In this document: in pieces, positions 1 through 47,268 of the stretch
Numbering within the stretch: position 1 is the first letter of the stretch
How the letters are laid out: every line of letters starts with the position of its first letter
Assembly (NCBI GenBank): GCA_016933415.1
Contig: JAFGAX010000206.1
Coordinates: forward strand, 1 to 47,268
Length of the DNA stretch: 47,268 nt
Direction of reading: 5' to 3'
Source of the DNA: a bacterium
GTDB taxonomy: Bacteria; Zhuqueibacterota; QNDG01; DTFT01
Notes under the pieces: model-generated
Database searches by the model: none
What the model saw: the letters and a program-made list of their open reading frames with translations, nothing else
Told to the model about the DNA's origin: nothing
Program-made: the position numbers and the translations under genes

Positions 1-492
1 GAACGGGATCTCGAATTCCGGTCCCATGCGGATGCGCTGGCCCCGTTCGTCCACGGATTCTATAGGAAACTCGGGAAGAAGGAGGGGTGGCTCCGGCCCG
101 AAATGGACCGGGAATATGCGGATCTTCCGGACGAATACCGGGACGACAATCGCGCGGCAGCGGCGAGAATATCAGACGTCGTTTCTCTGGTCGGACTGTA
201 CGTCGTTCCCGAATCGCACCCGTCCTCCGACCCGCCTGATGCGGCACGGGAAGCCGTCGAACAGAACATCGAGATCCTGGCCGAAGCCGAGCACGATGGA
301 TGGATGCGATACAAGATTCAGAACGGGTGGACGTTCGGCGAAAAGAGGGATGATGCCCTGAAAGTGCACGACTGCCTGAAGCCCTATCGTGAACTGTCGG
401 AGTGTGAGAAGGAGAAGGACAGGAACACGGCCAAAAACTACATGGGCATCATCCGCGAGGCGAAATTCAAGATGGTGACCGATCTGGGGTGA
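1..492 (+). CDS. RyR-domain protein, C-terminal part (5' end outside window)
   Basis: The frame is open from base 1 to the TGA at 490-492, so this is the last 163 codons of a longer gene; the ATG at 103 in the ORF track is internal. The C-terminal half is a bacterial RyR domain: EAEHDGWMRYKIQNGW, then FGEKRDD, then a Lys-His and LKPY...L...EK series. Before it lies a DNRAAAARI segment that matches the SNRDQAAYAV segment of the RyR protein ending at 28759. RyR domains in bacteria are predicted ligand sensors, often next to SLOG, TIR and KTN domains. The gene converges on the 1440-residue TPR gene. Its N-terminal domain, and therefore its output, cannot be seen here. Confidence 0.85.
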   Translation, partial: ERDLEFRSHADALAPFVHGFYRKLGKKEGWLRPEMDREYADLPDEYRDDNRAAAARISDVVSLVGLYVVPESHPSSDPPDAAREAVEQNIEILAEAEHDGWMRYKIQNGWTFGEKRDDALKVHDCLKPYRELSECEKEKDRNTAKNYMGIIREAKFKMVTDLG

Positions 493-548
493 CGGAGAAC
501 CGGCCAGGGGACCGTCGGGGAGGACCGGAGAAGAACCGGCCGGCGCCG

Positions 549-566
549 CGCGGGACGGGTCCCGCG
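549..566. terminator. hairpin in the convergent gap, possible bidirectional terminator
   Basis: The 132-base gap between the convergent RyR and TPR genes contains a perfect 8-bp inverted repeat, CGCGGGAC/GTCCCGCG, with only two bases between the arms. It is followed by the palindrome CGGTTTAAACCG at 565-576. There is no U-tract, so intrinsic termination is only a possibility. Nothing else is seen in this gap. Confidence 0.3.
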
Positions 567-624
567 GTTTAAACCGTTCCTCCACGGCGCGTCACCGCAC
601 GGCGCCCGCAGGGCGTCGTCGGAT

Positions 625-3600
625 CTAGAGACCTTTCAGCACGTCGGTGATGTTGTCGCGCATTTTAACAGCCTGTTCTTTCATGTCCCCGTCGGGGCCT
701 TCCTTGATGAACCGCTGAAAATGAGAAAACGCCTTCTGCAGATCGCCCTTTCCGCGGTCCCCCGATCCCCCCTGGAACTTCTTGGCGGCCGACCGGAAGC
801 AACAGAAGCCGAGATAATAGACGCCGTGCAGGTTGTCCGGATCCCTTTTCAGAATATCCTCGAGGCAGGGAATCAGGCCTTCACATTTCTCCGGCGTGTC
901 CAGCTGGCCTGCGGGCGCGAGCGCGGCGGCCACCATGAGCTGGCGTTTATTTTCGATGACACCGGCTTCGTTCTCCTGCCGGGTCTCGCGTGTGTCCCCG
1001 GATTCGGCCCCGGAGGCCTTCGAAGCGGAGCGGAGGGCGGTCGTGATGTCCCCGTCAATGAGGGGAATCAGGGAATGCCCCTCGTCGGGTTTGCCCTTGA
1101 TCCATTGATGGTAAACGCCCAGTAATTCCTGAATGACGTTGAAGACGTCTGATGTCTTCTCCAGTTCCTTGAGGAGAAGATTCCGGGCGGTCTTGTATTC
1201 CTTCTTCCCCAGGGCGCCGGCGACCAGGGCGGAACCTTTCAGCTTCGCCAGGATCTCCCGGCTCTCCTTGACGCCCTTCGCGCTGAATCCCCGTTCGACG
1301 CATTTCTCCAGAAGGGGAACGGCCTCCTTCGCCTTTCCGATCCTCGAATAAAGCGCGGCGCACAACCGCGCGGGGCCCGTCATCTCGGGGAAATCGATGC
1401 ACCAGCGGCGCAACGCCGACACCGCTTCGAGTATCTTATCTTCCGGAAGGCTCCCCTCCCCGAAAATGGATTGTACGGATTCCGGATAGTAGGGACGCGG
1501 ATCGTCCAGCAGCCTCGCCAGGTTGCGGCCGTTCTCGTCCGGGCCTTTTTCCCACTCGGAGCAGATTTTCCTCCAGAACCTTTTCTGCGTTGAAAACGAG
1601 CCGCGGAGCGACTCGAACCGTTTCGGATCCGGTTTGTTGATGAGGGACCCCCAGATCCGCATGCAGATGATGGAGAGGAATGAATCGAGAAGTTCCGTCT
1701 TTCCCTGGAGCAGTTCGTGATATTCGTTGGCGACTTTTTTGACCGCCGATTCGACGATCTCCTTCTGGAACTGCGTCGGAATGTCGTTCAGACGATCGAG
1801 TATGGCCAGTGATTCGAACGATTTCAACTCCGTTCCCCAGTCGATGGTCGATCGGCGGGCCGAACCGTCATCTGCGGGAAGGTAGAAAAAGCCGTAGAAG
1901 AACTGGAATTTCAGCCTGTAGACGTCCTCGATCCACTGGATCAGCCGGCTTTCGTCGTCGTGGTAATACGGATTGTTTTCGAGGGTCAGCCCCTCGGTTT
2001 TTCCGCAAAACGCGACGGCGGATTGGAGCTTCGAGGCGCACGCGCCGCGGAATCCCCTGCCGATCCGTTCCGGCAGTTCGGGGAGAATCCGGTCGACGAA
2101 CTGGAGTAACGTGTCCGAGTATCCGATTTTCACCGGTTTGGCGCCGGGGTCGTCGGCGTCCTTTCCGTTCCCCTCCGGCGGCCGGCTTTTCTGCAGGGAC
2201 CGGTCGCAGCCCAGCAGAATGACGGGCGTCCGGATTTCGAACCAGCGATTGAGAAATTCCGCCTGTTTGTGGACGACAAATTCCTGGAGCGAGCCCGGAC
2301 TGTTGAGAAGGTCGATCAGCTTGCGGCCGCGGCCCTTGTGGTCGGGGGTCTTGTCCCGGCCGTCCCAGAGGAATCCGTTCGCGAAAGCCGACGCGAAATC
2401 CCGGTGAAACACGGACCGGTCGGCCGCGGAAACGCGCGGGTTGTCCGCGGCGATCGCGTGGAAGTACAGTACCTCGCAATAGGACTTCCAGGACAGAAGG
2501 GTCCTGCCGTGGTCCGAAGAGACGAGCGTGTCGGCCACGGCGATGTTTTTCAGGGCGGGCAGGCAGAGTCTGTCGATGGACAGGCAATTCCGCCAGATCT
2601 CGCGGGCCCGGTCCAGTCGGCCGAGGCGATGGAAGCCGCCGGCCGCCTTCATGTGAACGGAGAGCTCGAGGAGCCGCAGTTCGGGAAGGGAACGCTGCTC
2701 TTCGCTGTATTCTTCGAAAGTGGCCATGCTCAGGCCGACGACCCGGTCCATCTCCCCGTCCGTGATTTCGAGCGCCCGCCTCAGGCCAGTGAGTCCAGAC
2801 AGGGATGATGCGTCAATGCCGCTTTTGGACGGTTCCGATGCGCCCGCGGACGCCCCGGGCGCGGAGGCGGCCGCCGGAAGAGACAGTTTCAATAAGTGCC
2901 GGCCGAACCGGCCCTGCGCCGTCAGATGATCCTTGAAGCGGGATTCGAGTTCGGTCGACTTCCTTTCCAGGGTCTGATCCTGCGCGGCCCGGCGGCGGAC
3001 GGAGGAGATGCGCTGGACGGCCGATTCGCATTTTTTAGGCAGGGAGTCGATGAACAGCCGGATTTCCAGGGAGAGGGCGGCCTGTTCGGGCGTCAGCGTT
3101 CCGGAGGGTGCCCCGTTCCCGGTCATTTTCTTCAGGAGGGCCCAGTAGGATTCGATCCTTCCGGAGATGTCCTTGGATTCCGCCTCGAGCGCGTCCAGAA
3201 GGACCGCGGGGGATTCGGAAGCCTCCGGCTTCCCTTCCGGGGCGGGCAGCTCCGTCGCATCGATGGTCGAGGACCACTCCGCGAACCGGGGTGTGGCCGC
3301 TTCCGCCGGAGCTCCGGTCGGGACGGTCATGGCGGGCAGCCGGCCGCCGATCCGCGCATGGATCTTTTTCAGGTTTGCCGGCGGATTGAGCTCGTTGAAT
3401 GCCTTCTTGCATTCCTCCAGTTTCAGGGTGAAGGCGTTGCGCCGCATTTCCGCCGGCGCGGAGGGATGCAGCGCGGCGTCCAGATCCTCAGAGGGAATTC
3501 CGAGAATCTGCTTCTGAAGCCGGTCGACGCAGGCAACTCCGGCCGAGGCCGCTTCCGTAAGCCGGTTCAGGTCGCCGGTGAAAGTCTCGTAGTCCTTCCG

Positions 3601-4947
3601 GACCTGGGCGGCGGCCTCCGCGGCCGCGGCGGACTGCAAACGGGGCTCCAGGTCGCCCTTCAGCAGGTCGAAGCCCTCCTGGACCCGTTTTTTCAGATTC
3701 TGGTGGCATACATCAAGGCGGTTGAGAATGTCCCGGGCCGCTTCCGGCGTGACGCGCTGGATCTCGGCCTCCGGGGCGGCGTCGGCGATGGGCGCCGGGG
3801 GAGGGGTGTCCATGTTCTTCGCCGCGCTGATCAGCTTCTGGATCAGAACACCGGCTTTTTGTTCCGTTTCTGCGTCGGATTCGTCCCGGGCGGACGGGTC
3901 CAGAAGCTGCCGCGCAGAGCGGTACGCCCCGGTCGCGGGAAAATCGAACTTGCGCCAGAGCAGCCGGCTCTGATGAATCATCGCGATGAGCAGGGGCGGA
4001 AGCCCGCGCTCGGACAACGAATCGGACAGGGCCCGGGAAAGATTCTCGATCGGCGTTTCGAAAAGGGAACAGACATGATCCAGGAGTTCCAACGCCTCGG
4101 CGTCCGCGCTGGAATCGATTTTTCCCATCAGCCTCCGGATGGAAGCGACCGGGTATCCGATGATCATCCATTGGATCGCGATGACGACAAAGGCCGTGGT
4201 CCCCGCCCTTCGGGATCCGGCCTGCCGGAGAATGCCGTCCAGCAGGGGTTTGAGGGCATCCATCTGCCTGCGGCTGGCCCCCTGTTCGAGATTCCTCTCC
4301 GCTTCCAGGTCGATGACCCCGGACCACCGGCATTGATCCACGCCGCTCAGACGTTCGACGGTCCGTTCGTCCGGGGAATCCGTCTCCTTTCCGGATTTGA
4401 CGGAGGGTGCGCCGGCGCGCGGTGCCGCCGTTTTGCCGCCTTTCCGGGATTCAGCCTCGATGGAGGCGAGGCTTCTGGGCGGGGTGAAATTGAGAAGATC
4501 CTTTTCGAATGAATTTTCCCGTCCGCGGATTTTCAGGAATATCCGGTCCGCCTTTTTACGCAGGGCGTCGGGTTCATATTCCGAGTTGCCTGTGTAACGG
4601 TCGTTCAGTTCGTGCTGCAGAAGACCGATGTGGGCCCAGAGCCGGTGGCTGGTCGGACACAGCTTCACCGCTTCCTTCAGCCAGCGGACCGCCTGGTCCA
4701 GGCTGCCGAGGGACATGTGAATGCGGGAGAGATGATAGGCGTATCGGGGATTCGTGTCGTCGATGCCTCGGGCTTCCATGAGACGGGCGATCGCGTCCTG
4801 CGCGGCCGTTCGGGGGTGCAGGGCCAGCCGGAACAGAGACTCCGCGAGCGCCTCGGCGCATTCGAACGTACTGCCGGTTTTCCGTTCCCCGCGGAGTTTC
4901 TCGACGATCCGTTCGAGTCTGTCGATGTCGCAGATCATCTTTTTCAT
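625..4947 (-). CDS. giant TPR and coiled-coil protein (1440 aa)
   Basis: This is the last gene of the minus operon; it starts one base after the TIR gene stop, so it is probably translationally coupled. Residues about 35-130 look like TPR units (for example AYHLSRIHMSLGSLDQAVRW). A central part of about 400-720 is rich in charged helices and probably forms coiled coils. Further TPR-like segments lie near 1230-1300 and at the C-terminus (GVYYLGFCCFRSAAKKF). No signal peptide, membrane segment or enzymatic motif was seen. Such scaffolds often hold signalling complexes together, and here the obvious partners are the TIR, pseudokinase and chaperone genes of the same operon. Function is otherwise unknown; the long open frame and coupling make it a real gene. 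Confidence 0.85.
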   Translation of the reverse strand: MKKMICDIDRLERIVEKLRGERKTGSTFECAEALAESLFRLALHPRTAAQDAIARLMEARGIDDTNPRYAYHLSRIHMSLGSLDQAVRWLKEAVKLCPTSHRLWAHIGLLQHELNDRYTGNSEYEPDALRKKADRIFLKIRGRENSFEKDLLNFTPPRSLASIEAESRKGGKTAAPRAGAPSVKSGKETDSPDERTVERLSGVDQCRWSGVIDLEAERNLEQGASRRQMDALKPLLDGILRQAGSRRAGTTAFVVIAIQWMIIGYPVASIRRLMGKIDSSADAEALELLDHVCSLFETPIENLSRALSDSLSERGLPPLLIAMIHQSRLLWRKFDFPATGAYRSARQLLDPSARDESDAETEQKAGVLIQKLISAAKNMDTPPPAPIADAAPEAEIQRVTPEAARDILNRLDVCHQNLKKRVQEGFDLLKGDLEPRLQSAAAAEAAAQVRKDYETFTGDLNRLTEAASAGVACVDRLQKQILGIPSEDLDAALHPSAPAEMRRNAFTLKLEECKKAFNELNPPANLKKIHARIGGRLPAMTVPTGAPAEAATPRFAEWSSTIDATELPAPEGKPEASESPAVLLDALEAESKDISGRIESYWALLKKMTGNGAPSGTLTPEQAALSLEIRLFIDSLPKKCESAVQRISSVRRRAAQDQTLERKSTELESRFKDHLTAQGRFGRHLLKLSLPAAASAPGASAGASEPSKSGIDASSLSGLTGLRRALEITDGEMDRVVGLSMATFEEYSEEQRSLPELRLLELSVHMKAAGGFHRLGRLDRAREIWRNCLSIDRLCLPALKNIAVADTLVSSDHGRTLLSWKSYCEVLYFHAIAADNPRVSAADRSVFHRDFASAFANGFLWDGRDKTPDHKGRGRKLIDLLNSPGSLQEFVVHKQAEFLNRWFEIRTPVILLGCDRSLQKSRPPEGNGKDADDPGAKPVKIGYSDTLLQFVDRILPELPERIGRGFRGACASKLQSAVAFCGKTEGLTLENNPYYHDDESRLIQWIEDVYRLKFQFFYGFFYLPADDGSARRSTIDWGTELKSFESLAILDRLNDIPTQFQKEIVESAVKKVANEYHELLQGKTELLDSFLSIICMRIWGSLINKPDPKRFESLRGSFSTQKRFWRKICSEWEKGPDENGRNLARLLDDPRPYYPESVQSIFGEGSLPEDKILEAVSALRRWCIDFPEMTGPARLCAALYSRIGKAKEAVPLLEKCVERGFSAKGVKESREILAKLKGSALVAGALGKKEYKTARNLLLKELEKTSDVFNVIQELLGVYHQWIKGKPDEGHSLIPLIDGDITTALRSASKASGAESGDTRETRQENEAGVIENKRQLMVAAALAPAGQLDTPEKCEGLIPCLEDILKRDPDNLHGVYYLGFCCFRSAAKKFQGGSGDRGKGDLQKAFSHFQRFIKEGPDGDMKEQAVKMRDNITDVLKGL

Positions 4948-4948
4948 G

Positions 4949-6697
4949 CTATGCCTTTCCGAGGAGGGCCTGTAACCGCGATCCGTCGGAGATCCGGATC
5001 CCCTCCGGCGAACCGAGCGCCAGTGCGGTCATGCGGGGATCAAAACTGATCGTTCCGCCGGCGTGCGTGTAGACGATCTGGCTGTTTTTCAGGAGCGCGA
5101 ACGTGCCGTCCGGATAGATGAAGGTGGCATAGGCGTCGTCTCCCAGCGATCCGGCGCAGAAAGGCACGGCGCCCTGCGTCGAGTGGAACTTGTGGCGCGG
5201 GAGCAGCTGTTCGTCCAAAAACATCCCGCTGCCCGCGTCGTCCAGCGCCATGATCCGGTCGTTCAGCGGCATGGCGTGGAGGATGTTCGACAGATTGGAG
5301 CGCCAGGGCGTCATTATCACGTTGGGTACGTCGAATTGATAGAGTTTCTTCTCGCCGATGATCACGATGTGGTCCCTGAAGCATTTCATGCCGGCGATTG
5401 AATGTTCCACTGGAAATTGCCGGTCGGGCCGGTCGCCCTGATAGACGGTGAAACCGCCCTGGAAATCGACGATATAGACGTTGTGCCCGTCCGATTCGAA
5501 ATCCAGGATTCCCGCCGGATGCTTGAAGACCAGGGCCGTTTCGCCGGACGCGGGGTCCAGCCGGAGCAGGTCGCCGTTCCACATGCCGACGAGCATCTGC
5601 CCGCCGGCGAGAACGACGTTTCCGGGGATGGCGTACGTGGGCTCGTTCGGCTTGGGCGGGACTTCCCGGATTTCGCCGCTCTCGCGGATGAACAGGAGCC
5701 GTCCGCTCCACTCCGCGAGCACCATGCGGTCTCCGACGCTCCGGACGATCTTCGGCCTGGAGTGGATCGCCGACCGGCCGAGCGCAAGGCCGTTCCGATC
5801 GTAGAGCCGGATGGCGGAGGCGTCGATGACCGCGAAGGTCTTTCCGGACTCGAAGAAATAGACTCTCGACTCCCCGGGAGGGTCGCCGGCGGGAACGACG
5901 ACCCCCTGCGGACGGCCGCCTCCACCCGTGATCGCGGCCTCCTCCTTTTTCGTCTCCACAACGGAAAAAGCGGCGCTGGTGGCGGGCTGATAGCCTTCGG
6001 CCTTGGCCGTGAGGCTGACCCGGCCCGCGGGCTGCCGGAACGAAATGTCGGGGAAAACGGCCGTTCCGCCGGACGTTTTCTGCCTCAGCGTGCCCTGCAG
6101 ACCCTCGCAGTCGGCCGTCAATTCGACGATTCCCTCCTCGAATCCCGCCTGACCCCGGTCGGACAGCGCGACGGATACGGGCGGCAGCGTGATGTTGATC
6201 GCCGTGTCGGAGGGCTGGGTCGTCATTTCGAGAAGACGGATGTCCCGGGAGACGGACAGGCCAATGTTATGGATCAGGCGCGGGAACCAGTCATCGGGCT
6301 GTTCCTGAACGTCCAGGTAGTGGATGTGGTCGATGATGATGGGGATCTGGTCCTTGGCCTCGTGTTCCAGAAGAATCGGATTGATCTTGCCGGCCTTACC
6401 CGTCGGATCGGCCTGCAGCGCCTTCGTGAGTTCCCACCGCGTCATGCTTTTGGAGAAAAAAGTCCTGGAATACACGATGATCACGCGATGGCTGTTCATT
6501 ATCGCCTTGGCCAGCGCCTCCAGATAATTCTCCCCCGGTTTGACGCCCATGTCGGACTGGTCCAGAAACACCTTCGGGCGCTTTCCGTCGGGCATCAGGC
6601 ATTGGGTCAGGGGTGTGTAGAGGGAGTCTCGGACCCAGGCGTAATCCTCGCGCGCGTAGCTGATGAAGATGTCGTAGGTGAATTCGCTGTTTTCCAC
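4949..6697 (-). CDS. TIR domain protein with Ig-like and propeller-like C-terminal region
   Basis: Residues 6-150 form a TIR domain: YDIFISYAREDYAWV opens it, and VFLDQSDMGVKPGENY and RVIIVYSRTFFSKS follow. Glu89 in MTRWELTKAL aligns with the catalytic Glu of NAD-cleaving TIR domains (the WCxxE position), so NADase or cyclic ADP-ribose synthase activity is plausible. Residues about 175-245 look like an Ig or carboxypeptidase-regulatory-like beta domain. Residues about 275-582 consist of short beta-rich repeats such as VVLAGGQMLVGMWNGDLLRL, resembling a PQQ/WD-type propeller. The start is GTG with GAGAGG upstream. No signal peptide is seen, so it should be cytoplasmic. It is the most likely toxic effector or messenger producer of the operon. 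The TIR assignment is firm; activity is inferred. Confidence 0.92.
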   Translation of the reverse strand: MENSEFTYDIFISYAREDYAWVRDSLYTPLTQCLMPDGKRPKVFLDQSDMGVKPGENYLEALAKAIMNSHRVIIVYSRTFFSKSMTRWELTKALQADPTGKAGKINPILLEHEAKDQIPIIIDHIHYLDVQEQPDDWFPRLIHNIGLSVSRDIRLLEMTTQPSDTAINITLPPVSVALSDRGQAGFEEGIVELTADCEGLQGTLRQKTSGGTAVFPDISFRQPAGRVSLTAKAEGYQPATSAAFSVVETKKEEAAITGGGGRPQGVVVPAGDPPGESRVYFFESGKTFAVIDASAIRLYDRNGLALGRSAIHSRPKIVRSVGDRMVLAEWSGRLLFIRESGEIREVPPKPNEPTYAIPGNVVLAGGQMLVGMWNGDLLRLDPASGETALVFKHPAGILDFESDGHNVYIVDFQGGFTVYQGDRPDRQFPVEHSIAGMKCFRDHIVIIGEKKLYQFDVPNVIMTPWRSNLSNILHAMPLNDRIMALDDAGSGMFLDEQLLPRHKFHSTQGAVPFCAGSLGDDAYATFIYPDGTFALLKNSQIVYTHAGGTISFDPRMTALALGSPEGIRISDGSRLQALLGKA

Positions 6698-6749
6698 GGA
6701 ATACCTCTCGAGACTGGTCGGCGTCCGTTCGTTCGGGGAGACCGGCGCG

Positions 6750-7616
6750 TTATCGGCCGAACCGGCGCAACGACGACTGGAAGTGGCCTGCCCGGACGAA
6801 ATCCATCAGGGCGTTGATTCTGTACGGGACGAACGGATGGCCGGCGTTCATGCTGATCGGCCCGGCGACCGGGGCCGTGGCCAGAAGCGGATATTGAACC
6901 GACAGGTATTTTTCAAGGTCCACGCGCCTGGCGAGCACCGCGCTTTTCAGCGCGACGGACAGGAGGGCGGAGGCGGCCTGTTTCCAGTCGCCGCACATCA
7001 GGAGGCCCATCCGGTCGCACCGGATCTCCATGCTCCGGCAGTTCGCCATGACCTGGCGGTACACGTTCATCCATTTCCGGCCGGGGAGAACGCGTTCCAG
7101 GGTCTCTTGCTGGTTGTTGTCCACGAGATCCCGGATCAGGAAGCCCAGCGACATGTCGCGGCTCCATTCCGATGTGTAGCTCAGCAGATGCCCCGTTTCA
7201 TGGCCGATCACGAAGGCCAGTTCCACCTCGCTGAGGCTTTCGACCAGGCGGGTTCCCAGCAGCATGATGGGGCGCTTCTGGCTGACCACGCTGACCGCGG
7301 ACCAGGAGTCGATTCCGCGGCGGCCCATGTCCGAGACGATGTACACCTCGGGTCTGGCCCATCCCGACTGGCTGTACAGGTATTCGAAAAGACGGTCCAG
7401 TCCGGGCAGCAGCCTGTAGTCGACCAGCAGTCCCCCGTCCAGGCCCATGATCCGGATCTTTTCGGTCCATTCGTCGTGCCTGGCCTCATAGCGGTCCAGG
7501 CCCGGCACCCGGGCCTCAACGGGGGTCAGGGGAACGGATTCCCAGAGCTGATTGAGATCGATGGCTCCCAGGCGGGGCAGGGATTCAATGCAGATGTCCT
7601 TGGAAGTGAGGTCCAC
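6750..7616 (-). CDS. M48-like zinc metallopeptidase without membrane segments
   Basis: The zinc motif HETGH is at residues 139-143 in VELAFVIGHETGHLLSY. A third zinc ligand is probable in MEIRCDRMGL near residue 206, the ExxxD pattern of M48 peptidases. The fold around it (PEVYIVSDMG, PIMLLGTRLVESLSE) also follows M48. Unlike HtpX or Ste24 it has no transmembrane helices or signal peptide, so it is predicted to be cytosolic. Translation starts at GTG, with GGGGCGG overlapping the stop of the upstream gene. Soluble peptidases in conflict operons can act as effectors or activate partners by cleavage; the substrate here is unknown. Confidence 0.88.
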   Translation of the reverse strand: MDLTSKDICIESLPRLGAIDLNQLWESVPLTPVEARVPGLDRYEARHDEWTEKIRIMGLDGGLLVDYRLLPGLDRLFEYLYSQSGWARPEVYIVSDMGRRGIDSWSAVSVVSQKRPIMLLGTRLVESLSEVELAFVIGHETGHLLSYTSEWSRDMSLGFLIRDLVDNNQQETLERVLPGRKWMNVYRQVMANCRSMEIRCDRMGLLMCGDWKQAASALLSVALKSAVLARRVDLEKYLSVQYPLLATAPVAGPISMNAGHPFVPYRINALMDFVRAGHFQSSLRRFGR

Positions 7617-7627
7617 GCCGGCCGCCC

Positions 7628-9727
7628 CTAGAGCACACCGTTGATCTGTTGGAGCAGACCGTCATACTGGTTGATCATCTGGCCGAGAGCCTCCTTGGCG
7701 CCCGCGGTGGTGACCGTCGACCGGGCCTTCTTGGCCTCGGACTGGGCGGCGGACACACGGTCCCGGAATCTCTGCAGCTCGTACCGGCTGGTGAACTTCG
7801 AACCGGACTTCAGGACCGCCATGATGGAGAGGAATTCCTTTCCGTGCTCGTCCACGACGGCCTTGTCCTTGAACTGCGAGCGGAAGGTGGTGCTCATCTG
7901 TTCGACCTGTCCGAGATTCCGGTCCACGGCCTGTTCCAGCTGGTCGAGGTTCTTCCGGGCGCCGTCCGTGATCAATTTCCGGTTCATGGCCGGGATGTCC
8001 CGTTTCAGCTTGCGCAGATCCTCGGTGATTCCCTCAAGCTTGGATTCCGAATCGATTCCCCCCTTCGCCCGCTCCATGATCGACTTGAAGCGTTCCGTGG
8101 CGCCGTTGATGACGACGACGTCCTTCTTCTGGTCTTCGATGACCTTGCTGAGGGACTGCAGGGCCTTCAGGTTGCGGTCCACGGCCTGATCCAGCTGAAG
8201 CAGAGTTTTCTTCGATTCGTCCAGGGCCATCTTCGGTTTCGCCTGGGTCACCTGTTTCTTGACTTCCTTCATCCGCTTGAACAATTCCTCGAGGACCTGG
8301 GGGCTGTCGATCCCCTTCTTGGCCCTCTCCATGATCGACACGAATTCCTTGATGATCGCGTTGACCCGGCCGATCTCCTCCTGACGCTTGAGGATGGCCG
8401 AGCGGAGGCCCGTGAAAAAGCCGATCGCCTGTTCGACCTGCGCCAGAAGCTGCGCGGGAACGGGCTGATCCGCATCGGCGGTGGCGAGTTTGGCGAACTG
8501 CCGGGTTTTTTCCAGCTCGGACAGGATCGTGTCGATGTCCGGCAGACGCTGTTTCTGGAAGGCGTCGTTGAACTGCCGGAAACGGCAGGCGGCGAGCAGA
8601 AAGCAGAGGAAGACATAATCCGGCGTAACCTGGAGGGCCGACATGAGCACCTGCTCGGCGCCGGCAAAATTTCCTCGGTTCATGTGCTGCTGGGCGACCA
8701 GGATTTCGTCCCGCACGATCAGTGACTGGAGCTTTTTCCTTTCGTCCAGCGACCCGCCCATTTTCACGTCGGCGATCTTTTTTGAGCCGCCCAGCCGGCC
8801 CAGCAGGCCGCCGGCGGAAAACTGCCGCAGGTAGGCGTCGAAGAGCGTGTATTCGACGGTTCCCTTGAAGCGGTCGTCCGCTTTTCCGAGCGCTTTCAGC
8901 GATTTCCCGAATTCCTCCTTCTTGAAATGCTGAATCGCCGGCTGAAGGGCGAGGTACAGGAGCTGGGATTCCAGATCGTTCTTCAGGCCCGTCAGGATCG
9001 GCGGCACGCGGTCGCCGGCGATCCGGATTCCCTCCAGGACGCATTCATACGCCGCGGGCACGTTTCGCTGTCCCCGGAGCACGATGGCCTTGAACGCGTA
9101 ATATTCGGCGCGCTGCGGATCCAGCTGCATCAGTTCGGTCAGCTGGGTGAAGAGGATGTTCGCGCTGATCATCATGAGGATGGGGAACTTGAGGTAGACC
9201 TGGCCGCAGGCCCTCGTTTTCAGGGCGGCGATCAGATCGTCGAGCGGCTTGCCCGTGCGGGCGGGATCGATCGAGGAAAGAATCCGCAGGGCGCTGATCT
9301 GGTTGTTCAGCGTGCCGATCGGCTTGTCCGTGTACAGGATGCACAGCGCCTTCAGGTACAGCGCTTCGGGGTGACCCTTCTTTTTAGCCAGATAGGCGTC
9401 GAGTTTTTGGGAGGCCGGCAGATACTCCTTCTTCTGGATGTGGGCCTTCGCCTCCTGAAGCAGGGCGAAGTCCACGTCGATGAGGCCGCCCGCGGTGAGA
9501 AGTGTGTCGTCCGGGAGGATTTCCCCAAGACGCAGCGAGTCGTCCGTCTTGGCGCTGTCGGCCATTTTGTTGATCTCGGCCTGAACGTCAAAACCGTCCA
9601 GCTTCGTCTTGCAGGGATCGATGACGGGGCCTTTGAGCACCAGTCCGCCTTCGATCTTGGGGATCGGGGTGGATACGGACAGCAGTTCCGGCGCGTCGAC
9701 GAACTTGTTTTCCGGGGCGGGGGCCAT
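7628..9727 (-). CDS. TPR and helical-repeat protein (699 aa)
   Basis: The track start at 9841 runs through the upstream gene; the ATG at 9727 (MAPAPENKF) has AAAGGATT ahead of it and is preferred. Residues about 110-330 contain TPR-like helices (AKAHIQKKEYLPASQKLDAY). The C-terminal third holds three related segments of about 90 residues, beginning FVSIMERAKKGIDS, FKSIMERAKGGIDS and FLSIMAVLKSGS; the first two share the ending QLxQAVDRNL. This looks like tandem duplication of a helical bundle. There are no enzyme motifs, signal peptide or membrane segment. It is probably a scaffold or adaptor. Confidence 0.8.
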   Translation of the reverse strand: MAPAPENKFVDAPELLSVSTPIPKIEGGLVLKGPVIDPCKTKLDGFDVQAEINKMADSAKTDDSLRLGEILPDDTLLTAGGLIDVDFALLQEAKAHIQKKEYLPASQKLDAYLAKKKGHPEALYLKALCILYTDKPIGTLNNQISALRILSSIDPARTGKPLDDLIAALKTRACGQVYLKFPILMMISANILFTQLTELMQLDPQRAEYYAFKAIVLRGQRNVPAAYECVLEGIRIAGDRVPPILTGLKNDLESQLLYLALQPAIQHFKKEEFGKSLKALGKADDRFKGTVEYTLFDAYLRQFSAGGLLGRLGGSKKIADVKMGGSLDERKKLQSLIVRDEILVAQQHMNRGNFAGAEQVLMSALQVTPDYVFLCFLLAACRFRQFNDAFQKQRLPDIDTILSELEKTRQFAKLATADADQPVPAQLLAQVEQAIGFFTGLRSAILKRQEEIGRVNAIIKEFVSIMERAKKGIDSPQVLEELFKRMKEVKKQVTQAKPKMALDESKKTLLQLDQAVDRNLKALQSLSKVIEDQKKDVVVINGATERFKSIMERAKGGIDSESKLEGITEDLRKLKRDIPAMNRKLITDGARKNLDQLEQAVDRNLGQVEQMSTTFRSQFKDKAVVDEHGKEFLSIMAVLKSGSKFTSRYELQRFRDRVSAAQSEAKKARSTVTTAGAKEALGQMINQYDGLLQQINGVL

Positions 9728-9740
9728 GGTGAATCCTTTT

Positions 9741-9968
9741 CTATTCGATATCGATGTTTTCCGGTTCGGGCACTTTTTCCAGCAGATGCTCGGCGGATTG
9801 CCGGCAGAGCTCGTATTCCTTCTCCTGGGTGATGTCCGCAAGCTGCAGAATGGAGGAGACGATGTTCATCTGCTCCGTGGAGAACTCCTGGGGTTTCGTG
9901 ACGCTTTCCGAGTCGATTTCCAGCGCTTCGAGGAGACTCTTTTTATCGAGGGCGCGGGCTTTGGCCAT
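9741..9968 (-). CDS. small acidic conserved-looking protein (75 aa)
   Basis: This short frame sits three bases after the stop of the 680-residue gene and 13 bases before the next start, with GAGGTGATCC just upstream of its ATG. The sequence begins MAKARALDKKSLLEALEI and is helical and acidic, with no cysteine cluster or membrane segment. Tight packing and a good ribosome binding site support a real gene. It may be a small subunit or regulator of the helical-repeat protein encoded next to it. I do not recognise a family. Confidence 0.65.
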   Translation of the reverse strand: MAKARALDKKSLLEALEIDSESVTKPQEFSTEQMNIVSSILQLADITQEKEYELCRQSAEHLLEKVPEPENIDIE

Positions 9969-9971
9969 GGA

Positions 9972-12014
9972 TCACCTCTTCTTGCCGGCTTCCTTGCGGG
10001 GGGCCGGTTTCGCTTTTCTGGGTTTTGCGGCGGGGGCCGCGTCCGGTTGCAGTATCTCGCGGGCGGCCGGGGACGGGTCCGGACCCGTCTCCTCCTCCGG
10101 CAGGAGCACTTCTCCCGTGTAGACCAGAACGCCGTTCACTTTTTTCTCCACCTGGTCGTAGGTGTTGCGGATGATCTCGGTGTTTTTGGAGATCTCTTCC
10201 ATGGATTCGGTCAATTCCTTTTCGGCCCTGGCGCCCCTTTCGTTCTCCTTTGAAGCGCCCGCCTTGATTGCGCTGATGATGGCGCCCATCCGCTTGCGGA
10301 TGAATTCCTGCCGGTTAGCGAGGCTCTGGATCGTCGGTCCCTCGGTGCCGGCGGCCTGATCGGGCGCGTAGAGGTCCGCCAGCCGGTTCTTGAAGCGGGG
10401 GAATGATTCGAGGCGGCGGACGAGTTTCTCCTTCATTTCCGGCGGAACGCTCTTGTTGTCCAGGTAATTTTTCACGATCGAAAAGTAGGTGTTCACCGAG
10501 TCTTTCTGGAGCTCGTCCAGCTTTCTCTCGCGCTTGATGATCAGATCCACCTCCGGGACGAGGGTACCCGATTTTTCGAGCCGGTCCAGGGCTTCATCGC
10601 GGAGCGTCTCCTGGAAGAAGTAGTAGTCGATGAGTCCCAGGATCAGCTTGGGATCCGGCATCTTCGGATCGATCGTCCAGACCCTGGCCACGCGGTCGTG
10701 CAGGGCGTCGCGTTCCTTCCGCGTCAGGCCCGATTTTTCGTCCTTGTCGAGCCATTGGTGGATCATGGACACCGCGTGCCAGAGAAGGATGTTCCGCAGC
10801 GTCCGGTCGTGATCGTCCAGAGAGGGTCCGGTTTTCGATTCGTCCTGCCCGGAGTCTTTCCCGGAGTCCTTCACGGTTTTCGGGGCTTTCTCTTTGACCA
10901 TTTCATCCTTGCGGCGGCCGTCCTCGAGCGTTCGAACGATGTCCGCGAGGGGTTGGTCCAGCGCGCTTCTCTCGCCGGAGCGCCAGCGGCACAGGAGCAG
11001 TCCGATTTCCGCGTTCGTCGAAGGCCGTTTCTCCGTCTTCGCCCGTTCCTTCGCCGCCTCGAAGAAATCCCTGGCCTGGGGCAGCTGGTTGTTGAAGAGC
11101 GAGATAATGCCCAGCGTCACCTGGTGGTCGCTGACGGAGGCCGGAACCCGGTCGGCGTGCACTCCCAGTTCGCGGACGCGGTCGAAATACTGAACGGCGG
11201 CCTCGATGTCCCGTTTCTTCCAGTGCTCCTTGCCGAGATTGAAGCAGGCGATGCTCATCAGTTTTTTCGCCTGGAGGTAGTCCCTGAGCTGATCCGTACT
11301 GGCGTTGTATCTCTCGTACGCTTCCGCGTATTTCTCCTGCTTCACCTTGGCCCAGAGATCGAGGTAGAGGAACGGCGTATCCGTCCGTTCGACAAGGGAA
11401 AGGTCGTCCACGGTTCCGGCGCAGTCGTCGCGGAGGGCCCGCAGGTAAGCGCGGGCGAAATAGGCCTCGTCGAGATCGGCTTTTTTCAGGCCGGCGGTGA
11501 TCGCCTTCGTCAGCAGCGTTTCGGCGAGCGGATACTCGCTCTTCTGCCCCTGGGCGATGATGTGAAGCGCCTGGAGGAGGGATTTCCGCTTTCGGGCGGG
11601 CTGAATCACCGAGAAAAAGAGAACGAGACCCAGGATCACCAGAATCAGGAATCCCAGCGCCGAAGCGCCGGCAAGGATCAGGCGGCGGTCGACACCCGAG
11701 AAAACGCCGGATTTCGATCCGGGCACTTCACCGGCGGGCGGCGCCACGGCGGACTCCGGGGAGGCGACGGACGGCTGTTCGGTCGCCCGGCCGGCCGCAT
11801 CCCGCGCCGCCGAGCTGTCGGCGGCGGCAATCGCTTCCCATGTGTGATCGGCCCTGAGCAGGACCTTCGAACCGTTCCCCGTCGTGACCAGTTCGTCCGC
11901 GCTCGACGGCGCGGCCAGACAGGCCAGGAGGAGCAGCAGCCGGGCAAGCGCGGACCCCGTCCTGTTTTTCGAAGACGGGTGCTTGTTTCGGCCGAACCGC
12001 CTCGGGTGTCCCAT
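9972..12014 (-). CDS. membrane-anchored TPR protein with small N-terminal exported domain
   Basis: Residues 1-39 are a signal-like segment (LARLLLLLACLAAPSSA). Residues 40-62 (VTTGNGSKVLLRADHTWEAI) resemble the short beta motif of DUF3157-like periplasmic proteins. A Pro/Ala/Ser-rich linker follows, then a transmembrane helix at about 111-137 (LGFLILVILGLVLFFSVI) and a basic stop-transfer stretch. Residues 140-680 are cytoplasmic TPR-type helices, ending in a Lys/Pro/Ala-rich tail. It could tether the operon's chaperone or TIR complex to the inner membrane. The start is ATG with AGAGGGAA upstream. Topology is well supported; the role is inferred. Confidence 0.8.
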   Translation of the reverse strand: MGHPRRFGRNKHPSSKNRTGSALARLLLLLACLAAPSSADELVTTGNGSKVLLRADHTWEAIAAADSSAARDAAGRATEQPSVASPESAVAPPAGEVPGSKSGVFSGVDRRLILAGASALGFLILVILGLVLFFSVIQPARKRKSLLQALHIIAQGQKSEYPLAETLLTKAITAGLKKADLDEAYFARAYLRALRDDCAGTVDDLSLVERTDTPFLYLDLWAKVKQEKYAEAYERYNASTDQLRDYLQAKKLMSIACFNLGKEHWKKRDIEAAVQYFDRVRELGVHADRVPASVSDHQVTLGIISLFNNQLPQARDFFEAAKERAKTEKRPSTNAEIGLLLCRWRSGERSALDQPLADIVRTLEDGRRKDEMVKEKAPKTVKDSGKDSGQDESKTGPSLDDHDRTLRNILLWHAVSMIHQWLDKDEKSGLTRKERDALHDRVARVWTIDPKMPDPKLILGLIDYYFFQETLRDEALDRLEKSGTLVPEVDLIIKRERKLDELQKDSVNTYFSIVKNYLDNKSVPPEMKEKLVRRLESFPRFKNRLADLYAPDQAAGTEGPTIQSLANRQEFIRKRMGAIISAIKAGASKENERGARAEKELTESMEEISKNTEIIRNTYDQVEKKVNGVLVYTGEVLLPEEETGPDPSPAAREILQPDAAPAAKPRKAKPAPRKEAGKKR

Positions 12015-12040
12015 GATTCCCTCTTTCTTTCGGAAACGAG

Positions 12041-13609
12041 TTACTTTTTAACGGCTGCCATCATTTTCTCGAGCCTCAGAATGGTGTTTCCGTAGACCTC
12101 GATCAACGACGGATCGAGGCGCCGCGGATCGGAGGCCGGATACCGGGCGACCGTGGACAGCGCTTTCTTGATGCCGTCCAGGAAGGTCCGGGCGGCGTCG
12201 AATTTTTCAGGATGGGCCGGAATTTCGCCGATCATGGCCTCCGCATACAAGAGGGTCCGGGGGAATTCCCACCACATGTATGTTGGGGGGGCCCCGGACG
12301 TGCCCGGATGATAGAGGTACGGATGAAGCACCTCCTGGGCTTGGATGAATTGGCCCGCCTTCATGAAAAAGGAAGTCACGGCCATGAAGAGCGTGTCCCG
12401 CTCCCGGACCGGAAGGGACTGAAAATTGCGCAAGGCCATGGCATGCATCTTCGATTGAGTGTCCACGAGGCTTTTCGACGCCCCCGCGGTGTCCCTCCGC
12501 GGCGGAGTTTGGAGAAGAACCGATAGTTGCAGACGTTGCGCCTCCAGGTTCCCGGCCGGGGCGGCCTGGATGGCTCTTTCGAACCATTCCAATGCGTTCA
12601 ACGGCTCCTGCAGGTTCTCCATGGCGATTTTTCCCGCCAGCAGGAGGAGATCGAACCGGCTTTCCCCGAGACACACGTCTCCGATGAAATCGACCGCCTT
12701 CTGATACTGTTTCCGGCCCCGCAGATCCTCCGCAACGGCCAGGGGATCCAGGCGGTCCGCCAGGAGCCGGAGCTTTTCGGAAAGCTGGGCGGGATTCGCG
12801 TCCGCCCGGGTCCGCGGATCCGGATCGAGCGCGGTCCGCACCATCCGGACGACCTCCGGATACAGGTCCACCCGGTCGATCCAGATGGGCATTCTCTGCA
12901 GCAAACCTTCCGGTTCGAACAGGGTGCCCGAGGCCGCCTTGCGCAGCATAAGGAACGGATCGTCCGGCTCCTTCCATGCAAAGAGGCACTGGAGCATCAT
13001 GACACCGCACGCAAAAAGGTCGAGCGTCCGGTCCCGGATCAACTGGCGGCTGCCGCGCACGAGTTCGGGCGCCAGGAAGGGAACGCGGGAGGGCTCGGCG
13101 ACCAGCGTTTCAAAACGGGGCCACAACCCGAGGGACGGAAGCGCCAGAAGCACGGGCCATTGCTGGTTGAAGACGATGTCCGCGGGCATGGGGAAGTTCG
13201 CGTCCCCATTCGTCTCCCACCAGTTGTTCAGCGCGCCCATGACTTTCGACATGAGGAAGAGGCGGCTCTGCGGATCCGCGTCCGTCAGCAGTCCGGACAG
13301 ACTCCGGCCGTTCGCCCGGTAGGTTACGAAAAAGAACAGACTGCCCCGGACCGGCACCTCGCCGGTTTCCTCGATGGGCGCCAGCCCCTGGCGGCACGGC
13401 TGATCCCGGCGCTTGTCTATTTCCAGGCGTTTCGACAGGTCCCGAACGTCCTCGATGGGAAGAAGCCGGAAATACCGGTTCCCGGAGGCCTCACGGTACA
13501 CGTGCCCCCGCATGCTCGGTCCCACGTATTCGAGACCCCTGCCTTCGCGGTCGAAGGGCAGCCCCTGCGGCAGGTTCAACGGGTCATTTCTTCGCGTCTG
13601 CGTAGACAT
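12041..13609 (-). CDS. pseudokinase-TPR protein
   Basis: Residues about 25-290 follow the protein-kinase fold. FLAPELVRG (near 180-188) carries the APE motif, and TLDLFACGVMMLQCLF is the alpha-F signature usually read as DxxxxG. The catalytic HRD Asp and the DFG Asp are absent: the equivalent stretch reads MPADIVFNQQWPVLLALPSLG. The protein is therefore predicted to be a pseudokinase. Residues 295-420 are TPR-like. The gene overlaps the end of the Hsp70 gene by 26 bases. The track start at 13615 is TTG; the ATG two codons later is preferred, with GGGAG upstream of both. It probably acts as a nucleotide-binding or scaffold module. Confidence 0.75.
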   Translation of the reverse strand: MSTQTRRNDPLNLPQGLPFDREGRGLEYVGPSMRGHVYREASGNRYFRLLPIEDVRDLSKRLEIDKRRDQPCRQGLAPIEETGEVPVRGSLFFFVTYRANGRSLSGLLTDADPQSRLFLMSKVMGALNNWWETNGDANFPMPADIVFNQQWPVLLALPSLGLWPRFETLVAEPSRVPFLAPELVRGSRQLIRDRTLDLFACGVMMLQCLFAWKEPDDPFLMLRKAASGTLFEPEGLLQRMPIWIDRVDLYPEVVRMVRTALDPDPRTRADANPAQLSEKLRLLADRLDPLAVAEDLRGRKQYQKAVDFIGDVCLGESRFDLLLLAGKIAMENLQEPLNALEWFERAIQAAPAGNLEAQRLQLSVLLQTPPRRDTAGASKSLVDTQSKMHAMALRNFQSLPVRERDTLFMAVTSFFMKAGQFIQAQEVLHPYLYHPGTSGAPPTYMWWEFPRTLLYAEAMIGEIPAHPEKFDAARTFLDGIKKALSTVARYPASDPRRLDPSLIEVYGNTILRLEKMMAAVKK

Positions 13610-15608
13610 CTTCAAGCGTGTCTCCCAGGTCTTCGAGCTTCTCGCCGGTGACCCCGGAATTCAGGGCGGTGATGAAATCGGTGAAAGCCTTGAGCAGGCC
13701 GGCGTCGATTTCCTTGAGGAGAAGCTTCTGCGACCGCCGTACGATGGACTTGAACTGCTCGGGCACGGGCACGGCGGGTTCCGGAATGGCGCCCGCGTCC
13801 GGCGTCGGCGGGGCGGGCTGTTCCGGGGCCGGAGCGGCCGGTGGAGCCGGGGAAGTCGCCGGCTGCGGCTGTGCCGGCTGTGTCCCGGGCACGGCGCCGG
13901 GCTGCGGGGGAGGCGTGAAACCGGCGGAGGACTGCGCCGCGGGGGTCTGGGCGCTGCCGTGGGCGTACAGTCCGAGCAGTTTGTTCCGCATCTGGCTCAG
14001 GGCGGCGTCCCCGCCGATGCCCGTCTTCTGTTCGAATTTCATCTCGTATTGCTTGCCGGTCTGCACGTGGAACACCACCATCGTGAGGAGCCCGTTGACG
14101 TCGAGTTTGAAGGTCACTTCGAATCGGTGGGTGTTCTGGGGCTTGGGCTCGATGTTCTCGATGAACAGATCCCCAATCGGCGTGTTTTCGAAGACGAATT
14201 CGCTCTCTCCCTGAAATACCGGGACGTGAATCCGCGTCGCATTCTCGGGATTGGTGAACATGTCGTTTTTGACCTCGATCGGGATATTGCTGCCCTGCTT
14301 GATCATCCGGACGCACTGGCCTCCCTGGACGCCGATGCCGAGGGAATGCTCGGTGATCAGCCGGATCTGCTGATCGTCGACCGACTGGGTGTTCAGCTTC
14401 AGCGTTTCGTTCCGGCGTTTGATGTCGAAGGCACCGTCGGTGGCGGCGAACCGTTTGGCCAGAATCGCCGCGCCGCGGGCGACCACGGTGTCCGGATTCA
14501 ACTCGCCGCGGACGAAGCTTTCATCCTTCTTGAAATAATCAAGCAGTATCTCCTTGACCTTGGGGATTTTGCTCGATCCGCCGACCAGCAGAATCGCGTC
14601 CACCTGGTCCCGGTCTATCCCCTTCTGCTCCCGGGCGTTGTTGATGGCGGTGTCGACGTACGTGAGTGATTTGCGCAGAAGGTCGTCGATGAGCGTCAGG
14701 AAAACGTCCTTCGTCAGAACCAGCTTGAGGTCGTGACGGATCGATTCCAGCAGCAGGGTCGTGGAATCGTTGTAGCTGAGGGCGATTTTGGCGGGTTCCG
14801 CGACCGACTTGATCTTCGCCCTTGCCAGCGGGTCCTGGCCGACGTCGATTCCCTGCTTGCGGAGTTCTTCGACCGCCCAGTCCACGATGGCGTTGTCGAA
14901 GTCGCCACCTCCGAGCCGGGGGTCCCCGGCCGTCGCGATGACGTTCAGGTTCCCCGTTTCCACCTGGATGATGGACACGTCGAACGTTCCGCCGCCGAGA
15001 TCGTACACGAGGTAGGTTTTTTTCTCCGTCTCCATGCGGTCCACCCCGTAGCAGATCGCCGCGGCGGTGGGTTCCGGAATGATCTGCCTGGGGAACAGCC
15101 CGGCGAGAAGCGCCGCCTCCTCCGTGGCCTTCTTCTGCGGCTCCTTGAAATAGGCCGGCACGGTGACCACCGCGTCGCGGATTTCCTCGCCGATTTCCCG
15201 TTCGGCCACTTCCTTCATCTTCATCAGGACGAAGGCGCTGATTTCCTGGGGAAGCATCCACTCGCCCGCGAAGTAAACCTTTACGGGATCCTGCAGCTTG
15301 AACACGCCCTGGGCCTTGAACCGTTCCAGGCCCTTGTTTTCGGGCGTGAACAGCTCTCCCATCTCCCGTTTGATCTCGATCACCGTGTCTTCGGGACGGA
15401 CGGGGAGATTGCGTTTCGCCGCTTCCCCCACGATGGCCTTGCGGAGCATCTGGTCCGTGCTGACGACGGAAGGCGTGGTCTCGGGATTCTGGTGCGATTC
15501 GGGATTCCGGATGATCTCCGCCTGTTCCGTGTATGTATTGTAGGAGGCCACGGCCGAATACGTCGTGCCGAGATCGATGCCGATCACCTTGTGCATTTTG
15601 TCGTTCAT
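13584..15608 (-). CDS. divergent Hsp70/DnaK-family chaperone
   Basis: The ATG at 15608 gives MNDKMHKVIGIDLGTTYSAV, the Hsp70 phosphate-1 motif; AGGAG lies upstream, and the track's longer start runs into the GrpE-like gene. Phosphate-2 (YDLGGGTFDVS) and the adenosine motif (LLVGGSSKIPKVKEIL) are intact, so ATP binding and hydrolysis are likely. The substrate-binding part starts at SLGIGVQGG. Residues about 556-617 are a Pro/Ala/Gln-rich linker of some 60 residues, unlike housekeeping DnaK, leading to a short helical tail (EQFKSIVRRSQKLLLKEID). The start overlaps the GrpE-like stop as ATGA. It is probably a dedicated chaperone for operon proteins rather than the housekeeping copy. Confidence 0.93.
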   Translation of the reverse strand: MNDKMHKVIGIDLGTTYSAVASYNTYTEQAEIIRNPESHQNPETTPSVVSTDQMLRKAIVGEAAKRNLPVRPEDTVIEIKREMGELFTPENKGLERFKAQGVFKLQDPVKVYFAGEWMLPQEISAFVLMKMKEVAEREIGEEIRDAVVTVPAYFKEPQKKATEEAALLAGLFPRQIIPEPTAAAICYGVDRMETEKKTYLVYDLGGGTFDVSIIQVETGNLNVIATAGDPRLGGGDFDNAIVDWAVEELRKQGIDVGQDPLARAKIKSVAEPAKIALSYNDSTTLLLESIRHDLKLVLTKDVFLTLIDDLLRKSLTYVDTAINNAREQKGIDRDQVDAILLVGGSSKIPKVKEILLDYFKKDESFVRGELNPDTVVARGAAILAKRFAATDGAFDIKRRNETLKLNTQSVDDQQIRLITEHSLGIGVQGGQCVRMIKQGSNIPIEVKNDMFTNPENATRIHVPVFQGESEFVFENTPIGDLFIENIEPKPQNTHRFEVTFKLDVNGLLTMVVFHVQTGKQYEMKFEQKTGIGGDAALSQMRNKLLGLYAHGSAQTPAAQSSAGFTPPPQPGAVPGTQPAQPQPATSPAPPAAPAPEQPAPPTPDAGAIPEPAVPVPEQFKSIVRRSQKLLLKEIDAGLLKAFTDFITALNSGVTGEKLEDLGDTLEDVYADAKK

Positions 15609-16414
15609 GATTCCGCTCCTTGACTGTTTTGTGAGGTGCTGTCCTGGCGCGAAAGGTTTTGCGGACCTTCGGAATCCGTCCGGTTCCTGCCCACGATCAC
15701 GCGGCAGGGCCGGACGATGATCTGCCCGGCCCTGTATCCGGACTGTTCGACGCGGAGAACGGTTCCCTCGCGTCCTTCGCCGTATCCGATGCATTCCATG
15801 CGCTGGGGGTCGAAATCGTCCCCCGGACGCACTTCGAAGGGCGCGTATCGGAGCGCCTGGGTGATGCCGGTGAGCAGGTCGAGCAGGGTTTCCGTGTTTT
15901 TAAGCAGTTCCCCGGCGTTTTCTCGCTGCTCGAGGTGTCGATGAATCGATCTCAGCGATTCCATGGCCGGCATCAGGGCGTTGAACGTCGAACGGCCGAT
16001 GAATTCTCTGCGGTCGGAGAGAAGGTTTTCCTTGAGGCGTTCCAGTTCCATCCCGACCGAGCGGGAAAGCGACTCCTGCGCCGTCCGGAGGGATGAAACG
16101 GTTTCGGCCAGTTGGGCGATTCTCCCGTCGATACTGGAGACCATTTTAAAGAGGCCGACCATGTCGTCCGCCAGCTCCCCCAGGGTGTCGTGCAGGTCGG
16201 CCTCTCCCGCGTTCCGGTCCGGTTTTTTCCGGAACAGCCCCGCCGGCTCCGTCAGGTTCATGCGGATCGTGTCGGAAAACCCGGCTCCGCCGATAGCGTC
16301 CCGTGCTTCATCCGTCTTCAATCCGTGCGCGGCCGGGGTTTCACCGGACGATTCGACGCGCGGTTCGTGCGGTGCCGTGTCCGGTTTCTCCCCGCCGGAC
16401 AACTTCTTCTTCAT
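15605..16414 (-). CDS. GrpE-like nucleotide exchange factor
   Basis: The C-terminal part GYRAGQIIVRPCRVIVGR matches the GrpE signature (GYxxxxxxxRPxxVxV), and the preceding helices (SLSRSVGMELERLKENLL) match the long GrpE coiled coil. At 269 residues it is longer than typical GrpE because of a polar N-terminal extension. The ATG at 16414 has GAGGAGG upstream and overlaps the J-like gene stop as ATGA; the gene in turn overlaps the Hsp70 start. The family exchanges nucleotide on DnaK, and the immediate neighbour is an Hsp70, so the pairing is strong. Confidence 0.85.
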   Translation of the reverse strand: MKKKLSGGEKPDTAPHEPRVESSGETPAAHGLKTDEARDAIGGAGFSDTIRMNLTEPAGLFRKKPDRNAGEADLHDTLGELADDMVGLFKMVSSIDGRIAQLAETVSSLRTAQESLSRSVGMELERLKENLLSDRREFIGRSTFNALMPAMESLRSIHRHLEQRENAGELLKNTETLLDLLTGITQALRYAPFEVRPGDDFDPQRMECIGYGEGREGTVLRVEQSGYRAGQIIVRPCRVIVGRNRTDSEGPQNLSRQDSTSQNSQGAES

Positions 16415-17031
16415 GATTCCTCCTCGTCGATCCGCTGGTTGTATTCGTAGTCCGATGTGAAGATTCTGCGGGTCAGGTCGCTGGGGTGAAAACAATGGAT
16501 GTTCTTTTCCTCTTCAAGAAAACGGGAGAATTCTTTTCTGGCGTAAAAGAGCAGGGTCCGGAAGTCCGTCAGAACATCCGCCCGGAATTCCTCGAAACGC
16601 AGCAGAATGCAGGGGGGCGTGGAGAGGTCGTATTTCTGCCGCTCCTCCCTTTTTTCCAGTTCGATCAGGTTGATGTCGTTCACTTCCCGGTCAATGCGGC
16701 CGAGGTCGGATTCGATCTTCCTGAAATCGGGATCGATTCGGACGGCCTCCTTTTCCAGCGCGGCGATTTCCGAATGGAGTTTCTTGAGCGCGGACGGGTC
16801 CGTCTTTTCGGCGCTCTTGTTCATCGTTTCCAGCCGGCTCCGGGCCGTCTCGAGCCCGGGCACCGCCTCGTAAATCCCGGCCCGTCTCTTTTCGAGCATC
16901 TGTTTCCTGGCGCCGAGGGATTGAAGGATTTCGCCCTTGGCGTCCTGGATGTCGTTGGCGGTCGCATCGGGTTTCAGGCCGAGCTTCGCGTAGGACGTGT
17001 CCCGGCTGAGGATCAGGGGAAAATGGAACAT
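16411..17031 (-). CDS. J-domain-like protein lacking HPD, coiled coil
   Basis: Residues about 10-45 (SYAKLGLKPDATANDIQDAKGE) resemble helices I-II of a J domain, but no HPD tripeptide follows. Residues 50-140 form a charged coiled coil. The last 65 residues (FEEFRADVLTDFRTLLFYARKEF) are another helical segment. It is first in the operon, ahead of the GrpE-like and Hsp70 genes, which favours a degenerate co-chaperone. Without HPD it should not stimulate Hsp70 in the usual way. AGGGAGAA lies upstream of the ATG. The J-like call is tentative; the gene itself is secure. Confidence 0.7.
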   Translation of the reverse strand: MFHFPLILSRDTSYAKLGLKPDATANDIQDAKGEILQSLGARKQMLEKRRAGIYEAVPGLETARSRLETMNKSAEKTDPSALKKLHSEIAALEKEAVRIDPDFRKIESDLGRIDREVNDINLIELEKREERQKYDLSTPPCILLRFEEFRADVLTDFRTLLFYARKEFSRFLEEEKNIHCFHPSDLTRRIFTSDYEYNQRIDEEES

Positions 17032-17368
17032 CGGTCGTGAGTTCTCCCTTCTGTCCGGCGACCGAATGCGCCTTTCAGGGACGGAAATCGCTGCGGAAAA
17101 TGATAACTGGGGAATCCCCTTCTGCCGCCACCGAAGAGGATGGATGTCAAGGGCCGACCGCGGCTGACGTCTTCCGCTGCCGACAATCGTTGCCGGAAAT
17201 CCTCTCTCCGCGTTTCAGGGATGGGATGGACGTCCGGGGCTCTATCAATAGAAACAGCTGTTGGCTTTAAGCGAAAAAACACAATGTCACACCAATAGTA
17301 TTGATATTTTATCCGAAAATCAAGAAAAATGTACTCTGACTTGACGATTGCGGGCCGCACGTCGGGAA
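17032..17368 (-). other. 337-base intergenic region with operon leader
   Basis: No credible gene lies here. It contains a predicted minus-strand promoter (17295-17323) and a leader of about 257 bases before the J-like gene. The palindrome GGGGAATCCCC is at 17109-17119, and its AATCCCCT half also occurs in the inverted repeat at 24015-24047. The AT-rich part (17240-17345) contrasts with the GC-rich genes. I found no clear terminator for the upstream four-gene operon. Confidence 0.6.
17295..17323 (-). promoter_or_regulatory. predicted sigma70-type promoter of the ten-gene chaperone/TIR operon
   Basis: Read on the minus strand, TTGATT (17323-17318) is followed after exactly 17 bases by TACTAT (17300-17295), in a locally AT-rich stretch. 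Transcription would begin near 17288, leaving a long leader ahead of the first gene. The same TTGATT -35 with a 17-base spacer occurs at the promoter of the divergent AAA+ gene. Confidence 0.55.
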
Positions 17369-18499
17369 TCATTTCATTTCGATGATCTCCCGCACCACTC
17401 CTTCGGATACGTTTTCAAGAGGCCCGGCGGCCGTGCGGACGGCCGGATCACCCGCCAGAATTGCCCCGACCTTTTCCAGCCTCCCGAAGTTCCCGAAGAT
17501 GATCTTGTACAGGGGCGCTTTCGAGCCGTAATTGCCCCAGGTCACCTCGGTCTTCATGAACCGGCTGAACGCGCCGGACAGCCGGATGTACAGGTTCAGG
17601 GCCTTCTGGGGGAGCTTGTTCAGCACGAAACCGTCCATGTCCTTCACTTTCAGCATGAAGTCACGGATGGCCGGCTGCGGATACACGGCCTCGAAGAAGT
17701 GCACCATCGGGCCGTGCGTCACGCTGCGCAGCTCGCACAGGTCCCCGTTCAGGCACAGGTAGAGCAGCTCGACGGCCCTGTGGAAGAGTGGAAGGTCGAG
17801 GTGTTTGGCCGTCAGAATGCCGGGCCGCTGGTCGTCGTGCCAGGCGGCCTGAAAAACGTACTTGCCGGCGTCGAGCACGTAGTCGTCCACCTCGCGGCCC
17901 GACGCCGCGAACCCGTCCCGGGAGAGCGCCTTCCCAGCGCTCTTGCGGAACTGTGAAAGGCGAAGGAAGTACTTCTCATGCCCGGCCGACATCAGGCGGA
18001 TGAACCGCTCGTCGATCATGGGATAGCCGGGACTGACGTAGAGATCCTCCACGATCAGGCTGTATTCCTCCCAGAAATCCTCGTGGATCCGGCAGAGGTA
18101 GTAGGCCGGCATGTCGTGCGGCGTCAGCCGGACGTCGAGGTGCACCCGGTAGTTGCACGCGTCCCGGATGCCGGAATGCAGGCCCTCCGGGTCCGTCAGG
18201 CGCACGGCGTGGTCGCCGTAGGAAGAACGGATCGTGAACTCGCGCGTCAGCGCCTCGCGGATGTCCGTCATCAGCCGGCCCGTCCCGCCCGACCGCTCGA
18301 GGGTCAACCGAAGGGCGTCGTACGAGCGGAGCGTCTCCAGCAGCGGCTCCAGGACCGCCCGGTAGTCCGTGTTCCAGGCCGCATATCCGGACGCCGTGCT
18401 GTACCGGCCGTACGAGGTTGCGCGGTCGTCCCCATCGGCGCCGCCGGTCCAGCAGGACCCGGTCACGACGGCGGTTCCGTTCTTGCGTTCATCCTCCAT
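17369..18499 (-). CDS. unknown protein, last gene of the AAA+/MoxR/VWA operon (376 aa)
   Basis: I do not recognise this protein. It is a soluble alpha/beta-looking sequence without signal peptide or membrane segment. Conspicuous stretches are NYRVHLDVRLTPHDMPAYYL, CRIHEDFWEEYSLIVEDLY and FFEAVYPQPAIRDFMLKVKD. It starts seven bases after the VWA gene, with GGGGAG overlapping the VWA stop codon, so the two are probably coupled. Position suggests a partner or client of the MoxR-VWA pair, comparable to the third component of MoxR-VWA ternary systems. There is no sequence evidence for a specific activity. Confidence 0.75.
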   Translation of the reverse strand: MEDERKNGTAVVTGSCWTGGADGDDRATSYGRYSTASGYAAWNTDYRAVLEPLLETLRSYDALRLTLERSGGTGRLMTDIREALTREFTIRSSYGDHAVRLTDPEGLHSGIRDACNYRVHLDVRLTPHDMPAYYLCRIHEDFWEEYSLIVEDLYVSPGYPMIDERFIRLMSAGHEKYFLRLSQFRKSAGKALSRDGFAASGREVDDYVLDAGKYVFQAAWHDDQRPGILTAKHLDLPLFHRAVELLYLCLNGDLCELRSVTHGPMVHFFEAVYPQPAIRDFMLKVKDMDGFVLNKLPQKALNLYIRLSGAFSRFMKTEVTWGNYGSKAPLYKIIFGNFGRLEKVGAILAGDPAVRTAAGPLENVSEGVVREIIEMK

Positions 18500-18506
18500 G
18501 GCTGCG

Positions 18507-20630
18507 TCACTCCCCGTTGCTGATCACCGTCCGGCGGCGTTCCCGGATGCAGGAGGCGACGTACTGGCCGATTTTTCGGGCCACCGCGGCCGCGTCGGTC
18601 AATTCGTCCGGAAGCACCGGTATGATCTTGTCCACCAGGTTTTCCAGCCCGCTTTCCTTTTCCTGCCCGAGCGCCACCATGGTGGTGTGCAGCTTCCCCT
18701 TCATCTCGGCGTTCAGGGAGGCGAACACCGCCTGGACTTCCTCCCTTCCGGAGCGTGAATTCGGGAAGGAGCGGTTCCACTGGCAGTCGGTGATCAGGAT
18801 CAGGTACACCATGCGTCCCCGGGCAAGGGACCTGGCCTCCCGCATGAAATAGGCGATCGAAACGGCATCGGACTGCATGCCCGTTCCCGTGTCCGGAAGC
18901 TCGGGCAGGGTCCGCATCGCGTCCAGCCGGTACAGGACGGGCGTTTTCTGCGGATGGAATATCCACTGCACCAGGGGGCCGGACAGTCCGGGACGGACCT
19001 CCCCGCTGTGGTACAGGCCGGCCATCAGCTGGATTTCGCTGCGGGCGGTGGATTTCAGCCAGGCCGCGGTCAGGACCTTCAGCATCCGCATCTGCCGGCG
19101 GTTCAGCGAGCCGGATCCGTCGCAGGCGATGGCCAGAACGGGCCGGCCCCGGCGGTCCATGCGGTCCCGCATCCGGTAGCGTTTGAAGACGGCCGGGGAG
19201 AAATCGCCCAGGGCCAGCCGTGCCGTGTCCAGCGACCCGGACGTGCGCAGCCGGTCCGTTTCGGGAAGCTTCTGCACGTTCGGATAGAGGCTGCGCCGCA
19301 GCGCCTCGGTGACGGGCGCCGCCTCCTCCTCCAGCCCGAGGCACGAGGACGGGTCGTCCGAGAGCGGAACCGTTCGGTCGAAAATTTCCGCAGTGACGGT
19401 TTTCCCGTCGGCCAGCGGCACTTCGATCTCCTGTCCGTCGGACGGACTTCCTTCCATCAGCCCCCTGTCGAAGATGTTGAAATGCAGCATACGCTCGATC
19501 AGGTCGGACCGCAGATCCTCCCAGGACCGCTGCCGGATTCCCGCGGCGCGCAGTGTCATGATGAACTTGAGCAGAGCGGTCTCCGCGGGGTCGTTTCCCT
19601 CGGGGCCGCCGTCCCGCTTTCCGGACAGCAGGTTGTTTATCATGAGCATGGCCATCTGTTCGACGATACTGTCCGGATCGATCAGAAGGGGCGGGTTCAG
19701 CCGGTCCAGCGGCTGCAGCGGCTGCTCCCCGGCCGGCTCGTCCGGATCCGCGTTCATGACGTTGAGAAGGTCGGGATTGCCGGGTCGCTCCTTGTGCAGG
19801 ATCTGTTTGTGGGCCGGGTTCATCTTCACCGGCGCGGTCACCAGGGGCGCCAGCGCCTCGACCAGGTCGCGGCCCCACCGGTTCCCCAGTTCCACGAGCA
19901 GTCCGGGTTCCGTCCGGCCCAGCGCGTCGAAATGCGGGCGGGAGGCCGTGAGGATCGCGTCCAGCATCCGGCGCGCAACCGGATGCAGCTCCAGCCGGCC
20001 GAAGTCGGGCAGCAGCTCCCCGTAGAGCACTCCGTTGAAGACCACGTCGATCACGGTGCGGAACCGCAGGTCCTGCTGCGACGCCATGAACAGGCGATGG
20101 ATCTCGAGCGAGGAGAACGCCGGCAGGGCGGACAGCTCCTGGAGCAGAATCCGGATGCGGACCGCCTTCTCGATGATCTTGACCATCAGCAGCCGGTGCT
20201 TGTTCCCCGCGGGCGGTTCCGGGTCGTCCTCCTCCGATTCGGGATCGGCCCCGAGATGCAGCGACAGGACCTTGTCGAAGAAGACGGCCTCGTACTCCAG
20301 ATAGCCGGTCAGCCCGATCGCGGCATACGCAGCGGCGACCGCGGGGTACTGCGTGTACAGCGGGCTGAGTTGGGGTTTCACCTCGAAGGACGACTCGGGA
20401 TCGTGCCCGGCGAGCCGGTGAACCGCCGCCTGGATCTGGGCCGCCCGGCGGTAGAAGAGGTTCTGGGCCGGCAGCCGTTCCGCGGGATCCAGATTCGGCC
20501 GGAACGCGTCGCCCAGGGTGATTCCCGCCCAGTCCGATTTGGATCTCCTTTTCCGGTAATAGGAGGAGTACCAGCCCCGTGAGGAGTTTTCCGCCTGCCA
20601 TGAGGTGTCGTTTTTTTTCGTCTGCTTCAC
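18507..20630 (-). CDS. VWA (MIDAS) domain protein, MoxR partner
   Basis: The C-terminal 215 residues are a von Willebrand factor A domain. The MIDAS motif DxSxS is DGSGS at 504-508 in VLAIACDGSGSLNRRQMRML; a Thr in DTGTGMQSDAV near 582 and ITDCQW near 613 supply the remaining metal-site elements. The first 490 residues are mostly helical and include an acidic stretch (ESEEDDPEPP). This is the layout of VWA proteins that work with MoxR AAA+ ATPases, and the MoxR-like gene is 16 bases upstream. The start is GTG. A competing 724-residue frame in the track is rejected because it is arginine/proline-rich and lacks motifs. Confidence 0.9.
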   Translation of the reverse strand: MKQTKKNDTSWQAENSSRGWYSSYYRKRRSKSDWAGITLGDAFRPNLDPAERLPAQNLFYRRAAQIQAAVHRLAGHDPESSFEVKPQLSPLYTQYPAVAAAYAAIGLTGYLEYEAVFFDKVLSLHLGADPESEEDDPEPPAGNKHRLLMVKIIEKAVRIRILLQELSALPAFSSLEIHRLFMASQQDLRFRTVIDVVFNGVLYGELLPDFGRLELHPVARRMLDAILTASRPHFDALGRTEPGLLVELGNRWGRDLVEALAPLVTAPVKMNPAHKQILHKERPGNPDLLNVMNADPDEPAGEQPLQPLDRLNPPLLIDPDSIVEQMAMLMINNLLSGKRDGGPEGNDPAETALLKFIMTLRAAGIRQRSWEDLRSDLIERMLHFNIFDRGLMEGSPSDGQEIEVPLADGKTVTAEIFDRTVPLSDDPSSCLGLEEEAAPVTEALRRSLYPNVQKLPETDRLRTSGSLDTARLALGDFSPAVFKRYRMRDRMDRRGRPVLAIACDGSGSLNRRQMRMLKVLTAAWLKSTARSEIQLMAGLYHSGEVRPGLSGPLVQWIFHPQKTPVLYRLDAMRTLPELPDTGTGMQSDAVSIAYFMREARSLARGRMVYLILITDCQWNRSFPNSRSGREEVQAVFASLNAEMKGKLHTTMVALGQEKESGLENLVDKIIPVLPDELTDAAAVARKIGQYVASCIRERRRTVISNGE

Positions 20631-20646
20631 GGCGCACCGCCCGGTT

Positions 20647-21660
20647 TTAAAACAGGTTGCCCTGTATGGTGGTCGTTTCGTCTTCCTCCAGCTTCAGGCC
20701 GAAGACCTGGTTGAAGACGCTGTTGTTCAGTTTCCGGTCCTCCAGGCTGGCGTTTCCCATCAGCGTGGTCTGCGCGATCTGCTGCATGCTCATGTGGGGC
20801 ATGCAGCCAGCCATGCGCAGGAACGCCAGGTATCCGTAGATGGAGGGGGGGGGCACCGACTGAAGCCTGCCCTCCACGCGGTGCTTCCGGATTTCCTGGC
20901 CCATTGCGACGACCTTGATGAGAAGATCCCGTTTGATTTCCGGCACGCCGGCCTGGCGGACCAGGTGCTGAAGCACCAGAACCTCCAGGTCGGCCGGAAG
21001 GTAATCGAGCGTGACGTTCATGGAAAACCGGCGTTTCAGCGCGTCGTCGAGCGTGACCAGGGTGTGCGTGGATTCGTTCTCCGCCTGATAGTTGCTGTCC
21101 GATATCCATCCGATCGATCCCCCCTGAACCGTGGCACCGTCCGGAAGCAGAATCTGCCCCTTGGTCATCAGGTCAAGCAGGCCCCCCTGCACGCTCGATG
21201 AATGGACACGCCCCATCTCCCGGAGCCAGATCAGGGGATAGGCGGATCCGGAGGACGCTTCCGCGTCCTTCAGGGACTCCACCAGGCGGCTCATTTCGTC
21301 GTACGTGGTGCCGCCCTTCAGAGACCGCCGCTGGTACAGTTCGCCGGGCGTCTCGTACACGGCCATTTCGACGGGGTATACCTTCAGCGGTCTGGCGGGA
21401 AGTCCGAGGCGGTCGCAGACCTGGCCGAAGTTGTCCGGAACCCGATGCAGCGCCTCGATCAGCGACGTCTTAGCGCTGCCGGTCGGACCGCTCAGATGGA
21501 TGAATTCCCGGGACGCGACGCCGTAGACGAGCGATTCCAGGATCCATTTCAGGATGAACAGCGGATTTCCCCCGGGGGCCGGGAGGAGTTCGATCAGATC
21601 CTCAGCGCCGGCCTTACGGTACTCCTTTTCCTTCGAGACGTGATACATCTGCTTGGACAT
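20647..21660 (-). CDS. MoxR-like AAA+ ATPase with atypical Walker B
   Basis: Walker A is GPTGSAKTS at 58-66. The sequence between 90 and 185 follows MoxR/CbbQ ATPases: PVEMAVYETPGEL, then PLIWLREMGRV, then VQGGLLDLMTKGQILLPDG, and a sensor region GWISDSNYQ. DDALKRRFSMNVTLDYLP carries the usual arginine-finger region. The Walker B acidic pair reads RE rather than DE, so ATP hydrolysis may be slow or altered. MoxR ATPases remodel partners together with VWA proteins, which fits the downstream gene. The ATG has GGGAGG upstream. Confidence 0.88.
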   Translation of the reverse strand: MSKQMYHVSKEKEYRKAGAEDLIELLPAPGGNPLFILKWILESLVYGVASREFIHLSGPTGSAKTSLIEALHRVPDNFGQVCDRLGLPARPLKVYPVEMAVYETPGELYQRRSLKGGTTYDEMSRLVESLKDAEASSGSAYPLIWLREMGRVHSSSVQGGLLDLMTKGQILLPDGATVQGGSIGWISDSNYQAENESTHTLVTLDDALKRRFSMNVTLDYLPADLEVLVLQHLVRQAGVPEIKRDLLIKVVAMGQEIRKHRVEGRLQSVPPPSIYGYLAFLRMAGCMPHMSMQQIAQTTLMGNASLEDRKLNNSVFNQVFGLKLEEDETTTIQGNLF

Positions 21661-21676
21661 GACGTCCTCCCTGGAT

Positions 21677-23947
21677 TCAATCCGTTTGGATGACCAGACG
21701 CTTCTCCGGATCCACGTCCACCACCCAGGCGGACGGGGATCCGTCCCGTTTCCTACTCAGGAAATCCATGAACGCTTCGGCGGCCAGAGACCGCGCATGC
21801 TCCAGAAGCGCCCGGGCGCCCATCGACTGAAATCGGTTTTCCATCCCGGCGATGACGCATTGACCGACCGAGGGTGCCACCCGGACTTCGTCCGCGCGCA
21901 ACTGCATGCGGGACGCGGCGGCCCGGATCGCGTCCCGGACGGCCCGTTCGACGATCAGCACCAGGGCGGGACCGTCAAGGGGCCGGAACAGGACCGGTGT
22001 CCCGATTCTCGAGAGAAAGGCGCCCGAGAAGAGCTGCTTGATTTCAGCAAGCACGCTGCCCCGGACGTCCCGGTCGGAGGCCTCGTCCTGAAATCCCATC
22101 CGTTTCCGTATCCCCTCGTCCCGGCCGTTGGGGAGATTGATGGTGAACGCGAAGAGGAGATTGGCGCACGAGAACATGTTGCCGGCCGCGCTCTGTCCTT
22201 CCCCGGTCTCCAGGATCTGGAGAAATATGTCCGCGATCGCGGAGCGGACGTGCGGGGGCGCGTGGTCCAGATCGCTCACTTCCACGAGTGCGCCGGCGTG
22301 ATGTTTGGCCGCCTGCTCAAGCCGGCCGCTTTGGAAGGATCCCACGATGCCGCGCCCGGAGCCCAGGAGCTGGGCCGAGGCCGTGTAGAAGTCCGGAATG
22401 CTGGCCGCGTCGATGTTGATATAGGGGACATCCAGTTCCCTCGCCAGCACGACGGCGCTCTGCGATTTGCCCGTGGCGGGCGTTCCCTGCGCGCAATACC
22501 GTATCGGCTGGTGCGAGGGACGCGTCAGGCATTCCATCCGCAGTCGCGCCACCAGCCGGTCGATCGCGTCGTCCTGGGCGACGATTTCCGTCTTCATCGT
22601 GTCCGCGAGGCCGGCCCGGGTCAGGACGGCGTTCATCCGCTCCTGGACGCGGTCCAGGCGTCCAGCGCGCGGGCGGTGGGCCAGGCCGGAAAACGTCTCG
22701 GATAGTCCGTGCACCGCCGCGACGAAAGCGCCCGGGGGCGGAAATCCCGCGCAGCCCTTCTGCGCGAGGTTCAACTCGCGCTGCGCCAGCACCGACAGAA
22801 CGCGCACGCGGCCCGGAGCGGGAATCTCATTCAGGGCCGCTCGGACTCGCTCGAACAGCGCGGATTTCGCGTGCGCCGGCAGTCCTCCCGCTTTCTGGCC
22901 CGCCCGGTCGACGGCGAACCGGATCAGGGAATCTTCCGGAATGTCCGGGGCGTGCCGGATCACGGGCAGCAGCGGATCGTTTATTCCGCCCTGCCCGCCG
23001 TGAAACACCGCCTGCAGCTGTCCGTAACTTCCTGTGAACACGACCAGCCGACGCGTCCCCGAAAACTGCTGCAGCATTGTCTGGACCTCGTTGGCCATTT
23101 CATAGGGGTTGATCCCGAAGTTCAGACAGGACGCGTGCACGACCACCGTGCCCGGGGCCTTGTTGGCCGCTTCCACGAGCATTTTGCCGTTGACGGACGG
23201 CAGAACCAGGCGGCCCATCGTCGCGCCCTCCGCGGACAGGTGCCTGGATATCTGGGCCAGCAGGTAGTCGCCCTCGACCGGATGCCGGGCCGCGACCGCC
23301 AGGCAAAGGGAGCCGTTCATGAAATCGACCGACTGACGGCACCAGACGTCCAGGACCGGGGCGAAGGCGCTGTCCGATTCCTTCGCAGGCAGGATGCATT
23401 CCAGAACGTCCGACACATCCCGATAGCGTCCGAGAAGATCCGAATCCGCCGCTTCCTCGGGCAGATCCTCCTGCAGCGCCAAGGCCGCGGCCTCCAGGTT
23501 TTTCAACTCCGCGAGGAACGCGGCCGAGCGCGTGGGCGTCATCGGACTGGCCTGGACGCGCAGTTCGGCACACAGGGACGCCGTTCCGGCGTCGGGCGGC
23601 GCGGCCGGTGGAATCAGGCGGACTCTGTCGCCGAAACGGGACAGATGCTCGAACAGGTTTTCCGGGGAGACCCGGATCGAGCGGGGCGCCTTCAGCAGTT
23701 CGAACTGGATGCGGAGCACCGATTCTTCGGCGGTCTTTCCGTAAACCGCGCAAAGGCCCTTTCTCTTCTGATCCAAATCGCGGGAGACCGTGCGGAAGGA
23801 CTTCCCGTCCGCGGCGACGGACATCTCGACCGGGACCACCTGCCGGATCAGGCCGATGACCTGATGCACAACGAGAGCGGCATCGGTCCCGTCGTGGTTT
23901 TTCACGTCCCAGCCGGGCACGGTCGACAGTTTCGGATCACCAGACAT
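21677..23947 (-). CDS. Clp-like AAA+ protein with degenerate N-terminal half
   Basis: The C-terminal 270 residues resemble the second AAA+ domain of ClpA/ClpB. Walker A is GTPATGKSQ at 489-497; LLGSGRGIVGSFQSGRLEQA matches the pore-loop region; IADIFLQILETGEGQSAAG matches the LLQILDxG segment; AFLSRIGTPVLFRPL is the arginine-finger region. The Walker B acidic pair is replaced by SD in ALVEVSDLDHAPP. The first 480 residues have no recognisable motif; part (GTVVVHASCLNFG, RRLVVFTGSYGQ) may be an inactive NTPase fold. The ATG at 23947 is preferred over 24031 because GGGGGAA precedes it. It is first in a tight four-gene operon. Confidence 0.85.
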   Translation of the reverse strand: MSGDPKLSTVPGWDVKNHDGTDAALVVHQVIGLIRQVVPVEMSVAADGKSFRTVSRDLDQKRKGLCAVYGKTAEESVLRIQFELLKAPRSIRVSPENLFEHLSRFGDRVRLIPPAAPPDAGTASLCAELRVQASPMTPTRSAAFLAELKNLEAAALALQEDLPEEAADSDLLGRYRDVSDVLECILPAKESDSAFAPVLDVWCRQSVDFMNGSLCLAVAARHPVEGDYLLAQISRHLSAEGATMGRLVLPSVNGKMLVEAANKAPGTVVVHASCLNFGINPYEMANEVQTMLQQFSGTRRLVVFTGSYGQLQAVFHGGQGGINDPLLPVIRHAPDIPEDSLIRFAVDRAGQKAGGLPAHAKSALFERVRAALNEIPAPGRVRVLSVLAQRELNLAQKGCAGFPPPGAFVAAVHGLSETFSGLAHRPRAGRLDRVQERMNAVLTRAGLADTMKTEIVAQDDAIDRLVARLRMECLTRPSHQPIRYCAQGTPATGKSQSAVVLARELDVPYINIDAASIPDFYTASAQLLGSGRGIVGSFQSGRLEQAAKHHAGALVEVSDLDHAPPHVRSAIADIFLQILETGEGQSAAGNMFSCANLLFAFTINLPNGRDEGIRKRMGFQDEASDRDVRGSVLAEIKQLFSGAFLSRIGTPVLFRPLDGPALVLIVERAVRDAIRAAASRMQLRADEVRVAPSVGQCVIAGMENRFQSMGARALLEHARSLAAEAFMDFLSRKRDGSPSAWVVDVDPEKRLVIQTD

Positions 23948-23991
23948 GCGTTCCCCCGTGTGTGTGTTGAGTTGGCTCCATCCGATCATGG

Positions 23992-24006
23992 ACAAAAAAA
24001 GGGCCA
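23992..24006 (-). promoter_or_regulatory. possible sigma54-type -24/-12 promoter for the AAA+/MoxR/VWA operon
   Basis: Read on the minus strand, TGGCCC is followed after five bases by TTGT, close to the TGGCAC-N5-TTGC consensus with two mismatches and correct GG-to-G spacing. Transcription would start near 23980, about 33 bases before the ATG at 23947. No convincing sigma70 promoter was seen on this strand. The divergent gene encodes a sigma54-activator-type AAA+ protein, which adds context but not proof. Confidence 0.35.
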
Positions 24007-24014
24007 TCCTGCAC

Positions 24015-24047
24015 AATCCCCTGAAAAACATCCGACTACAGGGGATT
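24015..24047. promoter_or_regulatory. perfect inverted repeat between divergent promoters (operator candidate)
   Basis: AATCCCCTG at 24015-24023 and CAGGGGATT at 24039-24047 form a perfect 9-bp inverted repeat with a 15-base spacer. It lies between the predicted divergent promoters. The AATCCCCT core recurs at 17113-17120 in the leader of the second minus operon, suggesting a shared regulator. Confidence 0.5.
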
Positions 24048-24066
24048 CCGGGTGGAGTTTTGCGGG

Positions 24067-24095
24067 TTGATTTAGGCGGTGAAATACGCTATATT
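24067..24095 (+). promoter_or_regulatory. predicted sigma70-type promoter of the AAA+/Nudix/RSH operon
   Basis: TTGATT at 24067-24072 is followed after exactly 17 bases by TATATT at 24090-24095. Transcription would start near 24102, 55 bases before the ATG at 24157. This excludes the track start at 24079, which lies inside the promoter. Confidence 0.65.
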
Positions 24096-24156
24096 CAACA
24101 ATATTCGCTTTCCAAGATCAACCGCCCCGATTCAAACATCACGCCTCCGGAGGGAT

Positions 24157-25812
24157 ATGGAATACCAGGCCCTGCGATTCGACGATTCGGACCATCCGGT
24201 AAGCTGCACCATCCGGGCTGAGAACGCCGAGGATATAGTGGAAATCCGGAAGACGCGGCTTCCCGCCATTTATCTTCTGTCGGACGACGCCATTGACGCA
24301 TTCACCGTGCATCCGACCCTGATCCGGGACCGCGGCACCAAGCACAGGAAAAAGGCGCTATCCGACCTGCTTTTGGGGTACGACCGGACTTGTCTCATCC
24401 GGGGATCCTATGAAGGCACGCGCCAGCTGGTCCGGAGCTGCAAGGCGTTTCTGGCGAGAGCGCGGGATCAGGGCGACCGGAACGCGTTCCTGATCTTCAT
24501 CCCGGCGGACGCGTTCATCCGGCTGTGGACCCGGTACAGCGGCGTCGGCACCGCCGGCCGGAAAAGTCGATCGGGCCGCGGCACCGCCGCGCCGTCCGAT
24601 CTTCCGGGCCTTCTGGGGGACGAGGAGGTTCCCCCGCAGCTGCGGGAAAGCTATATCGGCGACTCCCCCGATGTGAACCTGGTCCGGCGGCTGATCCTCA
24701 TCGCCGCCCGATGCGAGAATCCGACCCTGATTCTCGGCGAGTCGGGCACCGGAAAGGAAATCGTGGCGAGGAGCATCCACCAGCTGAGCGCGCGGCGCGG
24801 CCTCCGGTTCGAGGCGGTGAACTGCGGTGCCCTTCCATCGAACCTCCTCGAATCGACGCTGTTCGGCCACAAAAAGGGCGCGTTCACGGACGCCAGACGG
24901 GACCGAAAGGGATCGTGGGAGCTGGCTTCGAACGGAACACTCTTTTTGGACGAAATCGGAGATCTTTCACTGGAGAATCAGGTCAAAATTCTGCGTGCGT
25001 TGTCGACGAACCGGATACGCCCGCTCGGCGCGGAGACCGACGTGACGGTTCACGCGAGCGTCATCGCCGCCACGAATCGCGACCTGTTCGCCATGGTCCA
25101 GTCCGGCCACTTTCGGGACGATCTGTATTACCGGCTCCGGTCCTTTCTGATATTCACGCCGGCGTTGAGAAACCATCCGGACGACATCCCGCTTATGGCC
25201 AACCAGTTCTGGCGGAGGATCACCAAGGTCAATGCCGCCGTCCTGCCGGCGGCCGTGCTGGCCGAGATGAAAGCGTATCCCTGGTACGGAAACGGCCGCG
25301 AGCTCAAGAACGTGCTGTCCTTTCTGAACGGTCTCTTCGGCAGGCATCCGCTGGGCGTGGAACATTTCAGGGCCGTCACCCGCTACCAGCGGGGCGTCGG
25401 CGGATCCGGAGCGGGCGAACGCGGCCCGGCCGGCCTCGCCCTGCATCGCGCAGAGGCCCTGCAGCATCTTAAAAGAGCGGACGAGGTCCTTCGTGCCGTG
25501 GAAATGGCGGTCCAGCCGTACCTGAAACGGACTCGGACCGCGCTCCCGGAGATGAAGGTCACACTCTCCCGAATCGAGAACCGGATGCTCGAACTGGAGG
25601 CGCTGTGCCTGTATCCCGTTCTCTTCGTCAATCCCGCTTTGTTCGAGCGCGTCCGCGATCTCCACGAGGACCTTTCCGGCTTCGCGCGGCATCTTGAAAA
25701 GTCGGCCGGCGGCGTCAAGGGATACTGGCTCAGGCATCTGGAAGATCCCTTCCAGCGGACCCGGCGGATGGTTTTTCAGGAAGTGGCCAAGATCATGCGG
25801 TTCCGGAAATAA
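24157..25812 (+). CDS. sigma54-activator-type AAA+ protein without recognisable HTH
   Basis: The ATG at 24157 has GGAGG five bases upstream. Residues 165-400 form an AAA+ domain of the bacterial enhancer-binding type: Walker A GESGTGKE (194-201), the sigma54-contact loop as GAFTDA (241-246) instead of GAFTGA, Walker B LFLDEI (262-267), sensor AATNRDL, and FRDDLYYRL with the arginine fingers. Residues 1-130 are an unassigned alpha/beta sensor-like domain. The 150 residues after the AAA+ part are long helices (RADEVLRAVEMAVQPYLKRT) with no Fis-type HTH. It may activate transcription from solution or have left transcription and act as a signalling ATPase. It leads the operon with the Nudix and RSH genes. 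Confidence 0.88.
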   Translation: MEYQALRFDDSDHPVSCTIRAENAEDIVEIRKTRLPAIYLLSDDAIDAFTVHPTLIRDRGTKHRKKALSDLLLGYDRTCLIRGSYEGTRQLVRSCKAFLARARDQGDRNAFLIFIPADAFIRLWTRYSGVGTAGRKSRSGRGTAAPSDLPGLLGDEEVPPQLRESYIGDSPDVNLVRRLILIAARCENPTLILGESGTGKEIVARSIHQLSARRGLRFEAVNCGALPSNLLESTLFGHKKGAFTDARRDRKGSWELASNGTLFLDEIGDLSLENQVKILRALSTNRIRPLGAETDVTVHASVIAATNRDLFAMVQSGHFRDDLYYRLRSFLIFTPALRNHPDDIPLMANQFWRRITKVNAAVLPAAVLAEMKAYPWYGNGRELKNVLSFLNGLFGRHPLGVEHFRAVTRYQRGVGGSGAGERGPAGLALHRAEALQHLKRADEVLRAVEMAVQPYLKRTRTALPEMKVTLSRIENRMLELEALCLYPVLFVNPALFERVRDLHEDLSGFARHLEKSAGGVKGYWLRHLEDPFQRTRRMVFQEVAKIMRFRK

Positions 25813-25836
25813 ACCGAAGAAAGGAACGGATGCTCC

Positions 25837-26277
25837 ATGGACGACCCGAGGCCTTTTTCGCTTTCCGTCAAGAGTCTGGTGTTCGACGCGGACCGCAGGT
25901 GCCTGATCCTGAAGCGATCGGACCGTAACAGGAACTACCCCGGGAAATGGGAGCTTCCCGGGGGCAAACTGTCGCCGGGCGAAACGTTCGCGGAAGCGCT
26001 GATCCGGGAAGTGCGGGAGGAGGCCGGCCTGCACATCGAGATCGACCGCCTGGCGGGCGCCGTCGAATCGGAGCTTCCGGAGTGGCGGATCGTGCACCTG
26101 TTCATGGAGGCCCGCGTCGTCCGGGGGGACATCCGGCTGAGCCCGGAACACACGGAGTACGGCTGGGTGGCCGTCGACGACCTGCCGCTGAAGGACATGC
26201 CCGAGCATTTCGTTCGGTTTGTCAGGGCATACCGGCGAAAGGAGGAGCGCCATGAGGATACGACCGGCACCGGTTGA
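25837..26277 (+). CDS. Nudix hydrolase, possible ADP-ribose-type substrate
   Basis: The Nudix box GX5EX7REUXEEXGU is complete in the stretch from GKLSPGE to REVREEAGL. The N-terminus (SLSVKSLVFDADRRCLILKR) and total length of 146 residues are typical for small Nudix enzymes. A proline lies 16 residues after the box (SELPEW), a position associated with ADP-ribose pyrophosphatases; this is a weak substrate hint only. The gene begins 25 bases after the AAA+ stop and its end overlaps the RSH gene start by 26 bases, so its product is probably made together with the synthetase. It could clear a nucleotide messenger made by the RSH or TIR protein, or sanitise nucleotides. Confidence 0.93.
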   Translation: MDDPRPFSLSVKSLVFDADRRCLILKRSDRNRNYPGKWELPGGKLSPGETFAEALIREVREEAGLHIEIDRLAGAVESELPEWRIVHLFMEARVVRGDIRLSPEHTEYGWVAVDDLPLKDMPEHFVRFVRAYRRKEERHEDTTGTG

Positions 26278-28759
26278 GTCGCAGATCCGCCAGTACCGGG
26301 GTGAATACGGGCGGTACCGGAAGTACGCGGAGGTCCTCAGGGAAATACTCGAGGCGGCGTGCCGGGACCGGGCGCCGCTGGCCATCGTTCAATCCAGGGC
26401 CAAGACGGTGTCCAGCTTTGCCGAAAAGATCGTTCGTAAACCGACCGCGGATCCCATTCATGATTTCACCGATCTCTGCGGAGCCCGGGTGATCACCAAC
26501 ACGCGGAACGAGGTGAAACGCCTGTGTCGTTTCATCCGGGACCATTTCAGGATCGACGAGGAAAACAGCCAGGACACGTTCGAGCGGCTGAAGACTTCGG
26601 AATTCGGCTATCTGTCGGTCCATTATATCGTGCAGATCGACAGGCCGAGCGTGCTGGGCGTCCGCATCCCGAAGGAGATCGGCGGCAGAAAGGCGGAGAT
26701 CCAGGTGCGCACCCTGCTCCAGCACGCCTGGGCCAACATGAGCCACGACCTGATCTACAAGAACCGTTTCGACGTGCCGCAGCGGTGGACTCGGAATCTG
26801 GCGAGAACGTCGGCCCTGCTGGAACAGGCCGACTCCGTTTTCGATGACGTGCTCCGGGAGCTGGAGGCCTACCGGTTTCATTACGGCGTCTTCTCGGGAA
26901 AATCGAAGTGGGAGGAGGAATTCGCCAGTCTCGAGAGGATCATCCGGAACGAGCCGGATGAGACCAACAAGCCCTCCATTGCGCTGCGTATCGCCCGCAT
27001 GCACAAATCCAGGTGGAACTGGGACGGAATCGTCGCCTGTTTGCGGCCCTACGGAGGCAGGGAGTGCCGCGAGAGGCCGGAAATCGTCCTGGAATACGGA
27101 TATGCGCTCTGCCGGAAGCACAGGGACCGGCCGCTCGGCCGGGACTATCTCAGGGGGCAGGCGTTGATGGCCGAAGCGGTCCGGCTGAGCACGGACGAAA
27201 ACCGGGCCGACGCGCTGAGCCGTCATGCGTGGTCCTACGAGAACATCAAAGGCCGTGAAACGAAGGCGCGGGAGCTCTATCGGCTGGCGCTGGACGCCGA
27301 TCCGAAGGATCCCTACGTGTTCGCTTCGTTCCTCGAGTATGAACTGTACTGCAGCCGGGACGACCGGTTCATTGAGTACATGAAACCGTCGCTCCTGCGG
27401 GCTGTCGACGCCTGCCGGTCCCATGTCCGGGCGGGGATCGAGCTGCCCTGGGCCTTCTTCACGATGGGGAAGCTGCATCTGCTCCTGAACCAGCCGTATG
27501 AAAGCCTGTCCGCCTACGCCGCCGCCGTCCGGAGCTGCCTCGGAAAGGAGGCGTGCGGCCCGCGAGACGTGTTTCAGGAACAGCGGGATTTCCTGGTCCG
27601 GATCAACACTGCGCGGGAATGGCCCGCCGCGCATCGTTGGGTCGAGAGAATCCTCATTCTGGCGCAGGCCGTCCGCTTCGGTGACTCCCGGGCCGTCGGT
27701 CAATTGAACGCTTTGCGCAGAAGGCGGGCGACCTTTGCCGTACCCGTCGTGATCGTTGCGGGCGGAACGGACGCATCGGTCCAAGCCCGGATGGAGGAAT
27801 ACCGGCCTGCGCTGACGCGGGCCTTTGACGGTTTTTCCGGAACCGTCATTTCGGGCGGGACCCGGGCCGGTATCCCCGGGCTGATCGGGGAAATCGCGCG
27901 GAACGCCTCACGACGAAAGGGATACGGATTCGCGGCCGTGTCCTATCTCCCCGGAAAGGTTCCGGCCGGCGTCGAGATCGATCAGCGGTACCGCGAGCGC
28001 ATCGTTCTCGATGGGGACGATTTCACGCCGGAACAGCCGATCCAGAACTGGATCGACATGATCGCATCGGGGATCAACCCGTCCGACGTCAGGGTGCTGG
28101 GCATTAACGGGGGCCGGATCGCCGCGTTCGAATACAGGCTCGCCCTGGCGCTGGGCGCCCGCGTCGGGATCGTCCACTCCAGCGGGAGGGCCGAGTCGGA
28201 AATTCGGCAGGATTCCCGTTTCAGCGCGCCGGACAATCTTCTGTGGCTTCCGCTGGATGACATGACCCTCCGGGCGTTCGTCAATCCCGGAAAGACAGTC
28301 ATGTCGTCCGACCATCTGGACAGGGCGGGAAGGGCCATTCATGCCGCGTTCCTGTCGGAGAACCGCCATCGGGTCGCCGATCCGGGCATGCTTCCGTGGG
28401 AAGAACTGGCGGAGGATCTGAGACAATCCAACCGGGACCAGGCCGCGTACGCCGTCCAGATTCTGGGGGCCGTCGGTTACGGCGTCCGGAAATCCGCGGC
28501 CGCGCGGGTTCCCGTCCGGTTTTCGAAAAAGGAAATCGAAATCATGGCGGAGATGGAACACGGCCGGTGGGTCGTGGAGCGGCTCTGCAGCGGATGGCGG
28601 TACGGGGAAAAAAGGGATCCGGTGAATCGGATCAGTCCCCACCTGGTGCCATGGAAGGAACTCGCGGATAAATTCAAGGAATATGACTGCATCGCAGTGC
28701 GCAAATGGCCGGATCTGCTGAAAAATGCGGGATTGGAGATTTATCGGTTGAAACGATGA
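26252..28759 (+). CDS. RelA/SpoT-type synthetase - TPR - SLOG - RyR fusion protein
   Basis: The ATG at 26252 follows AAAGGAGG. Residues about 15-210 are a RelA/SpoT nucleotidyl-synthetase domain: DFTDLCGARVI supplies the metal-binding Asp74 region, SEFGYLSVHYIV follows, and AEIQVRTLLQHAW holds catalytic Glu149. There is no HD hydrolase, TGS or ACT domain. Residues 230-470 are TPR-like (ETKARELYRLALDADPKDPY). Residues 495-680 fit a SLOG nucleotide-binding domain (VISGGTRAGIPGLIGEIA, then VRVLGINGGRIAAFEYRLAL). Residues 715-830 are a RyR domain (MEHGRWVVERLCSGWRYGEKRD) with the SNRDQAA lead-in. The protein is likely both to make a pyrophosphorylated or oligo-nucleotide signal and to bind a nucleotide ligand. 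Domain calls are strong; the exact product is unknown. Confidence 0.92.
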   Translation: MRIRPAPVESQIRQYRGEYGRYRKYAEVLREILEAACRDRAPLAIVQSRAKTVSSFAEKIVRKPTADPIHDFTDLCGARVITNTRNEVKRLCRFIRDHFRIDEENSQDTFERLKTSEFGYLSVHYIVQIDRPSVLGVRIPKEIGGRKAEIQVRTLLQHAWANMSHDLIYKNRFDVPQRWTRNLARTSALLEQADSVFDDVLRELEAYRFHYGVFSGKSKWEEEFASLERIIRNEPDETNKPSIALRIARMHKSRWNWDGIVACLRPYGGRECRERPEIVLEYGYALCRKHRDRPLGRDYLRGQALMAEAVRLSTDENRADALSRHAWSYENIKGRETKARELYRLALDADPKDPYVFASFLEYELYCSRDDRFIEYMKPSLLRAVDACRSHVRAGIELPWAFFTMGKLHLLLNQPYESLSAYAAAVRSCLGKEACGPRDVFQEQRDFLVRINTAREWPAAHRWVERILILAQAVRFGDSRAVGQLNALRRRRATFAVPVVIVAGGTDASVQARMEEYRPALTRAFDGFSGTVISGGTRAGIPGLIGEIARNASRRKGYGFAAVSYLPGKVPAGVEIDQRYRERIVLDGDDFTPEQPIQNWIDMIASGINPSDVRVLGINGGRIAAFEYRLALALGARVGIVHSSGRAESEIRQDSRFSAPDNLLWLPLDDMTLRAFVNPGKTVMSSDHLDRAGRAIHAAFLSENRHRVADPGMLPWEELAEDLRQSNRDQAAYAVQILGAVGYGVRKSAAARVPVRFSKKEIEIMAEMEHGRWVVERLCSGWRYGEKRDPVNRISPHLVPWKELADKFKEYDCIAVRKWPDLLKNAGLEIYRLKR

Positions 28760-28801
28760 ATTTTCAGAATCCGTTTCACGTGAAAATCCGGCATCTCGAT
28801 T

Positions 28802-28826
28802 GAATCTGACAGCGAGCGGATTCCCC
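28802..28826 (+). repeat. 25-base interspersed repeat, copy 1
   Basis: GAATCTGACAGCGAGCGGAT and the following TTCCC recur at 29351-29375 with one mismatch. Both copies lead into a GGTCCCGC-type palindrome, so they are probably parts of one composite REP-like element. Confidence 0.75.
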
Positions 28827-28845
28827 GGTCCCGCAATGCGGGATC
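28827..28845. repeat. REP-like palindrome GGTCCCGC-AAT-GCGGGATC
   Basis: A short palindrome with CCCGC/GCGGG arms around a three-base loop. Variants occur at about 28952-28970, 29000-29010 and 29412-29425, differing mainly in the loop. It resembles bacterial REP elements. Confidence 0.6.
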
Positions 28846-28921
28846 AAGCTGCAGATGCTGGCGATTGAAGACTTGGCCGGACCTAGCAACAAGATTTGTT
28901 TTTATTGAAGGCCCGCGGCTT

Positions 28922-29005
28922 GTCTTCAATAATTCACAAATACAATAGCTTGATCCCGCTCAACGGGGTCTTCAATAATTCACAAATACAATAGCTTGAT
29001 CCCGC
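28922..29005 (+). repeat. tandem pair of 38-base direct repeats
   Basis: The 38-base unit beginning GTCTTCAATAATTCACAAAT and ending GATCCCGC occurs at 28922-28959 and 28968-29005, identical in both, separated by eight bases. The second copy runs into a CCCGC-GTA-GCGGG palindrome. The AT-rich unit contrasts with its surroundings. Confidence 0.85.
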
Positions 29006-29054
29006 GTAGCGGGCCCCGGGGTAAGCGAGCGAATATAATATGTCTCTTCTCTAC

Positions 29055-29097
29055 AGATAGAAGATTCGCCGCAAGGCGGCACCAGGCTATTCTATCT
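29055..29097 (+). other. nested hairpin with GNRA-type tetraloop
   Basis: AGATAGAA (29055-29062) can pair with TTCTATCT (29090-29097), enclosing CGCC-GCAA-GGCG, a short stem with a GCAA tetraloop. This could be part of a small RNA or of the repeat mosaic; no promoter or terminator clearly brackets it. Confidence 0.35.
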
Positions 29098-29284
29098 TTA
29101 CGCTTCATTGTTTTACGGAAAGAATGGCTCGGTCTTGCGCTGCGGGCGGCGGGGAGCCTCATCCCCTTGAATTGGCCGGAACGCAGAATGGGTGAGGATC
29201 ATCAACCGTGGTTTTTTTTCTTTGCCACACACCTTGTTCGCCGGGTTTTCAGGTTTTTTCAGACCGTTTAAGACACTCTACCCC

Positions 29285-29313
29285 TTGCGATCCCCAATAA
29301 ATTATGGTATATT
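29285..29313 (+). promoter_or_regulatory. predicted sigma70-type promoter of the PKD/FecR/kinase operon
   Basis: TTGCGA at 29285-29290 is followed after 17 bases by TATATT at 29308-29313 in an AT-rich patch. Transcription would start near 29320, about 140 bases before the ATG at 29459, with the second 25-base repeat inside the leader. Confidence 0.6.
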
Positions 29314-29350
29314 ATACGGATAGCTTCAAAAATTATCTTCCTTCCGTTCA

Positions 29351-29375
29351 GAATCTGACAGCGAGCGTATTCCCC
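29351..29375 (+). repeat. 25-base interspersed repeat, copy 2
   Basis: GAATCTGACAGCGAGCGTAT plus TTCCC, one mismatch from the copy at 28802-28826. A following palindrome and the sequence GGGCGGCGGGGAGCTTCA (from about 29424) echo GGGCGGCGGGGAGCCTCA near 29144. Confidence 0.75.
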
Positions 29376-29458
29376 GCCGCGTGCCTTCAATCAGAAGGCA
29401 TTGAATCGCCTGGTCCCGCGCAGCGGGGCGGCGGGGAGCTTCAATCCGGGAGGTTCCC

Positions 29459-32400
29459 ATGTTGAACCGCATCCAGTCCCTGTCCCAGCGCACGCTCCCG
29501 ATTCTCCTGCTCCTGATTCCCATATTATCCGACCCGTCACTGCCGGCTTCGGAGCGCCGGACGGACGTGAACTTTCTGGTGACAGCCGGACGGGACGCGT
29601 CCATCGCTTCCGGGGACAGCCTGTTCCGTTCCGTGTTCTTCATCCGCTGTCCGATCGGTTTTGAATCTCCCGTCTACGTCCGAATTTTCGACGCGGACGC
29701 AGGCGGCCGTTTTGACCAGCCGTCCAGCGGGGACAGCGCCCGTTATCGGGTTTTCGGCAAAGGCGCCATCCGGCGTTCCATCCGCTCCATCCATGACGCG
29801 CTCCCGGACGTAAAACCGCTGGTCGACCTTGAAATCGGTGAAGATGTGCTGTACGACGGCCAGTGGCGGACCCTGGCGGTTCTGCGGCCGGAGGACGGGC
29901 AGGAAGCGGAATCGATCCGCGAATTTCAGCTGATTGTGGACGGCGCAGCCGGTGCCGGGGTCAACCGGTACCGGCTTTTCGTCTCTTCCGAAGACAGCCG
30001 CAACACGCCGGTAGAAGGGCTGGTGATTGCGAGCCCGGTCGCGACCGTCCTGATCCCGGCATCCAATGTCCTGGTGACCCGCATTCCGTTCCGCATCCCT
30101 CCGGCGGCTTCCGGTCTTAAAATCACGGTTTTCGACGCAGAGGGAATGGGCGAATGCTATATCCAGACGGAAAAACGCCTGAAGATTCCGGTGCCGGTTT
30201 CCGGCAATATGGAATCGCGATCCACGCGTGTGGAACTCCTCCCGGAGGAGAGGGGCGGAAACGCCAGCCTCATGTTCGCGGGATCCCATCCCAGGCAGGA
30301 CCATGTCCAGTGCCGGATCGAGGACGATTCGGACGAAACCGTCGAATTTTTCCCGCCTGCGCTTCATTCCACGGACAACCGTCTGCCTTCGCCGATCATC
30401 GACCTTCAGCCGCTTTCGGACTGCGAGTCCGTGGTGCTCGACGCGTCCAGCTCATCCGATCCGGACGGGGATCAACTGTTTTTTGAATGGAAATCCGCGG
30501 GGGAGGCCATCGGCGCCGGACCCCGCATCGTCCACCGTTTTTCAGGACCGGGTCTGTACAAGGTCACACTGACGGTGCGCGACAATTCGGGATTCGTTGC
30601 GGACCGCAGGAAACTGGAACGGGACGTGCGCATCAATCAGCCCCCGGTTTCCCTGCCTGCCGCGCCTTCGGGCGGAGCGCCCGGAGAAATTCTCGTGTTT
30701 GACGGCAGCGGATCGTCGGACGCGGACGGCCGGATCACGGCCTGGCGCTGGGATTTCGGAGACGGGGCCGGCGCATCGGGCGCAGTCGCGCGGCACGCGT
30801 ACGCTGTACCCGGCCATTACCGGATCACTCTGACCGTGGAGGATGACAGCCGTTCGTTCTGCGCGTCGGACGGCCGATCCGTTTTCGTGCGAATCAATTC
30901 GCCGCCCGCGGCCCGTCTGAGAGTCCAGTCCCGGGCCGCGGTCGGGGAGGAAGTGCGTGCGGACGGCGGCGGATCGGATGACGCGGACGGAACTTTGATC
31001 CGATATGCATGGGATTTCGGTGACGGCGCGACCGCCGAAGGCGCAGGAGCCGGCCACCGATACACAGCGCCGGGCGTTTACCGGATCCGCCTGGCCGTGA
31101 CCGACGACGCGGGACGCATCAACAGCACGCAAACCGATTCCGCTCTGGTGCGGATCAATGCGCCGCCCGAGGCAAAGGGAAGCGCTCCGGCCGTGGTCGC
31201 GGCGCGTCAGGAGGCGCTGTTCGACGGTTCCGCGTCGCGCGATCCGGACGGCCGCATCGTCGCAATCGAATGGGATTTCGGGGACGGATCCCCATCCGCC
31301 TCCGGACCGGTCGTCCGGCACGCGTATGATCAGCCGGGCGTCTATGAGGCGATTCTGCGGGTTCGGGACGATTCGGGCGTGTCGAACGACACGGACACGC
31401 TCCGGATTTCCGTCCGTGTGAACGCGCCGCCCGTTCCGGACGCGGGCGGCGACCGGGTGCTGAACGAAAGCGTCGCGCGGTTCGACGCGTCCGCATCATC
31501 CGACACGGACGATCCGATTGTCCTGTACCGATGGGATTTCGGGGACGGAAAGTCCGCCGAGGGCCTGCGGCAGAGTCATGTGTACAGCCTGCCCGGCGTT
31601 TATGAGGTCAGCCTCACGGTCACGGACGCTTCGGGCACGGCATCCGCATCGCAGACGGATCGCATACGGGTCACGGTGAACCACCCGCCGGTCGCGGACG
31701 CGGGACCGGCCCGCACCGTGGCCCCGGGTGAGCCGGTGCTTCTGGACGGCGGATTCTCCAGCGACCCGGACGGCCGCATCGAATCGTTCCGCTGGGAAAT
31801 CGAACCCGGGATTTTCCGGGAGGGCCGGCGGGTGGAAGTGACGTTCGACCAACCCGGACTGCGCCAGCCCCTGCTGTTCGTCCGCGATGACGCGGGCGCG
31901 GAGGATGTTTTCGCGACCGAGGTCCGGGTCAATGCGCCGCCGGTTGCGGTTGCCGCGCCGGTTCCGGCGGCGGCGCCCGGCGACACCGTGGTTTTCGACG
32001 GGAGCGGATCCAGCGATCCGGACGGCCGAATCGCCGAGGCCGTGTGGGACTTCGGGGACGGAACGCCGCCAGTCAGCGGACTGCGGTCCGCCCACGTGTA
32101 TACGGAACCCGGCGTCTTCTCCGCGGTCCTGAGAATCCGGGACGACAGCGGCGCGGCCAACGGGGCGGCCTCTGCGGTGTGCGCGGCCGCCGTCAACCAC
32201 GCGCCTGAACCGGACGCGGGCGGCGACCGCAGCCAGTGCGGGCTGATGGTGGATTTCGACGGATCCGGAAGCCGGGACGCGGACGGCGACGGCCTGTCTT
32301 TGAGATGGGATTTCGGGGACAGCACCTCGGCTTTCGGCCGGCGGATCCGCCACCGTTACCCGAAACCGGGACTGTACCCGGTGCGGCTCATCGTGGACGA

Positions 32401-34273
32401 CGGCACCGGACTGACGAACGGCCGGGCCGAAACGTTCATCAAGGTTCACCTGCGTTCCGCGCCCGTGGCCGTTCTGGACGCGCCGGGCCAGGCGTGCGCA
32501 GGGGAAAACGTGCTGTTCGACGCGAGCCGGTCCCTTGACGAAGACCGCGACCTGCTTCTCTTTGAATGGGATTTCGGGGACGGATCAAAGGGAGAGGGGG
32601 CGACAGCCGAACACACCTTCCGGGCCGGAGGGTTGTACCGGGTGCTGGTGACCGTGCGGGACAACAGCGGACTGCCGTGCAATGCATCCACGGCCGCGGC
32701 CGTCATACGCGTCACCGACGCGCCCGTGGCGCAGGCCGGACCGGACCAGACGGTATGCGCCAATCAATCCGTGGTGTTCGACGGATCGGCTTGCGACGGC
32801 GGCAGTCGGCCCATTCAGGGATACGAATGGGATTTCGGCGACGGCGGCCAGGGCGGGGGCGTCCATGCGGCGCACGCCTACACGCGGCCGGGGCTGTACA
32901 CCGTGCGGCTCCGCATCACGGTGCCGGCAGAAGGGAATTGCGAAAATTTTTCAGAGGACGAGATGACCGTGCGGGTTCTGCCCTCTCCGGTCGCATCCTT
33001 CGAGGCGGACAGAGTCGTCTGTCCGGGAGCGGACGTGGTGTTTGATGCGGACCCTGCGGATCCTGATTCGGCCCGGACCGGCCGGTATGAATGGGATTTC
33101 GGCGACGGCGTCACGGGTTCCGGACTCCGGATGACGCACTGCTTCGTGAATGCGGGGACCTTCACGGTCCGCCTGACTGTGACCATGGACGGGGAGGAGG
33201 GCTGCCGGACGGCCGCGGCCGAACGGACGATCATCGTGAACGAAAGACCCGAGGCCGGAATCGAAACCGGGCGTGCCGGAAGGTCCGGACCGGGCGAGGC
33301 AGTCCGTTTCACTGCTTTTCAGAGCCGGGACGGGGACGGGCTCATCCGCTCCTACGCATGGGATTTCGGAGACGGGGAAAAAGCCGAAGGGATCGAGGCT
33401 GTTCATCGCTACCGTTCGCCCGGTGTTTTCCGGGCGGTTCTGCGGGTGGAGGACGACAGCGGTTCGGAATGCGGCACGGATACCGCTTCCGTGACCGTGC
33501 GGGTGGAAAAACCCGGTGATGTGTGGACCCCGGAAGGACCGGCGGCGCTGGCCGTCGGCGAACCCGGCATCTTCTCCGTACCGGAAAGCCATGCGTCCGG
33601 AGAAACGGTCTGGACGTTCGGGGACGGGGATACGCTGACCGGCCCCCGGGTTACCAAATCCTTCCGCGCCCCGGGAACCTGGCAGGTTCAGGCAGGCGAT
33701 TCGGGATCCTGGAGCCGGTCCCTGGCGGTACGGGTCGTGTCCGCTCCGCAAGTGACCGCGCCGGAACGCATGGACGCCGACGTCCGCGTGGGGGCCGAAT
33801 TCCGCGCTTCCGTTTCAGGACGGGATCTCGTCCTGCCCGCCGTGGTCTGGGATTTCGGCGACGGCCGCACGCTGGAGTCCAATCCGGCTGTCCATGCCTA
33901 TGAGAGGCCCGGAACCTTTACGGCATCCGTGACCGTGAGGGACGCCCGCGATCCGGCTGTCCCGGCAGCGGTACGGACGATGATTGTGACCGTGCACCCC
34001 GCTCCTGAGGCCCGGATTGAAATACAGCCCGACACTTTGTATGCGGGGGGCGGCCGGGACGAAGCGTCCTTTCTGGCCGTGCCCGCCGATCCGGATGTTC
34101 CCATTGCCGCGCAATGGGATTTCGGAGACGGGCGATCCGGACGGGGCGGCCGTGTTCTGCACGCGTACACCCGTCCGGGCGCATACACGGTCCGGCTCAC
34201 GGTCCGGAACACCCGACGTCCGGCCTCCGCACCGGTGACGGTCGAAAAACAGATACGGGTGTTGCCGCGATGA
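29459..34273 (+). CDS. secreted multi-PKD-repeat protein (1604 aa)
   Basis: The N-terminus (LNRIQSLSQRTLPILLLLIPIL) is a signal peptide; GGGAGG precedes the ATG. Residues about 30-290 are a beta-rich N-terminal region. The rest is about 15 PKD domains of 80-90 residues, most carrying the WDFGDG signature. Two are degenerate (EWKSAGEAIG in the first; RWEIEPG in the sixth), one reads WDFGDS and one WTFGDG. PKD domains are Ig-like folds of surface or secreted proteins used in adhesion or carbohydrate interaction. There is no C-terminal anchor or sorting domain. The stop overlaps the next start as ATGA, so it is coupled to the LysM/FecR protein. Confidence 0.93.
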   Translation: MLNRIQSLSQRTLPILLLLIPILSDPSLPASERRTDVNFLVTAGRDASIASGDSLFRSVFFIRCPIGFESPVYVRIFDADAGGRFDQPSSGDSARYRVFGKGAIRRSIRSIHDALPDVKPLVDLEIGEDVLYDGQWRTLAVLRPEDGQEAESIREFQLIVDGAAGAGVNRYRLFVSSEDSRNTPVEGLVIASPVATVLIPASNVLVTRIPFRIPPAASGLKITVFDAEGMGECYIQTEKRLKIPVPVSGNMESRSTRVELLPEERGGNASLMFAGSHPRQDHVQCRIEDDSDETVEFFPPALHSTDNRLPSPIIDLQPLSDCESVVLDASSSSDPDGDQLFFEWKSAGEAIGAGPRIVHRFSGPGLYKVTLTVRDNSGFVADRRKLERDVRINQPPVSLPAAPSGGAPGEILVFDGSGSSDADGRITAWRWDFGDGAGASGAVARHAYAVPGHYRITLTVEDDSRSFCASDGRSVFVRINSPPAARLRVQSRAAVGEEVRADGGGSDDADGTLIRYAWDFGDGATAEGAGAGHRYTAPGVYRIRLAVTDDAGRINSTQTDSALVRINAPPEAKGSAPAVVAARQEALFDGSASRDPDGRIVAIEWDFGDGSPSASGPVVRHAYDQPGVYEAILRVRDDSGVSNDTDTLRISVRVNAPPVPDAGGDRVLNESVARFDASASSDTDDPIVLYRWDFGDGKSAEGLRQSHVYSLPGVYEVSLTVTDASGTASASQTDRIRVTVNHPPVADAGPARTVAPGEPVLLDGGFSSDPDGRIESFRWEIEPGIFREGRRVEVTFDQPGLRQPLLFVRDDAGAEDVFATEVRVNAPPVAVAAPVPAAAPGDTVVFDGSGSSDPDGRIAEAVWDFGDGTPPVSGLRSAHVYTEPGVFSAVLRIRDDSGAANGAASAVCAAAVNHAPEPDAGGDRSQCGLMVDFDGSGSRDADGDGLSLRWDFGDSTSAFGRRIRHRYPKPGLYPVRLIVDDGTGLTNGRAETFIKVHLRSAPVAVLDAPGQACAGENVLFDASRSLDEDRDLLLFEWDFGDGSKGEGATAEHTFRAGGLYRVLVTVRDNSGLPCNASTAAAVIRVTDAPVAQAGPDQTVCANQSVVFDGSACDGGSRPIQGYEWDFGDGGQGGGVHAAHAYTRPGLYTVRLRITVPAEGNCENFSEDEMTVRVLPSPVASFEADRVVCPGADVVFDADPADPDSARTGRYEWDFGDGVTGSGLRMTHCFVNAGTFTVRLTVTMDGEEGCRTAAAERTIIVNERPEAGIETGRAGRSGPGEAVRFTAFQSRDGDGLIRSYAWDFGDGEKAEGIEAVHRYRSPGVFRAVLRVEDDSGSECGTDTASVTVRVEKPGDVWTPEGPAALAVGEPGIFSVPESHASGETVWTFGDGDTLTGPRVTKSFRAPGTWQVQAGDSGSWSRSLAVRVVSAPQVTAPERMDADVRVGAEFRASVSGRDLVLPAVVWDFGDGRTLESNPAVHAYERPGTFTASVTVRDARDPAVPAAVRTMIVTVHPAPEARIEIQPDTLYAGGGRDEASFLAVPADPDVPIAAQWDFGDGRSGRGGRVLHAYTRPGAYTVRLTVRNTRRPASAPVTVEKQIRVLPR

Positions 34274-36624
34274 GCCTGCGACCGCACATCGGATTCCGGG
34301 GCGTCATCTTCCAGGCCCGTCCGGCCGAATGCCGCCGTGCGCGTGGGGCATTCACGCGTCTGATCGGGATCTGCCTGCTCGAGTTCTGCTTCGCCGCGAA
34401 CGGACCGGCCCAGTCCGGAGATGACGTGCAGGTGACGCTCGAAAGCAACGAGAGCCTGCGCTCCCTGGCCGCGAAATACCTCGGCGGCCCGAACGACTGG
34501 GAAATCATCCTTCTGGTCAACGGACTCCAATCGCCGGATCAGCTCAGGACCGGCCAGCGGCTGCGGATTCCGGTGAAACAGTTTCACCGGACCGTCGCCA
34601 GCCTGGACCGCTGCAGGTCGGCCATCGCGGCGGCCAATGCGGAGGGCGCATCCATCCTGGCCACGCAGCGAATCACGGCGGCGGCGGACCTGGAGAGCCG
34701 GGCGCTCGGCCGCAAGAAACGGGGCGAACTGGACGAAGCGCAGAAGGACGCGGATGAGGCGGCGCGGCTCGCGCGGGCCGCCCTGTCCGAGACGCGCGCC
34801 AAGCGTCACCAGTCGGTCGCAGCCGTGCTCAAGGAGAAACGGGGAACCGTACAGAAAAGGCCGCCGGATGTGCTGCGCTGGGACGACGCGGCGCTTCTGC
34901 AGGATTTGATCGAAAAAGACAGGGTCCGCACCCTGTCCCGGTCGTACGGGAACATCCAGTTCGTGGACGGCAGCAGCCTCCGCATGGACGAGAACGCCCT
35001 CATCGTCATTGAATCGTCGAAAAAGGACGTGGTGAAGAACACCAGCACGGCGGACATTCTCGTGCTGGAAGGCGATGTCTCCGCCCTGATCCGCTCCCTT
35101 TCCTCCGAAAATCCTCTCCGCGTGTCGTCGCCCGGCGTTCAGACCGGCGTCAGGTCCCGTCATTACATGGCCGGCCGGGACCGGGACTGGACTGCCCGTT
35201 TCTCGAATTTCGAAGGGGAACTGGACGTCTCCGCGGCCGGACGCACGGTGAAACTGGCCGTCAACGAGGGAACGCGCGTGAAATCCGGGGCCGTGCCGGA
35301 GAATCCGCGGAAACTGCCGGATCCTCCGGTTCCCCTCGAACCGCGGCCGGGGCGCTCCCTGTTCACGGATTCCATTGACTTTTCCTGGCGGCCGGTTGCG
35401 GGCGCGGAATCCTTCCGCGTGGAAATCGCCGCGGATCCCGCGTTCCAGTCCGTGGTGAAGACCCTGGCTGCCGCAGGCGCCGGTGTCCGATGGACCGATC
35501 CGGAAAACGGGGCCTATTTCTGGCGTGTCCGGGCCGGGGACCGCGACCGTCTTCAGGGGCCTTTCTCCGCTCCGACCGCCTTCACCGTGCGCAAGGATCA
35601 TACGCCTCCGTTTCTGGAATGGAATGCGCCCGCGTCCGACACCGCCGTTTCCGGCGAACGCCTCCGGATACGCGGAAGGACCGAGTCCGGCGCGGTCGTG
35701 ACCGTCGGGGCGGACACGCTGATGCTGTCATCCGGCGGCGCATTCGATGCGGAAGTCCGGGTTGAACCCGGAATCGGGATTCTCCGCATTGTCGCGGTCG
35801 ACTCCGCGGGAAACCGGAGCGTCATCAGCCGAGGGGTGACCGTTTCCTCGGTACCGGGACTGTTCATCCTCGATACCCAGCCGCCCGACCGCACGGCGGC
35901 GAAAAATCTCACGCTCGCGGGCCGGGTGAAACCGGGCGTCCGGCTGTGGCTGAACGGACGTGCCGTCGACGTCGGGGAGAATGTCTTCCGCCTTTCCCCG
36001 GCGCTCAGGGAAGGGGAGAATATTTTTCACTTCAGGGCCGTATCGGCGGAGGAAGGGGAACAGTCCCGGACCGTCACCGTCATTTCTGATGTCACGCCCC
36101 CGGTTCTCCGCATGCCGGAGTTGCCGGAATACACGAACCGGCCGGAATGGCGGTTCGAGGGGGATGTGTCGGAACCGTGCGTTCTGCGGCTGAACGGACG
36201 GCCCGTGCCGTTCGACTCCGTCCGTTTCGGGATGTTGGTGCGTCTCATGGACGGGCCCAATGCGTTCCTCCTGGAGGCCGTGGACCCGGCGGGAAACGCT
36301 TCCGAGCGCAGGGTTACGGTTTTTCTCGACACCCTGCCGCCGGTTGTCGTCTCGACTTCATTCTCAGCGCCGAGGACGCACGGCGGGGAGAAAATCGAAG
36401 CGGTCGTGCGGGCCGCGGACGCCGGGGCCGGGGCGTCGAGAACCGCGTCCTGTGTCGTGGAGATTCTCCCCTGCGGCGCCCGGATTCCGGTTCTGCTGAA
36501 GCGCGCCCCGGATTCGGACGAATTCCGGGCGAGCCTGGCGGTTCCGTCCGGATGCGCCGGGACGCCTGTTCTGAGAGACCTGATGGTTTCCGATTACCTG
36601 GGCAACGCGCGGCGGATTCCATGA
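34270..36624 (+). CDS. LysM - FecR - Ig-like envelope protein
   Basis: The ATG at 34270 overlaps the PKD stop; the longer track start lies inside the PKD gene. Residues 25-45 (LIGICLLEFCFAANGPAQS) are signal-like. Residues about 50-100 form a LysM domain (NESLRSLAAKYLGGPNDW, LRTGQRLRIP), probably binding peptidoglycan. Residues 105-190 are helical and charged. A FecR-type domain follows (DGSSLRMDENALIVI, LLEGD-like VLEGDVSALI, VNEGTRVKSG). A fibronectin-like segment (IDFSWRPVAGAESFRVEI) and several bacterial Ig-like domains complete it. It probably sits in the periplasm. The downstream histidine kinases may respond to the envelope state it reports; that link is inferred. Confidence 0.88.
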   Translation: MSLRPHIGFRGVIFQARPAECRRARGAFTRLIGICLLEFCFAANGPAQSGDDVQVTLESNESLRSLAAKYLGGPNDWEIILLVNGLQSPDQLRTGQRLRIPVKQFHRTVASLDRCRSAIAAANAEGASILATQRITAAADLESRALGRKKRGELDEAQKDADEAARLARAALSETRAKRHQSVAAVLKEKRGTVQKRPPDVLRWDDAALLQDLIEKDRVRTLSRSYGNIQFVDGSSLRMDENALIVIESSKKDVVKNTSTADILVLEGDVSALIRSLSSENPLRVSSPGVQTGVRSRHYMAGRDRDWTARFSNFEGELDVSAAGRTVKLAVNEGTRVKSGAVPENPRKLPDPPVPLEPRPGRSLFTDSIDFSWRPVAGAESFRVEIAADPAFQSVVKTLAAAGAGVRWTDPENGAYFWRVRAGDRDRLQGPFSAPTAFTVRKDHTPPFLEWNAPASDTAVSGERLRIRGRTESGAVVTVGADTLMLSSGGAFDAEVRVEPGIGILRIVAVDSAGNRSVISRGVTVSSVPGLFILDTQPPDRTAAKNLTLAGRVKPGVRLWLNGRAVDVGENVFRLSPALREGENIFHFRAVSAEEGEQSRTVTVISDVTPPVLRMPELPEYTNRPEWRFEGDVSEPCVLRLNGRPVPFDSVRFGMLVRLMDGPNAFLLEAVDPAGNASERRVTVFLDTLPPVVVSTSFSAPRTHGGEKIEAVVRAADAGAGASRTASCVVEILPCGARIPVLLKRAPDSDEFRASLAVPSGCAGTPVLRDLMVSDYLGNARRIP

Positions 36625-36698
36625 GCATTCCCCCTGCGCCGGAATCGTTCCGGCTCAGGCCGTGCCGCCGGTCCATCCACTCCTGAACGAAGACGACG

Positions 36699-38390
36699 AT
36701 GAAGGCATTCGAGATTCTCAATAAAAGAATCCTGTTCTTCACTTTTCTCGCCGCGTTCCTGCTGGTGTCGGTGCTGCCTGTGCTGATTTCAGGCTTCATC
36801 ATCCTGCACCGCACCGAGGAGGAGCTGAAAAGCTCGCTCAATGAGAGCAATTACCTGATCGCGCGCGCGATCGCGGTTGAAATCAGCGACTCCAATCTGC
36901 GGCCGTGGGCCGCCCTGCTCGGGGGGCTGGCTTCAACGCCGTCCTCCGGATCCGGGCTGCCGGAATCGTTCGACGTCCTGGTGGACCAGGCTTTCCGGCA
37001 GGAGGATCAGCTGGCCGTGCTTTCGGTGCAGACGGCCGGGCGGCCGGAGCCCCGTCATTACATCAACCGGTCGTTCCGCGAGGAGCTGAACCGTCAGAAT
37101 CCGGCCGAGCTGACCCGTCTGTTCTCCTTTCAGCGGACAGGAGAGACAGTGGGACGGCCGGTTCTGCTCGATTCCGGACGTTCCGTTTTTCTGCCGGTCG
37201 AAGCGGCGGACCGCACCGGGGGAAAGCCCCAGCTTGCCGTGCGCGGCGTCTTCCGGATGAATCCTTCGCTCGAAGCCTTCGACCAGGATGTCTCTCCCAT
37301 GCGGCGCCAGATCTACGTGCTGGACCGGAACGGGAACGTCCTGTTCAGGAACATTTTCGCGGAAATCAGCGCGGGAAAGCAGCTGCCGTATCCGCTTCCG
37401 CCGGCCGGAGCCCGCGCGGCCTCGGTTTTTCGGACCGTGTCTTTCGATTTCCACGGAGAGAGACACCTGGGGTACGCCTATCCCATGGCGGTCACGGGAT
37501 GGCGCGTCGTCCTGGTGTATCCCCAGGACAGGGCGTACGCCCTGGTTTCGGGAACGCGCCGGAGCATCCTGGCGACCCTCGGAACCGCCGTGCTCCTCAG
37601 CCTGGTCCTGTCCTTTCTGCTGGCCTGGTTCCACTCCAGCGTGATTGTCCACGCGAAGGAGGCGCTTCAGCGGTACGCCGACAAGCTCGAGCAGACCAAC
37701 GCCGAACTGGACGCGTTCGCCTCTTCGATTTCACACGACCTGAGCGCGCCGCTCCGGCACATCATGGGTTACGCGGACATCCTGGAGATGCGCCTCAAGC
37801 CGACCCTTGATCCCAAGGACATGGGACACCTCGAGAAGATCGCCTCCGCCGCCCGGCACCTGCACGCGCTCATTCACGATGTGCTCGTGTTCTCCAAAAT
37901 GGGGCGCTCGGAGATCCATAAAACCCGGGTCTCCCTGTCCGCGCTCGTCGACGCGACCCGCAGCCGGCTGGAGCCCGACATCCGCGGCCGAGCCGTCGCC
38001 TGGCGGACGGAAAGCGGCGCGACGCTCTGGGGCGATTCCACCATGCTGCAGCTGGTCCTGTTCAATCTGATTTCGAACGCCCTCAAATTCACCCGGGACC
38101 GCGAGCATCCCCTGATCGAGATCGGCGCCAGGCCCGGCCCCGAAGAGACGACCGTGTTCGTCTCGGACAACGGCGTCGGTTTCGACATGCGGGATCAGGA
38201 CAGGCTGTTCGGACTTTTTCAGCGTCTGCACGACCGCGACGCGTTCGAGGGGCACGGCGTCGGGCTCGCCCACGTCCGCAGGATCATCGCCAAACACGGC
38301 GGCCGCACCTGGGCCGAGAGCCGGCCCGGCCGCGGCGCCACTTTCTACTTTTCACTCCCCGTCGAAACCCGGGAACGGGTGGAGAAATGA
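36699..38390 (+). CDS. membrane sensor histidine kinase with Cache-like sensor
   Basis: A transmembrane helix at about 11-35 and another at 289-311 (LATLGTAVLLSLVLSFLLAW) flank a periplasmic Cache-like sensor of about 250 residues. The HisKA domain has SISHDLSAPLRH with His346. The ATPase domain shows NLISNALKFT (N box), SDNGVGFDM (G1), LFGLFQRLH (F box) and GHGVGLAHVRRI (G2), so it should be active. No receiver domain is fused, but the next gene, eight bases downstream, begins with one. The ribosome binding site is weak, consistent with internal operon position. Confidence 0.94.
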   Translation: MKAFEILNKRILFFTFLAAFLLVSVLPVLISGFIILHRTEEELKSSLNESNYLIARAIAVEISDSNLRPWAALLGGLASTPSSGSGLPESFDVLVDQAFRQEDQLAVLSVQTAGRPEPRHYINRSFREELNRQNPAELTRLFSFQRTGETVGRPVLLDSGRSVFLPVEAADRTGGKPQLAVRGVFRMNPSLEAFDQDVSPMRRQIYVLDRNGNVLFRNIFAEISAGKQLPYPLPPAGARAASVFRTVSFDFHGERHLGYAYPMAVTGWRVVLVYPQDRAYALVSGTRRSILATLGTAVLLSLVLSFLLAWFHSSVIVHAKEALQRYADKLEQTNAELDAFASSISHDLSAPLRHIMGYADILEMRLKPTLDPKDMGHLEKIASAARHLHALIHDVLVFSKMGRSEIHKTRVSLSALVDATRSRLEPDIRGRAVAWRTESGATLWGDSTMLQLVLFNLISNALKFTRDREHPLIEIGARPGPEETTVFVSDNGVGFDMRDQDRLFGLFQRLHDRDAFEGHGVGLAHVRRIIAKHGGRTWAESRPGRGATFYFSLPVETRERVEK

Positions 38391-38398
38391 GAAGCTGA

Positions 38399-39820
38399 AT
38401 GGAAGCCGCGCGTGAACTGAAAATCCTGTACCTCGAGGACAATCCGCTCGATGTGGAACTGACCCGGTCGCGCCTGGAGGTCGAGGGACTGCTCCACCGC
38501 ATGACCCACCTCCGGACCCGGGCGGAATTTCTCGATGCGATGCAGAAGGGCGGGTTCGATGTTTTGATGATCGACTATTCCGTCCCCGGTTTCGCCGGCC
38601 TGGAGGCGCTGGAAATCGCGCGCGCCCTTTACCCGGACGCGCCCATCCTCATCATCTCCGGCACCATCGGCGAGGAAATCGCCATCGACACCATGCGGCG
38701 GGGCGCGAACGATTATGTGCTCAAGAACCGCATCTCCCGGCTGTCCCCGGCCATCCGGCGCGTCGTGCAGGAAGCCGAGGACCGCCGTCGCCGAAAGGAG
38801 GCGGAGAAAGCCCGGCGGGAGGCGGAGGCCCGGTACCGCACCCTGTTTGAGGCTTCGCCGGAAGCCGTTTTTCTCATCGACGGTCAGGGGATCATCCGGG
38901 ACTGCAATCCGGAGGCGGAGCGGCTTCTGGGCATACCGGCCGGCCGCATCGTGGGCCGCTCCGGCTCGGCATTCGGATTTCTCGGCCGTTTCAGCGCCGG
39001 AGACGCGGCGGCGTCCGCGCGGGACGCCGGTGATGCGGGCCATCCATCGCCCTCCGAGGAACGGATCGACGCGACCGGACCCGGCCGATGGGTCGAGGTC
39101 ATTCCGGGCCGGGTGAGTGTGGACGGTGGACGGGGTTTTCAGGTGATCGTCCGCGACATCACCAGCCGGAAACTGGCGGAAGAGCGCATCCAGAACAGCC
39201 TGCGGGAAAAGGAAGTCATGCTCCGCGAGATCCATCACCGTGTCAAGAACAATCTGCAGATCATCTGCGGCCTGCTCGCGTTCAGGAGCGATGCGTCCGG
39301 GGCCGGACCGGGCGGGATGTGCCTCGACTGCCGGAACCGGATCACCACCATGGCCCTGATCCACGAGCGGCTGACCCATTCGGACGATCTCTCCCGCATT
39401 CCCTTCCGGGAATCCGCCCACAGCCTGGTCAGCGAGCGCGTGCTGAGCATGCCCCCGCCCAGGCGCGTGTCGTTCGAACTGGACATCGCGGATGCCACAT
39501 TCACCCTGCCGCAGGCCGTCCCCCTGGCGTTGATCCTCAACGAACTGGTCAACCAAAGCCTGCGGAACACCTGTGAAGCCGGCCGGAAGGGAAGTCTGCG
39601 GGTGAGCCTGACCTCGGACGGACGAAATGTCTGGGTTCTGGAAGTCAGGGACAACGGCGCCGGCCCTGCGCCGGAATCCGGCGCGGACGTGGAAACCGGC
39701 ATGCGTCTGGTCCAAATGCTCGTCGAACAGATACACGGCGAAATGACCGTGACCGCGGAGAACGGAACGGTCTGCCGGATACGGTTTCCGGCCGCGTCCG
39801 ATTTTGTGAAAGGCGCTTGA
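38399..39820 (+). CDS. receiver - PAS - HisKA_2 histidine kinase
   Basis: Residues 5-125 are a receiver domain with acidic Glu13/Asp14, phosphoacceptor Asp59 (LMIDYSVPG) and Lys109 (DYVLKN). A coiled linker (118-145) leads to a PAS domain (TLFEASPEAVFLIDGQGIIR, about 147-255). The kinase core is the HisKA_2 type: LREIHHRVKNNLQII with His280 as likely phospho site, then LALILNELVNQSL, VRDNGAGPAP and TGMRLVQMLVEQIHG. It is soluble. A simple reading is that the upstream membrane kinase phosphorylates the receiver, which then controls this second kinase. No DNA-binding output is encoded here. Confidence 0.93.
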   Translation: MEAARELKILYLEDNPLDVELTRSRLEVEGLLHRMTHLRTRAEFLDAMQKGGFDVLMIDYSVPGFAGLEALEIARALYPDAPILIISGTIGEEIAIDTMRRGANDYVLKNRISRLSPAIRRVVQEAEDRRRRKEAEKARREAEARYRTLFEASPEAVFLIDGQGIIRDCNPEAERLLGIPAGRIVGRSGSAFGFLGRFSAGDAAASARDAGDAGHPSPSEERIDATGPGRWVEVIPGRVSVDGGRGFQVIVRDITSRKLAEERIQNSLREKEVMLREIHHRVKNNLQIICGLLAFRSDASGAGPGGMCLDCRNRITTMALIHERLTHSDDLSRIPFRESAHSLVSERVLSMPPPRRVSFELDIADATFTLPQAVPLALILNELVNQSLRNTCEAGRKGSLRVSLTSDGRNVWVLEVRDNGAGPAPESGADVETGMRLVQMLVEQIHGEMTVTAENGTVCRIRFPAASDFVKGA

Positions 39821-39916
39821 ACCCGTGAACGGGTCGGAATGCGGAACCGGCGGCATCCCCCCGGGGGCGCGGCCGGCGATCTTGATTTGATCAACGAAGG
39901 GAGCCTTCAAAAAGTC

Positions 39917-40798
39917 ATGAGCGCCATGAAAAAACGCACTTCCTCGCGGACCGCCGTCCTGCTGATCCACTGCCCGGACCAGAAGGGACTTGTGCTTGCG
40001 GTGACGGATTTTGTCTTCAAGAACAACGGCAATGTCGTGTATCTCGACCAGCATGTGGACCCGGAGCGGCGGCTGTTTTTCATGCGGATCGAATGGGAGC
40101 TCGCGGATTTCGCGATCCCGGACGACAAAATCGGCGAATTTTTCGGGGTTCTGATGGCGAAGAAGTACCGCATGAAATGGCAGTTGACCTTCTCGGACGA
40201 AAAGCCCCGGATGGCCGTGTACGTGTCCCGGCTGTCGCACTGTCTGGACGACATCCTGCACCGGATGCGTTCGGGCGAGTGGAAGGCCGAACTCCCCGTG
40301 ATCATCAGCAACCACCCGGACCTGGAGCAGGTCGCCCGGAAAAACGGCGTCTCCTTCTCCTGCATTCCCGTCACGGCGGAAAACAAGCGGGAGGCGGAGA
40401 AGGCCCAACTCAGGGTGCTGCGGGCGCACCGCGTCGAATTCGTGGTGCTTGCGCGCTATATGCAGATCCTCTCTGAGGCATTCATCGCCCAGTATCCAAG
40501 CCGCATCATCAACATCCATCATTCCTTTCTGCCCGCGTTTCCCGGCGCGAAACCCTACCATTCCGCCCATGAACGCGGCGTCAAGATCATCGGCGCGACG
40601 AGCCGTTACGTCACCGGCGAGCTGGACGCGGGTCCCATCATCGAGCAGGATGTGACGCGGATCAGCCACGTGGATACGGTCGACGATCTGGTCCGGAAGG
40701 GCCGGGACCTGGAGAAACTGGTTCTGTCGCGCGCGGTCTGGCTCCACCTGCAGCGGAAAATCCTGACCTGCGGGAACCGGACGGTGATTTTCTCGTGA
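39917..40798 (+). CDS. purU: formyltetrahydrofolate deformylase
   Basis: Residues about 10-85 are an ACT domain (LLIHCPDQKGLVLAVTDFVF), and the rest is the formyltransferase-type catalytic domain. RIINIHHSFLPAFPGAKPY carries the Asn-His pair of the active site, and TGELDAGPIIEQD carries the Asp. The enzyme hydrolyses 10-formyl-THF to formate and THF, balancing one-carbon pools. The ATG at 39917 gives 294 residues, the usual PurU length; the track start at 39839 adds a poorly conserved-looking leader. A GAAGGGAG sequence lies 13 bases upstream. No functional link to the flanking kinase genes is apparent. Confidence 0.95.
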   Translation: MSAMKKRTSSRTAVLLIHCPDQKGLVLAVTDFVFKNNGNVVYLDQHVDPERRLFFMRIEWELADFAIPDDKIGEFFGVLMAKKYRMKWQLTFSDEKPRMAVYVSRLSHCLDDILHRMRSGEWKAELPVIISNHPDLEQVARKNGVSFSCIPVTAENKREAEKAQLRVLRAHRVEFVVLARYMQILSEAFIAQYPSRIINIHHSFLPAFPGAKPYHSAHERGVKIIGATSRYVTGELDAGPIIEQDVTRISHVDTVDDLVRKGRDLEKLVLSRAVWLHLQRKILTCGNRTVIFS

Positions 40799-40934
40799 CG
40801 ATTGCATTCCGATCAATCCTATGGAACAAAGAGGGAACACGGATGATCACGGAGGGGACGGATTTGCACGGATAAAAAGGATGAATGGAGTAATGCGTTG
40901 ATTTGGAGTTCAGGGACGTCTTAACGATTCCAAC

Positions 40935-40969
40935 CCGGAACACGGAACACGGAACCCGGAACGCGAAAC
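40935..40969. repeat. degenerate heptamer repeat (ACGGAAC type, five units)
   Basis: Five consecutive seven-base units read CCGGAAC, ACGGAAC, ACGGAAC, CCGGAAC and GCGAAAC. Similar units (CTCGGAA, CTCGGAA) reappear around 41036-41050. Period and GAAC ending match the TTTGAAC array downstream. Confidence 0.75.
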
Positions 40970-40978
40970 TCAACGATG

Positions 40979-41015
40979 TCCGAAAGGCCCGCTGGGAAAC
41001 GCGGGCCATTTCGGA
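40979..41015. terminator. strong hairpin downstream of purU
   Basis: TCCGAAAGGCCCGC (40979-40992) pairs with GCGGGCC-A-TTTCGGA (41001-41015), giving a 14-bp stem with one bulged A and an eight-base loop. There is no U-tract, so it may be a terminator, a processing element or part of a repeat family. Confidence 0.45.
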
Positions 41016-41069
41016 CCTACGAACTACAGATCCGGACTCGGAACTCGGAACCCGGGACTAATGAATGTC

Positions 41070-41097
41070 TTTGAACTTTGAACTTTGAACTTTGAAC
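41070..41097. repeat. TTTGAAC tandem heptamer, four perfect copies
   Basis: Four exact copies of TTTGAAC end eleven bases before the cupin ATG. The track's TTG start at 41085 lies within the array and is not credible. The same heptamer occurs as an inverted pair at 44361-44436. Confidence 0.9.
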
Positions 41098-41108
41098 TAG
41101 AGGTTCCC

Positions 41109-41444
41109 ATGGGTTTCTTCAACGCCGATCAATTCAAGAGAAAGGAAGTCCTTCCCGGCATACGGGTCGGTTCCGTTTTTCTTGAAAAACTGATGCTGAC
41201 GCATTTCACCATGGAGGCCGGATCCGTGGTGCCCCCGCACGCGCATCCCCACGAGCAGATCAGCTTTGTCGTGTCAGGCGAACTGGACTTCACGCTCGAA
41301 GGCGAGACGCGTCGTGTCGGCCCCGGTGAGGGGTGCGCGGTTCCGGCCGGCGCCCGGCACGAGGTCCGGGTTCTGAAACAGGCCGTGGTCATCGACTGCT
41401 GGCATCCGCTTCGGGAGGATTATATCGTGAACGAAGGTTCATAA
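41109..41444 (+). CDS. cupin protein, KdgF-like
   Basis: The protein is a single small cupin domain of 111 residues. The metal motif is VPPHAHPHEQISFVVSGEL, with the second motif in GCAVPAGARHEVRVL. The ending VIDCWHPLREDYI closely follows KdgF-type cupins, which open 4,5-unsaturated uronates during pectin or alginate breakdown; other small cupins share this pattern, so the substrate is tentative. The ATG follows AGAGG. It is ten-odd bases upstream of a GH51 arabinofuranosidase, which supports a role in pectin-derived sugar use. Confidence 0.85.
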   Translation: MGFFNADQFKRKEVLPGIRVGSVFLEKLMLTHFTMEAGSVVPPHAHPHEQISFVVSGELDFTLEGETRRVGPGEGCAVPAGARHEVRVLKQAVVIDCWHPLREDYIVNEGS

Positions 41445-41459
41445 GGAAAGGAAATGGGC

Positions 41460-43013
41460 ATGAAAAAACGCGTCATTCTGCTGCTGGCCGCGGCCTGCGC
41501 GCTTCACGCCGGCGAACCCGCGAACCGGGTCATCATCAGCGCGGACATGGGCAAAGACACGATCAGCGCGATGATTTACGGTCATTTCGCCGAGCATCTC
41601 GGCGCCTGCATTTACGGCGGCATCTGGGTCGGGGAGGACTCGCCGATTCCGAACACCCGCGGCGTCCGCAACGACGTGGCCGCGGCCCTGCGGGAGATCA
41701 AGCCGGCCGTGATCCGCTGGCCGGGCGGATGCTTCGGCGACACCTATCACTGGATGGACGGCATCGGCCCCCGTGCGTCGCGACCCTCCATCGTCAACAC
41801 GACCTGGGGCGGGGTCACCGAGGACAACAGCTTCGGCACCCACGAATTCCTCGATTTCTGCGGACAGGTCGGCGCCGAACCCTACATCGCGCTGAACGTG
41901 GGAAGCGGCACGGTGCGCGAGGCGGCGGACTGGGTGGAATACGTGAATTCGGACGCGAAAAGCCCGATGACCGAGCTGAGGCGGAAAAACGGCAGGGAAA
42001 AGCCATGGAACGTGAAGTACTGGGCGGTCGGGAACGAGAGCTGGGGATGCGGCGGTAACATGACGCCGGCCTACTACTCCGACCTCTTCCGGCAGTTCGC
42101 GACCTACATGCGGGCCGGAAAGCTCTATCGGGTCGCGAGCGGAGGCACGGATCCCGATGTCGACTGGACGGAAACGGTCATGGACCGCCTTCTGAACAAT
42201 CCCCACAACGCCATCCGGTCGCTCATCCAGGGGTATTCCTTTCATTATTACACCTTCGCCCGGGGCTGGAACAACAAGACCTCGGCGACGCGGTTCGGTG
42301 CAGAAGAATGGTTCGACACCATGAAACAGACCTGGGTCATGCAGGAGAGCCTGGAGAAACACATCCGTGTCATGGACGAGTACGATCCGGCCAACGAAAT
42401 CGGCCTCATCGCGGACGAATGGGGCAACTGGTTCGATGTCGAACCGGGCACCAATCCCGCCTTCCTGTACCAGCAGAACACGGTGCGTGACGCGGTCACG
42501 GCGGCTCTGTATCTCAACATCTTCAACAATCACTGCGGCAGGGTCAAGATGGCCAACCTCGCCCAGACCGTGAACGTGCTCCAGTCCGTGCTCCTGACGC
42601 GCGGACCGGAGATGGTCCGGACGCCGACCTATTACGCGATGAAGATGTTCCGCCCGCATCAGAACGCCGTTCTCCTGCCGGCTGAAACGGTGTGCGAACC
42701 GCTCACGTCCGGCGGCCGGAGCATTCCCGGGCTCTCGGCGTCCGCGTCGCGCGACGGCAAGGGCCGCATTCATGTCTCCCTCGCCAACCTGGATCCGGTC
42801 CGCGACAAGGACGTGCTGTGCGACCTGCGCGGACGGGGCAAGACGGGTCGGGTGACGGGTGAAATCCTGACCGGCCGCACGCTCAACGCGTACAATGATT
42901 TCGGAAAACCGGAGGAAGTGAGGCCCGCGGCATTCAGCGGATTCAAGGTGTCCGGAAACGCCGTGACGGTCCGGCTGCCCGCGAAATCCGTGGTCATGCT
43001 CGAACTGGAGTAG
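41460..43013 (+). CDS. alpha-L-arabinofuranosidase, GH51-type, exported
   Basis: A signal peptide (MKKRVILLLAAACALHAG) starts at the ATG at 41460, six bases after AAGGAA; the track's ATG two codons earlier is also possible. The catalytic (beta/alpha)8 barrel shows VIRWPGGCFGDTYHW and the general acid/base Glu193 in WAVGNESWG. The nucleophile is Glu320 in IADEWGNW. A C-terminal beta domain (VSLANLDPVRDKDVLCDL) follows, as in GH51. The enzyme should release L-arabinofuranosyl residues from arabinan or arabinoxylan in the periplasm or outside. Neighbours include a KdgF-like cupin and a GH2 enzyme. Confidence 0.93.
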   Translation: MKKRVILLLAAACALHAGEPANRVIISADMGKDTISAMIYGHFAEHLGACIYGGIWVGEDSPIPNTRGVRNDVAAALREIKPAVIRWPGGCFGDTYHWMDGIGPRASRPSIVNTTWGGVTEDNSFGTHEFLDFCGQVGAEPYIALNVGSGTVREAADWVEYVNSDAKSPMTELRRKNGREKPWNVKYWAVGNESWGCGGNMTPAYYSDLFRQFATYMRAGKLYRVASGGTDPDVDWTETVMDRLLNNPHNAIRSLIQGYSFHYYTFARGWNNKTSATRFGAEEWFDTMKQTWVMQESLEKHIRVMDEYDPANEIGLIADEWGNWFDVEPGTNPAFLYQQNTVRDAVTAALYLNIFNNHCGRVKMANLAQTVNVLQSVLLTRGPEMVRTPTYYAMKMFRPHQNAVLLPAETVCEPLTSGGRSIPGLSASASRDGKGRIHVSLANLDPVRDKDVLCDLRGRGKTGRVTGEILTGRTLNAYNDFGKPEEVRPAAFSGFKVSGNAVTVRLPAKSVVMLELE

Positions 43014-43023
43014 GGCCGGCGGC

Positions 43024-44361
43024 ATGCGGAATCCGAAACAGCCGGTCCCCCGGCGGACGGGAGATCAGGCGGATAAGCGGCCCCGGCCGGAACGGAAATC
43101 CCGGCACACGCGGGTTTTCATCGGATTGCTGGCCGGCCTGGCCGCGGGTTTCGCGGTCCGGTTGTCCGGCCTTCCCGAAGATACTGTCGAGAGCATCGTC
43201 CGCTGGGTGAAACCGGCCGGGGACGTCTTTCTCCGGATGTTGTTCATGACGGTCATGCCGGTGCTGATCTCCGCGCTGTCCCTCGGCGTCTCGGAACTGG
43301 GGGACATCAGGCGCGTGGGCCGCATCGGCCTGAAAACCCTCGGATTCACGCTGTTCGTCTCCGGCGCGGCCGTGCTGACCGGGGTTCTGGCCGTGCATGT
43401 CGTGAACCCGTCCGGCGGACTCTCGGAAGCGGACCGTCTGGCGCTCCTGAAACGGTTCCCGGTTCCCGCATCGGCCCAGACCGCTGAAACGCAGGCCGGC
43501 GGCGGCATGATCGACGCGCTGGTGAAAATCGTGCCAAAGAACCCGCTCGAGGACATGGTCCGGGCCTTTGACCCGTCGTACACGGGCGGCGGCATACTGG
43601 CGGTCATCTTTTTCGCGTTCATGCTCGGCATCGCCATGGCTTTGGCGCCGCCGGCAAAAACGGCCGGCCTCAAGGCTTGTCTCGAGGGATTGTTCGAGAC
43701 CATGATGAAGCTGATCGACATCGGCATGCGCTTCGCGCCGGTCGGCGTGTTCGCCCTGCTGTTTTCGCTTTCGGCCACCATGGGCTTTTCCATACTGGCG
43801 ATCCTGTCGCGGTATGTGGCCGTGGTGCTGGCGGGTCTGCTGGTTCACCTGTTCTTCACGTATTCCGTCCTGCTGTCCTCATTCGGCCGGATGCGTCCCG
43901 GATTTTTCTTCCGGAACACGGCGGAACTGATGCTCATCGCATTCTCAACCAGCTCGAGTAACGCGACCCTGCCGGCCGCGCTCCGAACCGCCACGGAACG
44001 GCTCGGGCTCAAGAAGGACGTCAGCCGTTTTGTGCTGACACTCGGCGCGACCGCCAACCAGAACGGAACCGCCCTGTACGAGGGTGTGACCGTGCTTTTC
44101 CTCGCGGGCTGTTTCGGTGTGCACCTGACGTTCGTCCAGCAGATCACGGTCGTCGTGCTGTGCGTGCTGGCCGGTGTGGGCACGGCCGGCGTTCCGGGAG
44201 GATCCCTGCCGGCCGTGATCATGATTCTGGCGGGCATCGGCGTGCCGGCCGAGAGCATGGGCATCATCCTCGGCATCGACCGCCTGCTCGACATGTCCCG
44301 GACCGTCGTGAACGTTCAGGGGGATCTCGTCGCCGCGGCGGTTGTGAATAGAAGTTCATAG
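43024..44361 (+). CDS. dicarboxylate/amino acid:cation symporter (DAACS family)
   Basis: The protein has about eight to ten membrane segments and the family signatures: the serine-rich loop STSSSNATLPAAL, then TLGATANQNGTALYEGVTV (NMDGT-type motif), and GTAGVPGGSLPAVIMIL. This family moves glutamate, aspartate or C4-dicarboxylates with Na+ or H+. It begins ten bases after the GH51 gene and may be cotranscribed. An 80-residue insertion-like loop (residues about 125-185) lies between early helices. The last codons and the stop come from the edge of a heptamer-type repeat (AGTTCATAGTTCAAGG). Confidence 0.93.
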   Translation: MRNPKQPVPRRTGDQADKRPRPERKSRHTRVFIGLLAGLAAGFAVRLSGLPEDTVESIVRWVKPAGDVFLRMLFMTVMPVLISALSLGVSELGDIRRVGRIGLKTLGFTLFVSGAAVLTGVLAVHVVNPSGGLSEADRLALLKRFPVPASAQTAETQAGGGMIDALVKIVPKNPLEDMVRAFDPSYTGGGILAVIFFAFMLGIAMALAPPAKTAGLKACLEGLFETMMKLIDIGMRFAPVGVFALLFSLSATMGFSILAILSRYVAVVLAGLLVHLFFTYSVLLSSFGRMRPGFFFRNTAELMLIAFSTSSSNATLPAALRTATERLGLKKDVSRFVLTLGATANQNGTALYEGVTVLFLAGCFGVHLTFVQQITVVVLCVLAGVGTAGVPGGSLPAVIMILAGIGVPAESMGIILGIDRLLDMSRTVVNVQGDLVAAAVVNRSS

Positions 44362-44436
44362 TTCAAGGTTCAAAGTTCAAAGAAAAAATGGGGGTGGTGG
44401 GAAGGTACTTTGAACCTTGAACTTTGAACTTTGAAC
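44361..44436. repeat. inverted heptamer repeats forming a 22-bp hairpin
   Basis: GTTCAAGGTTCAAAGTTCAA and two more bases (44361-44382) can pair with CTTTGAACCTTGAACTTTGA and on (44408-44436), with one mismatch and one G-U pair across 22 bp and a purine/G-rich 25-base loop. It starts on the last base of the symporter stop codon, so it may end that transcript. No U-tract follows. Confidence 0.75.
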
Positions 44437-44498
44437 TTGATGGAGTGCGGCAAGTCGATCGTATCGGAACCTTCGAAGGGTAAAGGAGTCCTCATCGC

Positions 44499-46004
44499 AT
44501 GAGTCATTATTTATTCGCCCGCAAACCGCTGAAACTGCTTCTGGAGGAGGCCAGGGGAGAGAACCGCCTGCGCCGCATTCTCGGTCCCGTGGGGCTGACC
44601 AGCCTGGGCGTCGGCGCCATCATCGGAACCGGCATATTCGTCCTCACCGGCGTGGCCGCGCACGACAAGGCCGGGCCCGCCCTGATTCTGTCCTTCGTCA
44701 TCGCGGGGTGCGCCTGCGTGTTTGCGGCCCTGTGCTACGCGGAGTTCGCGTCCATGGTGCCGGTGGCGGGTTCGGCCTACACTTACGCCTATGCGACGCT
44801 CGGCGAACTGTTCGCCTGGATCATCGGATGGGACCTGGTTCTGGAATACACCGTGGCCTCGGCGGCCGTGGCGCACGGATGGTCCGCGCACTTCCAGGAT
44901 CTGCTCGCGAGCTTCGGCGTGCACCTGCCGTTCCGGTGGACGCACCCGCCCTTCGACTTCAATCCGGAGATCGGCGCGTTCATGTCCACGGGCGCGGTGT
45001 GCGACCTGATTTCCATCGGCATCGCGGCGCTGATCACGGTGATCCTCGTCAAGGGGATACGGGAGAGCGCGGGATTCAACGCGCTCATGGTCGGGTTCAA
45101 GCTGGCGGTCGTGCTTTTCGTCATCGTGGTCGGGGCCTTCTACATCGATCCCGCGAACTGGAAGCCGTTCGCGCCGTACGGGTATTCCGGTCTGAGCTTT
45201 TTCGGTAAAACCATTTTCGGCCAGCACGGCCCGGGCGGCGAGCCGCTGGGCGTGCTTGCCGGCGCCGCGATCATTTTCTTCGCCTACATCGGTTTCGACT
45301 CGGTATCCACGCACGCCGAGGAAGCGAAACGGCCGAACCGGGATGTGCCCATCGGCATCATCGCCTCTCTCATCATCTGCACCGTGCTCTACATCGCCGT
45401 GGCCGCGGTGCTCACGGGCATGGTGCCCGCCGGCCAGATCGACATACACGCGCCGGTGTCGGACGCCTTCCGGCAGAAGGGGCTTCCGTTCGCGCGACGG
45501 CTCATCGACCTGGGCGCGATCACGGGCATCACGTCGGTTCTGCTCGTCATGATGCTGTCCCAGCCGCGCATCCTGCTGGCCATGGCGCGCGACGGGCTCA
45601 TTCCGCCGCGGTTCTTCGGCGCCGTCCACGACCGGTTCCGAACGCCCTGGAAATCCACCATGCTCACCGGCCTGCTCGTGGGCGTCATGTCCTCCCTGAT
45701 CCCGCTCCGGGTTCTTGCCGATTTGACGAATATCGGCACGCTTTTCGCTTTTATCATCGTTTGCTCGGCCGTTCTGGTCATGCGGCGGATGCACCCGGAA
45801 GCGGAGCGGCCGTTCAAGGCGCCGCTGTTTCCGTGGGTTCCCATACTCGGCATTTTCTTCTGCGTGGTGCTCATGTTTTCCCTGCCGGTCGAAAACTGGT
45901 GGCGGCTGTTCGCGTGGCTCGGGGGAGGTCTTCTGATCTACTTCCTCTACGGCCGGTCCAGGAGCGTTCTGGCGAGGATACGGGCGGAGGAGAAACCACG
46001 TTAG
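44499..46004 (+). CDS. APC-superfamily amino acid permease
   Basis: The protein has about 12 membrane helices. The first carries the APC substrate-site motif GVGAIIGTGIFVLTG, followed by CYAEFASMVPVAGSAYTYAYATLGEL and FFAYIGFDSVSTHAEEAKRPNRDVPIG, all typical of cationic amino acid transporter-type permeases (YcaM/CAT-like). RILLAMARDGLIPPRFF is the usual cytoplasmic loop. AAAGGAG precedes the ATG. It transports amino acids with protons; the substrate is not evident. It lies in the same direction as the symporter but is separated from it by the heptamer hairpin. Confidence 0.94.
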   Translation: MSHYLFARKPLKLLLEEARGENRLRRILGPVGLTSLGVGAIIGTGIFVLTGVAAHDKAGPALILSFVIAGCACVFAALCYAEFASMVPVAGSAYTYAYATLGELFAWIIGWDLVLEYTVASAAVAHGWSAHFQDLLASFGVHLPFRWTHPPFDFNPEIGAFMSTGAVCDLISIGIAALITVILVKGIRESAGFNALMVGFKLAVVLFVIVVGAFYIDPANWKPFAPYGYSGLSFFGKTIFGQHGPGGEPLGVLAGAAIIFFAYIGFDSVSTHAEEAKRPNRDVPIGIIASLIICTVLYIAVAAVLTGMVPAGQIDIHAPVSDAFRQKGLPFARRLIDLGAITGITSVLLVMMLSQPRILLAMARDGLIPPRFFGAVHDRFRTPWKSTMLTGLLVGVMSSLIPLRVLADLTNIGTLFAFIIVCSAVLVMRRMHPEAERPFKAPLFPWVPILGIFFCVVLMFSLPVENWWRLFAWLGGGLLIYFLYGRSRSVLARIRAEEKPR

Positions 46005-46028
46005 AACGTTCCAACGTGTGAACGTTCT
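46003..46028. repeat. perfect 9-bp inverted repeat at the permease stop
   Basis: AGAACGTTC (46003-46011) and GAACGTTCT (46020-46028) form a perfect stem with an eight-base loop starting inside the TAG stop. It could be a terminator without U-tract or a member of the local GAAC-type repeats. Confidence 0.6.
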
Positions 46029-46080
46029 GACGTTAAACGGAGTTCGGAACAATCGGGTATTCCCGAGCCAGGGACGATAC

Positions 46081-46827
46081 ATGAGAAAGTGGGATTTGTT
46101 CTTTGAGCTGTACGAGAGCCTGCCGCGTCAGGGGCCGGGAGACAATGCCTCCACGCGAAAGGCGTTCGAGATGATCCGCGGGCTTTCCCGCCGCCCGCGC
46201 ATCCTGGACATCGGGTGCGGCAACGGCATGCAGACACTCGAGCTGGCCCGTATTTCGGGCGGAACCGTGCTGGCGCTGGACAACCACCAGCCTTTCCTCG
46301 ACCGGCTGAAGCGCGACGCGCGGTCGGCCGGTATGGGAAAATCCATCCGTACCGTGCGCCGGTCCATGAAAGCCATGGGATTCAGGGACGGATCCTTCGA
46401 CATCGTCTGGTCCGAGGGCGCCCTGTATCAGATGGGATTTTTGAGGGGCCTGAAGCGGTGCAGGCGGCTTCTGAAGCCGGGCGGCTGGCTCGCGGTCACG
46501 GAAGCGGTCCGTTTTCGAAACCGTTTTCCCGCCGAAGTGCGGCGGTTCTGGAGGGATGAATACCCGGACATCACCACGGTGGAGGCGAACCTCCGTAAAA
46601 TCCGAACGGCCGGATTCACGCCCGCCGGACATTTTCCCCTTCCGGTCCGCGCCTGGATCGCGCCGTTTTACGCGCCGATGGAGATAACGGTCCGCAGGCT
46701 CGTCCGGAAATACCGGGAAGACGCCCGGGCGCAGGCCCTGCTCGAGACCTGGCTCGCGGAAATCGATATCTACCGGCGGTATTCCGATTTCTTCGGTTAT
46801 GAATTTTTCATCATGCACAGAGAATAG
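46081..46827 (+). CDS. class I SAM-dependent methyltransferase
   Basis: Motif I is ILDIGCGNGMQTLELA; motif II is TVLALDNHQPFLDRLK, and DIVWSEGALYQMGF plus LLKPGGWLAVTEA complete the Rossmann core. The N-terminal ELYESLPRQGPGDNASTRKAF segment is typical of a family of small-molecule methyltransferases. The ATG at 46081 has AGGGA upstream; the track's GTG at 46018 begins inside the inverted repeat and is less likely. The substrate is unknown. Confidence 0.9.
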   Translation: MRKWDLFFELYESLPRQGPGDNASTRKAFEMIRGLSRRPRILDIGCGNGMQTLELARISGGTVLALDNHQPFLDRLKRDARSAGMGKSIRTVRRSMKAMGFRDGSFDIVWSEGALYQMGFLRGLKRCRRLLKPGGWLAVTEAVRFRNRFPAEVRRFWRDEYPDITTVEANLRKIRTAGFTPAGHFPLPVRAWIAPFYAPMEITVRRLVRKYREDARAQALLETWLAEIDIYRRYSDFFGYEFFIMHRE

Positions 46828-46842
46828 CGGAGGCGGACGCTG

Positions 46843-47268
46843 ATGCATCATCGATCTTCCGGTTTGCGGGTCGTATTCTGGGCCGCGGTTCTGGCCTGTG
46901 CGCATGCGGCCGCTCCGGCCGCGGAACCGGCCGGGGCGCGTGAACGGCTGAGAATGGACGCCGGCTGGCGTTTCGCCTTCGGCCATCCGTTTGACGTTTC
47001 GAAGGATTTCAAGCACGCGACATCCTATTTCTCCTGTTTCGCCAAGGCGGGATTCGGTGACGGCCCGACGGCAAAGAACTTTGACGACAGGCCCTGGCGG
47101 ATTCTCGATCTGCCCCATGACTGGGCCGTTGAACTGCCTTTCGACGAGAGGGCCGGATACAGCCACGGGTACAAGGCGCTCGGCCGGAATTTTCCGGAAA
47201 CCTCGGTCGGCTGGTACCGGCGGTCTTTCCGGATTCCCGCGTCCGACCTGGGCCGCAGGATTTCGGTC
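46843..47268 (+). CDS. GH2-family glycoside hydrolase, N-terminal part (3' end outside window)
   Basis: This frame is missing from the track because it runs off the window. A signal peptide (LRVVFWAAVLACAHAAAPAAA-like) follows the ATG, with GGAGG ten bases upstream. The mature part starts RERLRMDAGWRFAFGH and contains WRILDLPHDWAVELPF and SVGWYRRSFRIP, the N-terminal sugar-binding domain pattern of GH2 beta-galactosidases and related enzymes. The catalytic domain lies beyond the window, so substrate class cannot be fixed. With GH51 and the cupin it suggests plant or mucin polysaccharide use. Confidence 0.88.
   Translation, partial: MHHRSSGLRVVFWAAVLACAHAAAPAAEPAGARERLRMDAGWRFAFGHPFDVSKDFKHATSYFSCFAKAGFGDGPTAKNFDDRPWRILDLPHDWAVELPFDERAGYSHGYKALGRNFPETSVGWYRRSFRIPASDLGRRISV

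Follow-up and report, generated by a model that had tools for sequence, protein, structure and literature searches.

The window, by which we mean the whole 47,268-nt stretch of DNA that was analysed, carries at the head of a TIR operon a dedicated Hsp70 accompanied by a GrpE and by a J-like protein without the HPD motif. The genes for Hsp70 and the HPD-less J, in most cases with GrpE, make up one inherited block with those for a pseudokinase, a probably membrane-anchored TPR protein, the TIR protein and a large TPR protein, and this TIR-Hsp70 operon is common to at least four bacterial phyla. At the level of sequence, both halves of the standard J/Hsp70 trigger are gone: the HPD on the J protein, and R167, N170 and D393 (DnaK numbering throughout for these positions) on Hsp70. 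We consider it about an even bet that the set works as a dedicated switch in which Hsp70 is coupled without the HPD, and which would hold an operon client within a membrane-linked TIR system.

All genes of the block lie on the minus strand. The J-like protein (17031-16411, 206 aa), the GrpE-like nucleotide exchange factor (16414-15605, 269 aa; PF01025, E=2e-12, with 47.4 bits against a Pfam cut-off of 25.8) and the Hsp70 (15608-13584, 674 aa; PF00012, E=9e-119) are joined by two ATGA overlaps, exactly as a preliminary description of this DNA had placed them: the TGA of the J-like gene (16413-16411) falls within the GrpE ATG (TCATGAAG), and the GrpE stop falls within the Hsp70 ATG at 15608 (TCATGAAC). 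As a gap of 337 nt (17032-17368) lies upstream, J is the first gene of the block; the homologous loci likewise open with J, in agreement with the earlier view that the triad leads the TIR operon. Within this gap, no sigma-70-like site was found on the minus strand, and matches to the sigma-54 pattern were fewer than expected by chance. At the other end, about 26 nt are common to the 3' end of the Hsp70 gene and the start of the next one. Downstream follow, in order, a pseudokinase-like protein with repeats (12041..13609; APE present, HRD and DFG absent); a TPR protein (9972..12014) with an N-terminal signal-like segment and a TM helix at aa 110-128, which is probably membrane-anchored; a second TPR or helical protein (7628..9721, exact start uncertain); an M48-family metallopeptidase with HETGH, optional in the family (6750..7616); the TIR effector (4949..6697); and a 1440-aa TPR protein, the final gene of the conserved block (625..4947).

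An exact DNA pattern for PEPTAAA-x-CYG, applied to one genome per species, retrieved eight loci. The block recurs with unchanged gene order in two further KSB1 genomes, namely G011 (Hsp70 73%, J 58%) and, without M48, G037 (Hsp70 54%, J 33%). Among the eight loci, Deltaproteobacterium SM23_61 has the complete block including M48, and Gemmata shows J-GrpE-Hsp70 at a contig edge. Nonomuraea and Winogradskya present J-Hsp70-pseudokinase-TPR-TIR-TPR, with the second TPR protein and the Hsp70 C-terminal domain also absent from Winogradskya; because GrpE is missing in both of these actinobacterial operons, the triad as such is not obligatory. Overall, the gene order J-(GrpE)-Hsp70-pseudokinase-TPR-(TPR)-(M48)-TIR-TPR is kept in three KSB1 genomes, SM23_61, Nonomuraea and Winogradskya. 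The distribution is patchy, with the Hsp70 family found in 3/82 KSB1 genomes and in 1/101 genomes of the Nonomuraea order, and within KSB1 the genomes with relatives of the TIR protein are precisely the three that have the Hsp70. A search of 8 genomes of one class and 101 genomes of one order brought up no new member, nor were homologues found in viral contigs, a weak test that used only two short patterns each.

Phylogenetic analysis against housekeeping DnaK placed the seven family Hsp70s in one clade of their own (100/100), outside 40 other Hsp70s. Moreover, the window Hsp70 reaches 388 bits against the DnaK equivalog TIGR02350, below the cut-off of 822. The preliminary description had held that its idea of a specialised chaperone would fail if this were the only DnaK in the genome. 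Taken literally, that is what the search returned, as the window Hsp70 is the only HSP70 match in its metagenome-assembled genome (MAG). However, this MAG is 76% complete and the whole housekeeping set is missing from it (dnaK, grpE, and dnaJ or any HPD-bearing J protein), probably through the loss of one contig, so the finding does not count as a refutation. A congener (G001) has a full DnaK of near 900 bits, an HSP70-family match is present in all 30 of the good relatives, nearly always a full DnaK, and a second, normal Hsp70 is present in G011, in G037 and in each of the four carriers that lie outside KSB1.

It is common for a dedicated chaperone to be encoded next to its clients, and the operon does encode several large repeat proteins (1440, 697 and 680 aa). 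The Hsp70 set could then serve only to aid folding or assembly of the large TPR and TIR proteins, with no regulatory holding. Against this stand the housekeeping DnaK that the other carriers already have, as well as two features described below, the specific disappearance of the J trigger from J and Hsp70 alike and the altered substrate arch, which suggest more than generic folding; a mere folding helper is, in our judgement, a somewhat unlikely account of the operon.

The absence of HPD from the J-like protein had been recognized before, and it extends to all seven J-like homologues, which thereby fall outside J-domain classes A-C. The window protein gives no Pfam DnaJ match of its own, and not one J member of the family rises above the Pfam DnaJ threshold (best E=0.034). 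In the AlphaFold2 model, built from seven homologues and of moderate quality (mean pLDDT 74.8, pTM 0.52), helices are predicted at residues 13-17, 25-56, 60-72, 79-99, 103-122 and 128-137. Here, J helices I/II (13-17, 25-56) and III/IV (103-122, 128-137) flank a coiled-coil hairpin (about aa 46-100; 16732..16896) inserted at the site where the HPD would be expected. A Foldseek search of this model against the PDB returned coiled coils only, nothing significant. Such results could also mean that the protein is an unrelated coiled coil, with housekeeping DnaJ acting as the partner of the Hsp70, a reading we hold to be very unlikely. When residues 46-99 were removed, the J-like profile aligned end to end with the J domains of seven relatives' DnaJ, from 'Y-LG' to 'R-YD' and thus across helices I-IV, with an hhalign score of 29.3, compared to at most 17.3 in 200 column-shuffled controls; service by DnaJ would, in addition, need R167 and D393, which this Hsp70 lacks. 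With the insertion kept, helices I/II alone align to DnaJ (E=0.0027). Based on the profile alignment, which beats the shuffles, and on the helix pattern of the model, we read the J-like protein as a type IV (HPD-less) J domain whose HPD loop has been turned into a coiled-coil hairpin. The two actinobacterial J proteins have no hairpin insertion and no HPD either, and HPD loss is therefore independent of the insertion. A relocated HPD at the J C-terminus ('FHPSDLTR') was considered and rejected, as both H and P vary in the homologues (RPSD, HASD, VPTD).

On the Hsp70 side, it has been reported that D35 of the HPD contacts R167 while H33 contacts the interdomain linker at L391 (PMC13012618), and that R167 pairs with D393 within Hsp70 (PMC7289447). 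All seven family Hsp70s have Q at 167, P at 170 and L at 393 (Y in Winogradskya), whereas these positions are R, N and D in 41/41 other Hsp70s, a comparison set that excludes two highly aberrant Hsp70-like proteins (L070 and L071). The first of these, of about 823 aa and found on contig C5 of genome G022, has P, Q and D there. In the window, the site corresponding to DnaK R167..N170, which reads the HPD in DnaK, is Q175..P178 (15075..15086), and the interdomain linker is QQIRLITEHSL (aa 413-423; 14340..14372), with L417 in place of D393. Seven of the 19 family-diagnostic positions fall within two HPD/linker-contact segments against 1.8 expected, where p=3e-4 serves as a guide only, the segments having been picked after the substitutions were seen. 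Since the seven homologues are related by descent, the co-loss represents one event in the clade and not seven.

The ATPase motifs, in turn, are intact as previously described (D8, T11, K70, E171, T199 and D201), and the protein is a member of the Hsp70 family by its Pfam match and by a model with a nucleotide-binding domain (NBD) and a substrate-binding SBD-beta. In the substrate arch, position 404 is Q in 7/7 family members and position 429 is N in 6/7, the seventh falling at a masked stretch, while elsewhere 404/429 are mostly L and A; for this reason, the choice of clients has probably changed. The conserved gene order in several phyla, the separate clade and the altered J-contact, linker and substrate-arch residues all favour the specialised, operon-dedicated chaperone proposed in the preliminary description.

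An additional possibility is that the Hsp70/J pair mimics the host chaperone as a decoy or sensor, to which phage factors that seize chaperones, or an excess of unfolded phage proteins, would bind and so set off TIR. The patchy distribution fits such a role, phages do depend on DnaK/DnaJ, the defence protein bNACHT25 is activated through DnaJ (PMC12169576), and decoys in conflict systems have been discussed by Kaur et al. (PMC7159879). A decoy would nevertheless be expected to retain the J-binding surface used by phages, which is altered in this Hsp70, as is its substrate arch, and we deem it unlikely.

The Hsp70 model further comprises, after the NBD and SBD-beta, a disordered Pro/Ala-rich tether (residues 552-605, pLDDT 30-40; 13794..13955), matching the low-complexity linker noted earlier, and a predicted three-helix domain at residues 617-673 (pLDDT mostly 86-95; 13590..13760) that is kept in five homologues. 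The 'short tail' of the preliminary description is thus present, but the adjective undersells what is predicted to be a folded domain on a tether. Comparison of this domain with housekeeping SBD-alpha by hhalign gave E=0.037 over 13 columns, and lid homology is not established. Together with the TPR scaffolds and the coiled-coil J, the tethered domain could suggest that Hsp70 and J are structural parts of a large assembly, with nucleotide state controlling assembly only; multimeric HSP70 assemblies have been proposed for tubulin/HSP70 systems (Kaur et al., PMC7159879). Even so, retention of the ATPase residues, of SBD-beta and usually of GrpE suggests that cycling matters, and we find a purely structural role improbable.

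Regarding the effector, the TIR protein combines a TIR fold with a putative catalytic Glu: it matches TIR_2 (E=3e-18), and E89 is invariant in six homologues. From its sequence, the remainder was read as an Ig-like part and a beta-propeller-like C-terminal part. It is likely a suicide or defence protein, and the invariant Glu predicts that it may cleave NAD+. With PADLOC 2.0, no strong match to known anti-phage system proteins was obtained; PDC-S66 was matched at the level of the TIR domain only (E=2e-9), others being weak.

Several known systems resemble parts of the operon. The GAP1-N2 GTPase conflict systems (Kaur et al. 2020, PMC7159879) also have their own HSP70, GrpE and DnaJ-domain/TPR protein, also occur in Actinobacteria and are membrane-linked. 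The TIR-Hsp70 block, by contrast, has TIR as effector and lacks TRAFAC GTPase, FNIII and tubulin and, as far as the profiles used can tell, GAP1, its J protein is HPD-less and free-standing, and it includes pseudokinase and M48 parts. No match to a GTPase family was found among genes 625-36624. Compared with housekeeping DnaK/DnaJ/GrpE, the family shares the NBD and SBD-beta of Hsp70, the ATPase residues and GrpE, but differs in the missing HPD, in R167Q, N170P and D393L/Y, in the changed substrate arch and in having SBD-alpha replaced by the Pro/Ala tether and three-helix domain. Type IV J-like Pam16/Magmas also presents a J-like fold without HPD beside an Hsp70, and Magmas cannot stimulate mtHsp70 and instead regulates the true J partner (PMC8605242). 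However, Pam16 has an HPD-bearing J and a normal Hsp70 as its partners, whereas the window encodes no HPD J and the TIR-operon Hsp70 is itself devoid of the residues that read it. Phage defence by bNACHT25 is, like the proposed TIR system, a case of a bacterial immune effector relying on Hsp70/J for sensing, as it requires DnaJ and is not restored by DnaJ H33Q or D35N; it differs in using a host DnaJ with intact HPD, encoded outside the defence operon (PMC12169576). Finally, the effectors of Thoeris, retron-TIR and PADLOC PDC-S66 have a TIR domain related to that of the operon. The operon TIR differs from all of these in its fusion to Ig-like and propeller-like parts and in the chaperone encoded beside it, and Thoeris or retron partners are absent from the block.

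In the dedicated-switch reading, the J-like protein would dock Hsp70 onto operon clients, as an adaptor and not as an HPD-type ATPase trigger. Hsp70 would remain bound to its client for long, with housekeeping DnaJ unable to discharge it and with its folded C-terminal domain riding on the flexible tether, and GrpE, where present, would reset it. The likeliest client would be the TIR protein, or a pseudokinase/TPR scaffold presenting it; TIR as the client is our guess, and the pseudokinase or TPR proteins are equally likely. As the preliminary description had suggested as a possibility, Hsp70 would keep TIR inactive, presumably at the membrane; on displacement of Hsp70 by infection or proteotoxic stress, the freed TIR would destroy NAD+ or signal. 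The fuller proposal, in which J and Hsp70 have both given up the HPD-R167/D393 trigger for a different coupling and Hsp70 serves specifically to lock a TIR death effector, is put forward only tentatively.

J-protein action is defined by the HPD motif, and the HPD-R167/D393 trigger has so far been treated as universal. A long-conserved Hsp70/J pair without HPD and without its readers therefore asks whether Hsp70 can be controlled otherwise. It suggests that bacteria may have placed death effectors of the TIR type, and perhaps of the caspase type, under a built-in Hsp70 switch, an idea that fits recent evidence of bacterial NLR-like immunity monitoring the DnaJ/DnaK system. In the literature, which was covered in part, no account of this operon or of the joint loss of HPD and R167 was found.

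The same DNA pattern also marked two Thermoanaerobaculia loci (L058, 5964-12684, and L059, 996-6889), each with a lid-less Hsp70, a GrpE and a caspase-domain (C14) neighbour. One of the two GrpE proteins is a fusion with TPR, and the C14 domain was identified by a scored match at one locus and by reading of the sequence at the other. A J-like protein was seen in one of the two (L058), with NQD at the HPD position and an hhalign score of 21.3, compared to at most 16.0 in shuffles. In both Hsp70s, positions 167, 170 and 393 are occupied by Y, P and N. As the tree joins them with the TIR-operon family (96/97, on long branches), the caspase-linked and TIR-linked sets may derive from one ancient loss and not two. 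If the lock reading is true, the caspase-linked version would make it a general design of bacterial immunity.

The surroundings of the block also deserve description. The MoxR/vWA genes upstream of it in the window (18507-21660), together with the neighbouring AAA gene, are absent at the G011 and G037 loci, and were for that reason rejected as part of the TIR-Hsp70 block. They belong to a minus-strand stretch (17369-24031) encoding a MoxR-like ATPase, a vWA-like protein (DGSGS), a 376-aa protein without Pfam match and an AAA_2 ATPase, which has the appearance of a conflict module of the MoxR-vWA type, separate from the adjoining TIR operon. Divergent from the AAA_2 gene, the plus strand carries a sigma-54 activator with the loop GAFTDA, not GAFTGA (24079-25812), followed by a NUDIX protein and a single protein with RelA/SpoT, SLOG (LSDAT) and RyR domains (25837-28759), and by a 1604-aa protein with 15 PKD repeats (29459-34273). 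At the SM23_61 locus, a RyR-AAA protein and a SLATT-type 2TM protein lie beside the TIR/Hsp70 block. On contig C62 of G037, two HATPase (Hsp90/sacsin-like) proteins and a degenerate sigma-54-type AAA protein are encoded just upstream of J-GrpE-Hsp70 (L036, 1053-4835), and a second TIR-TPR protein is found near the TIR-Hsp70 operon (L035, 300-1847).
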